Below are positions 1 to 64,000 of a DNA stretch of 64,000 bases, piece by piece (position 1 is the first letter of the stretch; each line of letters opens with the position of its first letter). The translations under genes were made by a program, and so were the position numbers. The notes beneath the pieces are model-generated. The model did not search any database. It was not told the origin of the DNA and saw only the letters and a list, made by a program, of their open reading frames with translations. The DNA lies in NCBI RefSeq assembly GCF_035083965.1, contig NC_089739.1, positions 4,718,198-4,782,197 on the forward strand. The letters are read 5' to 3'. Origin of the DNA: Branchiostoma lanceolatum (Eukaryota > Chordata > Leptocardii > Amphioxiformes > Branchiostomatidae).

Positions 1-3000
1 GTCAGGTTGCTGGGCGTGGCCTCTTCTGTTGCTATGGTGAAGAACTTTGTGTTGTGGACCTGGGAAGAGTCCACTGGCCCTGCTAGAATGGGGGTCACGG
101 CTTCTTTGCCATTCTCTGAAAACCAAGATAGAAACATTTATCTTAACACAAACTTTGTCTTTGGACAGACACCAAACGTTTGTAATCCTATAAGAAAATC
201 CTAAAACTGAATATCTCAGTCTTTTGAATGGTGCCATAACTAGATACATGTATCTATCCTTGGTGCTGAAAGATGTTCACACTAAAGTTGCTTGTCCATC
301 ACAACAAGCAGTCCAACCAATGACAGTATGGCAATTAGTGGTTCGACCAATGAGAGAGGGCTACAAAGAGATTCAAACTTTCCAGTAGAATGAACAGATA
401 GCAGTTCAACCAATGATAGCATGGCAATTAGTAGTTCAACCAATGAGAGAGTGGCTATTTTCAAACCTACCAATAGAATGGACTGTAATCTTCAGCCCCC
501 CTACAGTTCCTGACACAGCCCTGAGACTGAGTGTTTCCACATACTTCCACTCAAGTCCATTCAGGGATACTTCAACCATAGGCTGGCCTACTGGGAAGGC
601 TTTAGCTGCAAGATAAAAATGTAAAAGACGTTAAATGAATGATAACAACTTTGTTGCTTAAAGGAGCCCAAAGCAATATTTATCAATTTCAGAACACTAA
701 AACTGGAAATATTCTGCATATGGCAATCTGTATGACATCAACAGTTACTTGCTCATATTGACACATTTCTATCATGATTTCATACTTTGGACATTAAAAT
801 GAGCCCAGAAACAAGCCGCACGAGGAGCACTTTATATCTTAGGACCACCAAAAATCAGCGCCCAGATTTTCAACGAGTTCTCATGATCACCACACGACAT
901 TGCATCTTTGCTCTATGAAGGTCAATATGCAATGGGATAGTGTTATCTAAACAAGTATAGACTAGAAAGGACTAGAAAATTGAATTTGAAACTCTGACAC
1001 ACCACATGAGTTAAAGACATTTTCTAACAGACTTGTCTTGAGGAACAAACAAAGAAACAAGACACACCAGATGGATTAAAGACATCTTCCACCAGACTTG
1101 TCTCTTGAGGAACAAACAAAGAAACAAGACACACCAGATGGATTAAAGACATCTTCCACCAGACTTGTTCTGTGGAACCCCCTTGGCTGACCGGTCCAGC
1201 TCAGCTGTATCAGGTGCAGCAGCTGCAGCTGTGGCTGGGTCAGGGTGCAGACAACACCTGGCAGCTCCAGCAGCACTTCCGTCTGAGACTGCAAGGGGTC
1301 TCTCCTGCACAGACACCATGGAAAAGAGTTATCTTGTAATATAGATTCTGCTAAGGAACAAGTGTGATCAATGACAATGACTTTCTATAATTGGTACTTA
1401 ACAGCTTTCTTTAGTGCATCAGATTCTGTTCAGTTATACAATATATGTTAGTGTAAAGCCAAAGAAAAGATGGTGCTCAAAACCTTTAGATGCTAGTTTT
1501 ACATGGAAAAGAAAATAAGTTTCAATTTGTCGAATATCTCATTCTTTGCATGTACAGATTGTCCAAAATTACATTGAGTACATTTGTTACTTGTCATGTA
1601 TGTAGCATTCAAGCACTAACTATTGAAAGGTATGTAAATTGCCTTCAAGTTGTTGGAAGAAGAAAGTACCATTTCTTAAAGTACAGAGAAATCTCATTCA
1701 AAAAGCTACATTTGTGTTACTGTTACCTACCAATACATGGGAAGCAGGAGTGTCTTGTAGTACACAGCGGTGCTGCAAGGGGGCAGTACTGTCAGCGGTG
1801 CAGGTGACGGATTGGACGGTTCCATGGTGGTCAAGCCGACCTGAAATCCAAATACCTGGAGAAAAAAAATTACAGGAATTTAAAAACTCTTAGACTAGTG
1901 GCGTATTGGCGTAACAGTTAAGATGTTTGGCCCAGAACCCAGAGGTCCCTGGTTTTAATCCCCTGACATGCCACCGATGTTGTGCCCTTGTGAAAGGCAC
2001 TTTCCATGACTTTCCTAGCTACACCCAGGTCTAAAATGGGTACCTGACTTTGGTTGGGGAGGTAAAAGGTTGTAGAAGGTTGGGCCCCATCTTCCAATAC
2101 CGTGCCCTAAATGCAGCGGATAACAAACCACTACCCCGGCCTATAGCTACGGACTCTAAAAAGATAATAGGACTATAACTTTCCCTTTCTAAAAATTTTT
2201 TTCCCTTTTTTCAGTTTTTTTCAGTTTGGCAATGTAAATAAAAGCAGGTAAGTGCTTCTTTACCTTGACATATACGTGTGAGTAACAGTGATGTATCAGG
2301 TTGTCGGATGGTTGTAACAGACATATATGTGATGTAGTAAGTTGTAACAGATATCCTTACCTTGACATATATGTGTGAGGTATGGTGATGTAGTAGGTTG
2401 TAACAGACATATATGTGATGTAGTAGGTTGTAACACACATCCTTACCTTGACATATATGTGTGAGGTATGGTGATGTATCAGGTTGTAACAGACATATTT
2501 GTGTAACAGTGATGTAGTAGGTTGTAACACACATCCTTACCTTGACATATATGTGTGAGGTATGGTGATGTATCAGGTTGTAACAGATATATTTGTGTAA
2601 CAGTGATGTAGTAGGTTGTAACACACATCCTTACCTTGACATATATGTGTGAGTAACAGTGATGTATCAGGTTGCCGGATGGTTGTAACAGACAGCTGAC
2701 AGCGGGTACCAGGCTGTACCGGTACATGGGTACAGTGTTCTGGATGTCTATCCTGTCTGCCTGGATCACTATGGTGGGGAGGGGGTAGACTTGCTCCCGC
2801 GGTTTGGGTGTCTCTAACAACTTTTGTTTGGAGTCCTGTTGGAAAACAAAAATCATGAAATTATGGTTCTCTACGATGGATACCTATGACTTATGATATT
2901 CAGTTTTCTCTTGAATATTTCTACAAAAGTGACACATATCTAATGTTTTACTACGGACCCTAATGATCAAAATTTTGATGATGCTGTATTCTGGCATTGG

Positions 3001-6000
3001 TGCAGACTGCCGATGATGGTAATATGACAGTAAAAATAGCTGTCCAAGTTACCACTCTAATCTGTTAACCCAGCAAAGCCTTGAACCAACTAGTGGGGAT
3101 AGTGCAGCATTGGTGCCATTTTCTGTCATGGTAATTAGTTTTGCTACAAGATTTTGTACTAAGCTATCTTTAGCACTCCACCCCTATTGAGGTTAAAATG
3201 TACCATCCCTAACCTGTCGAGAGACCCTGAGAGGTTTAAAAATGTACCAGCCCTGACCTGTCCGGAGACCCTAAGATACTTTAAGTTATAAATGACAGAA
3301 AGGGTAGTCTACTGAGGTAGAACATCCCACCTAGCCCTACCTACATTTTCCATAAACCCTCCGGAGACCCTGAAAGGTTTAAAAAATGTACCACCTCTTA
3401 CCTATCTGGAGATCTCAGGGCATCGGGACCCAGAATGGGTAGCCTACTGAGGTAGCCGAACCCCACCTAGCCTTGCCCACCATAAACCCTTTTAGGTTAA
3501 AAAATGCACCACCCCTGACCTGTCTGGAGACCCTCCTCCCTTTCCTGGGTTCCTGTGCTTCAGGTGCGGCTGTCTCCAGCCTCTCTGCCCCACACACGTA
3601 CACCGTGGGTGACAGGAGCGTCACGTGCATGGACCGGGTAGGGATGAACTCCTCCATGGCTGCAACCTCCTCCAGAGTCGGGCGTGGTCGGTTCTCATCA
3701 ACAACCACTGGAATAGAGCAATCCTGACTGTCAATCACAATTAGCAGTTCAACCAATAATACATGACAATCAGTAGTTTGACCAATGATACCATGGCAAT
3801 CATCCTTTCGACCAATGATAACATGGCAATAAGCAGTTCAACCAATAAGAGAGTGGCTACATGTCTGTCTTGTATTACAATTAATATCCTTATCACAATA
3901 CTGTAACTGCTGTGTGAGTACAGAACAGAATTGTTCCAAATGCAAAGTTTAACTTAAAACACTGCAAAAAGTTAACAATCCTTCACTGTAAAAATATATC
4001 CTGCTACTGAAACAGATACGAGACTTGCTGCCACTAGGCACTGCGAAGGTGAACAACATCAGAAACCTACCAGGTTTGGGTTGGCTGTAGGGTTCGTACT
4101 CGTGGTTGTTGGCGCACTCCTGGAGCTTCAACAGTTTCTGTATGACCTCGCTGGTGACGGTGGCCTGGCCGGGAGCGAACAGGAACCTTTTGGATGAAGA
4201 CTCTCTGACGGTGGACATGTCCTGGTGACTGCTGTGGGACCCAGCATCCGAACCACTCTCAGACACTGTAAAAAAATTGATTTTTAGAAACTTGCTTTCC
4301 AGAGGTCCTGGGTTCGAATCCTCTGACATTACCAACGATGTTGTGCCCTTTGGAAAGGCACTTTACACAACTTGCCTCACTCCACCCAGGTGTAAAATGG
4401 GTACCTGGCTTCTTCGATTGGGGAGGTAAAGGCGATGGAAGGAGAGAGATGGGCTCCCCTTTCCAATACCATGCCCTTGAATCAAGGCTTGATACAGTGG
4501 CTAATAACCCAATGCCCCTACAGTCTCAAAAAGGCTATGGGATTACCTTTACCTTAACTACTACAGAAGAGTCTTGTCAATCTAGGAAAACTATTTTAAG
4601 AATCGAAGCATGGGAATTCTTACATTTTTCAGCAATGTAGCTACAGTATACAGCATGCATATTCAGAACAAACACCATCTAAACATTTAACTTGAAGGAA
4701 ACATTGAAAAAAAAATTTCCAGATTTATGTGAGTTCTCAAAAATGAATTGACCAGAATCTCATAAATTCAGCACCACAACAAACTAATTAGATACAAACA
4801 GAAAACAAATGAATCTGACCATTCCTGTCTTCTATCTCCATGGTGTAAAGATAGTCCATCCAAAAGGCTCCATATCTCTGTAACATGGCCGTCTCATTGT
4901 ACAATCGCTGGTGCATCTCAACATCAAGTACAAAATCAGGGGGAACCCTGAAAAATATAAGCAACAACAATATAATCATGATACATCATGAGCTAATTGA
5001 TAGAAATTAGAAAGCTACGTAAAAGTAAATTGGAAGTTGAAATAAGCTACAGTAAATGCAGAAATGTTTGTGGTGGTTTTATGTTCGCAGTTTTCTTTTG
5101 CGTTGAACTCTTTACTGCAAACTTAAAACCACCACAAAAAGGCATTCCATCGTGACTGTAACGCTACCATTGTTTCAAATGCTAACGCAAAACCACCACG
5201 AACACTTCTTTTTCTCCCTACCGTGAAAATTTCTGTATCTACAGTAGTTCACAGTTAGTACACATACACAGAATGATGACTTGTGGGCATTATGTCAAAG
5301 TTCAAGACCCCCGTCCATTCTTTATGTGTTGCCAGGGCTTTCAACTTTGACATATTACCCATAACACATTGCTCTGTGCATGTGCACTTAGGACTGTGCA
5401 TTAGCTTATCATAACAAACAGTCTACAAAAAGATCATCAGGGATCTAAAACATGACGATTGTATGCAAATATGAAGTCTGCAGTCACCTGTTGTTTTCTG
5501 GACTTCTTTCATCGAACAGTGAGAGGGAGAAAAAATGGCTGCCGGTTTTGTTTTCCACAGGTTCTCCTGCCTTAAGGAAACATGGGTCCTGTTGGGGAAA
5601 AGAAATATTCAAAATCATTTTCTTTGCAAGTACTAGTTGTAATCCCCAAAATGTCAGCCACACAGATGTTCCTCAGTTGTCAATCAGCTGATAAATGACT
5701 TACTCTTCCATCTACTTCCTGTCACTCAAACAACACTGACTTTTTATCCTTCACTTTCTACCACTCTGTGGTAAGGCCTGTCCATATACATGTACATGTA
5801 TAGCACATGGAAATGGTTGACAAGTGTTTCTAAATCTCAGATGTGTATTTAAAGATTTCCTCTACTTTCAGACTTACATGTACCATTTCTCTTGTAGTGT
5901 TTTCATCCTCGTCCATACAAGTCAGCTGGAACTTGGTGAAGCCGATTTGGGCATCGAAGAAGGTCTCTCCTCTCATGAGTATCTCCATGGATGATCCGTC

Positions 6001-8448
6001 CTGTTCTAGTCTCAAGTATGGCTTGAAGATCAACTTCTGTGGTCCGTAGAACATGTTCTCCTGCGTAAGCTCTGTCAACTGTGGGAGACATTGAATATAA
6101 TTAGGAGTTCAATGAATGATAGCAAGAATATCCCAGTACCCAGCGGTCCCGAGTTTGAATCCCCTGACGCCACCGATGTTGTGCCCTTGGGAAAGGCTCT
6201 TTACACAACTTCACTCAGGTGTAAAAAAGGTAGATATATTGTTCTGTGCGTGCAGCACTGTTAAGATAAGTTATGATAAACTTGAGTGCTGTGCCACATC
6301 GTTCTTGCCTGTCCAAAAAGGGAAGTAAAATAAATCCTAGCTAAAACTAGTAAAAGCCTGATGTTAAACCCACCTTAAATGTGATGACTGCCTTCTTGAC
6401 ATAAGCGCTGAATGCCAGGATGGGTTCAGCAGGCTTGGTGGGCCTGCCTCTGCCGCCCCCCTCCCCCTCTCCCTCCTCCTCTTCAAAGGTCACCAGTTCC
6501 GGTACCATTGACCACATCCACGACCCCCAGCCTTGCTGGTCACTGTAGTCCTGCTGTGGGTCAGTCTCGTCTACTGCACCTGAAAAAAATTGTACAAATA
6601 CCTTCAAACACTGGTCACTGTATATTAATGCCGTTTCGATTGGTACATGTACTAAAACTTTAGGTCAGGATCCATCCTTGCAAGTACATATTTGAAAGTT
6701 ACTTAGTAACTTTTTTGTTACAAAGTTTTTAAGTGAATGATATCCAGGTATCACAGCTGTATGTAGAAGCATGTTAAGGACAGATTGTAACCTACATTAC
6801 TGTACATAGTATGCTATGGTGCCTGGATTAAGAATTCTAGTAAAGTATTTGATCTTTTCGTAAATTACAGCTAAAATAGCAACATAACATTACAACTTAT
6901 TTTGTAGCATACTAGTATCACCAGAAAAAACTGAATATTCATAATGCAAATTGAGTTGATTTTCTAATGTAGCACAATTGCTACTTATAGAAGATAACAA
7001 ATAATTTCATTTAAGTTCACAAGAACTGTCAGAAAGACACAGCAGATCAGAGCTCTGAATTATCTTTCAAAAACAGCTGAATATCAGAAAATATTTCAAT
7101 CATGACCAGTGTTCTCGCCAGGCCTTTTAGCATAGGGGCCCCCTATGCTTTGATTTGGACCCCCTATGCTGTGATCTGGACCCCTTTGCTGTGTTTCGAC
7201 CAGCATAGGGGTGTTTGTTACTGGGACAAACCTTGTGACCCTTCATAAATCTTATAAAAAGTTCATATTTGGCTTTAGAATGAGGCTGTGACAGAGGAAA
7301 GACTCTCAAAGAAAAATATTTATCCCTCAAAATGCATGAAATAATGTCTCATTGGGTCATGAATATACAAATTTTCCGGGGGAACATGACGGACTCCCTA
7401 CTCTGGTCATGTCTTCAGCACTCCACGCGTGACTTGCACCGCTAAAGTTGGCCTTCTGTACCTGACCCCTATGCTGTGAAAAAATTATGGTGAGAACACT
7501 GAAATCTGTACCTGAATTTCCTGCTGTCAATTCCTGCTGATCTTCAAGGTCATGTCCCTCTTGTTGTGGCTGTCCCTCTGGAAGGTCAATGTCACCGTAG
7601 TACAAAGCCGTGCAGAGTTGTATAAGTCTTAAATACATCGGGAGCTGGATATCACTGATGGAGATATTCACTTCTTCACAGAACGTGTTTATCTTGGTTG
7701 CGTATGGGAGCTTTGCACTCAGGCTGTCGTATATCATGAAGATCCGCGTCTCGAACGAACAGCGGAAAATCATGGGTTCCTGGTACATCTCGATCTTTCC
7801 TGCGGCGGTCCGCTTGTCCAGGCAGACGGTCATGTCCGAGAACTTGATTAGCTTCCGTAGCACGAGATCTTCGATGGAGAGGTCGATGAACGCGCTGTCC
7901 CAAAACTCGTTCACGCTGTAGCCCTCTGCAGACTTGATGTTTAGCGACAGAACGATATCGTCTTCTACGTACTTTAGAATCAAGTTGTTGACTACAATAG
8001 AGACGTTGTTTACGACTCGGTTGATCAGCGTTTGAACATAGCCTGGCGGGAGGTCGGCATCGCTACCGGTGAGCTGGCGTTTGACCTTTGACCTGTCGAT
8101 GCTACTTGCCCGCGAGCTTGCGGTGCTCGTCTTTGAACTTGTGCTGTCTGTCTCCCCCGGGCTGGCATCCCGAAGTTTCAGTACGCATTCTATCGTGTTT
8201 ATGGTGATGACGACAGGTTCGTATCCTAGCCGGGCCCACGGCACGTGTACGCGGAGCTCGTGGATATGTCCACTGAGGAATGTGATTGGGAGTTTCAGCT
8301 CCTGTTCCAGCACGTCCAATCGGAGGTCAAGGTTGTTAAGGACGACGTCACCTCCCCACAACGATAACTGGAGGTCTGAAGGCTTCAAGTTCTTGATGTA
8401 CTTGTTGACATAACTCATCAACATAGGTGCGATATACGACTCCAACAT
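1..8448 (-). CDS. VPS13B: VPS13B, N-terminal part (12 exons, partial)
   Basis: Bridge-like lipid-transfer protein of the VPS13 family; in vertebrates VPS13B acts at the Golgi and its loss causes Cohen syndrome. Coding exons, 5' to 3' on the minus strand: 8448-7512, 6579-6374, 6078-5878, 5588-5488, 4947-4820, 4265-4071, 3707-3520, 2835-2635, 1855-1731, 1304-1192, 605-471, 115-1 (continues off the window). All joins have GT/AG and consistent phase, giving about 881 residues of a protein usually near 4000. The first exon holds the chorein-N region: it opens MLESYIAP and contains SDLQLSLWGGDVVLNN, ILKYVEDD and LPPGYVQ, all very close to human VPS13B rather than VPS13A/C/D. Later landmarks are YGAFWMDYLYTME, HEYEPYSQ, EEFIPTR and NTVPMY, in the vertebrate order. 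The ATG at 8448 matches the family start. Exons 7 and 8 have tandem copies of their 3' ends in the downstream introns. Identity is confident; exact edges are by eye. Confidence 0.95.
285..478. repeat. Dispersed repeat with CCAAT-containing tandem units
   Basis: Units of about 32-35 bp with AATTAGCAGTTCAACCAATG variants. The same family occurs at 3726-3862, 11359-11440, 20340-20420, 49768-49850 and 57989-58080, usually followed by GGCTACATGTC and by TTGAATTTCTATGTTTTG. Confidence 0.75.
994..1170. repeat. Tandem repeat in VPS13B intron 10
   Basis: About 2.5 copies of a unit of roughly 65 bp (containing TTGAGGAACAAACAAAG and ACACACCAGATGGATTAAAG) lie immediately downstream of exon 10. The repeat is intronic and does not include exon sequence. 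Confidence 0.7.
1899..2160 (+). mobile_element. tRNA-derived SINE, family A
   Basis: The head is tRNA-like (TGGCGTAACAGTTAAGATG as A-box region, GGTTTTAATCCCC as a degenerate B box). A conserved body follows: GATGTTGTGCCC, AAAGGCACTTT, GGGTACCTGACTT, GGGCCCCATCTTCC. The same family recurs at least eight more times in the window. Confidence 0.8.
2200..2690. repeat. Tandem repeat carrying five copies of the VPS13B exon 8 3' end and donor
   Basis: A unit of about 86-97 bp recurs, each with the plus-strand string TTACCTTGACATATA. The last copy (2631 onward) is the real exon 8 end. Exon-end-like positions are 2264, 2361, 2447, 2541 and 2635, so spacings are 97, 86, 94 and 94 bp. Each copy keeps the minus-strand donor GTAAGG or GTAAAG after TCAAG. 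Confidence 0.85.
3180..3545. repeat. Degenerate tandem copies of the VPS13B exon 7 3' end and donor
   Basis: On the minus strand the exon 7 end (TCTCCAGACAG|GTCAGG, exon end 3520) is repeated in the intron at 3402, 3258 and 3214. Each copy is followed by donor-like GTAAGA, GTCAGG or GTTAGG and by the same downstream GGTGGTACATTTTT-like text. A fourth partial copy lies near 3360. Confidence 0.8.
4284..4560 (+). mobile_element. tRNA-derived SINE, family A
   Basis: Begins at the B-box part (GGGTTCGAATCC) and keeps the full body with GATGTTGTGCCC, AAAGGCACTTTAC and GGGTACCTGGCTTC, ending in TACCTTTACCTTA. It lies in VPS13B intron 5 directly beyond the exon 6 acceptor. Confidence 0.8.
5048..5246. 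mobile_element. MITE with CTGTAAATGCAG-type termini
   Basis: The left end TACAGTAAATGCAGAAATG and right end TTTCTGTATCTACAGTA are inverted. The internal text GTGGTGGTTTTA and AAACCACCAC folds back. VPS13B intron 4. Confidence 0.7.
5260..5400. repeat. Dispersed TIR repeat (ATGTCAAAGTT / AACTTTGACAT)
   Basis: GGGCATTATGTCAAAGTT at the left is mirrored by AACTTTGACATATTACCC at the right. A longer related copy lies at 51285-51440. Confidence 0.6.
6122..6235 (+). mobile_element. tRNA-derived SINE, family A, short copy
   Basis: Partial copy with a degenerate B box (GAGTTTGAATCCCC) and the GATGTTGTGCCC and GGAAAGGCTCTTTAC body, in VPS13B intron 2. Confidence 0.7.
7107..7501. mobile_element. MITE-like element with CAGTGTTCTC termini
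   Basis: Inverted termini CAGTGTTCTCGCCA at the left and TGGTGAGAACACTG at the right, enclosing CCCCTATGCT-type internal repeats. Its right end is about 10 bp from the exon 1 donor of VPS13B. No clear target duplication was seen. Confidence 0.65.
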
Positions 8449-8631
8449 GTTTGCTTATTTTGTTGTGCTTCTTGATGAATAACCAAAGCAGTATTGTCCT
8501 TTGGAATCTTATTCAGTCACACTACTAAGGTCTTTTCTCCATACCTCAGTCTTAATTTTCGCACCTTCAAGGATTTGGGAAGATCATCTTGATCCAAGAT
8601 TAAGAAGACATCCAAGAATAAGGAGGCCATC
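8449..8631 (-). other. VPS13B: Predicted VPS13B 5'UTR segment
   Basis: On the minus strand a good 3' splice site (CCTTTGCAG followed by GATGG) ends at 8632, and sequence from 8631 leads without another obvious intron into the ATG at 8448. It contains an upstream ATG (GATGGCC at its start) whose frame soon meets a stop, so it is read as untranslated. It would pair with the donor at 9313. This is inference from splice signals only. Confidence 0.45.
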
Positions 8632-9302
8632 CTGCAAAGGAACAATTGGTAAAGTAGATATAATAGAGATCTTTGCACAATCGCACATACCACTTACTGA
8701 TTATGATACAATGTACAAAATGTAACATGTGGAATTTATATGTACTTAGTATAAGAGACCCTCCCTCTAGAGTAGACTATTTCTTCTAACTCAACAAATT
8801 AAGTTCTTCAACGTCTGTTTGACTTCTTAAGCCGTTCAGGTGAGTAAATAAACGCTTTGAGATGTGTCAAGTTGAAAGCCAAGTCTAAAACTCCCGTTAG
8901 AAATGTTGACAATCCAACCCCGCCCTCCCACAATTATTTGCGCCCAGACGTCACGCATATTTGCTTCTGGAAATTCGCGTTAGAAATGCTATCTACGTTT
9001 CAAAATTAGGTCGACAGAGATAATAGTAAAGAGCCTCCAGAGATTATAAACAAATATTTATCATAAACTATAAAAGGTTTGTTTACAAACATTGAGCAAC
9101 GTGGCCAAACCACTATGACATCATCATCGTCTGCAACATTTCCACCTTTCCCACGGCTATTTTCACACTTTCCTGTCCCGCATTCAAGTTCTAAAATTGT
9201 CAATCACTTCTTTTTATTCTTTCCTATCATTTTCTAACGATCTCAATGTGTTTGATAGGGTAGAAATTAAGGAAATTCACAAGTTTTAAAGAAAAGTCGA
9301 TT

Positions 9303-9365
9303 TTTTACTAACCTTGGCCGCCATCTTGGAAACGCAGTGCATGCTGGGATACCTTGCGTGGAAAC
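9303..9365 (-). promoter_or_regulatory. VPS13B promoter/first untranslated exon with YY1-like motif
   Basis: Reading the minus strand, CATGCTGGGA-type initiator sequence and AAGATGGCGGC lie just before AAG|GTTAGT, a good 5' splice donor (exon end about 9313). AAGATGGCGGC matches the YY1-binding element that often sits at or just downstream of the start site in housekeeping genes. The arrangement suggests a short non-coding first exon of VPS13B spliced to 8631. The motif is seen; its role is inferred. Confidence 0.5.
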
Positions 9366-9834
9366 GAGGCTACTCATTTTACATTGAATGAAACTCGCTT
9401 CGAGTTTTCCACACAAAAATCGTAAATTTTGTCCAAATTTGTAAACTTTTGGGTTTGAAACTCTGCAAAGAGCAAGAATAAGTTATCTTAGAGCGAGGTG
9501 AGTAGAAGACAAGCTTGTTGTCGTTGTTTTTGTTGGAGAAATTGCTAAAAACGTGGTTTGCTTTAACCGTGTTATGGTTTGTGAGGTCGAGGCCATGCTG
9601 TCGGCGCATGAAAGAAAAAATATTTATCTTTACAAAAAAGACCTTTAAAATCACATTTTTGAAACCAAATTGTATGTTTTAGAACAAGCTTGACTGTTTA
9701 AAGTTATTTGACATTGAAAAATTGATTGTAGACACAATGGTATGTCTGTAAAATGGTTTCAAACAGAAGTTTAAAAGACAAAGAAAGAGCCTTTTGTTGA
9801 ATTTTTACATGCCAGGAGTTTTTCATGCATGTGA

Positions 9835-9870
9835 AATTGTATGACGTCACCAAACATGGCGGAATGAAAT
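9835..9870 (+). promoter_or_regulatory. Candidate KDM1B promoter motifs (CRE plus YY1-like)
   Basis: A full palindromic CRE (TGACGTCA at 9842-9849) is followed within 6 bp by ACATGGCGG, a YY1-like element. They lie about 0.85 kb upstream of the KDM1B start codon and about 0.5 kb from the VPS13B motif, so the two genes may be fired from adjacent divergent promoters. The start site was not determined. Confidence 0.4.
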
Positions 9871-10282
9871 TTCATCATTTGAAAACTCAGCTGTTTCTAC
9901 AACATTATTTTCGCGAAAGATTACATGGCTTAGGGCGAAAAATTTATTCGCTATTAACGTTAAATGTTAAAGATTAATCAATGCTCAAAATTGAGGTTGG
10001 CATCAATTTGCTAACATAATGATTTTATTATTTCATAGGAGTTTCTTGCACGTTTTTAACAAAGAGTAGGTTAGTGTGGAGCTAGATGTTCTTGGAGGGT
10101 CTGCAATGCCTTTTCCTGTGTGGCATAGCGAGCTATTTTAATTCGCCATTAATTTTAAAAAAGGCGATTGTAGGCGAAGCGTTAAGTGTTGTCGGTAAAT
10201 TATTTTGTAAATTACTGTGTAAATTTTACAGAGCATGTTTTTGTTATCCTGTGTATCCTGAATTTATACTATATGGCGTTGC

Positions 10283-10400
10283 AGTGGTGTGATGACAGGG
10301 CGTTTGGCCCAGAAACCAGGGGTCCTGGGTTCGAATCCCCTGACATGCCCCTTAGGAATTCTTTTCACTTGACTCAGGTGAAAATGAGTACCTAGCTTCT
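10283..10400 (+). mobile_element. tRNA-derived SINE, family A, short copy
   Basis: Has GGCGTTTGGCCCAGAAACC, a good B box (GGGTTCGAATCCCC) and a truncated body ending near GAGTACCTAGCTTC. Upstream of KDM1B. Confidence 0.7.
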
Positions 10401-10698
10401 GTTAGGGATGTTCCTCAGATAAGACGTTAAATGGCAGTCCCATGTTTGAGGAGAGCCATACCTTTAAGCACGTAAAGAAGGTCAGGTCACGTAAAGAAGG
10501 TCAGGTCACTTATCCATTAGAGTAAAGGACCATCTCGCGATCGTTGTGAGTAGATCAAATAAAATCTGATATGCATCTTGTTCTGTTCCTGGTGTGTTAC
10601 GCCATGAGGCGGTGTACCGGGTATGCAATTCAAACAAACAAAGTTCTCTCACGTTATTTGTTCTAAACATTTGGACATACACATTTCATGTAGGCACC

Positions 10699-13600
10699 AT
10701 GTCGGGTCGGGGACGGCGGAAGTCTAACGTCGCGGGAGATTCCTCGCCGCAGGTCGGCACTTCGTCGTCTCGCACAGGACGCCAGGTCAAGCGTAAAGCG
10801 CAGGACGACGACGCACCAGAAGGAAAGCGATACCGGAAGTGTGAGAAGGCAGGGTGCTCCGCGACCTATCCCATCTGTCTCGCATCAGCCACAGACAGGT
10901 AAACTACATTTTGTTGCCTTAAATTATGTCAAATTCAAAACGAAGACATGCTTGGTAATACTAGATTTAAGGGCTCCCTTGGAAATTAGTAACTGTTAAC
11001 TGAAGGGACTACCCTAAAGATTGATAAATAAATGGATAAAACTAATACTGAGAATCTTTAAATGTTATTTGCGCAATAACCCTTTGCCATGAAATCATGA
11101 CACTGCGAATATGTGTTTTGTAATTCTACTGTATTATAGAATGTTTTCAGCTGCGAACTTCAAGCAAATCTTCTTTCCATTGAACAGTTTCTCTGTCAAC
11201 GTTAAATAAAGAGGATTGTTGTTATCTTTGTTTACAGATGTGCAGGAAATGGTTACACCTCCAGGTGGTACCATTTATCTGCAGGGGAGCATTTCTGCAA
11301 CGAGTGCTTTGAATATTTTTACCGAAGGTAACCATCAAAATAGATAGATATATATCTTGACTGTCCATCACAATTATCAATTTAACCTATGAGAGAATGG
11401 CAATTAGCAGTTCGACCAATGAAAGAGTGGCTACATGTCCATCAGATACATACATGTATGTGTCTGCATGTATGTTTTTATTTTGAATTTTTGCATTTCT
11501 ATGTTTTGATGGAGGTTGGCTTTGACACCGGTCTGCAATATACTTATTGAAAGGCCGCTGAAGACCTTTTTCATAGAACCTGTGACTTGCATTCCTGTGC
11601 CATGATTATCAGTAGATGATAAGTGAATAGCAGTCCTAGATATTGAACTGGATTTAGGTGTTTGTGACACTTTTCTTTCCCAACTTTCCAGTTACAAAGA
11701 TGGCTATGACATCTACATCAATTGGAAGCGTCAGTGGACCTCAAACGGGAAGAGCGATGCGGGCATCAAGGCCTTCATCGCGGACCAAAAGATCCCGTAC
11801 TGGGTGCAGTGTACGCGGCCAAACTGCGGCAAGTGGAGACAACTGTCCAAGGACATGGACATCACCTTAGAGCTGCAGCAGAAATATGTCTGTGGGATGA
11901 CGGCAACAGGAATAAAGGTATTTCTTATGTTTTTCTTTATAGAAAACCAATCTCGATCCAGCTTATTTCACTGAAGAGCTTATCTTCCACTGCTCGTATC
12001 AGAGAAGACCCCAAGCTCTATTTTGACAAGTACAATGAACCATGGCTTAACGTCCCGTTGGAAGGACTGCAACCCTTTCCAGTAGTTTGCATGTCGGGGC
12101 AGCGACAACAGCTGGGATTCGAACTCACGACCTCTTGCTACAAAGGTGGGGTCGCTAAACTTTCTAGTATTCTAGGCATGTTAATCTTTTGCCACTTACA
12201 TGTAGACCCTGTTGTGTTTCTACTAAGTCTAAATACAAATGTTGTCTGTTCTTCACAGAATGAGAAAGACCTATGCAGCACACCAGAAGATTCGGTGAGT
12301 AATGCAAATATAATTCATAAAAAATTCCTTATTCTTATACATGTACTAGTAGTCTAATCAACTGCTTCTATCATAAGTTTCCAGCATGAAAACATCTGTA
12401 ACATGTCCGCAATGTTTTACTTATTCACAGTCGCATACTTGTCAGGTACCCATTTTTACACCTGGAAAGTGATTGAAAGTTGTGTATCATGTCTTTCCTA
12501 AGAGCACAACATCCTTTGCATGTTAGTGGATTCGAACCCAGGACCTCTCGGTCCTGGGCCAAACATCCTAACCGCTACGCCAACACAACGCCACACTAAC
12601 AGCTGACTCTTGTTTTGATAGAGAGTTGAGCTGACTCGTGAGTATCGTTGGTTGGAGACCCTGATCCTGCCCCCCCTCCTGAAGAGGAGTCCTGCCGCCC
12701 CCTTCCTCACAGAGTACTACCCAGACGGGGTCGGACTCAGCCCCACCAGTGCCCCCCCTCCCACACAAAGTAAGGGGGGGAAGTCCAAGGTCAACGGAGC
12801 AAAGGGTACGTCAAAATTTCATCTATCATTCTAAAAAAAGAATTATTCAAGCTGTAGCTTTTAAGCGTTTTGTTTAGACTTTTTAGTTTTGGAAAGGGCT
12901 ACAAAATTTCTGGCTTGTTGCAAAAGATCTTCAAGCTCTATTAGGCTAGAGACTTGTGTCACATTTAGTTAGGCTATATGAATACAGTATATTTTTTTAC
13001 CTTTGTGAAAAATGGAGGCAATATTGTTTTCATCTGTGTGTTGTTGGTCTGGATTTGCGTTTGCAGTTAAGATATTTGTAGAGTGAAAAATACTGAAAAT
13101 GGTGTAACTAGAAACTTGCAGGATTGGAAGGCTGGTTTGGCTCAGGTCCAAAGTTGGTGCCACAGGCTTGGCTCAGATCCATTTAGTCCCACAGGAAAGC
13201 AAGAAAATGCATTAAAAATTCACAGTAATGATTGAAACATGACGTTCTAAAAAATTATGAATGTTTCACGGATGTCTGAGGTCTTTGATTTCTTTTTACT
13301 AGGTGCGGATGACAGCGATGATGAAGATAATGTCCCTAATGGTAAGATCAAGTCTTCTTGAATTTTGTAGAATCGATTATGGAAAGTTTGGATAGAGCAA
13401 AGTCTTTATATTTTTTTGTCTTGACTGTGTAAGTTTCGACTTGTTCCTGCTTTTCTTACAATGAAGCAAAATATGAACATTTTGTTGTCTGGGAGTTCCA
13501 AGTCTGTCCTATTTAGTACTAGGTCTGTGCCTGTCTTTTCTAACAGTGAAGTGAAATTTGAACATTTTGTGGTCCTGTGTAGGTCTATGCCTGTGTCTTT

Positions 13601-16600
13601 TCTTACAATGAAGCAAAATTCTAACTTTTTACTATACATTAGGAATATAGAACCAGAGTATAGTTCCAGGTCTGTGCCTGCTTTTTGTGACTTTTTGTTG
13701 TCCTGCGCAGTTCCAGGTCTGTGCCTGTCTTCTGTAACATTTTGTTGTCTTGTGCAGTTCCAGGTCTGTGCCCGTATTTCCAGCCCTTCTACCAGCCCAA
13801 TGAGAACGGTAAGGCCCTGTGTATCCGGCCAGACGTTATGGAATACGACGAGGTCCAAGAGTTCCCCGAGTTCGGGAGGGAACAAACGCTGTACCTGGCA
13901 CTCAGGAACCTAACTATCGCACTCTGGACTCTCAACTGCAAGGTTAGTAATCTGCTCACCCCTAAACTGAAATGGTTTGGACCAGTCTTTCACTCTACCT
14001 GTCATTTGTGGAGGATTCCATTATCATGCACAGGTGGTACAAAATAATAACAGCTATAAATTGTAAAACTACCTGTACCTTGCACTCAGAAACCTAACTA
14101 TAGCACTCTGGACTCTCAACTGCAAGGTTAGTAGCCTGCTCACCCCTAAACTGAAATGGTTTGGACCAGTCTTTCACTCTACCTGTTTGTGGAAGATACC
14201 ATTATCATGCACAGGTGGTACAAAATAATAACAGCTATAAATTGTAGAACTACCTGTACCTGGCACTCAGAAACCTAACTATAGCACTCTGGACTCTCAA
14301 CTGCAAGGTTAGTAGCCTGCTCACCCCTAAACTATAATGGTTCAGACCAGTCTAATACTCCAGGGAAAGATTCCATTACAGACACATGCAGGGGTGGTAC
14401 AAACTAAGAAAGGTTATAAATTTTAAAACTGCCTGTGATGAACAGACAGAAAATTACAACGATGTTATTTCTAAAAAAGTAAGTATTCTAGATTCCTAAT
14501 ATGTACTAATATGATGTTATTATAACAGTTATAGTTGGCCGTAGAGAATCATTTTCCTGTTACTTATCATAGGAATGTTTAGGAACTGTGGTTCCAACAT
14601 GTAAAAATGAAGGAAAAAAGTCCAAGATGCATGAAAAGTTGATGAAACGCCATCTTCTGTTTTTTCCGGAAGGAATTTCTGACTCCGCAGAAGTGCGCGG
14701 GCCACGTTATCGTACGCGGCCTGGTCAGGATACGCTGCGTACAGGAGCTGGAGCGGATCGTTTGCTTCCTAACAAGGAAAGGTCTCATCAACACTGGACT
14801 TCTGAAGGATCCTCCAGGGGGCGCTCTTCTACCTAAGGACTTTGATGCTGTAGGTGTACCGTGAATCTTGTAATGTTTACGGCAGTTTTATTTTCTACAC
14901 TGCAAATTTATGACACCGTGAATATGAGTTTCCAATGTACATGTATTAGTACTGTAATATAGAATTGTTTCAACTGCAAACTTAAAACACAAAAAAAACT
15001 GCTTTCCCGTTCTAACGCGAAATTAAGTCCCGGTGAAAGTAAATGAACTTACAGACAGTATCTTCAAATCCTAGTGAGAAGTTACCGTAAACACATTTTT
15101 ATGCTCTGCTTGTCCCTTTGTTTTTGCTTCGATTCCCTGACTTGCTGCAAGGATGACTAAATTCACATTCAGCACAAAATGTTTTTGTGTCTCTTTTCTT
15201 ACTGTTCTTACTTGTTCCACAGGGTGCAGTAGTGGTTATAGGAGCTGGACCGTCTGGACTTGCTGCTGCTAGACAACTCCACAACTTTGGCACAAAGGTA
15301 AACTTTTATAACTTAATTAATATAACATCTACTAACATAATTCCACCAGGGTACATAATTCTGCCACCCTGAAAAGATACGTCCAAACAGATCTCCGACC
15401 CAACGTCCCCCAGTACAATGCACTCCTGTATATCTAAACTGTGCATGTGCAAAGTAGGGGATTTATGTAACCCAGCGGATTGATGTAGGTTAGCAGAATG
15501 TGTCAGAAGACTCTTCAGTAAATATCATCGGATATTGGAGATTTCTTTTTACTGAACCAGTGAATCTCACCTGCTGACATTTCGGTGTCTGTCAGACATG
15601 GAGTACTGCTTCTCACTGCTATAAGTAGCCGAAGTAGGTGGGGCTTTTGCGTCAAGAATACTTTGGCTAAATTAAATTGGCGACTACTCCAGTCAGAAGC
15701 TTTGAAGGTGTCTGACAGACACTGAAACTAAGCAGGTGATATTCACTGGTTCAGTAAAAAGAATCTCCAATACCCTATGTTCTATGTTCTACCAACCTGA
15801 TGAAATTATTTTCAGAAGTATATATTATCGTCTTGTGAATAATGTGTAAGTAGGAATTGCAGTTACAGACTGACTGACTTAATCTATTCACAGATAACCT
15901 TAATCAGGGCAAAAATGTGCTTATTTTTACACAAACACACAGAGACCTGTACCTTAACACCTGTACCTAGAACCTTACCCTTTCTGTCCCCTGCCCAGGT
16001 GATAGTTCTGGAGGCCCAGGACAGGGTGGGGGGCCGGGTGTGGGACGACCACAGTCTGGGCTCGTGTGTCGGCAGAGGGGCACAGATAGTCAACGGCTGC
16101 ATCAACAACCCCATAGCACTCATGTGTGAACAGGTAGGTCTCAACTTGTACCTAGACAAGGTGGTCTTGTATTTAGATTGGCTGACTTAGAATCTAGAGT
16201 ATCCCTAGTAGCTAATTGTAATATAATTTGGATGTTTTTTATTTCGCAGGAGAGGGAAAATGCAGTGTTCGCAGTGGTTTTAACTTAAAACAAAAACCAC
16301 GGACATAAAACCGCCACAAACATTTTTGCATTTACAGTATATGATGACAACCCCATAGCACTCATGTGTGAACAGGTGGGTCTTAACCCTTAGACCCTAT
16401 ACACGCTGGGAAAATTTCTGGACGTACCACAATAACGTACATTTGTACGTAACCTTCATTCCTGGGTGTGAACTGGCATTTTTATGGCCCGTACGACATT
16501 GTCATGCGTTACATCCAGGGTGAACATACGCAGTCGTACGGACCATTAAAATGCCTGACCTACATCACGCGGTTCACACCCAGGAAAAAAGTTGACGAAC

Positions 16601-19600
16601 GTAACAAGAGGTTACAATAATTGATTGTATACAAATTTTACAAATGCTTGTAAAATTACTGGTATGATAAACAGTTTATCAAACCTAAAAAAAAAAAAAA
16701 ATTTTCCCTCCCAGGCTGGATTGAAGATGAGAAAGATGCATGACCGCTGTGAGCTGTTTGAAGAGAGCGGAGAGGCCGCGGAATCCTCCATGGACAAGAG
16801 GACAGACTTTCATTTTAACGCCATGTTGGACGCGGTGGCAGAGTGGAGGAAAGACCAGGACAGCGTCCAAGATGTACCCTTAGGAAGTTAGTACTGTAAT
16901 GCTTGAAATTGTCGTGGTGGTTTAATTTTCTCATTAACCTCTCCATCATGAATTTGTGACACTTCGAATATGTGTATTCTATAAAATGTATACTAAAGAC
17001 TTGTTTCAACCCCAAACTTAACCTTTAGTTTAGCACACTGAAGTTGACGTTTGGCACCCTATTCTCTATTGGTTAAGGGGTCAGGCAGCAAGGAGAAGGT
17101 TAACGCACTATGAAAACTGTCTTTCCCCTTCTATGATGAAATTGAGTACTAGTGTAAATAAAGGAATTTACAGTATCTGTTTATTCAGTTATTATAAGAA
17201 TATCAACATGAAAACAGAGTTTGAGGAGAAAGCCTGACTGTACTTTCGAATATATTATAACATGTAGTCAGATGGTTTTCCTTCCAGCCCTCTGTTTTCA
17301 ACTTTGACCACTAGCTAAATTTTTGCTTTGAAATTTCAGAAGTTTTTCAAGAGGTAAAGAAATGAATAGGATACAGAACTGAGCTAGTTTACTCATTTAG
17401 TTTACGACAAGTGGATTTAGTAAAAGTTACTAAGCTTACATGTATGTGATACATGACATGTACATTTTTTCATGACTGCTTATTTTGTTTTCTTCCTCAG
17501 CAAAACTTGCAGAAATGCACAAGTCTTTTGTCAAAGAAACAGGCCTCACGTTCACAGATGTAAGTGGAAACCATAGACTTCTTTCCTTGCACATGATATT
17601 TAAGGTAAATTGATCATGTCTATCTTTTCAACTTATTAAGTTCTGTTACACAGTAGAAAAAGCAGATAACTGTTAACTATGTAAAAGACATTGCGAGTGT
17701 ATGGTTACGTGTAGGTATTATATGTTGCTTTTGATAACTACATCATGGAATTTATACATGAAAAGATTTTTGTACCTTCCATTCTCCAGGCTGAAAACAG
17801 ACTGATGCAGTTCCATATTGGTAACTTGGAGTATGCCTGTGGTTCAGATCTAAAACAGGTATGGACCTGAACAGCAGTGGTCACTATTTAGAATATTAAT
17901 AAAATGAAATATGGGGGATCATCATGTTTCATACTCTTAACAAGATGGAGCGCACACAGCCTCCAGTATTCTCTACAAATACAGTTAGCAACAAAAATAT
18001 CCATACGCCAGAATTCTTCTTGAAAATTTAGTTGTTTTTTTTGTGGAAAAGATACCGTGTTTTAAAGAAAGGTATGTTTCATCCAATGACAGTTACCTCT
18101 AGATCAGTGATATTGATGATTTAGTGAAAACATATGGCTTGTAACTTGACCTGTGACCTGTATATTTTTTGCGTAACTTGGGCCGTTACCTTTGCAGGTG
18201 TCGGCGGTCAACTGGGACCAGAACGAAATGTTTGCCCAGTTCGCGGGCGATCACACGCTGATTCCAGACGGCTACGGGATCATTTTACAGAAACTGTCAG
18301 AAGGACTTGACATCAGGCTGAACCAGGAGGTGTTTATTTGTTAATTTATCCATTTATTTACTCATCAATGTTGGATTATACAGATGGGTAGTCTCTTTAG
18401 CCAAATAGGGCTGATTTCCAAAAGTTCATATATGTATATAATACTAGTACGGATTTAAACAGCTGATTCGTTGGCTCGCTCACGGAGGGGGCCCTGCTCT
18501 TTAGCCCCGGTAGAAACGGTTCTGGTGACATTACTGACAGTTGCTCATGAATACTTAATTAGCTATCCTTATTTGGCACAATTTGGCGGTTGATTTGTTC
18601 TGAACCTTAAGTAACGATGTGAGATGTGACCTGATTATTTGATAGCTTCCCAGCGTCCTTTGCGCTTTTGCTCTAGATGAGTTTTAGCAAACCCTCTGAT
18701 TGGCTGAAGCTGTTTTGGTGGCGCCGGCGCCAGAACCGTGTCTAAGAGGGCTAAAGAGCAGGGCCCGTACTCGAGCAAACCAACGAATTAAGCGATAGGG
18801 GTCCTGCTTCTAGTTTTAGGAGGGTGTAGCTGGTAGATTCTTTCATTGTGTTGAAAGAAGTCACCTTCCACCCCCCCACCCCCCTATCATAAATGAAATA
18901 ACCCTCAGGCTAATCTTTTTGTCTATCTTACAGGTAACACATATAAACTACACAGGTGATGAAATAGTCGTCAAAACCAAGTCAGGAGAGTTCCAGGGCA
19001 GTAAAGTCCTGGTGACCTTGCCGCTAGCCGTCCTACAGAAGAACGTGGTAGAGTTCAAGCCTCCACTGCCTGAGAAGAAGGTTAAGGCTATACAGAGCCT
19101 AGGAGCCGGGCTAATTGAGAAGGTAAGCTAGAGTCACAGGCTTTTAAGGCACACAAGTTTATTTTGGCAGCTTTGAGACTTGTTGGTTCTAGGAGAAAAA
19201 AAATTATGTGAAAACAGCTGAAAGAATTGCAGATATATGTCATGTACATCGTAAAAAGTTCCTCTTGATTTTCTTTATATCGTAGGGAAAATTGCCTTGC
19301 AATTTTGTGTATCAAAAGGAGTATGTGGCTTAGAAAACCCAGTTTAAAAGTAAATTGCCAAAATCATCATAATGTTATTTTTTGTTATTAGAGGTTGCAA
19401 TGAATGTGCGAAGTACAACGTTTTAGCAAATGAGAAAAATATGAACAGGTTTGAATTTTTTTAGTGAAAGTTGTTGATGTCCTTGCTTTCTTTGTCTCCA
19501 ATAGGTGGGCCTGAAGTTTCCGAGTAGATTCTGGGACTCCCGTGTCCAGGGTGCGGACTATTTTGGACACATCCCTCCGACGGAAGACAAGCGCGGACAG

Positions 19601-21377
19601 TTCGGAGTGTTCTATGACATGACCCCTTCGGTAAACTTTAAATTCTTCTAGTCCAAGTAAGGTATCTGATTGTTTTGTTGTTGAAATGCTAATACATGTT
19701 TGAAGAAATACAATTCACTGTGTGTTAGAAAGAATGATATTACACATGCTAGATTTGATAACAGTAACTGCAAATTTGTTTACATGAAACTAGAATGTCT
19801 ATCAGTTGTCACACATGTTTGATAGATAAGTGATTCTGGCAACTCTGAACTTGACTTTTTGTCACTCTCGCAACTCTGACCTTTTCTTCCTGTCACTCTG
19901 TCAACTCTGACCTTTACTTCCTGTCACTCTGTCAACTTTGACCTTTACTTCCTGTCACTTTGTCAACTCTGACCTTTACTTCCTGTCACTCTGTCAACTC
20001 TGAACTCCACTTCCTGTCAGGCAACTCTGACCTTTACTTCCTGTCTCAGTGAACGTGACTAGCATTTGCAGAAATAGTCAAGCAAAGAAACTAACTACAT
20101 GTAATAGACACACTGAAAACAATTCACCAACTGAAATAGAAATACAAAACCAAAAATTTTAACATTTTTTTTTTGTCTCTACAGTCTAAGTCAGCTGTCC
20201 TGATGACTGTAATGAGTGGGGAGGCAGCACACCAGATCTCCAAACTCAAGGATGAGGAGGTCATCGACCTCTGTATGAAGGCACTGAGGGGCATGTTCCC
20301 AGGACAGGTAGGGGGCATTGCTGCAACAATAGACAGATCCTGACTGTCCATCAGAATTAGCTGTTCAACCAATCATAGCATGGCAATTAGCAGTTTGACC
20401 AATGAGAAATGCATGTCTGCCAATAGTTGCATTTTTATCTTTTTATTTTGAATTTCTATGTTTTGGCGGACGTGGGAAGTGCTGTGGGATTGGTCTTTAA
20501 AATCATAGACTGGGCCCCTTTGATTTGATTGGTTGATTTTTGGCTTTATCAAAACAATGCTGAACTGGAAGGTCAACATGAAAACAGAGTATGATTATGA
20601 AGAGAAAATCTCTACCTTTGTGCACACAATACCAGAGAGTGAATGTGGTAAAACTCGAACCTTCCAGCAAAATTTGAAACAGTCACATAATATTTACAGT
20701 TACTGAGTAGATAGATAAGATATTTCTTCATGTTTTCTCTCATTATCATCTTCAAATTCAAAAGCTTTTTTTCTTCACAACAGAAAGTGCCAGAGCCTAT
20801 TGGTTACTTCGTCAGCCATTGGAGGACCCACCCGCATGCGCAGATGGCGTACAGTTTCGTGAAGGTCGGTTCAACGGGCGAGGCTTACGACACCATAGCG
20901 GAGGACATAGACCAGAGGGTGTTTTTTGCAGGGGAGGTATGTTCTCATATGTTGTTTAGTATCAAGATTTTATTGTTGTCTTTTAAGGCAATCAAGCAAT
21001 ATTAGGGTCCAAAAAATGGAAATTAGAAAAAAACTGAAATCTTTATGGTAGTGACATTTACTTACACTGTTTAGCAGTGTATTACCATTTGCGTAATAAC
21101 TTCACACTTGGAGCATTTTAAAACCATGCAAAAACAAGCCGTACAATAATCTCCTTAGAGTATTACTCTAATCATGTGTTTAGATCTGAAATGAAACTAT
21201 TACTTACATGTAGATTACAACATGTCAATCAACAGTGTGTGCATTTCTTACAAAATATATGACTGATGTTTGTTTCACCACCAGGCCACCAACCGCCACT
21301 TCCCGCAAACCGTAACGGGCGCGTACCTCAGTGGAGTTCGAGAAGCGAGCAAGATCGTGGAACCGCCGTTGTCATGA
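10699..21377 (+). CDS. KDM1B: KDM1B / LSD2, FAD-dependent H3K4me1/2 demethylase (19 exons, complete)
   Basis: Nuclear flavin amine oxidase that demethylates histone H3 Lys4. Exons: 10699-10898, 11238-11327, 11692-11917, 12259-12294, 12622-12805, 13303-13341, 13758-13942, 14673-14849, 15223-15297, 15999-16133, 16715-16886, 17501-17559, 17790-17858, 18198-18329, 18934-19122, 19505-19630, 20185-20307, 20784-20936, 21285-21377. The sum is 2463 nt, 820 residues plus TGA; human LSD2 is 822. Domains in order: C4H2C2 zinc finger (CEKAGC to FCNECF, all eight ligands present), CW-type zinc finger (YWVQC...KWRQL), SWIRM (from about residue 260: [16 protein letters not shown] onward), and an amine oxidase domain with the FAD Rossmann motif GAGPSG near residue 386, the conserved active-site Lys at about residue 656 in SLGAGLIEK, and a C-terminal [19 protein letters not shown]. 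The chosen ATG gives [10 protein letters not shown], as expected for a basic N-terminus. Introns hold SINEs, MITEs and copies of exon 7 and exon 10 edges. Confidence 0.97.
11945..12160 (-). mobile_element. tRNA-derived SINE, family B
   Basis: Minus-strand copy in KDM1B intron 3, with B box GAGTTCGAATCCC and the body GTTAAGCCATGGTTC and TGTACTTGTC, then AGTGGAAGATAAGCTC. The same body occurs in the copy at 32766. Confidence 0.7.
12432..12597 (-). mobile_element. tRNA-derived SINE, family A
   Basis: Minus-strand copy with TGGCGTAGCGGTTAGGATG (A-box region) and GGGTTCGAATCC (B box), then the family body, ending 24 bp before the KDM1B exon 5 acceptor. Confidence 0.8.
13500..13760. repeat. Copies of the KDM1B exon 7 acceptor and 5' head in intron 6
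   Basis: The real exon 7 starts at 13758 with TTCCAGGTCTGTGCC. Upstream are similar strings at about 13513, 13578, 13663 and 13711 (AGGTCTGTGCCTG variants). The 13711 copy is preceded by an acceptor-like CCTGCGCAG. The units are spaced by 50-85 bp and share CTTTTCT/ACATTTTGTTG filler. Confidence 0.75.
13885..14345. repeat. Triplicated KDM1B exon 7 tail, donor and intron start
   Basis: The last 50 or so bases of exon 7 plus the donor and about 130 bp of intron occur three times. The exon-end equivalents are 13942 (real), 14126 and 14307, spacing 184 and 181 bp. The copied coding text [17 protein letters not shown] is unchanged in all three, with only silent differences (AGG/AGA, ATC/ATA). Confidence 0.9.
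15533..15772. mobile_element. Foldback MITE with arms of about 65 bp
   Basis: TATTGGAGATTCTTTTTACTG-like text at both ends in opposite orientation, with GTGTCTGTCAGACA and GTCTGACAGACAC further in. KDM1B intron 9. Confidence 0.8.
16255..16340. mobile_element. Partial MITE of the CTGTAAATG family
   Basis: Contains GGGAAAATGCAGTGTTCG and ends TTTTTGCATTTACAGTAT. It separates the real KDM1B exon 10 donor from its copy. Confidence 0.6.
16347..16380. repeat. Second copy of the KDM1B exon 10 tail and donor
   Basis: The last 29 bases of exon 10 (ending ATGTGTGAACAG) recur intact at 16347-16375, followed by donor-like GTGGGT and the same next bases as the real donor at 16134. A MITE-like hairpin (16255-16340) lies directly before the copy. 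Confidence 0.9.
16440..16612. repeat. Imperfect hairpin in KDM1B intron 10
   Basis: CCTGGGTGTGAAC (16461 onward) pairs with GGTTCACACCCAGG (ending 16584). Further pairing is GGCATTTTTATGG with CCATTAAAATGCC and CGTACGAC with GTCGTACG. It is probably a non-autonomous DNA element. Confidence 0.65.
18465..18788. mobile_element. TIR element in KDM1B intron 14
   Basis: ATTCGTTGG and GGGCCCTGCTCTTTAGCCC at the left are mirrored by GGGCTAAAGAGCAGGGCCC and CCAACGAAT at the right. Confidence 0.8.
19840..20048. repeat. Minisatellite of about 31 bp in KDM1B intron 16
   Basis: About six copies of CTTCCTGTCACTCTGTCAAC with TCTGACCTTTA. A short related stretch lies at 42440-42510 in the EGF gene. Confidence 0.85.
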
Positions 21378-23307
21378 AGACTGCTTTAGTTAGTCGTTTC
21401 TTATTTTGTGTGAAGAAAGTGCAAAAACTTATGCCTACCGCGATGTGTGCTTATAATATAGCATGGTGGGTTCAGATTGTATATATACTTTGGTCCAAGA
21501 CCTCATATTTGTTAACTTTTAAATGCCTTTTTGATGCTTAGCTGTGTGGTTAGAAAGTCTCTGCAAATGAAGAATGAAGCATGTGAAAGTTTCTACAAAT
21601 GAAAAAAAGTTTCTTTCAAACAAAGCGAGTCAAAGTATCTGCAAAATGAAGCAAGACTAAGTGAAACTTTCCGACAACAAAACAAAACAAGTTACACACC
21701 AATGAGACAACAGGATCGTGAGTTCTAGCTGCGAATGCGCAAACAAAAGCATTTCCAATACTCCCAGAAGGAGGTCATCCTCCTTGCCGGAGTAATTAAT
21801 TTAAAGGAAATAAAAGTTTATGCCAACTATTTAAGTGAAAGTTTAAGCAAAAAAAGCAAGTGAAAGTACATGTATCTGCAAAATAAAGCAAGAGTTAGTG
21901 AAACTTTCGCAGAGTAAAACAAAATAATTTTTTCTGTGAACTTAAACGAACTTAAATTTCCGGCAACTAGGTATTACTAAGTGAAAGTTTTAGCAAACAA
22001 AGTAAGTGAGAGTTTCTCCAAATGAAGCAAGACTTTCAGAAAGCAAAGCAAAATGAAAGTTTCTGCGAACTAAGAAAGTAAAAGTTTTTCACTGCAAAAT
22101 AGGTTAGGGAAAGTTTCAGAAAGCTAAGCAAGTGAAAGTTTCTGCAAGGGAAATCAAGAAAAGGAAAAGATTAAGTAATCTCAACAGAAAAACTAGCTTT
22201 GTTATTCGTCACCTTTTTTATGCAAAAATTCTGCAAGCTTTTGCTTGTGATGACGTCAGAAGGAGTAAGACAAATTAAAGAAAAGGACAACAGCAAAGAA
22301 CTTTTTTAAGATGCTATCATCTTTTCTCAGGCAAAGAGTTCCTTACAGAATGTTACATCTTGAGCCTTAAATAAGGAACTGCTCTTCTTAAGTAAGGATG
22401 AACTTAAGACTATGGCAATGGCCTAAGCAAACAATTTCGTTATATGCAATTAAAAACTACTTTGTAGATATACACAGTCTTCCATATGTTATGTTGTTAT
22501 TGTAGGTATGTATATGAATACATCAGAAAGTGCCATTGCCTCAAAGCCTTTAGTTTCATCTGTGACCGTTATCGACATAGTAAGACTTTTACACATTATT
22601 TCTGTACACAAACTAAAGCACTCACCAAAAGGTTTTCGGTCAGTTCTGCAACCTCAAAAGTCACCCAGCACATTTCCATCGAATCCCAAGACATTCAGTG
22701 AATTTGGACAAAGTCAGAATTTTGGACACTTAACAGGATTATTTTCTAAGAGGAGTTAGAGAGGCCATCTACATCAGAGTCAGAGCCCCTGGAACATCCC
22801 TCAACTGAGACGGGGACCGATACAGACTGCCGGGCACGTTTGACCTTTTGCAGACGTCACATTTCCGCGCAGGTCACATGACATACACTAAGTGTAGGTC
22901 ATTTCAACTTGAAAAGGGTCAGAGGACTGGTTAAAAGCTTGTTGGTAAGTGCTTTAGAATGTGTGCGGAAATAACGTGTAAAACTTTTACTATATGCCTT
23001 TAGTTTCTGTTAGGCCATGTGAACATAATTTTATGGATGACATCGCCAGGACGCCTTAAGTTGGATGCAAAAGTGTGAAAGATTTTGAGAGTTTCGCAAA
23101 TTCTGTCACTTTCCTTTTGAATTGAGGTATTATTGTGTTTACAGACAATTAAAATATCAACGTAACGACTTTGTGTATTAGTCATTGTGTGGCTTTTCTA
23201 GTCAGGGACTTAAGCTGTTAAGCTGAGTTTTTTTCAGTGTAAGTTCATATGTCAGCTTTTGACAGTTTTTTTTGTTACACAGATGTCCCTCTAACATATA
23301 GATACTG
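21378..23307. other. KDM1B 3' flank with degenerate GTGAAAGTTTCTGC repeat
   Basis: From 21560 to 22150 a degenerate unit of about 25-35 bp (GTGAAAGTTTCTGCAAA, GAAGCAAG) recurs many times. AATAAA-type signals at about 21806 and 21882 could end the KDM1B transcript. No gene was recognised up to 23307. Confidence 0.55.
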
Positions 23308-23463
23308 TAGCCTCCGTTGCAGGCTTCTCCCACCGGCGATTTTTCAACTTTATCGGGCCAGATTCTTTGGTTGGGGGGTCTAGCAGATACGGCCCCACAA
23401 CCAAAGAATCTGGCCTGATAAAGTTGAAAAATCGCCGGTGGGAGAAGCCTGTAACGGAGGCTA
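23308..23463. mobile_element. Short TIR element, arms of about 65 bp, loop of about 25 bp
   Basis: TAGCCTCCGTT and CTTCTCCCACCGGCGATTTT at the left are mirrored almost perfectly at the right, ending AACGGAGGCTA. The loop contains TCTAGCAGATACGG. Confidence 0.85.
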
Positions 23464-23847
23464 TAGGTACTGACACACTCATACGGATACACAGAGATAC
23501 AAGCAGTAGACACACAGACACAAATAGGCATACATACACACAGGCATACAGACAAAACAAAAACAAACTCCCAAATACTATGTTTTTACTGGACATCTTT
23601 TCTTTACTGAACCAACATCTGAACCCTGAAAAAGGTGAAAGAACAGTCATTGGTATCTCCCAAGATTTTTTTTCCATATAGGCATATTCTGAAACTTTTA
23701 CATAGCATGGATCGGAACAACAGAAACGTGGAAGCTAAACTCTTAAAGCTTAAAAGTACTATCGAATGATTAACATGCATTATGTTCAAATGCAACAATT
23801 AAGTTTAAACACTACTTTCAAAACATACATATTCTGACATTTCAATT

Positions 23848-24594
23848 TCAAAAGTATGCAGACGACGTTTGTCTGTTTCTGTCTCGACGGTCCCACTTAA
23901 CCGGCGAAGGGGGGTCCCTTTCGTGTCTGTTCAAGGTTTGCGAAACATTGGACAACAAATTCGGGATGTTTATTCTCACTGGAGAAACCGGCCTACCGAA
24001 GGAATCGAGTCGTCTTCTTTGAGAACGTGTCGACAATGTTTTGATGTTCGCTCGGCTGCAATTTTGACAGTAATTTTGTCCAAGAACGTCACAGAAGTGT
24101 CGACAGCGGCGGTCGTGTCTTGGACATGACGGCTCCGGCTCAGATGAGCTGCAGTACGATAAAAAGTCGTCAGAGGGCGTGTTTGGACGGGCGTTTATTT
24201 CTGGCGACCTCATCATCAGTCTGCAGAAGACACAGTTGTTGGTGAATGTGTGAGACGGGTGTAAGACAGAAGTTGGCGGCTCATCCTCGTCCTCCGATTC
24301 TTGCTCAATTCTGAGCCCTAAAAGTTGCGCGCGACGCACTCGATAGGGTACCAGTTCCTGGTCATTCTGTCTCGTCAAAGGCGGTAAAAAAGTCCTCCTG
24401 TCCTCGCCATTTTCTTCAGCACTCCCTTTCCTGCGTCTTCTAGATCTTCGCGTTTCAGTCCCGTCTTCTTCGACCGTTTCTTCCATCCCTACATCGGGCA
24501 TAGTCACTCTCAACCGCCGCTTATATGTGTCCAGTTCCTCGGTATCTGCGCCGAATTTCCACCGCCGATACAGTGCCCCAAGCGCTCCGTCCAT
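23848..24594 (-). CDS. Unrecognised intronless protein, Arg/Glu-rich with a Cys/His cluster (248 aa)
   Basis: I do not recognise this gene. A single uninterrupted frame runs from an ATG in good context (AAAATGG, 24594) to TGA at 23848. The N-terminus is MDGALGALYRRWKF; the middle is highly charged (runs of Arg and Glu, e.g. RRSRRRRKG); residues about 125-195 carry a Cys/His cluster (CVFC, then CPRHDRRCRHFC and YCQNC), which could bind zinc; the tail is Ser/Arg/Pro-rich. No signal peptide or membrane segment is evident. Composition is more CpG-rich than the flanks. The frame also stays open upstream through a GTG, but a eukaryotic start there is unlikely. It lies alone between KDM1B and the EGF gene. 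It could be a lineage-specific gene; expression is untested. Confidence 0.55.
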   Translation of the reverse strand: MDGALGALYRRWKFGADTEELDTYKRRLRVTMPDVGMEETVEEDGTETRRSRRRRKGSAEENGEDRRTFLPPLTRQNDQELVPYRVRRAQLLGLRIEQESEDEDEPPTSVLHPSHTFTNNCVFCRLMMRSPEINARPNTPSDDFLSYCSSSEPEPSCPRHDRRCRHFCDVLGQNYCQNCSRANIKTLSTRSQRRRLDSFGRPVSPVRINIPNLLSNVSQTLNRHERDPPSPVKWDRRDRNRQTSSAYF

Positions 24595-26007
24595 TTTGAG
24601 ATGACCTTTGATAATTCTCCTTTGCACCTGCCGAACAACAATGTTCCGTAGGCTGCCCGGATACGAAATGTCGTCTCCTTAGTCGCACACAAAACAAAGT
24701 GCTGAAGTCACCTGTTACGTCCTTGACTGTATACGTACGATTGATGGGGCATTAGTGAGAGACCACTTCAAGTAGCTCTAGACTTATTATTCTTCTGAGT
24801 TGTCAACTGTTGCCCGGTCCTCTTACAAACAAAAGTCGAAGCACTGGATGGCGTACTTACACAAACCACACGTTGCAAGGCCCGCAGGGTACGGTATTAA
24901 CCGCATTTAAGGCTTATTTTCCTAATTAACAAGGGATTGTCTGAACAGAATGATTATAATCAGCACTTATGATAATTACCTGGAAAGGCTTTCACTTGTA
25001 ATTAAGTGCTAATGATTAACTTCAAGAAAAACAAGGTCTGTTGTGGAATAAAATAAATCCTCTTTGGCGGTGTTATACCAAATAGCAGCGTTGTTCGTAG
25101 TAAACCCACCGCGTTTGTTAAAACGAATTAATCCGGAGAAGTTTACAGAAATGTTCAGGGACTTCCGTCTTCTGAATAAAGGTCCAGTGGATAACGTCCG
25201 TCATGCGCAGTCAACCACATCCGAGTTTGCTCCTAGTTCCAGGCGAGGATATTTCAGCAATATATTGTTCCCTTGAAGTAGAGGTACGGAATTTCAAACA
25301 TTCACGTGCAGTAACCGTTAGTAACCGACGTTGTATCCAGTACAGTCGCTGCTTCACGGTTGGTTGTCAGAACGTTATTCAGCAAGCCTGCCCCAATATT
25401 TCGTTCTCACGCCATCATTTAGAACATTGTCTCGTACACGTAAGGATGGCAATAGATCAGTGAGATGTCTCGAGTTCTGTTCTTGTCCAGAAGATGGCAC
25501 GTTTCCACGTTTCTGTCCCCGAAAAACAAGCCCGACAACGCTGGAAACAGGTGTATAAACTTCAGCACCAACACAGTACTCCAACTCTAAGCCCCGCCAT
25601 CTTGTCCAAAATCCAGATTTCTCGTTCTCACGTCATCCTTTACAATCACGTAACGTCCCGTGCATGGAAGACAATAGTGCAGGAAGATGCCTCCGCTGTT
25701 CTCCAAGAGAACATGCGTTTGACTCCTCGAAACGTTGGAAACTGGTGTCTAAACTTTATCACAGTACTCCAACTCTAAGCCTCGCCTGTCCAAAATCCAG
25801 CGTCTAACCCGTATGCAAATACGCCTCACTCTCCAAACAAATATAACAGCAATAACCGGGTCTCCTAGACGACTGGAAACAGCGTGTCAGGCTCGTTCAA
25901 ACATGTCATGCCACGCAACACTGGCGGCGCATACTTATCCACACATTAGGGCACAAAGCACGGACTACAAGCGTGACGTGTTGTGTTTTGTCTGTGGGGT
26001 TTTCGCG

Positions 26008-26740
26008 CTGGTCTGAAGTGGCTGGCGGCAAATCACTCTTGTTATTTTTACCATTATCGTTAAGGGCGTGCTTGTTATTGAAATGTTCTTGTGGTTTGGA
26101 TTCTGCTATACATGCACGTACAAAGAAGGAACGTCATGTTGAATGAAAATTACGGTCTATTTATTATCTTCGCGCTGGTCTGAAGTGGCTGGCGGCAAAT
26201 CACTCTTGTTATTTTTACCATTATCGTGAAGAGCGTCCTTGTTATAGAAATGTTCTTGTGGTTTGGATTCTGCTATACATGCTAATATAGGTAGGTGTGT
26301 GTGTGGGGGGGTGTGTGTGTGGGGGGGTGTGGGTGTGTGTGTGTGTGGGTGCAAATGAAAGCCGTTATATTGAATGAATATTACGGTCTATTTATTCTCT
26401 TCGCTTTGGTCTGAGGTGGCTAGCGGCAAATCACTCTTCTTATTTTTACCATTATCGTGAAGAGCGTGCTTCTTATTGACATGTTTGTGTGGTTAGTATT
26501 CTGCTATACATACACGTAGAACAAGTGCAAGAAAGAACGTTATGTTGAATGGAAAATTACGGTCCATTCAGCTGTAGTGAACCACATGTTGGGTCTAAGC
26601 ACACAAATCAACGCCCTTTTTACTACCTTAGCTCTGGTCTGAAGTGGCTGGCTGTAAAACACTCTTGTTATTTTTACCATTATCGCGAAGGGCGTGGTCG
26701 GTAGTAATGTGATCTTATGGTTATGACCCTGTTGTACCTC
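26008..26740. repeat. Satellite-like tandem repeat, four copies
   Basis: Each copy begins near CTGGTCTGAAGTGGCTGGC, includes CTCTTGTTATTTTTACCATT, and (copies 1-3) ends with an ATTACGGTC motif. Unit lengths are about 162, 232 and 230 bp. The second copy is enlarged by a TG/GGGGG microsatellite (26288-26350). Confidence 0.85.
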
Positions 26741-27097
26741 TACTCTATCAGGGTCCTATTTTTAGGTGTGTAGGACGCAAAGGGCGGTCAGTTTGACTGT
26801 AGCCGTATAGGAGGACAAGTATCGGGCTTGTGCATAACGGGCTGTTTTTGGCACTTTCGTGGCCCCGTGGGACGCCATGCGGCTATTTTTAAGCCCGGTC
26901 GGGGCCCCGAATCATTTTAAAGCCGGTCTTACAATCAACGCGGGACCCGGTAACAAAAAGACGCCGTGAGCTAATCGTGCGCGCGCCAAGAGGTACAGCC
27001 TCTCACTCGGTAGTCCATCGGGACAAATTTGTGACCGTTCGGGGCCCGGACGGGACTACACCACGAACGGGCACCGGCGCATTTGGGACCGTAGCAT

Positions 27098-27225
27098 AAT
27101 AAGGAGAATATTTGCCAGGAGAGTTTGGCTACCAAAGGGGTTGACCGGCCGCTCCAGAAGGGGGGAAGGGATGTTAACCTTACGTGGACTGACTCTCCTG
27201 GCCAATTATTCCTTTTTTGACAATT
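27098..27225. other. Hairpin of unknown nature
   Basis: GGAGAATATTTGCCAGGAGAG (split as GGAGAATATTTGCC and AGGAGAG) at the left pairs imperfectly with CTCTCCTGGCCAATTATTCC at the right, with a loop of about 65 nt. It could be a MITE or a small-RNA precursor; nothing decides between them. Confidence 0.4.
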
Positions 27226-27812
27226 TCTGCAATCTGTTTCCCCGTAGGAAGGCCTGGTGGAGGCTGTTCATAAATGACCAGCATAGATTTGTTGTCATGT
27301 AGTTGCTTGGAAAATGTGCACTACATTTCTTTTATTTGATTCATAAGTATACAAACACTTACAACGGCTTTGCCCATAAATAAGTAGACGTTTACGCTAT
27401 TTATTACATTTATATACATGGAAAGCTAGACTATAGATATATGTAGATGGAAGTAATTATAAGATAGATATAAAAGTGTAATATCTTAAACCGAATATCT
27501 TATATGCATGTCAACCTTTGTATTACAAAATAGTTTAGATGAAATAGTATGCCCAATGGTATTCTTATAAAATGATACATTAATTTTATGATAACATCTT
27601 CAACGGTTATATCATAAGAAAATCATGACAATAAGCAACGTATACATATCAAACTACATACGTGAGTTATGAATGTACATAAGAGCAACTGTTTTTTACG
27701 ATTTTATACAAGAAGTAAATCAGACATGTCGTGTCAGTGGACACTGTCTAAACAGAAAAGAATTATCCTTTTCTTTGTTAACGTCGCGGTGCGGACAACA
27801 ATTGGAAAGAAA

Positions 27813-28008
27813 TACTGTAAATGCAGAAATGTTCGTGGGATTTAATTTCGAGGTAGGGAGAAAATGGAGTGTTCGCAGTGGTTTTAAGTTCGACTTTGAA
27901 ACAATGGTACCTACCGCCAAGGTCACACAAAACGGCTTTTCGCGGTGGTTTTAAGTTCACGGTAAAGAGTTCAACGCAAATCCCGCGAGCATTTCTGCAT
28001 TTAGAGTA
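27813..28008. mobile_element. MITE with TACTGTAAATGCAGAAAT termini
   Basis: The inverted termini are nearly perfect, with TA at both ends as a possible TA target duplication. Internal GCGGTGGTTTTAAGTTC text is shared with the copies at 42952 and 46430. Confidence 0.8.
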
Positions 28009-28417
28009 CATGTTGTTGGTGAACCATTTTTTTCCGTGGATCTTGGCAGTCATCGGGTTATGTCATGGTTGCTGGTTTTACATTGGAGTAAGTCATGTGT
28101 TGTTTTCTCGGCGGTCGACCGGTGCTTCATGAACTCACGGAGCAGTCGTAGCTGCAGCTGTTTTGAAAGAAATGTACGTACAAAGTGAGCAAGTATCCGT
28201 ATGAAAAGGTAGCGTAGAACGTAACTTGTTCAGATAATCTAACACTTAAAGGTCCTGCTGGGTTCTGGACTCAATGTATGTATGTATGTATGTGCGTGTG
28301 TGTGTGTGTCTGTGTGTGCATGGATATATGTATACATGGATGCATGCGTGTATGAATATGTGCATTTGTGTGCGTGTGTTTGCGTGTTTGTGTGTGTGTG
28401 TGGATGTTTGTACTTTT

Positions 28418-31400
28418 TACCTTCGCGACGAATGGTTTCGTCGAGTAGGTTATTCGATGATGCTTGTCTGTGTGTCTGTTAGTGAACAGAATAAGTCGAG
28501 AACGCCTGGATGGTTTGTTGTCGTATTTGGTGTGTCGGTGTGTATGTGGGAAATCTCAAGATGATTAGATTTTGGGCGAAGTGTTTTGCATAATTAACGA
28601 GAAAAGTGTAAAATGTGTTAGATTGTATGCTCATACTATGCTTTCTGGTTGCGACGTGTGGGCTGTATTGTTTCAGGGGATATTGACACGGGTAAATGGG
28701 TGCAAAGTTGGTCATGAGGGGTCATGAGGCAGGCAGGAAACGTCAGTTACTGCCAGGGACAAATTGGCTATCAGCCAGCTGTAGGGCAGATACAAGAGAT
28801 AGACTTGCCCATATAGGCAGTAATGCTTTAAAGCACTAAAACAAGGGCTCAGAAAAGGATTCACCTTAATTGCAAGCCCCCAAAATTCTTATGCACCAGA
28901 AAGCCACATCTGTCTACTTTAGAATCATGCAAAGAAAATAGACAGTTGACCAGCTCGTTCTCTCGTAACAGCTGACAGACGAAAACAATCGTCAACTTTG
29001 ACCTACTCCCAGCCTGGAAGAGTCCACTCGGAGCATGTGAAACCAAACCACAAAGATATCTCCTTACACCAATTAAAAGACTGAAACATACAAATTTTGA
29101 CCAAAGTTGGATATACACGGCCTTATATGAGTAAGAACAGTCATTAATGCAGTGCCACAGCATGGGAATACCGAGCATGTCTGTGTGTCTGTTAGTGAAC
29201 ACGATAAGTCGAGAATTCTTGGAAGGATTGTCTTGGTATTTGGTATGTTGGTAGGTCTCGATGAAACCTGAAAATGATTAGATTTTGGGCCCCCTATCGG
29301 CTTGTTACGGTACTGCAGCGGAACTTCCTGTTATGATATCTCGTGTTGTGGACATGCTATGGAACTGATTTTTGAGTGGTAGATAGCTCGTTGGGCAGAG
29401 AGTAAGTGGTATAGGTTTGGGCCCCCTAGCAACTTTTTTGGAACTGCAGGGGTAGGTTTTGCTTCAGACTTTGAAAGGGAATAACTCAAGAAGGGCTTGA
29501 TGGAAGGTCATGATTTTTTGCATGTACATAGCTTGAGCGATGATGTACATGATTGGATACTTATTATGCAAATCAGTAACTAATTTGCATAATTAATGAG
29601 GAAAGTTTATACATTCATCAATTTCCATGATAGGACTCGCAAACATGTGACATATGTAACTGAGGAAGAGAGAAATATTAATAGATATCAGCTATGCAAA
29701 TGAGAACCTCATTTACATAATTAATGAGAAAATAATATAACTCGAGATGGGCTTGATGGATGGTCATGATTTTTGGTATGTAGATAGCTTATGTGATGCT
29801 TTGTATGATTGGATGATAATTATGCAAATCAGATTTTAATTAATGAAGCAATTTTAAAAACCTGCTGTGTTCCATGATATGACTATTCAAATATGTGACA
29901 TTTGTAACTGAGGAAGAGAGGAATGTCAATAGATAGAAATTATGCAAATGTAGGCCTAATTTGCATAATTCATGAGAAACTACTATCATTCCATACTAGT
30001 AAACAAGAGTTCTACGACCTCATACCTTCGTCAAATGATTTTGACCTTTATGACTGACATATTAGGAGTGTTTTTCATCAATCATCAATCATACCAGTTG
30101 ACCTTCTTCACCCAAATAACATAAGTTGTCCAAACCTCCTTGTTATGACTATGAGCTTAACAAAGAAGGTTATGCTAACATTTATCATCAATTATGCAAA
30201 TAAGCTCCCTCCTTATTAGCATAATTTGATTCAATGGTGTTCACATTCACACAACTTCCTAATGCCACAATTATGAATTGCCGTCATTTACTAGTATGGA
30301 ATTATAGTAGTTTCTCATTAATTATGCTAATTAGGCCCACATTTGCATATTTCCTATCTATCAACATTCCTCTCTTCCTTAGTTACAAATGTCACATATT
30401 TGAATAGTCATATCATGGAACACAGCAGATTTTTAAAATTGCCTCATTAATTATGCGAGTTAGAATTTGATTTGCATAATTATCATCCAATCATACAAAG
30501 CATCACGTAAGCTATCTACATACCAAAAATCATGACCATCCATCAAGACCATCTCGAGTTATAGTTTTTCTCATTAATTATGTCAATGAGGTTCTCATTT
30601 GCAAAGCTGATATCTATTAATATTTCTCTCTTCCTCAGTTACATATGTCACATGTTTAAGAGTCCTATCATGGAAATTGATGGATGTATAAACTTTCCTC
30701 ATTAATTATGCAAATTAGATACTGATTTGCATAATAAGTATCTAATCATGTACATCAGCACTCAAGCTATGTACTTACAGAAATTTATGACCACCCACCA
30801 AGCCCTTCTTGAGTAATTCCCTTTCACAGTCTGAAGCAAAACCTGCCCCTGCTATAGCCAACCCATAGGTCTGCTTGGAGACTACCTTACCATTATGCCT
30901 ACAGCTGGCTCACAGCCAATTTGTGTAACTGACGTTTCCTGCCCTCAACATGACCCCTCAGGACCTCCTTGCCCTATGCATGACGCCTTGGAAAACAGAG
31001 CCCACACGTACACATACTTCAGCATACAATGTAACACATTTTTACACTTTTCTCGTTAATTATGCAAAACACTTCGCCCAAAATCTAATCATCTTGAGAT
31101 TTCCCACATACACACCGACACACCAACTACGACAACAAACCATCCAGGCGTTCTCGACTTATTCTGTTCACTAACAGACACACAGACAAGCACCATCGAA
31201 TAACCTTGTCGACGAAACCATTTCGTCGACGAAGGTAATAACGGCAATTTCATACTTGTTGCGTTTAGAAGTTGTGTGAATGTGAACACCATTGAATCAA
31301 ATTATGCTAATAAGGAGCTTATTTGCATTATTGATGAAAAATGTTAGCATAACCTTCTTTGTTAAGCTCATAATCATAACAAGGAGGTTTGGACAACTTA

Positions 31401-31520
31401 TGTTATTTGGGTGAGGAGGATCAACTGGTATGATTTTTGATTGATGAAAAACACTCCTAATACGTCAGTCATAAAGGTCAAAATCATTTCGCGAAGGTAT
31501 GAGGTCGTAGAACTCTTGTT
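28418..31520. repeat. Large nested foldback / inverted-repeat complex
   Basis: The left arm (28418-28790 and 29446-29998) is the reverse complement of the right arm (30297-30845 and 30850-31243), at visibly high identity over several hundred bases. Outer landmarks are GGTTTCGTCGA (28430) and CGACGAAACCA (31214). The loop (30003-30290) is itself inverted relative to 31270-31520 (ends AACAAGAGTTCTACGACC and its complement). The left arm holds about 650 bp of inserted repeat (28800-29440). There is no coding sequence. Confidence 0.85.
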
Positions 31521-31676
31521 ATGTATTCATCAACGTCATCCTGTATATATACCAAACTCTCAATGACTGAATAACAACAAGTATTCGACTTAGAATCCGC
31601 AAGATACATATGCATATCACGTAAGTCGTCTTGTGAGCAATCATAGAAATATCATCTTGAAAAAAATGTACATTAC

Positions 31677-31699
31677 CTGTACACCCAGTCCCACCGTCA
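31677..31699 (-). pseudogene. Vestigial EGF exon tail with splice sites
   Basis: Just downstream of the last full EGF exon lie 23 nt encoding DGGTGCTG in one frame, bounded by an AG acceptor (TGTGACAG) and a GT donor (GTAATG). The sequence resembles the tail of EGF exons 7 and 8 (GGTGCTG). Its phase does not continue the EGF frame from the upstream exon, so it is more likely a broken copy than a working micro-exon. Confidence 0.4.
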
Positions 31700-31752
31700 C
31701 TGTCACATTTCAATCATTCAAGTGAAAAAATGCATGTTGCGAAAAAGAATAC

Positions 31753-34700
31753 CTGTACATGTGACTCCGTCGCCATCAAACCCGGCGTTACAGGCACAAG
31801 TGCCGTCCAGGGCGGGAGGGGCGTTGTCAGCACAAGTGGCGTCCGCGTGACACGTCGTAGTCGCGCAACCATCTTTGTCTACAACAGAAGCATGATTATA
31901 GTTTTCATGGAGTGTTCGGGAGGCGATCCAAATCAGCAGACAACGCAATACCTTAAACATGGACAGGGGGCGTCACTATCTCAAGCCCGTCTCTTGTCAC
32001 GTGATAATCAACATCAGTCAAGTGACAAGAGAACTCCAAATTGCAAGAAGAGATCTGACTTGACCGGGTTGATGAAGAGACAGAGATTGTCTCAAAAGCT
32101 CCCCAGGGTAGCTACTCTTTTAGTTGTACATGTGCGTAATGTTTATATATTTGTCAAAAGTATGATGATAATGGTTTCAATTGGTCAGAAATTACCCGTG
32201 CAATGGCAGCGTTTCTAGTGCAGAATTGGTGCGGGCTTTACAATCACTTAATATACATGGGCAACAGATACATGTTTGCATGCTCCACACTTGCATTTTG
32301 TGGAACTGTCGCAAGAATCTGCTATTCGAATTCGGCGCCACCAGGTGATCTCAATACGACCTTCCCCAACCGAAGTCAAGTACCCATTCAAACATGGGTA
32401 AATGAGGAAAGCCGTGTTAAGTGCCTTTCCCAAGGGCACAAGATCGGGCATATCAGTGGTTTCGAACCCGGGACCTTTCTGTCACATTTCAATCATGCAA
32501 GTGAAAAAATGGATGTTGCGAAAAAGAATACCTGTACATGTGACCCCGTCGCCATCGAAGCCGGCGTTGCAAGCACAAGTGCCGTCCTCGGCGGGAGGGG
32601 CGTTGTCGGTACAAGTGGCGTCCGCATGGCAGGTCGTAGTCGCGCAACCATCTTTGTCTGCAGATAGGAATAGAAACATACTAGTAAGTCATCCGTGAAT
32701 ATTTTCATCAGGTTGGTACGTCGCTGGATAGCAAAGTTCTTTGTACACAACCAGTGTATCATTCAAGTGTAGCGTGCATAGTCCAGTGGTTAGCGGCCCT
32801 GCCTCTGGATCTAGGAGCCGTGAGGTCGATTCCGGCTGTGTCGCTCACCCGACATGCACGGAATGCACCATTATCCTTAGGACGGAATGTTAAGCCGTGG
32901 TCCACTAGTGCTGTTCGTTGTACTTGTCACAAAGAGCTAGGGGAATTTCCCCAGTACAATGAACCTGTAAATATTGTACATAGCGTCTGTCTTCTCAGTC
33001 ACGACCAGTGGAAGATTAGCTCTTCAGTGAGCTAAATCTGGATGGAGATCACTTTCCTTTTTTTCTTTTCAAGCCGACGATGGTAAGATCTGTTATGATT
33101 ATGACTCATGTCTTTTTCTGTCACATTTCATGCAAGTGAAAAAATGCATGTTGCGAAAAAGAATACCTGTACATGTGACTCCGTCGCCATCAAACCCGGC
33201 GTTACAGGCACAAGTGCCGTCCTCGGCGGGAGGGGCGTTGTCAGCACAAGTGGCGTCCGCGTGACACGTCGTAGTCGCGCAACCATCAATGTCTGCAATA
33301 GAAGCATGATAATTGTGGTTTTAATTGGTCAGAAATTACCCGTGCAATGGCAGCCTTTCTAGCGCTGAATCAATACTTGGTTTATAATCACATTATACAC
33401 ATGGGCAGGTGCTCCACACTTGTATTTTGTGGAATTGTCGCAAGGGTCTGGGCGGCTGTCATTTGAATTCGTCGCCACCAGGTGACCTCAATACTACCTT
33501 CCCCAACCGAAGTCAGGTACCCATTCACACCTGGGTGGAGTGAGGAAAGCCGTGTTAAGTGCCTTTCCCAAGAGCACAACATCGGGGCATATCAGTGGTT
33601 TCGAACCCGGGACCTTTCTGTCACATTTCAATCATGCAAGTGAAAAAATGGATGTTGCGAAAAAGAGTACCTGTACATGAGACCCCGTCGCCTTCAAACC
33701 CAGCGTTACAGGCACAAGTGCCGTCCAGGGCCGGAGGGGCGTTGTCGGTACAAGTGGCGTCCGCATGACAAGTCGTAGTCGCGCAACCATCAATGTCTGC
33801 AATAGAAGTATGATAATTGTGGTTTTAATTGGTCAGAAATTACCCGTGCAATGGCAGCCTTTCTAGTGCTGAATTGATGCAGGGTTTGCAATCACATAAT
33901 ACACATGGGCAGGTGCTCCACACTTGTATTTTGTGGATCTGTCGCAAGGGTCTGGGCGGCTGCCATTTGAATTCTTCTTCTTCTTCTTCTTCTTTGTGGT
34001 TCGGCAGCCAGCATCAACATGTTGATGAATCTGCTGCGCTTGACAGGTAGTGCTAGTGCTGGGATGGTTTCTGTTGTCTGTACCAGTTGTGACGGGGGAA
34101 GGTGTCTAGTGTGAATGTCTAGCTGGGTCTAGTGGAGGTGGGTCACCCTGTCCCTGAAAGACGCCAGGGAGGGGGCAGCCACCATCTCTGCAGGCAAAGA
34201 GTTCCACTCTGCAGCTGTCCGTGGGAAGAAAGAGAACTGTCTGTACGTCGTTCTGCAAAAGGGAATGTCGTAGGACAAGGGGTGAAGACGTCTTGTCTGA
34301 CGTTTTGGTCGGCTGACTGAAGGTAAGTTCTGTGAGTTAATGATGGCAAGGCCATGATGCACCTTGTAGAAGGTTGTGAGCCTGGCTCTCTTCCTTCTTG
34401 TTTGTAGTGAGTCCCATTTGAGGTCTTGCATCATGTCCCCTACGCTTGAGGACTGACGGTAGCGGCAGCATACCCACCTGGCGGCCCTACGCTGGACTTT
34501 CTCTAAAGCTGAGATGTCCTTAGCAGTATACGGATCCCACACCGTACACGCGTATTCAAGGGACGATCTCACTAGTGCATTGTATGCTGCTTCTTTAATA
34601 GCCTTGCTGTTGATTCTGATGTTACGACGGATAAAGCCAAGAGATCTATTTGCTCTGTTGCATATGTTCTCAATATGGGGGCCCCACTTCAGGTCCTTGG

Positions 34701-37700
34701 TAAGTGTTACTCCTAGGTATTTCACTTGAGGTTCTTTCTGGAGTTTATGGCCGTGTAGTTGGTAGTCCCATTCACGTGTTTTTCTGCTACGGGTGATGTG
34801 GACTGTTATACACTTCTGGGGATGGAAACTCATCTTCCACCGCTGTTCCCACTCAGCTAGCTTATTGAGGTCCTCTTGGAGGTGAGCTTGGTCACGCTCC
34901 ACTTTGATGATTTTGTGGCATGCAGTGTCGTCTGCGAACATCCTTGTTGACGAAGACAGTCCTGATGGAAGGTCATTGATAAATAAGAGAAACAGGGATG
35001 GGCCCAAAACAGAGCCTTGTGGCACACCTGATTCTACCGGAACGTACTCAGACCTGGTACCATTTACAAGAACTGCTTGCTTTCTGTTGGATAAGAATTC
35101 CCTGATCCAAGCATTGACCTTGCCACCGATGCCATAGTGCCTCAGTTTATGCACAAGGAGACTATGACTCACTTTATCAAACGCCTTGGAGAAGTCCAGG
35201 ACAAGCAGGTCTTCCTGGTGGCCATTTTCAAGTGTCATAGAGACCTCGTCAACCAGACCCAGAAGCTGGGTCTCGCATGATCGGCCTTTCCGGAATCCAT
35301 GTTGTTGTGGGCACAAGATCTGATGCTGTTCACAGTAGGTCATCATCTCGCTTACGATGATATGTTCTAACAGTTTACATGGTATGCTAGTAAGAGAAAT
35401 GGGTCTGTAGTTTTCTGCTTTGTATTTTTCCCCTTTTTTGAAAACAGGGCACACATGGGCACACTTCCACTCGTCCGGTACAACCCCATTGTCGAGAGAG
35501 GCTTGGTACAGAAACGCAAGCGCTGGGGCCAGTTCCACGGCTACCTCTCTCAGGACTCGAGGGCTGATCTGGTCCGGTCCGCTAGCCTTTCTGGGGTCAA
35601 GGTTGCGGAGGAGCTTCTCAACACCGGCCGGAGTGATAGTTACGTTTTCAAGAAGGGGTTGCTCCGGATTTCTTAGAGGCATCTGTGTCCTGAGCTTAAA
35701 TTCTTCCTCAGTAAAGTCTTCTCCAGAGCTGAAGGCTGACTGGAATTGGCGATTTAAAATCTCGGCCCTCTCTTTGTCATCTGTAACTAGCTTTCCTGCT
35801 TCTTTAAGCGGTGAGATACCTGTATTTTCATTTCTCTTTGACTTGATGAATGACCAAAAGTTCTTAGTTGGTTTGGGCTGGTCTAAGCAGTCCTCAGTAA
35901 TCAGGCCTTGTACATGTGCCCAATACTCCCGTCTCAACTGCTGTTGAACTTGACGTTTATGTGACTTAAATGCTTGGAACAGGTCTGATCTTCCAGTTTT
36001 CTTGTATTTCTTATGGATTCTGTCTCGTCTTCTTATGAGTTTTAGGGTTTTATGGCTTATCCATGTAGGACTCCTCCTAGCAGGAATCTTCTTAAGGGGG
36101 ATGTACTTCTGAACTCTTTCCTGCAGACCTGTTTTCAGGTCTGCCCACACAGCTTCAACGTCCGGTTTATCTGTATGGGAAGACAGAATTGAGTTTGTCA
36201 AATCTTTTGTTGCCTTCCGTAGGCCTTCCCAGTCAGCCTTTTTGAAGCACAAGACGTGCCGTTCTTTCTGACGAACCCGAGCATTTGTTATTTGAAGTTC
36301 AGCATAGGGGATGTCATGGTCGGACAAGCCAGGTACAATCTCAACACGAGGAAACAGAGAGGGGTGGTTTGTCACTATGATATCCAGAGTGTTTGTTCCT
36401 CTTGTGGGTTTTTCTACAATCTGTTCCATACCTAAGTCACTAATAATATCCACGAACTGTCGATGGATGTTTGGGTAAGATGAACCCGGCTTCAGTGTTC
36501 TCTCCTTCCAGTCCAGGTCAGGGAGGTTGAAGTCGCCACCTAGGACGACAATGGCGTTACTGGATTGGCATGCCAGTCTCACTGACTCCGCCATTTCTTT
36601 CAGACTATCCTCAAGTCCTTCATGTGGCCGGTAGTAGCTGCCAATCAGTAAGTCCCTTTTACCTCTAAGCTTGACCTTGGCCCACACAATCTCACAGTTC
36701 CTGTCAAGGCTGGTCTCCATCGTTGCCTCTAGGAGGTCTGACACGGCGACAAGAACTCCTCCGCCGTACTTGTTCCTGTCTTTTCTGTAAGTTTTTGAGT
36801 AGCCAGGGGGAAAAATTTCACTAGAACTAATTCCCGGCGTTTCCAGCCATGTTTCTGTTCCAAGAATTATGTCTGGTCTAAGACTTTGGATGAGATTGGC
36901 TAGTTCCGGCACTTTACCACGAACAGATTGGAAATTTATGTTTAATATACGTAGTGGACGATTTGTGTTCTTATCTTGTTGTCTTTGACGAGTTGGAGTA
37001 GAGCTGTGTATCGGGTGAAAGGAGTCGTCTGAGCAAAACGTGAGGTTTTCACTGCTTGTACTTGTACTACTAGACTCGTGGTTAATGGATTCACCCTCGA
37101 CCCCATGTAGATCGAAGGCCACCGTGCTGTAATTCGGTGCATGACAGAAATCGCAGAACCACTTGACATCCGAGGCACCGAGATCAGAGTAAGATTGGGT
37201 TCCAATGTTCTGACACGATGCATGGAACCATCCTCCACAGGTCTCGCACTCAATACCCCGGACACTCCATCCTACTGTCCTTTCACAAATACCACAGGGA
37301 ACACAGGAGGACTCATCATGTGACGATAATGTAGAGGTATGCGGTCTGGGCATTTCCTGGCCAACTTTTGGGGCTAAATACACTCCACTTGGTGGTGCTA
37401 AGAAATGAACAGGTAGAATGACTAACACTAGTAACAGTACAGTGAATGGCTGTACTGTTACTAGTACTAATTCGGCGCCACCAGGTGACCTCGATACGAC
37501 CTTCCTCAACCGAAGTCAGGTACCCATTCACACCTGGGTGGAGTGAGGAAAGCCGTGTTAAGTGCCTTTCCCAAGGGCACAACATTGGGGCATATCAGTG
37601 GTTTCGAACCCGGGACCTTTCTGTCACATTTCAATCATGCAAGTGAAAAAATGGATGTTGCGAAAAAGAATACCTGTACATGTGACCCCGTCGCCTTCAA

Positions 37701-40700
37701 ACCCAGTGTTACAGGTACAAGTGCCGTCCAGGGCCGGAGGGGCGTTGTCAGTACAGGTGGCGTCCGCGTGGCAGGTCGTAGTCGCGCAACCATCTATGTC
37801 TGTAGATAGTAATAGACACACCATGAATTCGAGTAATATTTGAAAGTTCATGTCCCATTTCAAGCAAGCAATTAGAAAAACAAAAAACAAACAAATGGAT
37901 GTTGCCAAAAAGAATACCTGTACATGCGACACCGTTGCCTTCAAACCCAGTGTTACAGGTACAAGTGCCGTCCAGGGCCGGAGGGGCGTTGTCGGTACAA
38001 GTGGCGTCCGTGTGACACGTTGTAGTCGAGCAACCATCTATGTCTGTAGATAGGAATAGACACACCATGAATTCGAGTTATATTTGCAAGTTCGATAGCA
38101 AAGTTCTTTGTAGAAATCCAAGTGCATTTTTTTTCTAGACCGAGGTTTCGGTGACCGTCTGCTTCTATTACTCACTACAAGTAGGTGTCACTGCTAATAG
38201 ATGCGGTCTCAAACGTTAAGTATTTAACCACATGTACTAATGTTTAAGGTAGCAGCACACAATACCTGTACATGAGACACCGTTGCCTTCAAACCCGGCG
38301 TTACAGGTGCAAGTGCCGTCCAGGGCCGGAGGGGCGTTGTCGGTACAAGTGGCGTCCGCGTGACACGTTGTAGTCGAGCAACCATCTATGTCTGTAGATA
38401 GTAATAGACACACCATGAATTCGAGTCATATTTGCAAGTTCGTGTCCAAGGGCTAAAATTCTAAACAAAGTTGATGTTATGGAAAAAATACGTTATTTGA
38501 TCAACGAAGACATTTTCTATGTAACGTGTTTATAACCGAAAAAGCAGACAGAGTAAAAGGGAAAAGAAATTGTCGTACCTGTACATCCACTGCCGCTACT
38601 TGTTCCGTCGCCTTCGTACCCAGTGTTGCAGGTACAAGTCGCATCAAGGGCGGGAGCAGCATTGTCGGAACAGCTGGCGTCCACATGACACGGGTTGGGC
38701 GAACAGCCGTCTATGTCTGGAATTACAAATGCAGCATCAATTAGAATTATCATTAACATATGCGGTCTTAATCTATCAAATCTAAGAAATACATCAATCA
38801 TATCCCAAACAAACATTCCAACATAAAACAGATTCATCATTCATCGTTGTGGCTCTTGTCGTTCCTTTATTTCCGACAAGACCCTCATAACCATAACCAA
38901 GGAGGTTTAAACCTCCTGATTTTAAACCTCCTTGCAATAACCATGTCATAACATTCCACATCAAAATTAGAATATCAAAATGGCGACACCCCTTCCCATC
39001 AGACATCACTCCCTTAGCATGATGAGAAACAAAATGGCAACGCCAAAGGGGATGGGACAGAAACCACCAATATAGGTTTTGCTATCGCAAACCTGGAAAA
39101 TAGTCTATGTAAATAGACTTCCAACGTAAGTCATACCTGTACACCCAGTTCCGCCACTTGCGAGTCCATCGCCTTCATACCCAGTGTTACAGGTACAAGT
39201 CGCATCGAGGGCGGGAGCGGGCTTATCGGAACAGCCGGCATTCGCGTCGCACGGATTGGTCAAACAGGCGTCTATGTCTGTAGATAGGAACACCCAATGA
39301 TAACGAATAATTAGCTTCTGTTAATAAATACGAAGTTAGATTCTGATTGCGGTTAGATCACGCCAGTTCTAGTTTGTACGTTTTAGGGCCAACTCCGCTA
39401 AAATAGGTATACTTGTTAAAGGAATGCAGTGGTAAAAGAAATCTAGTACTATGTGATTTTGTGGCCATACTTATGTCGTTTTTTTATTGCTCATGAGGAC
39501 TGGCTTTTGCAGTACACACCTCGACCTGTGGACATGACCAAAAGTGGACGATAATGAGTACCGCTCGATAATGTTGGTACCCCTATGTTAACTATGAAAC
39601 TTTCAAATATAAGTTCTTTGGTTGATGGTGTCTTGATAGGAACAACCACACGGAAATACATTTTTGTAAAGTTGGTGAGTTGTATTTTGTGCGTCAGTGA
39701 CGCGTTACCTGCGGCGCAGAGTGTCCCCTCGTACCCGGTCGCACAGTTACACGTGAAACCGTTAACTCCATCGACACAGGCGCCTCCATTCTCACAAGGA
39801 CTGCTGGCACATTCATCAATGTCTGGGAAAAGTATTGGAATAGTGTTAAAATTGAAAGAAAAGATTAAACATATGTTTTCAATGATAGCTCCATGGAGGT
39901 TAGACATAAGATGATAAGATATGCAATACAAATGTTACCCAGGCAGCTGGATATGTTTTGGTTAACAGTCAGATGTTTCAAATATCCGCTACATTTCGCC
40001 AGTGACAGGTCCCTTCAGTTATAATTACCGACGAAACCTACCCATTCAGTTACTAACGAAAGACAGCCTATGTTAGCTAAAACATCTGACTATTTACAAA
40101 CCGTATCCAGTTGCGTGAATAACTTTTGTATCGTGTATAACGTTATATTTTCAACCAACCAACCAACCAACCAACAAATAAAGAAATAAACAATATTATC
40201 ATCGTCAAATCACATATGATTTTTTTATGTCGTATGTTCAAACTGATCATATTAAGTAAAGAAACTTGATTGCATGTCCGTGTTATTTGTAAAGAATCAA
40301 AATAAAATATACTATTAGGCTCGCCCCTGAGGCGTCGCCCAAAGGTTATGACAGTACAATACATACTTGTGTCACAAACGTCCCCCTCGTATCCATCCGC
40401 GCAGTTACATGTGAACAGGTCCACCCCATCCACACAGACTCCGCCGTTCTGACAGGGGCCGCTGTCGCATTCGTTAACGTCTTCGTAAAAAAAAAGCAAC
40501 GGAAAATTACTATTGCTGTCATTTTGATATCACGCAATGTTCGTGGACGATGACAACAGTATTGTGCAACGTTTCACAAACAATATTCATCAGTAGCGTT
40601 AACCATAGATACCAATTAACGTATTTTACACCTTAAAGATAACATTCTGTCAAATACTCAAAACTTACTTAAATCCATGATATTGGGTACCTATCTGAGT

Positions 40701-43700
40701 AATGAGGCTGTTGAAGTGCCTTTTAACATGCTCGAGACACTAGTACTTTCTCGATCACGTTACCCTCGTTTTACGTCCTTTCCGAAAGACGAATGCAGAT
40801 CCAACCAGGATTGGAGCAATGAGCTCAGCGGTGAGACTGCTACCAACTGAGCTACAGGGACATCCGATCCCTAGCAATAAAGCTGAATCATTTTCTTTTC
40901 AGTCAGTAGTATATGGCGTGTAGAAAGCACCGCAAAATCCACTAAGAGCAGTACCTCTCTGTGCCTCCCGATTTGTAAGGTACCTCCGGCTCACCTTATA
41001 CTACTTCAGTCTTGAGTAGACATACCTGACCCACACACCGTTCCACCGTATCCGGCCTGACAGGTACAGGTGAACTGGTTGATGCCGTCCTGACACGTTC
41101 CTCCGTTTTGACAGGGACTACTGGTGCACTCGTCGACATCTGTGGACAAGAAGGTACCGTGAACATTCTCAAAGAACATTATGTTTCATCGTTTTGGATA
41201 CCTCTCCATAAAATAGAAACTTATACAACCTGCTTCGCAAAGTGAAATCCTCAGAAATGTGGACTAGCGTTTTTGGTGCTGCAGCTTACCTTGTACTGGA
41301 CCTGTCCTTGGTGCTGAACCTTCTCTTCTTTATACACATAAACACGCATGCACACACAGACACACGCGCACACACACACACACGCGCGCGCGCGCACACA
41401 AACAAACACAGACACACGCACACACGCCCAAGCGAGCGCACTCACAATCCTGATCTGCACCTCCTGTATCACCCACCTTTCTTGCCGTTTATATGCATGT
41501 TGTTGTTGTATTTTGGCGACGTTCCCTGCCTATCATAACTACAGACTAACAGTCCACGTGACTTGGGCTAATACTAAATATATATGCATCATGCACTTTA
41601 GAATATCGTTCAGACAAGTATGAATTAACCACCTACCGATGTCGCACAATGTTCCGTTGAATCCGTATGCACATGTGCAGGAGAACTGGCTGATTCCCTC
41701 CTCACATGTCCCACCATTTTGGCACGGGCTGCCGGCACACTCGTCAACATCTGAAGTAATAACAGAACGACCAGAGATGGCAAACGTCACCCTCTTAATG
41801 CTTTGCGAACACTACAGTCTCATGGACAGACAAAAATGTGTAGTAGTATTGAGGAATAACTGCGTTATGAATATTGGGAATCGCAGAAATATGCATAGAC
41901 ATATAGACACACAGACAACAAAAAAACATACGAATAAACAGACACATATTAACACGTACAAATTTAACACCTAAACATCCACATATAACACACACAAACA
42001 TCCTAACACATTCACTCACTCCCACGCACGCACACACATAGACAAGCAACCAAACAGGCGTTATCTAGCCTCCATTCAATATTACATTACCCGTTTCGCA
42101 GTTGCTGCCAGCGTATCCGCTCAGACAGGTGCAGTTGTAGCCGTCAACACCGTCACTACACGTGCCGCCGCTCTGACAGGGGTTACTGGAACACTCGTCA
42201 ATATCTGTGAGGGTATATGTGGGGTTTTGAGAAAAGTTTATTTTACTGGGCTTTTAGTAAAGTTTATTTTGATGCACTGTCATATGAACACAAACAAACA
42301 AACAAACAAAACAAAAACAAAAAAGGCAGGCCTAAAACACGACCTCCCCGTAAACCGGTAGTTTTTTCATCATATTATTGACCTCATGACCTGGAATGTC
42401 TGTCAGTTGTTACGCAAGATTGATAAATAAATAATTCTGGTAACTCTGAGCTTCACTTCCTGTCAATCTGGCAACTTTGACCTTTACTTCCAGTCACTCT
42501 GCAGTGAACGTGACTGGTATATGGAGAATACACAATGCTAAAACACAGAAGAACAGACACACCAAAAACGATACCTCCGTTATAGGGGGTAAACGTTATG
42601 CCATTAAGATAGATTTTGTGGGCGTAAAATATTCTTGCATGTAATAATATCTAGCACTTACCTGTCTCACACAATGTTCCGTTGAACCCTGATGCGCATG
42701 TGCAGAAGAATTGGTTGACATGGTCGGTACACGTGCCGTTATTTTGGCACAGCTGCCACGAGCATTCGTCTGTTGACGAAAAAAACAAACACATAATCTC
42801 TAACTCGTACACAGGTATTATTCTATTCTTTTGAACAACAGAGAAACACGATTTGATTTCACTACTGCAGAAGAGCATATTTTACAGCGATGTTTTTTTC
42901 ATCGCTTAAAAAAATCATTCCCTTAACATTTCAAAGTTGTGAACAGATAAATACTGTAAATGCAGAAATGTTCGTCGAACTTCGTGGGGATTTGATTTGG
43001 CGGTAGGGAGAAAATGGATTGTTCAGGGTGGTTTTGAGTTTGCGTTTGAAACAATTGTCGCGCTACAGTCATACAATGGAACAGCTTTTCGCGGTGGTTT
43101 TAAGTTTGCTGTTAAGAGTTAATCGCGAAAACAGCGAACATGTGCATAAAACCGCTGCGAATATTTCTGCATTTACAGTAAGTAGATAGTAAAGATTTTG
43201 ACAAATTTACCAACCTCTTGAGATGATGATGAAGACTGCTAGTAGAGCCCCTGCAAGAATGACCGCTCCTACTGAACCGGCTACTGTCAGTTTTACCTTC
43301 CACGTCGTCCCAGTGCCTGCTCCTGTTTTAACGGGGCCAAGCTTACTCTTTCCCGCCCAGCCCGATCTGGAACCGGAGACTTCTACTAGCGATGGTTTAT
43401 TTTTCTGTCCAATCGGCGACAAGGTATGCCTGTATACGTACAAGACGCAAAGGTTTTATCGTATACGTACTGTATCTAACTGGACTGCGTCTGTTTGAGA
43501 CAAACTTTATCACCCATATAAAATTCAATTGCTGTGGGCCAAAGAAAATAGAAAAAAAAGAAACTCACGTTGACGTTGGTCCGAGACGACTCCCTCCCGA
43601 TCTCTGTACAACAAACGAGCAATAAAATTTCATTTGAAAACCAATGAGTAACAAAATATGATCGAAGAGAGGAGTGACGTGCTAGTCCAGCAAGTGTTTT

Positions 43701-44257
43701 ACCAACTAAACAGTCATTTTATATGGAACACGATGCACGTTTTTGAAATCTATTTATACTTATCCAATTTTGTCTAAAGTTCAACAACATGCCAGACCTG
43801 AAAAACAGTACTAACTCTGTTTATTTCTAAACTCCAAGGTATCCACATAGAGGTATCTAGCCATACTAGCTACATATGGATATGTTTTTACCCATGGATA
43901 CTGCAAAATGGGGTATGCTGTTTCACAATCAATTGCAAGAGTCTTGACAAAGCTACTAGTGTGGGAATCAAACGTCCGAAGCCTTTCGTGCATGATTTGA
44001 GCCCGTAAAAACGTTGTCCTTACCGGTAGGATGTTATAGTCGGCTAGTGGGATACCCTTGGCCCCGTAGTCAGCGACAGGAGAGAGTCTAGTAACAGGTA
44101 ACAATCTGCCTTCGGTACCGATCGGTGCTAGTCGTAGAGGGGGGAGGGTATGGCTGCCAGCTGCGGTGATCCCTCCCGCTTCCGAACCCCCAACCGAGCC
44201 TCCCGGTACATCGCTGGGCGACGTCAACGGCTCCAGTCTTAAAGGTTTCTTCTCCAT
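31753..44257 (-). CDS. Predicted type II transmembrane protein with 15 EGF-like domains
   Basis: Fibropellin-like EGF protein, not assigned to a named family. Predicted exons: 44257-44024 and 43601-43569 (Pro/Gly-rich, no signal peptide), 43404-43215 (basic flank WKVK, then hydrophobic [19 protein letters not shown], residues about 125-150), followed only by EGF exons: 42769-42662, 42204-42091, 41750-41637, 41139-41026, 40480-40367, 39822-39709, 39277-39137, 38716-38579, 38391-38266, 38043-37918, 37799-37674, 33796-33671, 33292-33167, 32657-32532, 31878-31753. Each EGF exon is phase 1-1 and encodes one domain. Domains 2-6 carry the calcium-binding start (D-x-[DN]-E-C) and Notch-type sites: C-x-S-x-P-C for O-glucose in 2, 4, 5 and 6, and C-x4-T-C for O-fucose in 1-4. 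Domains 9-15 are 42-residue near-copies (DGC-TTTCH-DATC). Topology is inferred as N-inside. The C-terminus is unresolved: no clear terminal exon lies left of 31753. The total is about 765 residues. Confidence 0.8.
32345..32490 (-). mobile_element. tRNA-derived SINE, family A, in EGF-gene intron
   Basis: Minus-strand copy (CCCGGGTTCGAAACC B box, AAAGGCACTTAACACG body). Homologous copies sit at the same relative place in two neighbouring introns, so it was inserted before the exon-intron unit was duplicated. Confidence 0.75.
32766..33072 (+). mobile_element. tRNA-derived SINE, family B
   Basis: A-box region TAGTCCAGTGGTTAGCGG, B-box-like GAGGTCGATTCC, body GTTAAGCCGTGGTCC and GTGGAAGATTAGCTC, and a T-rich tail. 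It accounts for most of the extra length of the intron between EGF exons 13 and 14. Confidence 0.75.
33478..33617 (-). mobile_element. tRNA-derived SINE, family A, in EGF-gene intron
   Basis: Same SINE and same relative intron position as the copies at 32345 and 37480; duplicated along with the EGF exon. Confidence 0.75.
33975..37468 (-). mobile_element. CR1-clade non-LTR retrotransposon, near-intact
   Basis: The element lies in the EGF-gene intron between the exons at 37799-37674 and 33796-33671, in the same orientation as the gene. It is flanked by AATTC on both sides (33970-33974 and 37469-37473), read as a 5-bp target-site duplication. Its 3' end carries a (GAA)n microsatellite (plus-strand TTC repeats at 33974-33995) instead of poly(A), as is usual for CR1/L2-type elements. 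Near its 5' end is a 16-bp stem with a 7-nt loop (37427-37465). The size of about 3.5 kb and the absence of a separate upstream ORF suggest 5' truncation or a compact single-ORF form. Removing it leaves an intron identical in length (378 bp) to the next one. Confidence 0.9.
34129..37353 (-). CDS. CR1 LINE polyprotein: PHD-like zinc finger, APE endonuclease, reverse transcriptase
   Basis: An uninterrupted frame of 1074 codons from the first ATG (37353); the frame is also open upstream. Order: Cys/His zinc finger (CGIC...[12 protein letters not shown]...CDFC, about residues 18-70), AP-like endonuclease ([35 protein letters not shown]), then reverse transcriptase ([44 protein letters not shown] and catalytic FADD), then a C-terminal region with RAARWV and [13 protein letters not shown]. 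All catalytic signatures are present and there is no stop or frameshift, so the copy is young and possibly still competent. CR1-like elements (BfCR1) are known from amphioxus. Confidence 0.93.
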   Translation of the reverse strand: MPRPHTSTLSSHDESSCVPCGICERTVGWSVRGIECETCGGWFHASCQNIGTQSYSDLGASDVKWFCDFCHAPNYSTVAFDLHGVEGESINHESSSTSTSSENLTFCSDDSFHPIHSSTPTRQRQQDKNTNRPLRILNINFQSVRGKVPELANLIQSLRPDIILGTETWLETPGISSSEIFPPGYSKTYRKDRNKYGGGVLVAVSDLLEATMETSLDRNCEIVWAKVKLRGKRDLLIGSYYRPHEGLEDSLKEMAESVRLACQSSNAIVVLGGDFNLPDLDWKERTLKPGSSYPNIHRQFVDIISDLGMEQIVEKPTRGTNTLDIIVTNHPSLFPRVEIVPGLSDHDIPYAELQITNARVRQKERHVLCFKKADWEGLRKATKDLTNSILSSHTDKPDVEAVWADLKTGLQERVQKYIPLKKIPARRSPTWISHKTLKLIRRRDRIHKKYKKTGRSDLFQAFKSHKRQVQQQLRREYWAHVQGLITEDCLDQPKPTKNFWSFIKSKRNENTGISPLKEAGKLVTDDKERAEILNRQFQSAFSSGEDFTEEEFKLRTQMPLRNPEQPLLENVTITPAGVEKLLRNLDPRKASGPDQISPRVLREVAVELAPALAFLYQASLDNGVVPDEWKCAHVCPVFKKGEKYKAENYRPISLTSIPCKLLEHIIVSEMMTYCEQHQILCPQQHGFRKGRSCETQLLGLVDEVSMTLENGHQEDLLVLDFSKAFDKVSHSLLVHKLRHYGIGGKVNAWIREFLSNRKQAVLVNGTRSEYVPVESGVPQGSVLGPSLFLLFINDLPSGLSSSTRMFADDTACHKIIKVERDQAHLQEDLNKLAEWEQRWKMSFHPQKCITVHITRSRKTREWDYQLHGHKLQKEPQVKYLGVTLTKDLKWGPHIENICNRANRSLGFIRRNIRINSKAIKEAAYNALVRSSLEYACTVWDPYTAKDISALEKVQRRAARWVCCRYRQSSSVGDMMQDLKWDSLQTRRKRARLTTFYKVHHGLAIINSQNLPSVSRPKRQTRRLHPLSYDIPFCRTTYRQFSFFPRTAAEWNSLPAEMVAAPSLASFRDRVTHLH
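37480..37619 (-). mobile_element. tRNA-derived SINE, family A, beside the CR1 insertion
   Basis: The duplicated SINE copy next to which the CR1 element was inserted. The CR1 target AATTC lies at its boundary. Confidence 0.75.
40690..40872 (-). mobile_element. tRNA-like SINE or tRNA relic
   Basis: The minus strand reads CCCTGTAGCTCAGTTGGTAG, a textbook A box, followed by a degenerate B box (CCTGGTTGGATCTG). The 3' half does not fold as an intact tRNA, so this is a SINE head or tRNA pseudogene in an EGF-gene intron. Confidence 0.55.
41335..41435. repeat. CA/CG-rich microsatellite
   Basis: Compound (CA)n, (CACG)n and (CG)n run in an EGF-gene intron. Confidence 0.9.
42952..43180. mobile_element. 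MITE with perfect 18-bp TACTGTAAATGCAGAAAT termini
   Basis: TACTGTAAATGCAGAAAT at the left and its exact reverse complement at the right. It lies in the EGF gene between the TM exon and the first EGF exon. Termini including TA suggest a TA-targeting (Tc1/mariner-like) family. Confidence 0.85.
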
Positions 44258-45898
44258 CGTCTAAAACAAGCCGTTCTTTACGCAAATTCTTAAGCAAAAG
44301 TAGGCTGGACACCTGCGTTGTTGGCATGTCTTCGCAGCAAGAAAATATTGTCAGGGTGATATTTTGTTTCAAGCTTTTATTGTTTAACACGGTGTACCTA
44401 ACAGGACCTTTTATGTTTGCTGTTAAATGGCACGCGGGGTAGAATTGCCGGCCTTGACCATACTTTTATGGATCATAACGCAAGATTAAAGGATAATTTA
44501 CAAAATAGGAAAATAAAATACAATTTTCGAGAGAGGTGTATTCAGGAATGCCAATGTGGCATATCACAACATGTTGTACTGTACAGGTTAGCGACAAGAG
44601 TATTTCTGATGAAAAGGTCTAAACTTATTTGTAAACTTTCTGGGTCTCAATCTCTTGACTTGATATAGGTGTTACGCACAAATGAAGAATTTATAAGTCT
44701 GTGAAACTTTTAACTCACTAACAGTTTACTTTAGGCACTGGTATTTGCTTGATGTGTGATCGGTTCGCAAAAAGAAAGAACTTCCCGTTTTAGTCTCTTT
44801 CTGATTATCGAAAAGGGTGATTTCTACTAGTATACTAAGAAATGGCGTGGTCAATATGGCCTATGGCTTGTACAATTGTGGACCGGCATACAAATAAATC
44901 AAACCACAATTCGTATAAAGGAATTTTCACGTAGTACGTAGTGTTCAGATGTTTAAGTATATTTTGTAGTACACGGCATGCATGTAAGTGTGAAATGTAT
45001 GGTTAATATTAGGTATAAGATTGTGTATTTTAACAATTTCTATGTTACACCCTTTGTACAATACATGGCCTACTTTTCAATACCTGTGCTGTCATTTTCA
45101 TTTATTCATTAAGAAAAAAAAACACATATGTATCTGAAAAAAAATCCCACCTTACATCACCAGAAACTTCTAAAAAAAGAATCCCTGTATTTTGTGCACA
45201 TGTAGTAACACAAAACCACCTTACTTGACAGCAACATAAAGACCTTGCTAGGGGCACCGATATCTGATAGTGTTGTTATTACTTTTGGTGTATTGTTACC
45301 CTCGGCCCCACTGCCAAAGTAAGCTTTGCCACGAGACTTTAGTGGGCAAGTTCCATTTTTTCTCAGCGGACAGTAACGTTTATCAATTTTTACTTGCTTT
45401 CCCGCCCATCTGGACCTGCTTAATTTTTTTCCTTATTTCTTTTTATAAGAAAACATTAAGTACTATTGTCCCTCAATGTAGCGTTTTTCTTTACAAATAG
45501 ACTGGACCCTTATTTTATTCTCGTTTTCAGACAATTTATCAGGGCTTATACATTTTGTGGTCCGCTAAAACGTACTATTCAAAAGACAAATGGCGGAAAA
45601 TTAAAGGCAGAAAAAAGGGTGAAAATTTATGAATCTTATACTTTCCAACCGTGCGCGTTTCTAGTTTGCCTGTCACTCTGTGTTTTATTCGCGTTTTCAG
45701 AAAACAATTTCAGCGCTTATACTTTACATGGTTCCCTAAAACGTTGTATTCAAAAGATAAACGGCATAAAATCAAAGAAACTGACAGAAAAAGGGCGAAA
45801 ATTTGTAAATTTTGACAATCTCCAATCTTTTGTCGTCAGAAAACAGGTGGCAAAACGACAGGTGGTTGGATTTCCCAGCATTCCTAGCGATAATCAAA
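44258..45898. other. Divergent intergenic region between the EGF gene and IAH1
   Basis: No exon was recognised. The IAH1-proximal part (45515-45835) is a tandem duplication of about 185 bp in which TTCAGAAAACAATTTCAG, CTAAAACGT and TATTCAAAAGA motifs recur in order. The rest is A+T-rich. Confidence 0.55.
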
Positions 45899-48800
45899 AT
45901 GGCCGCCTCCTGTGATCAGAGAAAACCCGGCTTGAAAATCTGGCCAAAAGTCATCTTATTTGGGGACTCCATAACCCAGGTAAGTCGCCAAAATGTGTCT
46001 TTCATGTCCCTGTATATTTTGAGTCTTACCATAGACATATGCGTCGTTTCATCCTTTTTTTAGGTGGCAATGAAATAACAGTATCGGTCCTAGGCTAGAG
46101 GGGGGGGGGGGTATTTTTGTTGTCCATCGGAAAGATATTAAAATCATAATCTTTTATAGCAGTCGTTATAAATTTTTTTGTCAAGATTGCAGTTTGGTTG
46201 GCTTAAACCTTAGTGATGACTCATAAGCTTTTAGATTTAATTTCTTGCATGAAATTGATTTACATGTGGAGGCAAGTGCATAGTAATGTAATAATTCATA
46301 GTAACATACTATTGAATAATTCGATCACCACGTAGTGGACAAAGAAATTATGCCCAAATCAGCGAGAATATAAAGCAATGTTTGAAATTGCAGAAAATCC
46401 ACATTGCATTGTAAGAAATTGCAGAATCCGGATGGATTTTATAACTAGTTCGCATGGTTTTAATTTCATGTTAAAGGGAAAATGCAGTGTTCACCGTGGC
46501 TTTAAGTTTGCGGCAGCACTATAGTCACATACTGCTAAAGTCTTGGACAAAAAAAATTGCGGTGGTTTTAAGTTCGTGATGAAACAGTAGACGCGAAAAC
46601 TGCAAACATACAACAACCACAAATATTTTTACATTTACAGTATTTCGGGGTCGGTGGGACTTGGGTATACACAAACACAATTACACATTTACCACACCTC
46701 GAATACTTTGGTTCTCATGAACAATTCATAAATGCACAAATGTTAAGATCTTGCCTGTGTGTTTGTTCATACAGTATGCCTTTAACGATGGAGGTTGGGG
46801 TGCAGCACTACAAGAACTTCTACAAAGGTAAAATACACAATTATGAATATAAATAGGATGATAGTATTGTGCTGTATTATCATTAATTAAACATATTATA
46901 AACACATGACAAGCAAGGTTCTTCAAAGAAACTCGCAATGGTTAAAAAGCTAACCCTAGTCCTCCAAGTGTAAACTAAACTTACTTTAATCCATTCATTT
47001 TTGCAAGGACTTACTAGTACTAGTACCCAAACTCCAGCTATCCAGGGCTGTACTCGTGGGTTGACCGGTTACAGGGCAGCTGCTATGAGCATGATTAAAT
47101 CTGGCTAGTTTTATTGTAGAAGGGAAAAGCAGATGAGTTTGGAAATATTTTAAGTTTGTGGTTGAAACAATTCTGTAGTTAAGTAATTATTATACTTTGG
47201 AAATGCATTTTTGCGGTGTCATGAATTTGTGGTAGAGTGCACTGGTTACCGTGAAAACCGTGAAAATAAAACTAACGCAAACATTTCAAGTTTTAATCTA
47301 AAGCCAGATGAAGTATATAATATTTAGGGCAACTTGATCGAATCATCTTTTTATTTCTTATCTACATAGGAAATGTGACATCATCTGCCGAGGCTTCTCG
47401 GGTTACAACACAACGTGGGCCAACATGATACAACCACAGGTCATCAACAAGGAGAACGCCTCCGATGTTGTACTAGTCATTATATTCTTTGGTGCTAACG
47501 ACTCTTCCTTAAAAGGTAGGATGTGATTGTTTGTTTCTGTATCTGTATCTGTATCTATATAGCCGGTACAACCGCCATTAGGCGTAACACAGCAGCTTCG
47601 CAGGCACGCGGCGCGGCAGCAGCTGGTTATATTACACAGAACGGTCTGTTACACCTAGTCTTTGCATATCTGACTGCAACCGTTCTTTAAAGCTACTTAG
47701 TAAAGATGCTCCTACAGTACCTGATGACAACGAGCTCCATTCTACTATGGTTCTCGAAAAATACGAATTTTTGAACATATCAATCCTTGGCTGATAACTC
47801 TGGTACTTAAAAGCATGACTATTTCTAGTCCGCTTTTGAGCTGGCATTAGATTATTTACTTATCAGTCGGTACGTCCACAAGTTTATTAGTCATTTTTTT
47901 TCTTTTGCATAACCAGTAAACAGCCTTTAAGCACAAAAGTTTTAAGACCAGAAATTTGATCCACTGAAACCAGAAACATTCTTGATACATGTACTAAGTA
48001 AACTTTGACATTTTCCCTGAACTTTGACCATTACCCCTAATGTAGAGGTTAACCCACAACAACATGTACCACTGGGAACCAACTAAAATAACCTCAACAA
48101 CTAATGTAAATTGACAATTATTCCTTTATTCTGAGTGCAATCCACTACTACCAGAGCTCCTACACTCGCTACCCAGAAAAAAAATCAAGGCAGCAAGTCT
48201 AGGAGCTTGGGTAGTACTGTAAATCCATTTAATATTGCGGTTGGCAATTTTAGTGATTAGGGGAAAGGGAGTATAGGCTACCATTCAAGGACTTTGAAAA
48301 TTGACTTTTCCCCTATTCCAGAGGAGAACCCACAACAACATGTACCACTGGAAACCTACAAGAACAACCTCAGGGACATGGTCCACTACCTCCTTGGCCA
48401 GGGCATCGGCCCCGAGAAGATCATCCTCATCACCCCCCCTCCACTGGACGAGGCTGAATGGGGGAAGGTCTGTAAAGAAAAAGGTAGGGAAATTCACAAA
48501 TGTTAACATTCATTAATGCGTCACTTTGTAACATTTTTGTGCCAAAATTTTGAACTATTTTTTTGGTTATATATTAACATTCTTTCAAGTGGCATTACGT
48601 AACAATTTGATGCAAAAAATTGAAAAGTACAAGATAGAAAAAAAATGTGAATGACATCTTCTACCAAATTTTAAAACATTTGTGACATTATCTCATATTT
48701 GTGACGTTGATGGTTTGTGCAAAAACAGCCCACACAAGGTATGCCCTTTTCGCAAAATGCACACCCACAAGACGTAAACAAAGATTTGAATGAACGGTTT

Positions 48801-50183
48801 TCTGCTAGGAGTCTTTCGCCACTACAATTTCGAGCTCAAATCAATCCTGGAGTACTTGGAAAACAACAAGAATGGCTGATAGCTGCGATACACACCCAAA
48901 ATTGTCAGCTTTCAAACATGCTCGTGTCATATATGGCATAATATTTTTGCACTTTCACTCCCTGAAAGGTACTATGAAATAGGGTGTGGTCAAATCACCT
49001 TAGTAAAGAAATGACCAGGAAATTAGCTTTTGTTTCGTCCTGATGTTACATATACATGGTCTCTGCCTATGTAACATAATGTTGCTTTGACAAAGTTGTT
49101 GTACACGACCAGAAGGGATTGTTGGGGGAGAGGGGATGCCACATTAATATTGTAGCATTGTTTTTATGGACTGTGATATATGTTATGTCACATTTTTGTG
49201 TTGTGTCTTTCAGGTTTAAAGTTGAACAGGTTGAATGCAGTGACTGGGCAGTATGCCAAGATGTGCTGTGAGGTGGCTGTGGAGAAACAGACGTCGTGTG
49301 TCGACCTGTACACCTACATGCAGAATGAAAAGGTTAGTATTATCATGATGCTGGTCATCTCTCTGTCTCTCTCTTTATCCCTCCCTCTCTCTATCCTCTC
49401 CCTTTCCCTTTATCTCATACTCTCCTGATCTCTCTCTTTCCTTCATTCTTTCTCTTTCTGTCTCTCCATCTCTTTTTCAAAACCTCTTTTCTCTTTCTGC
49501 CTCTCTCCATTTCTTCATCTCTCTCTGTATCTCTTGTCCCTCTCCATCTATCTCCATCTCTCTGTACCTCTTTTCCCTTTCTATCTCTTTCTCCATCTCT
49601 CTAACTCTTTGTCTCCTCTCTCCCTCTCTCCCTCTCCCTCTCTCTCTTTCTCTCCCTCTTTCTCTCTCTTCTTTCTGCCTCACTTTCTCCACCTTTTTCT
49701 GATTCTCTTGCCCCATCTCTTTCTCCTCTATCTGATGTGCAGTGGCTGGTTATAGCACACAGACCAATCCTGACTGTCTATCACAATTAGCAGTTCAACC
49801 AAAGAGAGCATGGCAATTAGTGTTTCGACCAATTAGAGAGTGACTGGACTTATTTTTCTTTGGCATTTCTATGTTTAGACGGAGGTGGGGGGGCTATGAG
49901 ATTGATCTGTTCATATCCTAACTCTACCTGTCATCTAAAGCTATCAAGTGAAGACGCTCCTACAATATTTGAAGACAACAGTAACAGATTTTTTGTGTTC
50001 CAGGACTGGCGTAAGTTTCTCTCGGACGGGCTCCACCTCTCGAGGGAAGGGAGCCAGTTTCTCGCCCGGTGCCTTTCCCCCATCGCTCAGGACAAGACAG
50101 ATCACCTCCCCTTCATCTTCCCTCACTGGGACAGTATAGACACCAGCAAACCTGAGAAATCCTTGTTATATCCACACAACTAG
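45899..50183 (+). CDS. IAH1: IAH1, isoamyl acetate-hydrolysing esterase homologue (GDSL/SGNH lipase; 6 exons)
   Basis: Small SGNH-fold hydrolase, the animal orthologue of yeast Iah1; the physiological substrate in animals is uncertain. Exons: 45899-45979, 46775-46827, 47370-47515, 48322-48483, 49214-49332, 50004-50183 (TAG). The total is 741 nt, 246 residues, against 248 in human. The four catalytic blocks are seen: FGDSITQ with nucleophile Ser24, Gly53 in GFSGYN, FGANDS with Asn88 of the oxyanion hole, and DGLHLS with Asp195 and His198. No signal peptide is seen, so it is probably cytosolic. The ATG sits in AAAATGGCCGCC, a strong Kozak context overlapping a YY1-like element. Intron 3 has a degenerate copy of the exon 4 head (48044-48100), and intron 5 a long CT-rich tract. 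Confidence 0.95.
46430..46642. mobile_element. Degenerate MITE of the CTGTAAATG family
   Basis: Shares GGGAAAATGCAGTGTTC and the right end TTTACATTTACAGTA with the other copies. IAH1 intron 1. Confidence 0.6.
47535..47852 (-). mobile_element. 5'-truncated non-LTR retrotransposon, 3' end only
   Basis: A minus-strand frame of about 70 residues ends with the typical LINE tail (YQPRIDMFKNSYFSRTIVEWSSL) and is followed by a short tandem tail of the GATACA type (plus strand TGTATC repeats at 47538-47556). It lies in IAH1 intron 3. Confidence 0.7.
48044..48105. repeat. IAH1: Degenerate copy of the IAH1 exon 4 head in intron 3
   Basis: About 57 bp resembling the start of exon 4 (real start 48322) appear 278 bp upstream, sharing AACCCACAACAACATGTACC and preceded by an AG (AATGTAG) at the position of the acceptor. 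A frame shift and substitutions make it non-coding. Confidence 0.85.
49345..49735. repeat. CT-rich polypyrimidine tract in IAH1 intron 5
   Basis: Nearly 400 bp of TCTCTC/CCTCTC-type sequence with strong pyrimidine bias on the plus strand. Confidence 0.9.
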
Positions 50184-50188
50184 GTCCA

Positions 50189-50395
50189 GCACTCTGGGTG
50201 TACAGAAAGTGCAAAATGGAACAAATGGAGCAAAATTGAACGAAATGAAAAACAGAAAACTCAAAATGAAACTTAATGGGTTACAGTATCAAATAAACTG
50301 AAATAAAATCAATGGAAATATTTTCTTCCATTTTGCTCTATATTCTATTCCGTTTTGTTCCATTTTGCACTTTATGTACACCAAACACTCTCACT
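50189..50395. mobile_element. Foldback element directly after the IAH1 stop codon
   Basis: GTGTACAGAAAGTGCAAAAT at the left is mirrored by ATTTTGCACTTTATGTACAC at the right. The interior holds two AATAAA-type signals (about 50290-50310), so it may supply the IAH1 polyadenylation site. Confidence 0.7.
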
Positions 50396-53300
50396 CCATA
50401 CTCCGTATTAACCTCAGTAACTAAAATGTAGAACAAGATGATTGCTTGTTTGGCTATAGGAACAACATTGTCGAAATTAAAAGTTATTTTAAGTTCTCCT
50501 GAACCATACTTGTTGTCTATGGCATCTCCAATTTGAAGCCCTTTGGCCACACAACTTTGTGCAATCACTACAGCAGGGGGCTAGTCCACTGTTAGTAGTG
50601 TGTGTTCAGCTAACAGGCTCTTTCCCAAATGCTGAGTGTTTATTAAACAAGACAGGATAAAACTTACTTTGAAGCTACATGTATTTGGAACTTTTTAAAA
50701 AAGATTGACTGGAAGGTTTACAATATAAAGACATCCGACGATCTATTTATTTGTTTCATTTTGCATAACCAGTCTTTGCTTTGAACAAATTACAACTAGT
50801 ATGTTATTCCTATAGCCAAACTACATTTTCATCAATGGAAAGTCTTTTTAAGGTGTAGAAATGTTGAACAAAGAAGCACAACGTTAAACAAGTCGTACCA
50901 ATTAGAACTAGTTCTTAGTAGACTGGTTAGTAAGGACTTTTCAGGAATTTCGAATCTACAATACATTTTAAACCACAAGGAAAGAAAAAGTAGCATGGAA
51001 GACTTTGCACTAGACGATACCCTACATGTATGTAAATTTCACCCTCAAGATGCACTGAGATTGCTTATTATTCTCCTTAAACAATGGGTGGAAAAAGTTA
51101 TTAGTAGAACTTGCTGTTTCACTCACAACAAAATGTAATGTAGTCGGCAGAACGATTATCATATTGTTCTATCATTTGTGACGTTATACTTTTGTGGTCT
51201 TTTAAAGAACATGAGGCAAAGGTGGCGAGGGTTATTTCGAGGGGATGAAATAAGTTCAAAAACAAGCGAGTTAATGGTTGCAAAATGCATTGTGGGCAAT
51301 ATGTCAAGATTGAAGGCTCCTGGGACAAGTTAAACATGTTTGGACATGTATCAAGCAAGAACTGTTTACAAGTTAAGAATGTTCACCTTTGACATATTAC
51401 CCATGATGCATCTTGCTGTGCATGAGCACTTGGAACCATGAACTTGCTTATTACAGGGAGTAAAAGTAGTGATGTGAATGCACGGCCAAATTGCTGTATA
51501 AATTGACATTTTTTGTTGGGTTATTTCAGGCCCCTTGATGTAGAAATACAGTGAAATACTTCATGTATAGCAAGGCTAAATTTTAGTGACAATGAAGCAA
51601 CAAATTATTGGGCATTGTTTTTCCTACTTTGCCAAAATAAATCACTAAGTTCACAGTGTATGTAAGCATAAGCTAATTAGTAACCCAACATATGCAGCTT
51701 TCTTTCTTTTTTTTCTAAGTAAGAAGAAGCAGAAAGTATTGCTCTTCTACAATGTTACATCTCAGGAAGACCTGGTTAGCTTTTAACCAAAAGTATCTTT
51801 AATTTGAACCATCTACACTACACTTAAACTCTTCCCCCTGACTTCTGTCCCAATAACTTATACAACATTGGGTGAATTTATGAAAAAGCCAGTTCACTGT
51901 ATACTAGGGTGTCACAAGCCAACAACGTTTTAACCATGGTAAAAAAGTGTCAAATTCTGACACCATCTTCTAAATCTACACTAAACTTTCACTCTTCAAA
52001 ATTGGGATATGTTTGATAATCATTGTAACAATATTGTTGTGAACATAATCTTGTCTTAAAAGCTGGTGTAAAATTTGTATGGAAATTTGATATAATGTTA
52101 CTTGAATGTGTTAAATATTTGAGAGTTTTTGTTGCATGGTTTATGAAATCATTTTGTGTATCAAATATTTCAAATTTTGAAATAATATGCTTGTGAAAGG
52201 TAGTAAGTTGGTCAAAATTTGATTCTTTCAAAGATTCTTACAAATGTGGCATGTAAATGTTTTGCCGTTAAGCCTCCATACTTGTAACACTAATGTTTTT
52301 AATTGTAATCCTTCGTGGAAAAATTATTGTGCGTACACAATTTTGTTGCTCAAGGTGTATCAAACTGCCTTATACATTGTATGTTTTGTGCGACAAAACC
52401 AATGTTATGCTTTAAGTGCTGTCTATAGTCAGTTTAACTGAAAGTTGTCTCTGTTCAGTGTTATTTATGAATGTATAGCTTGATAATCAATCAACAGTGG
52501 TGAAGGGTGAATATAGGGAAATTGTGCAAGAAATGAGCGTAATAGTTGCAGCATGCTTGTTGCATTTTGAGTTACAGGATCCCCTTTCAGACCCACAGCT
52601 TGTATAATGCAATACACAAGCAGTGGCCCCTGGTTAAACAGGTTACAATTTCTTACATATGATTGGCCGGTAATTTGAACTGGAAGAACATCTGATTGGC
52701 TGATAGCTGGCCAATGCTGGCCCCCCACAAGGACATATTGTAGACTGTTTTGGGGCCATTTTTTGCATATAATTAGCCGGTTCACAGTTTGAACTGCATA
52801 TGTGCAAGCTGATGCCTTGTGAGTAATATGTCTAAGTTAAATGCCGAGACATAAACAAAACACGTTTGGACATGGCCTCAATCATGGTCTAGACAAGAAA
52901 ACTGTTTACAAGTCAGGGGCCTTCACCTTTGACCTTGCACTCTTCAAATCATGAACCAGCTTATTGCATACAAGCTGTAGGCCTTGTAGACAAGGATTCT
53001 GTTTGAGAATATGTACAAAAGTATTAGACATGCAAGTAGACTGGGTGTTTAGAACATTTTTGTTTCGATACATAAAAAAACTGCAATTTAGGATTACTGC
53101 AAATACATCATGACTTGAATATACATACAATGTATACACTACTGTTACCATGTGTCATTCTTGCAGCCCTTCTTGGGGATTATGAAGAGAATTAAAATCA
53201 AACTATGATTTTCCCCCCTAACAACTTATACTGTAAATTCAGTTACTTTCGCGTTGGTCTTATTTAGCAGTGGGCCTGAGGAAAAAAGTATTTTTGAAAG

Positions 53301-54561
53301 TGTTCTTAATTTCCAGTTTAAACACTTTTGTAGCACAGTAGTCATGCATTAGAAAGATATTGATGTTTTTAATTTTCAGTAGAGAGGTCACAGAGAAAAC
53401 CGAAAAAATGAAACCACCATGAAAAGTTTAAAGATTTCCGATATGCAGTTTTTGATAGTACTTAACATGTTTTCAATATGCCCCAACACTATGAACGAAG
53501 AACAGACAATGTAACGTTACCAGTAAAGAAAAGGGTGTTTAATTGAGTAATTTATTGAGATAGTTAGGAAATCCTGCATAATAACATACAAATGCAGGGA
53601 AATACACCATCATGATATATTATGATGCCCTATACATTTTTTGACACAACAAAACTGTTGAATTGTTGAGTGAACATTTGAGTTTTTTTCAAGTACAATA
53701 CATGAGAAAGAAAGGAATTGTAAATTTAAACTTAGAAATCCTGATTCTTGGCCAAATAAATAACAGAATTTTGAATAAGATTATTGTCATATGTTTTGCT
53801 TTTTGAAATGATTACATGTAACAAATGAACTTTTCATAAAATTTAAGAAAACAAAACTATGTCTCACACTTAACATTCTGCTACAGTTAAAGAGAATACA
53901 GTACATGTGTAACCCAACATACAAAGAACATGAACAGCGATAGATACAAAGTATATACAAAATATTATCTACATCTTTACAATCAGTTAAAGTCAACGTT
54001 GTTTTCTCTTTTAATCATGCTAATTCCAAAACAACAATATGTACTGATATCTTGCACCAGAGTTATGATAGCAAAAGTACTGCATTACAAACAAATCTGT
54101 GGAAAAGAAAATTATGGTTATAGTGAAATATTCCTAGCTTCTACCAGGCCTTCTGGAGGGGTTATTGATAGTAGAATTCTGCAGAAATATTGAAAATAAT
54201 TGACCATAAGAGTCAGTTCTAGTAAGAGTGACTGTAACATTTCCTCTTCACAGGCAAATGAAATCCTATGGTGTCCAAACTTCCCTGGCAAATCATTCTC
54301 CCTATACTATAGCCAGCGTAGTTAGTCTGGTAGAGACTAACATATTACGAACTTGAGAGGGAGTATTGGGTAATTTTGCAATGGCAAGTTATGTTCCACC
54401 AAGATGGTGTAGCTTCTTGAATGTTTCCTATTCCAATTTTTAGGATAATCTACATTGTGACTCGTTTCAGCAAGTAGAAAGCATTCTTGTTCCGAACCTG
54501 GTTACATACATCATGTGATCCTTGTACGATTGTAAATTGAGGGCTTAGGATAGTTGTGCAC

Positions 54562-55000
54562 TAGTGCTGCGTACCTAAACGTAACATCAGGTAAAGGTAC
54601 CGGTACAGAGGTACCGGTGCCTGAACCTGTACCTGAAAAATGTGTTCTTCTAAACTTCTTCAATAATGACAGAAACATAAATAAACTGTTTTCAACTTGA
54701 CAGTGTCTTTTTTCAAAGGTTTCCTACCAGTGGTAGGAAACCTTTGAAAAAAGACACTGTCAAGTTGAAAACAGTTTAACACCAAACTCCCTTGGCCTTG
54801 CTATCAAAACTAAGGGCCTGCCTGAATGATCTGTTGCATATTAGTAACGCCATTCCAATATGTCACTTTGGTCACGTTTGGTGTTGCATGAGGCCATGAG
54901 GTCAGTCACAAAATAAGCACATACTTGGTGTAAATTTATATTGGTATTTTGGACCTGTACCTTATCAATTTTTACGGTACAGTACCAGTACGCAGCACTA
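54562..55000. mobile_element. hAT-like non-autonomous element containing a 95-bp perfect palindrome
   Basis: Termini TAGTGCTGCGTAC and GTACGCAGCACTA are inverted, and near-identical 8-bp flanks (TTGTGCAC at 54554-54561, TCGTGCAC at 55001-55008) suit a hAT-type target duplication. The interior is rich in GGTACCGGTAC text and holds the palindrome at 54683-54777. Confidence 0.7.
54683..54777. repeat. Perfect 95-bp palindrome (47-bp arms, 1-nt centre)
   Basis: The arm 54683-54729 (starting AAACTGTTTTCAAC, ending CCTACCA) is exactly reverse-complemented at 54731-54777, around the single G at 54730. Checked base by base. Confidence 0.95.
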
Positions 55001-55247
55001 TCGTGCACGTGTCGTACAAAACGTATCTGTCTTATTACAGAAAAGGCTGTCTAGATCCTTGTCAGTGGTTGGTTCTGTCAATGCCCGCTTGAACATCCTA
55101 CGGAATCAAAATCGTACGCCACATACAACGGATGTGACCGCGCTGTAACTCTTGAATTATAACGATAGCTGTATCATAGCATCCTTACAGTGTAGAAGAA
55201 CGTTGCCTTTTATACAAAGATATCTACATTAACAGTTTGAAGAGAAG

Positions 55248-58200
55248 TCATTTAGGGTCTTCTATCTCTCCCTTGGCTAGGTCAGTCATGTGAGGGTACT
55301 TGACTTTTTTCTGGTCGAGTTCGTGTTGAGCCCACAGCAGGAGTTTTAGCATGTTGGCCAGCTTTGGGGTTGACTCTCTGTTCTCAACTTGTAGAATAGC
55401 CGAGTTCAACTCACTTGCAACCTAAAAAAAGAAGGAAAAATTGTACATAAACCTGATTATCTTTATATCAATATCAAATATGAAAGAACCAATTCATTGT
55501 AAATCGTTTATTATCAGGAACTGATTATACATAATATTTTGGTTTGGTCGACTTGGGAGACTTTCTGAGAGTGATTCATATGTGATATATATATGCAAAA
55601 ATGTTGAGATAAAAGTTACTCAAAACTGTCTAAGAAGATCAATCAGAGGGCTGATAAAATCTGGTTATGTTGCAGTGCCAAGGTCACAGACCAGGGGTCC
55701 CAAAATTGACCTTTGTCTTCCCAGCACCTACCCACATACTAAATATCATTACAATCCGTCTTAAGTAATGCTGACCACAAATGTTGGGAAACACAAACAA
55801 ATAAACAGCCACACACACAGACAGACACCAAAAACAATACCCCCATTTTTATGGAGGTAACAAAATATCACTTTTAACGCTTTCCCACCTTTTGTCTTTG
55901 AGACGGGTGAAGCAGCTCGCCAAACGGGGAGTCCTCCGGGTTCTCGAAGGCGAGGAGAGCTAGCGTCTTTTCCAGTTCGTTCAAGACATCAGCGTTTTCC
56001 TCCCCCCTCTCCGCCAGGTGTGTCTGTGCGTACTGCAGAGCCCCCTCTACATCCTTCTTCCTGATTAGCTCTATCAGATGTTGTTGCTGGTTGGTCGAGA
56101 AGAAATCAGATAAGCAACTAAGATTATAATCATTTGTCAATCAAGCTCAAAATCTTTTACCGAGCCACAGTTCATTTAGATGGAAGTAATGACAAAGCTT
56201 TCAGATGTATCATATACACATGTGTACTCTAACCTCTCAAATAGAAGTACCCCCTGGAATAGAAGTACCCCCCGGACAAATCTTCAAAATGTAATATAAG
56301 TACCCCCTGGAATAAAAGTACCCCCCGGAAAATTTCAAAAATCGACAGTCGAGGCTAGGTAAACTGTGTCCATACATGTACAACTGTCACTGTCAGAGGG
56401 AAATAAGATAATAAGCAGGTAGGTAGCTTATATTTAGTCAATTATGCCATACCTATTAAGTATATAGATATTGAACAGAATAACTGTCCATAGCTTGTTC
56501 AAATCATGATGGTCTTCCTCGCCTCTTCGTAAAATATAATAGTAATATTGAAAAATTGGGCATAGGTTCCCCGCTATGACCCCTAACCGGGGGCCACGGT
56601 GCTTTCAAATTCAACAAGTGAAAATGTACATGAAACATGCTTTTTCTACTTGGAACTTGAAGCAAGTGATCAAAGAAAATTGTTATATCATTTTATTATG
56701 ACTGACAATCAGTGACATATAACAAAAATCATCAGAGTACTTAAGTTAAATGTACCTGATCATATTTTCTAAAGACATCAACCACAAAAAAAACACAAAT
56801 ATGAACACAGTCCTTCCACAAAAGAAATATGTCTATAAACTTTTGCTCCATAGCGTCGAAAACAAAGTGAGACGCTCGGATTTCGAGTTCCCGCGGTAAA
56901 TCCCACAATATTGAACAGAGATCGACTGTAAAAGTAGCTCAACGTCACAGACCGCACATACTAAGAAGTTACCCATTACGTGTTGACACTAGAAACCCGC
57001 GATGAACCGCCTAAATTGGGAAAATCTTACGATTATTTTAAAAAATGAACCCTCTGAAAATAAATATGGCCTTGTGTGTCTATCGTTGCCCAAAAAATAT
57101 AATATTTCCATGCGTTTACGGTATTATTTTAAAGATCGGTATCCGCACTACGCAATATGCTGCTAGTTTTACTGTCGCCATGCCTGAGAGTGGCGGCCAT
57201 GTTTCGCGATTTCGCGCTGTTGTTTACCGAATCATATCGGACATATTTCTGCCGTTTTAGAGATTTTGTGGCCTCAAAACACATATTACAAGGGAAGTTA
57301 AGTTATGATTGTTGTTTTAACGTGTTACATGTCTTCTGCGAACAAATAATTCTTCCGCCGCGCTGCCGATACTACGGATATAGTGGTCAGGAAATTATTA
57401 TTCCCTGTGCAGGCGTGCACCCTACTCCACACGTTTTTGATCAGCGTGCTTTGGTTTACGATATAAACAGAGACTATCAAAGTTATTTATATGAAAATTG
57501 TATTTTAAAATATCAATGTCGCGTCTTTTTTTCCGGTTTACTTTGTAGCGTCATAGCGATATCGACCGATATGTTACGAGTGCCGCCAGGATACTTTTCA
57601 CAAGGCCGTCAAAGCGGCGAGAAAATCAACGCCGGTAGGCCGAAAAATAGCGAATTACGAGCAAAAATACCGGGGAAATATAGGCAGATAAACCTTAACT
57701 TACGATTTTAGAGGGATTCCTGGTTTGCAAAGCCTCAATTTTTCAAAAAATAATAAACGTACCGTCTAGAATAAGAACGTACCGGGTGGAACTATAGGCG
57801 AAAAAAAATAAACGTACCGGTACGTTTATTTGAGAGGTGAGAGTACATGCATACATGTAATCATATCATTACCATATATTTTTCTTTTAAATCTCAAATT
57901 CTGAGATCTGTCACTGGATACAAAAAGGATGTATCAATATTTCAGATTCAAAAGTTGTTGAGCACATAGGATTAAGAAGTAACAATAGACCGATTCTGAC
58001 ATCTAAATTAGCAGTCCAACCAATGAGAGAATGGCAATTAGCAATTTGACCAATGATAGTGTGGCTGCATGTCTGTCAGATATTTGCATTTTCATGTTCT
58101 TATTTTGCAATTGCATTTCTACATTTTGACAGAGGGGGGTGGCTTTGGGGTACATGTAGGTCTATTGTTGTATTAAACATTTTGCCAGAATCATACCTGC

Positions 58201-59294
58201 AAATGGAAGTAAAGATATCTGTTGTCATCTAACAATTCAGGATGAAGGTTATTGACAAGTGACATGGCTTCTTCTATCTCCCCCTTCTGGATAGCGTCTC
58301 GGATCTTTATTCTCTCTTCCAGGGATTCCGTATCCATGTTCATCGGAATTCCGGCCTCCACGCGGAATTTCTCCGCGGCTTCCTTAAACCCTTCTAATGA
58401 AGAAAGGAAAACCACTGTTTTTTGTGTTATACATCAAGGAACAGCACAGAAAAATTGCACAGACACACAAAATAGATCACAACAACCTTTTTTTTAGTAA
58501 ACACAGTAACAAAACATACATATTATATCATATGCATAATATTTATATGAAAAAAAAACATGTTATATTAGCAGTCACCATTAAAATTTATCAGAAAACA
58601 AGGTAAGAGTTTGCAGGTGTAGGATCAACTCCATATATGACATATGTTGCTTGGTATCAGTGTTATGGAACCATAACCTCAAGGCATCAAGCAATGCTTT
58701 TTTTCTTCAAATCATGGAATCACATTTGGACAGCAATCTTCACAGTGGTTCACTATGTTACACAGTTAACTATATCATGACACAAACCCTGACACTCAGC
58801 CAATAGTGAGACATTTTTTTAAAAAATTGGACGGAACTCAAAATATCATTTGCATATGTCTATGCAGTTGTCAAGGTACAAATGTATTCCTGACATCTAC
58901 CTAATCCCCACCTAACCTACAAACATTGCACCCACTACAAAAACAGCGGGCGGCCTATTCAAATTTAGCGTTGTTTGGTGCTTTCTACACATTATGATTG
59001 AAGCATAATCGGCGCCTGCACTTTACCCAGAGCAAAGCCAGCCAATCATTGAATCAAATAATACAATGCTTTACTAAATTTAGTTCCACGTTACGTCCAA
59101 AACCCTGCAAACTCCACCACTGTTTTCCCGTCCAACGTTACCTCGTCCTTACCTGAACTGCCGGAAGAAAACTCACCGGTCACTAGGTAGTTCATGATGA
59201 GGCGGTTCATGTCGGCGCGGGAGATGTGTAGGGAGTTGAGTCGGTCCATCCACTCCTGTTTGGTGATTTCCTCGTGTTTCTCCGTGAAACTCAT
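55248..59294 (-). CDS. GID8: GID8 (TWA1), core subunit of the CTLH/GID E3 ubiquitin ligase (4 coding exons)
   Basis: Scaffold protein of the CTLH E3 complex. Exons, 5' to 3' on the minus strand: 59294-59177, 58393-58197, 56086-55889, 55421-55248 (TGA). The sum is 687 nt, 228 residues, the same length as human GID8. Landmarks in order: [15 protein letters not shown], the LisH motif ([16 protein letters not shown], completed across the first junction), the CTLH region ([17 protein letters not shown]...[17 protein letters not shown]), and the CRA region ([11 protein letters not shown]...[16 protein letters not shown]), ending [27 protein letters not shown]. The start matches the family. Intron 2 hosts a TIR transposon of about 1.6 kb (56225-57845). 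It is head to head with ADRM1. Confidence 0.97.
56225..57845. mobile_element. TIR DNA transposon of about 1.6 kb in GID8 intron 2
   Basis: The ends TACTCTAACCTCTCAAATA and TACTCTCACCTCTCAAATA (right end read on the minus strand) match at 18 of 19 bases. Inside each end are tandem motifs (AAGTACCCCC with GGAATA at the left, ACGTACCG with AATAA at the right). The interior has an open plus-strand frame of up to 184 codons (57157-57711) that I cannot match to a transposase. Confidence 0.7.
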
Positions 59295-59939
59295 GCTTGT
59301 CCCCAGGATAGCGGCGTAACGCAGGGCGGGCTTCTAGCTGGAACACATATGGGTCATGTGTTAATGTGTATTCAATTAGTCTTGACATCATTTCACAATT
59401 TTTGTGCTGTTTTAACCTAATTCAAGTTTAGGCCATACTGATTGACTATGGGTAACATGCTCTAGGTATCCAAAACTGATGCTAGCGGGCAATTAAAAGG
59501 TAAGTTCATGTATCTGACGTTCTACATATCCTTGTAGTTTTTCAAAAAATTTACGAGAAAAGATGGGGTTCATAATTTTTTACACAAGGATATGTTTAAC
59601 CTCTGGTTCTTATATTAAAATTCAATTAAACCTTCAACGTCCTTAGTCAAGTCGGACTTTAGTGTGGTATCCATTACAAAATCTTTCAGAACTTTCTACT
59701 TTGAATATAGAGCTTACCACAAACTAGTGGCTGACTTTTCTAAGTGTAGATAATTTTTGGAAAGGGGGGAGGGGGCGCCATTTTTTGCCAACAGCTAGAC
59801 CAACCCTACCATCCGAGTTACTTTATAAAATTTTCGCCTTCACAAAAATGCTACGCTGAACACAGGCATCTTAAAGAAAGCTCAAACATCTTAAATAACA
59901 ATACAAATAGTACTTAATGAACGTTTCTGCTGACGTTAC

Positions 59940-60060
59940 CTTGCGACGCGTCGCAAAACAGCCGACTTTTTCCTCACACTTTTTCTGTCCTTCTTTTTCC
60001 AGACAATCCTTGGGGACGAGGTTCCAATCCCAGAATGCCGACTTGGATTTTTTTCGCAAT
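59940..60060 (-). other. GID8: Predicted first untranslated exon of GID8
   Basis: On the minus strand GCGTCGCAAG|GTAACG forms a good donor ending at 59940, and a matching 3' splice site (TGTTCCAG) ends at 59338, leaving 43 nt of leader (59337-59295) before the ATG. The upstream limit is a guess. Inferred from splice signals only. Confidence 0.4.
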
Positions 60061-60069
60061 GACGTTAAA

Positions 60070-60310
60070 TTCAAGTAATTTGTATAAGTCATAATCAAAA
60101 TTTATAAATAACAATAAAACCTATTGTGATTTATGAATTATATGATAGATTATGACTCAAAGTTATATTTTTTCAGTGAACTTCTGGGAACGAGATGGAA
60201 CTAGGTCTCGCGAGATTACGATTTCTTAACGAGATTTCACGAGATTCTGCAGGTCGAAGAATCATCTGAAAAATCGTCTGAAAAAGTTTCTGCGAAGTTT
60301 TGGTCAGAAA
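60070..60310. promoter_or_regulatory. Bidirectional GID8-ADRM1 promoter with TCTCGCGAGA
   Basis: The palindrome TCTCGCGAGA lies at 60206-60215, with related half-sites (ACGAGATT) repeated downstream at about 60229-60246. This motif is known from TATA-less housekeeping and bidirectional promoters. It sits about 100 bp upstream of the ADRM1 ATG and about 150-270 bp from the predicted GID8 first exon, so one short region probably drives both. No TATA box was noticed. Confidence 0.6.
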
Positions 60311-63300
60311 ATGTCGCTTTTTGGTGGTCAAACGTCGTCCCGCTCCAGTAGTAAGTACCTGCTGGAGTTTCGGGCGGGGAAAATGAACCTTAAAGGGACG
60401 ACGGTAACGGCGGACAAGCGAAAGGGGACGGTGTACCTGCACCAAACCGACGACTCTCTCATGCACTTCTGTTGGAAGGATCGGACGAGCGGCACGGTCG
60501 AAGACGTAAGATTCTTTTCATATTTTTGATTCCTAAGACATCTCCAATGTCTCAAGACAGTATCTTAAAGTGTCCAGCAAATGTAGATGTCCTGATGATG
60601 ACGATTTAAGAATAAGGAAGCCGCTACCCGTTATTTTGAACGTTGATAGAAACGGCTGAGTCACGGAAATAAGCAGTTGAAAGGGGGAGGGGGGCAACAC
60701 TGTGTACTGTGACTTGCCAAAAACAGGCATATTTTTCTGTCGACGTAGAAAAAGAACCATAACATAAGTATCTATGTGTCCTTGGTATGTGTAACATCAC
60801 AGTCTGTATTTGAAAGTCAAAAAAATTACTGCCCAGCCTCATATCTATATATATCATGTCTATGATTTTTCATAGAGCATTCAATTCACCTCCTTGATTC
60901 AAATATTATTAATCAAATATGAATATGCTAGATAATATTTGTATATCACAATAATTTCAAAAATAAACCTCCTTGATTCAATTTATCAAATATGAATATG
61001 CTAGATAATATTTGTATATTACAATAATAATAGAAATAACGAGAAGTGTGAGCTCAACACTTGAAACGTCTGAAAATATACATTTCGATAATCCAGTGGT
61101 GTAGATTCAATTACAATTTTATTCTTCGATTTCCGGGACCTGGCTGACTAATAAGTAATATTCACAAATGTATACTACATTGTAGTATGCAGATGAACAT
61201 AACTTATTATTAAGTATGATAAACCAAATCAAGTGAATAATTTTGATTTAGTTTATGATTTAATTTTTCTTTCAGGATCTCATCATTTTCCCGGACGACT
61301 GCGAGTACAAGCGTGTCCCACAATGCACCACTGGCCGTGCCTACATCTTGAAGTTCAAGTCTTCCAACCGCAAGTTCTTCTTCTGGATGCAGGTAACTTT
61401 TACGTGCACTGTGTCTTTTCTTACAATCACATGTACATCACTGGCCAAGTCGTATTCCTCAAGAGCGCAATACCAATACATAATCAAGCTTTGAAATGCA
61501 GAAATAAAGGGAACAGTTGTTTTAAGGCAGTCTTGTGGAGTCGAATGGAGAGGTCATGGATTCGTTTGCTGGCATTCCAGGATACATGTTGTGTCCTTGG
61601 GAAAGGCGCATTACATGACTTTCCACATCACTCAATGCCATGAATGAGTACCTGACTTTGGTTGAGGAGGTATTTAGCAGTGGAAGGAGAGGGTTGGGCT
61701 CCACCTTCCAATACCGTTCCCTAGACACAGTGGATAACAACCCACAGTGGATAACAAAAAGGCTATGGGACTACTATATAGCTACCTTTACCTTTTGACT
61801 TTTAAAGTAGCCAGAGTAAAGCAGCTAGTAAGAGTTCTACTTCTAGCCAAATATCTTAAATGGTCTCTTCTTTTCTTTTCTGTGATGCTTTTAATTTTTG
61901 GAGAGGGGGGGGGCTGATTATTTTGATGAAGCTGCAGTTTGACTTTGACTTGACTTTATTGGGATCCACAAAAACTTACAATGTGCAGCTATTCTTCCTG
62001 TGGTCCTTAAACAAATACAAATACATATACACATAGATACAACATTACGCAATACTGTCCCACACAATACATTAACAAATGTTAAAAGTGTTGATTGAGA
62101 AATAGTCAAACGTGTTTAGATTTTTCCTATCGTTTCATTATCTTTTAGGAGCCCAAGACTGAAAAAGATGACGACTACGAGAAGAAAGTGAACACGCTGC
62201 TGAACAACCCCCCCACCCCGGGGTCCAGCGACAGCAGGGGTGGGGGCTCCGCAGGCATGCCTGACCTGGGAGCCCTGGGGGCACTCGGAGGTAGGTACAC
62301 TCAACACATGTACAGACTAGTAAGTGCTTACAGCTAACAACATGTGTTGTATATTCTGTATACATCCATCCCCGTTCTCCTACTCATAGCCTAATGTCTG
62401 TGGGCTATACAATATACAGGACCCTACTAAACTAGGCTGATGTTGCAAAATTGTATAGAATGCAATCAAGCAAGGCTCTGTGTAAGAGAATAATCTATAT
62501 CAGGAGCTTGCATTTCAAACAGCCAAGCAGAAAAGTTTTCTGTCATCCCCAAATGGTTGACGTGTCTTTCCTACCCAGGAGACACCAGTGGACTGCAGAG
62601 CATGCTGGGAAACATGGACCAGCAGCAACTGATGCAGTTACTTGGAGGTGAGAAAAGCCAAAATCAGAATCTGCCTAAAGTTTAAAAATGAAGCACCACC
62701 AAAAATACACCAAAGAGGCAGATAGTATCCAGTTTTTTTTTTTTTCAGAAATAGATAGCTAAATCTAAGAATTATTCTACCAGTCAATGTAGAACATTTT
62801 TTTATTCAATGTATGAAGATGTTTTATTTTTGGCAACACCTCAAAGGTGTCCCCTGCAAAATGAGAGCATCTAATTTCTTTGTTTTCTTAGGGTAGGGCG
62901 TCCGGAAGACACCCTGACGCCCTGCTAGCTAATAATAGCATGCACATGTATGACTGTTTGTACATGTGGTTTCACAAGTGTGTTCATCTTTTCATCAGGT
63001 CTAGGTGGAATGGGTGGTCTTCCTGGTGGGCTTGGCGGGTTGCTTGGCAACGGACGCCCCAGCACTGGAGGTACCGCCGGGTCTGCAACACCGTCCACTG
63101 CCACGTGAGAACTTTTGTATTCTACCTGAGTGTCCTCCAAGAAAAATGGACTTTTGGGCTTGTCAGTGTCTGTGTGTCTGTCTGCGTTTCAGGATATTTG
63201 TGGTCAATATACCTTCAGAACCCTTGGATGGATTATGATGATATTTGGTATGTGGGTAGGTCTTGGGAAGACAAAGCTCAGGGCCGATTTCGGGCCCCAT

Positions 63301-63719
63301 GGCCATGGTGTGTGACCTTGGTACTGTAGCAGAATTTGCGTTTTTTTGTATCTTTTGACCTGGACGTGCTATGGACTTGATTTTCTGGTGGCGGATAGCT
63401 TTTGATGTAAATAAGAAGGGGTGTACATATGTTCTTGCTCTCATTCATTTTAGTTGTTTTTTTCCAATCAATGATACATTCTATGGCACAATATTTGAAC
63501 CAAGTGTTGTGGTGTTCCACATTTATATTGAGCATATTTTTACCCCCTCCCCACCCCACAGTACTACCCCCCGTCCAGCTACGGCCGCTGCTAGCCTCCC
63601 CTCCCAGAGTCAGACTCCCACCACGCCTGCACCTGCAGCTACAGCCACGGCCACAGGGGGCGCTAATGCACCACGCATCCAGCTCAGCGACCTGCAGAAC
63701 ATCCTGGCTGGCATGAATG
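60311..63719 (+). CDS. ADRM1: ADRM1 / RPN13, proteasomal ubiquitin receptor, 5' part (6 exons, partial)
   Basis: Subunit of the 19S proteasome cap that binds ubiquitin and recruits the deubiquitinase UCHL5. Exons: 60311-60505, 61276-61392, 62149-62290, 62579-62647, 62999-63104, 63562-63719, then a donor (GTTAGT); the rest lies beyond the window. The visible 262 residues hold the N-terminal Pru domain ([59 protein letters not shown]). The ubiquitin-contact positions corresponding to human Phe76, Asp78 and Asp79 are kept as Phe70, Asp72 and Asp73. A Gly/Leu-rich and Ser/Thr/Ala/Pro-rich linker follows, and then the start of the C-terminal domain ([14 protein letters not shown]). The UCHL5-binding domain is mostly outside. 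Confidence 0.95.
61539..61797 (+). mobile_element. tRNA-derived SINE, family A, in ADRM1 intron 2
   Basis: Degenerate head, then the body GTTGTGTCCTTGGG, AAAGGCGCATTAC, GAGTACCTGACTTTGG and a TACCTTTACCTTTT tail. Confidence 0.75.
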
Positions 63720-64000
63720 GTTAGTAATGCCGTATATCTGACATTTGCTGCTCTCTGATTGGATGGTAAAGTTGTGTAATTTTGCTATTTGTTGGCATGT
63801 GCAAATTCAATATCTCCACAGTTAAATAGATTTCAACCTGTTCTATTCTGCTCTGCAAATATGAGTTCTGCTAGTTGTAAATTACTGTTTAAAAAAAACT
63901 GTATGCATACAGAGCTATTAAGTTGTCGGCTGTAATGAAATAACATTATATATTGTTATTGACACCCAATGGTTGAGATATATTAGATTTTTGTATTTGT

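Follow-up and report, generated by a model that had tools for sequence, protein, structure and literature searches.

A decayed local copy of the intron 3/exon 4 junction of IAH1 in a lancelet, and the question of whether exon edges are preferred sites of duplication

Introduction

Are splice junctions preferred sites of local duplication in the lancelet genome? The question is raised by IAH1 of Branchiostoma lanceolatum, which lies in the 64,000-nucleotide stretch of DNA analyzed here (hereafter, the window). A first-pass annotation of this stretch had pointed to a copy of the exon 4 head in intron 3 and, together with copies in VPS13B and KDM1B, had read it as a sign of recurrent duplication centred on splice junctions. 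If junctions were truly duplication-prone, a mutational bias would supply introns with new splice sites and could account in part for the introns and exons gained by lancelets, as has been proposed for duplicated intron-exon boundaries in their genes (PMC3087553, PMC3902484). Counts of edges against exon interiors tend, by themselves, to suggest such a bias. Before it can be claimed, one has to control for the background level in introns, for unit length and selection, and for the longer time over which exon-anchored copies can be detected.

The duplicated junction in IAH1

We modelled six genes with 60 exons in the window (KDM1B, 18; VPS13B, 12; GID8, 4; ADRM1, 5; IAH1, 6; and a gene made of EGF-type exons, 15), and the models are backed by family-level matches. 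The VPS13B model is wrong past exon 11, as its last exon contains stops, and a candidate KDM1B exon at approximately 13303-13351 and another candidate at 12007-12045 were dropped because their phase or homology did not fit. The spliced IAH1 protein has 246 residues and matches the Pfam GDSL lipase family (3.5e-24) and PDB entry 3mil, an isoamyl acetate-hydrolysing esterase (8.5e-25). The positions of its exons, and of the repeats discussed below, are given in Table 1.

Table 1. Features of the IAH1 locus and local repeats at exon edges of KDM1B and VPS13B, in window positions
Feature	Position	Strand	Description
IAH1 gene	45899-50180	+	six exons; gene model and protein matches
IAH1 exons 1-6	45899-45979, 46775-46827, 47370-47515, 48322-48483, 49214-49332, 50004-50180	+	gene model
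IAH1 exon 4	48322-48483	+	162 bases; starts and ends in phase 1; gene model
Tandem pair at 5' end of IAH1 copy	48001-48038	+	19-base unit
IAH1 copy	48018-48096	+	27 intron bases, the AG acceptor and the 51-base head of exon 4
Copied reading frame	48046-48085	+	EVNPQQHVPLGTN, then stop codon (translated in the exon 4 frame)
Spacer	48097-48294	+	198 bases; no similarity to exon 4 or intron 4
Imperfect palindrome within spacer	48143-48219	+	70% self-complementary
Source of the copy	48295-48372	+	last part of intron 3 and the 51-base head of exon 4
KDM1B exon 6 acceptor array	13662-13772	+	47-base tandem array; alternative acceptor 13784 falls outside
KDM1B exon 6 donor array	13889-14436	+	tandem array of approximately 181 bases, head-to-tail
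KDM1B exon 9 donor copy	16105-16387	+	29 exon and 12 intron bases, 242 bases downstream, 39/41 identical, spaced
VPS13B exon 11 donor repeat	307-483	-	93-base repeat pair; covered with 2 of 3 donor choices
VPS13B exon 10 donor array	996-1178	-	67-base array; depends on donor choice
VPS13B exon 8 donor array	2257-2694	-	94-base array; status varies with the donor chosen
VPS13B exon 7 donor region	3182-3534	-	repeated in its own intron

The copy and its source are 81% identical over 79 gapped columns and 83% identical over 66 ungapped ones, and their starts lie 276 (ungapped) or 277 (gapped) bases apart. The alignment score of 77 is far beyond chance (1,000 dinucleotide shuffles of intron 3 averaged 17.9 and reached 28 at most), which identifies the copy as a genuine duplicate. 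The exon head and AG are thus present upstream, as first annotated, although at 48018-48096 rather than 48040-48105 and at a distance of 276-277 rather than 278 bp. The native acceptor at 48322 reads tattccag/AGGAGAAC and the copied acceptor at 48046 reads aatgtag/AGGTTAAC. The similarity ends sharply at 48096, after which the next 198 bases resemble neither the remainder of exon 4 nor the beginning of intron 4 (P = 0.69), and the sequence upstream of the copy is likewise unlike the spacer in local alignment (P = 0.55). The duplicate is a single copy, separated from its source by 198 unrelated bases, and does not form an array. Apart from its own palindrome, the spacer has no second copy within the 64-kb window; its folding is somewhat more stable than that of shuffled sequences (z = -2.38; 2 of 200 shuffles equally stable).

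The copy has decayed, in agreement with the first-pass annotation, which had called it so. It carries an in-frame stop, and its exonic part differs from the source at seven of 51 bases (86% identity), with the changes falling at codon positions 2, 3, 2, 1, 1, 3 and 3, that is, at all three positions. The intronic part differs at seven of 27 bases and by one gap. Intronic divergence is thus about twice the exonic divergence, as would be expected if constraint acts on the exon only, although the difference is not significant (Fisher P = 0.22) and this explanation is consistent but unproven. With a matrix of the 54 acceptors in the window, the copied acceptor scores -0.7 and the native one 9.5; two of the 54 native acceptors rank below the copied site, and other AGs in intron 3 score 8.0 and 10.3. 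A candidate donor, AAT/GTAAAT, at 48105 scores 3.9 with the matrix of 54 native donors. Judged from these sequence features, the copy is most likely a non-functional remnant.

Exon edges and local repeats in the window

The window is rich in local repeats. Alignments within 1.5 kb at a score of at least 32 numbered 98 in direct and 28 in inverted orientation, against shuffle means of 0.3 and 0.15 (20 shuffles), and they group into 26 loci across the window. A local duplication at 48500-48621 (73% identity, ungapped) is purely intronic and lies just 3' of IAH1 exon 4, so that local duplication here extends beyond junctions. We counted an edge as covered when a local direct repeat extends across it by 8 or more bases in both directions, and examined the 80 internal exon edges of five genes, among which the one edge of the last VPS13B exon was kept. 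Because the exons of the EGF gene are mutually homologous, this gene, in which 13 of 28 edges and all 15 mid-exons are covered, was not included.

Eight junctions in three genes were covered, namely the VPS13B exon 7, 8, 10 and 11 donors, the KDM1B exon 6 acceptor and donor and exon 9 donor, and the IAH1 exon 4 acceptor. The earlier minimum of five junctions, likewise from three genes, is therefore exceeded, although four of the eight (the VPS13B exon 8, 10 and 11 donors and the KDM1B exon 6 acceptor) change status with alternative splice sites; the VPS13B exon 7 donor was covered under all three alternatives tried. In each of the eight cases the copy falls within the neighbouring intron, upstream of the two acceptors and downstream of the six donors, as gene survival would demand.

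The repeats themselves are of different kinds. The VPS13B arrays at 996-1178 and 2310-2674 are head-to-tail. Exon 8 of this gene may end inside its 94-base array, in which case part of the repeat would be coding; the units of this array bear a strong donor-like site (CAAG/gtaaggat). At KDM1B exon 9 there was no trace of a longer unit beyond the 41 copied bases (P = 0.58 and 0.36), and the spacer of this copy contains a dispersed repeat sequence that is also found near 5050, 27840, 43150 and 46450. Some of the copied splice sites are still strong: the KDM1B exon 9 donor copy at 16375 scores 10.4 against 12.4 for the native site, and the exon 6 donor copy at 14126 has the native score of 7.9, so that the latter may be a usable decoy donor.

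The first-pass annotation had proposed that edges be compared with mid-exon segments, and by this comparison edges are indeed covered more often: repeats cover 8 of 80 edges and none of 42 mid-exon points (Fisher P = 0.030 one-sided and P = 0.050 two-sided). However, depletion in mid-exons is to be expected, because a duplication inside an exon alters the protein. Among intron positions 10.0% were covered (n = 20,648), a proportion equal to that of edges (10.0%), against 1.5% for exon interiors. The argument that duplications centre on junctions lacked this intron control and is not supported by the comparison. When edges were shifted within their genes in 5,000 permutations, the mean number covered was 6.8 (sd 2.1; P = 0.37), and other settings gave P = 0.42 and 0.70. 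In a search similar to the one that the first-pass annotation proposed, we looked for non-exonic copies of 36-mers (at edges, 30 exon plus 6 intron bases) within about 1 kb and with at least 26 of 36 matches, and found them for 4 of 80 edges, 0 of 36 mid-exon segments and 5 of 80 intron segments. Inverted repeats covered none of the 80 edges.

Base coverage is insufficient by itself, because intron coverage includes the same edge-touching arrays. Therefore, we simulated the placement of whole loci at random, excluding placements that destroy exons. Of the 14 loci in gene spans, eight touch an edge, against 4.03 expected (P = 0.014). Drawing one locus as a full block raised the expectation to 4.26 (P = 0.023), four further settings gave P = 0.013-0.023, and stricter score cuts left 7 of 10 loci (3.62 expected, P = 0.023) and 7 of 9 loci (3.48 expected, P = 0.016). 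The excess faded when tandem arrays from a repeat finder were added (8 of 19 loci, 5.34 expected, P = 0.11), when VPS13B, the gene with ambiguous donors, was excluded (4 of 9 loci, 2.15 expected, P = 0.13) and when 16 bases were required on both sides (3 of 14 loci, 3.63 expected). The event excess at edges, about two-fold, is thus not robust.

Could splice junctions nevertheless be preferred sites of micro-duplication, for example through breaks linked to transcription or splicing? The event excess and its persistence under stricter cuts speak for this explanation. However, in addition to the fading just described and the lack of any excess in base coverage, P rises to 0.21 once edge placement is given twice the odds, to allow roughly for the longer time that exon-anchored copies stay detectable, and the window was picked out after the pattern had been noticed. 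A modest junction bias in the window is neither shown nor excluded, and we consider a true preference for junctions to be unlikely. A slightly less likely extension of it would be that junctions are about two-fold hot for local duplication and that introns steadily gain ready-made splice-site copies. These would form a lasting stock from which new exons and introns could arise, with the IAH1 copy as an old, decayed member.

Origin of the IAH1 copy

Three other explanations concern the IAH1 copy itself. It could be a used element, that is, a poison exon or an alternative 3' splice site through which the expression of IAH1 is adjusted, given the AG kept at 48046, the possible donor at 48105 and the in-frame stop. 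However, its acceptor is weaker than 52 of the 54 native sites and is outscored by other AGs of the same intron, the donor score is near the 10th percentile of native donors (3.5), and no codon constraint is seen in the differences. We also looked for RNA pairing of the copy with introns 3 and 4 and found nothing above chance, the observed complementarity score being reached by 38% of 300 shuffles. Such a use is very improbable. The copy could also be the remnant of a duplication of the whole of exon 4, which has 162 bases and is symmetric (phase 1-1), so that a full tandem copy would keep the frame; moreover, the EGF gene of the same window has clear whole-exon copies. Against this, the first 51 exon bases are matched at 86% but the last 111 are undetectable after 48096 by the test given above, and a large deletion or replacement would have to be assumed. 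Whole-exon duplication was rejected on account of this confinement to the first 51 bases, and a remnant of it is improbable as an explanation of the copy. Of similarly low probability is the insertion into exon 4 of a palindrome-bearing element of approximately 198 bases, which would have left direct repeats, the truncated upstream copy later becoming intron. This is suggested by the imperfect palindrome between the copies and by the dispersed repeat sequence that likewise occupies the spacer of the KDM1B exon 9 copy. Ordinary target-site duplications, however, are far shorter than 79 bases, the rest of the window contains nothing related to the IAH1 spacer, and the palindrome stops short of the spacer ends.

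We therefore return to a local duplication of approximately 79 bases spanning the intron 3/exon 4 junction, which has probably left a tolerated copy that decays neutrally. In this duplication, a single event, a second junction copy would have been placed upstream, within intron 3. Splicing would have kept using the intact downstream acceptor, so that the copy was tolerated, and it would then have decayed as neutral intron sequence. The copy would be one among many local direct duplications of a repeat-rich region, and those that cross an exon edge would persist where the extra copy lands on the intron side.

How the duplicate arose can be narrowed further. The arrangement of copy and source, which are not head-to-tail but have 198 unrelated bases between them, speaks against a simple tandem duplication; one would have to assume a later insertion, a replacement or, instead, a one-step templated insertion. 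After a simple tandem duplication of 277 bases, a full-length trace would be expected at the identity of the copy. This suggests that the copy is either a short spaced insertion or what is left of a duplication whose remainder was replaced, by some route of repair or replication. Local templated insertion during end-joining repair gives a short, spaced copy of nearby DNA. The IAH1 copy and the KDM1B exon 9 copy share this form, and both may have taken such a route.

Relation to known duplications

The first-pass annotation knew of no standard name for such structures. However, duplicated intron-exon boundaries in lancelet genes are called "mirages" in two published reports (PMC3087553, PMC3902484), which propose that new introns originate from them; the structure has thus been published before, and so has the idea that it gives rise to new splice sites. 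One of these reports describes imperfect duplications of 60 and 108 bases at splice sites of PGBD5 and also names troponin C (PMC3902484). Mirages have in common with the repeats of our window a partial, boundary-crossing duplication, intronic copies, involvement of both 5' and 3' boundaries, and occurrence in several unrelated genes (PMC3087553, PMC3902484). The boundary-spanning unit described there is also seen in the IAH1 copy, with its 27 intron and 51 exon bases. In contrast, the minisatellite-like, head-to-tail array described for mirages is absent from IAH1, which has one decayed copy and a 198-base spacer, and the best match to that description in the window is given by the KDM1B and VPS13B arrays. 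Mirages are further characterized by normal splicing that is left undisturbed and by an unstable number of repeats. By its sequence, the IAH1 copy belongs to exon-boundary duplication in the broad sense, outside its array form.

Intron gain by tandem duplication has been reviewed, with a potato RdRp gene as one case (PMC4974935). A duplicated intron/exon structure brings ready-made splicing signals with it (PMC4974935), as it does here. In contrast to intron gain, the IAH1 copy shows no new intron or exon by sequence, and its copied acceptor is weak.

Tandem exon duplication is similar in that exon sequence is copied beside its source, but the IAH1 copy has only 51 of 162 exon bases and lacks the donor. 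The whole-exon form is found in the EGF gene (31753-42769, minus strand), which has at least 15 EGF-type exons of phase 1-1, and in which adjacent exons, together with the flanking intron sequence, reach 92-96% similarity in places (37646-38447); this shows whole-exon tandem duplication in the same window as IAH1.

Two long open frames were also observed on the minus strand. The frame of 276 residues at 23851-24678 has no Pfam match at 0.001. The other, at 34132-37515, sits between EGF exons, has 1,128 residues without internal stops and matches reverse transcriptase, endonuclease and PHD-finger sequences, and is thus a non-LTR retrotransposon-like frame.
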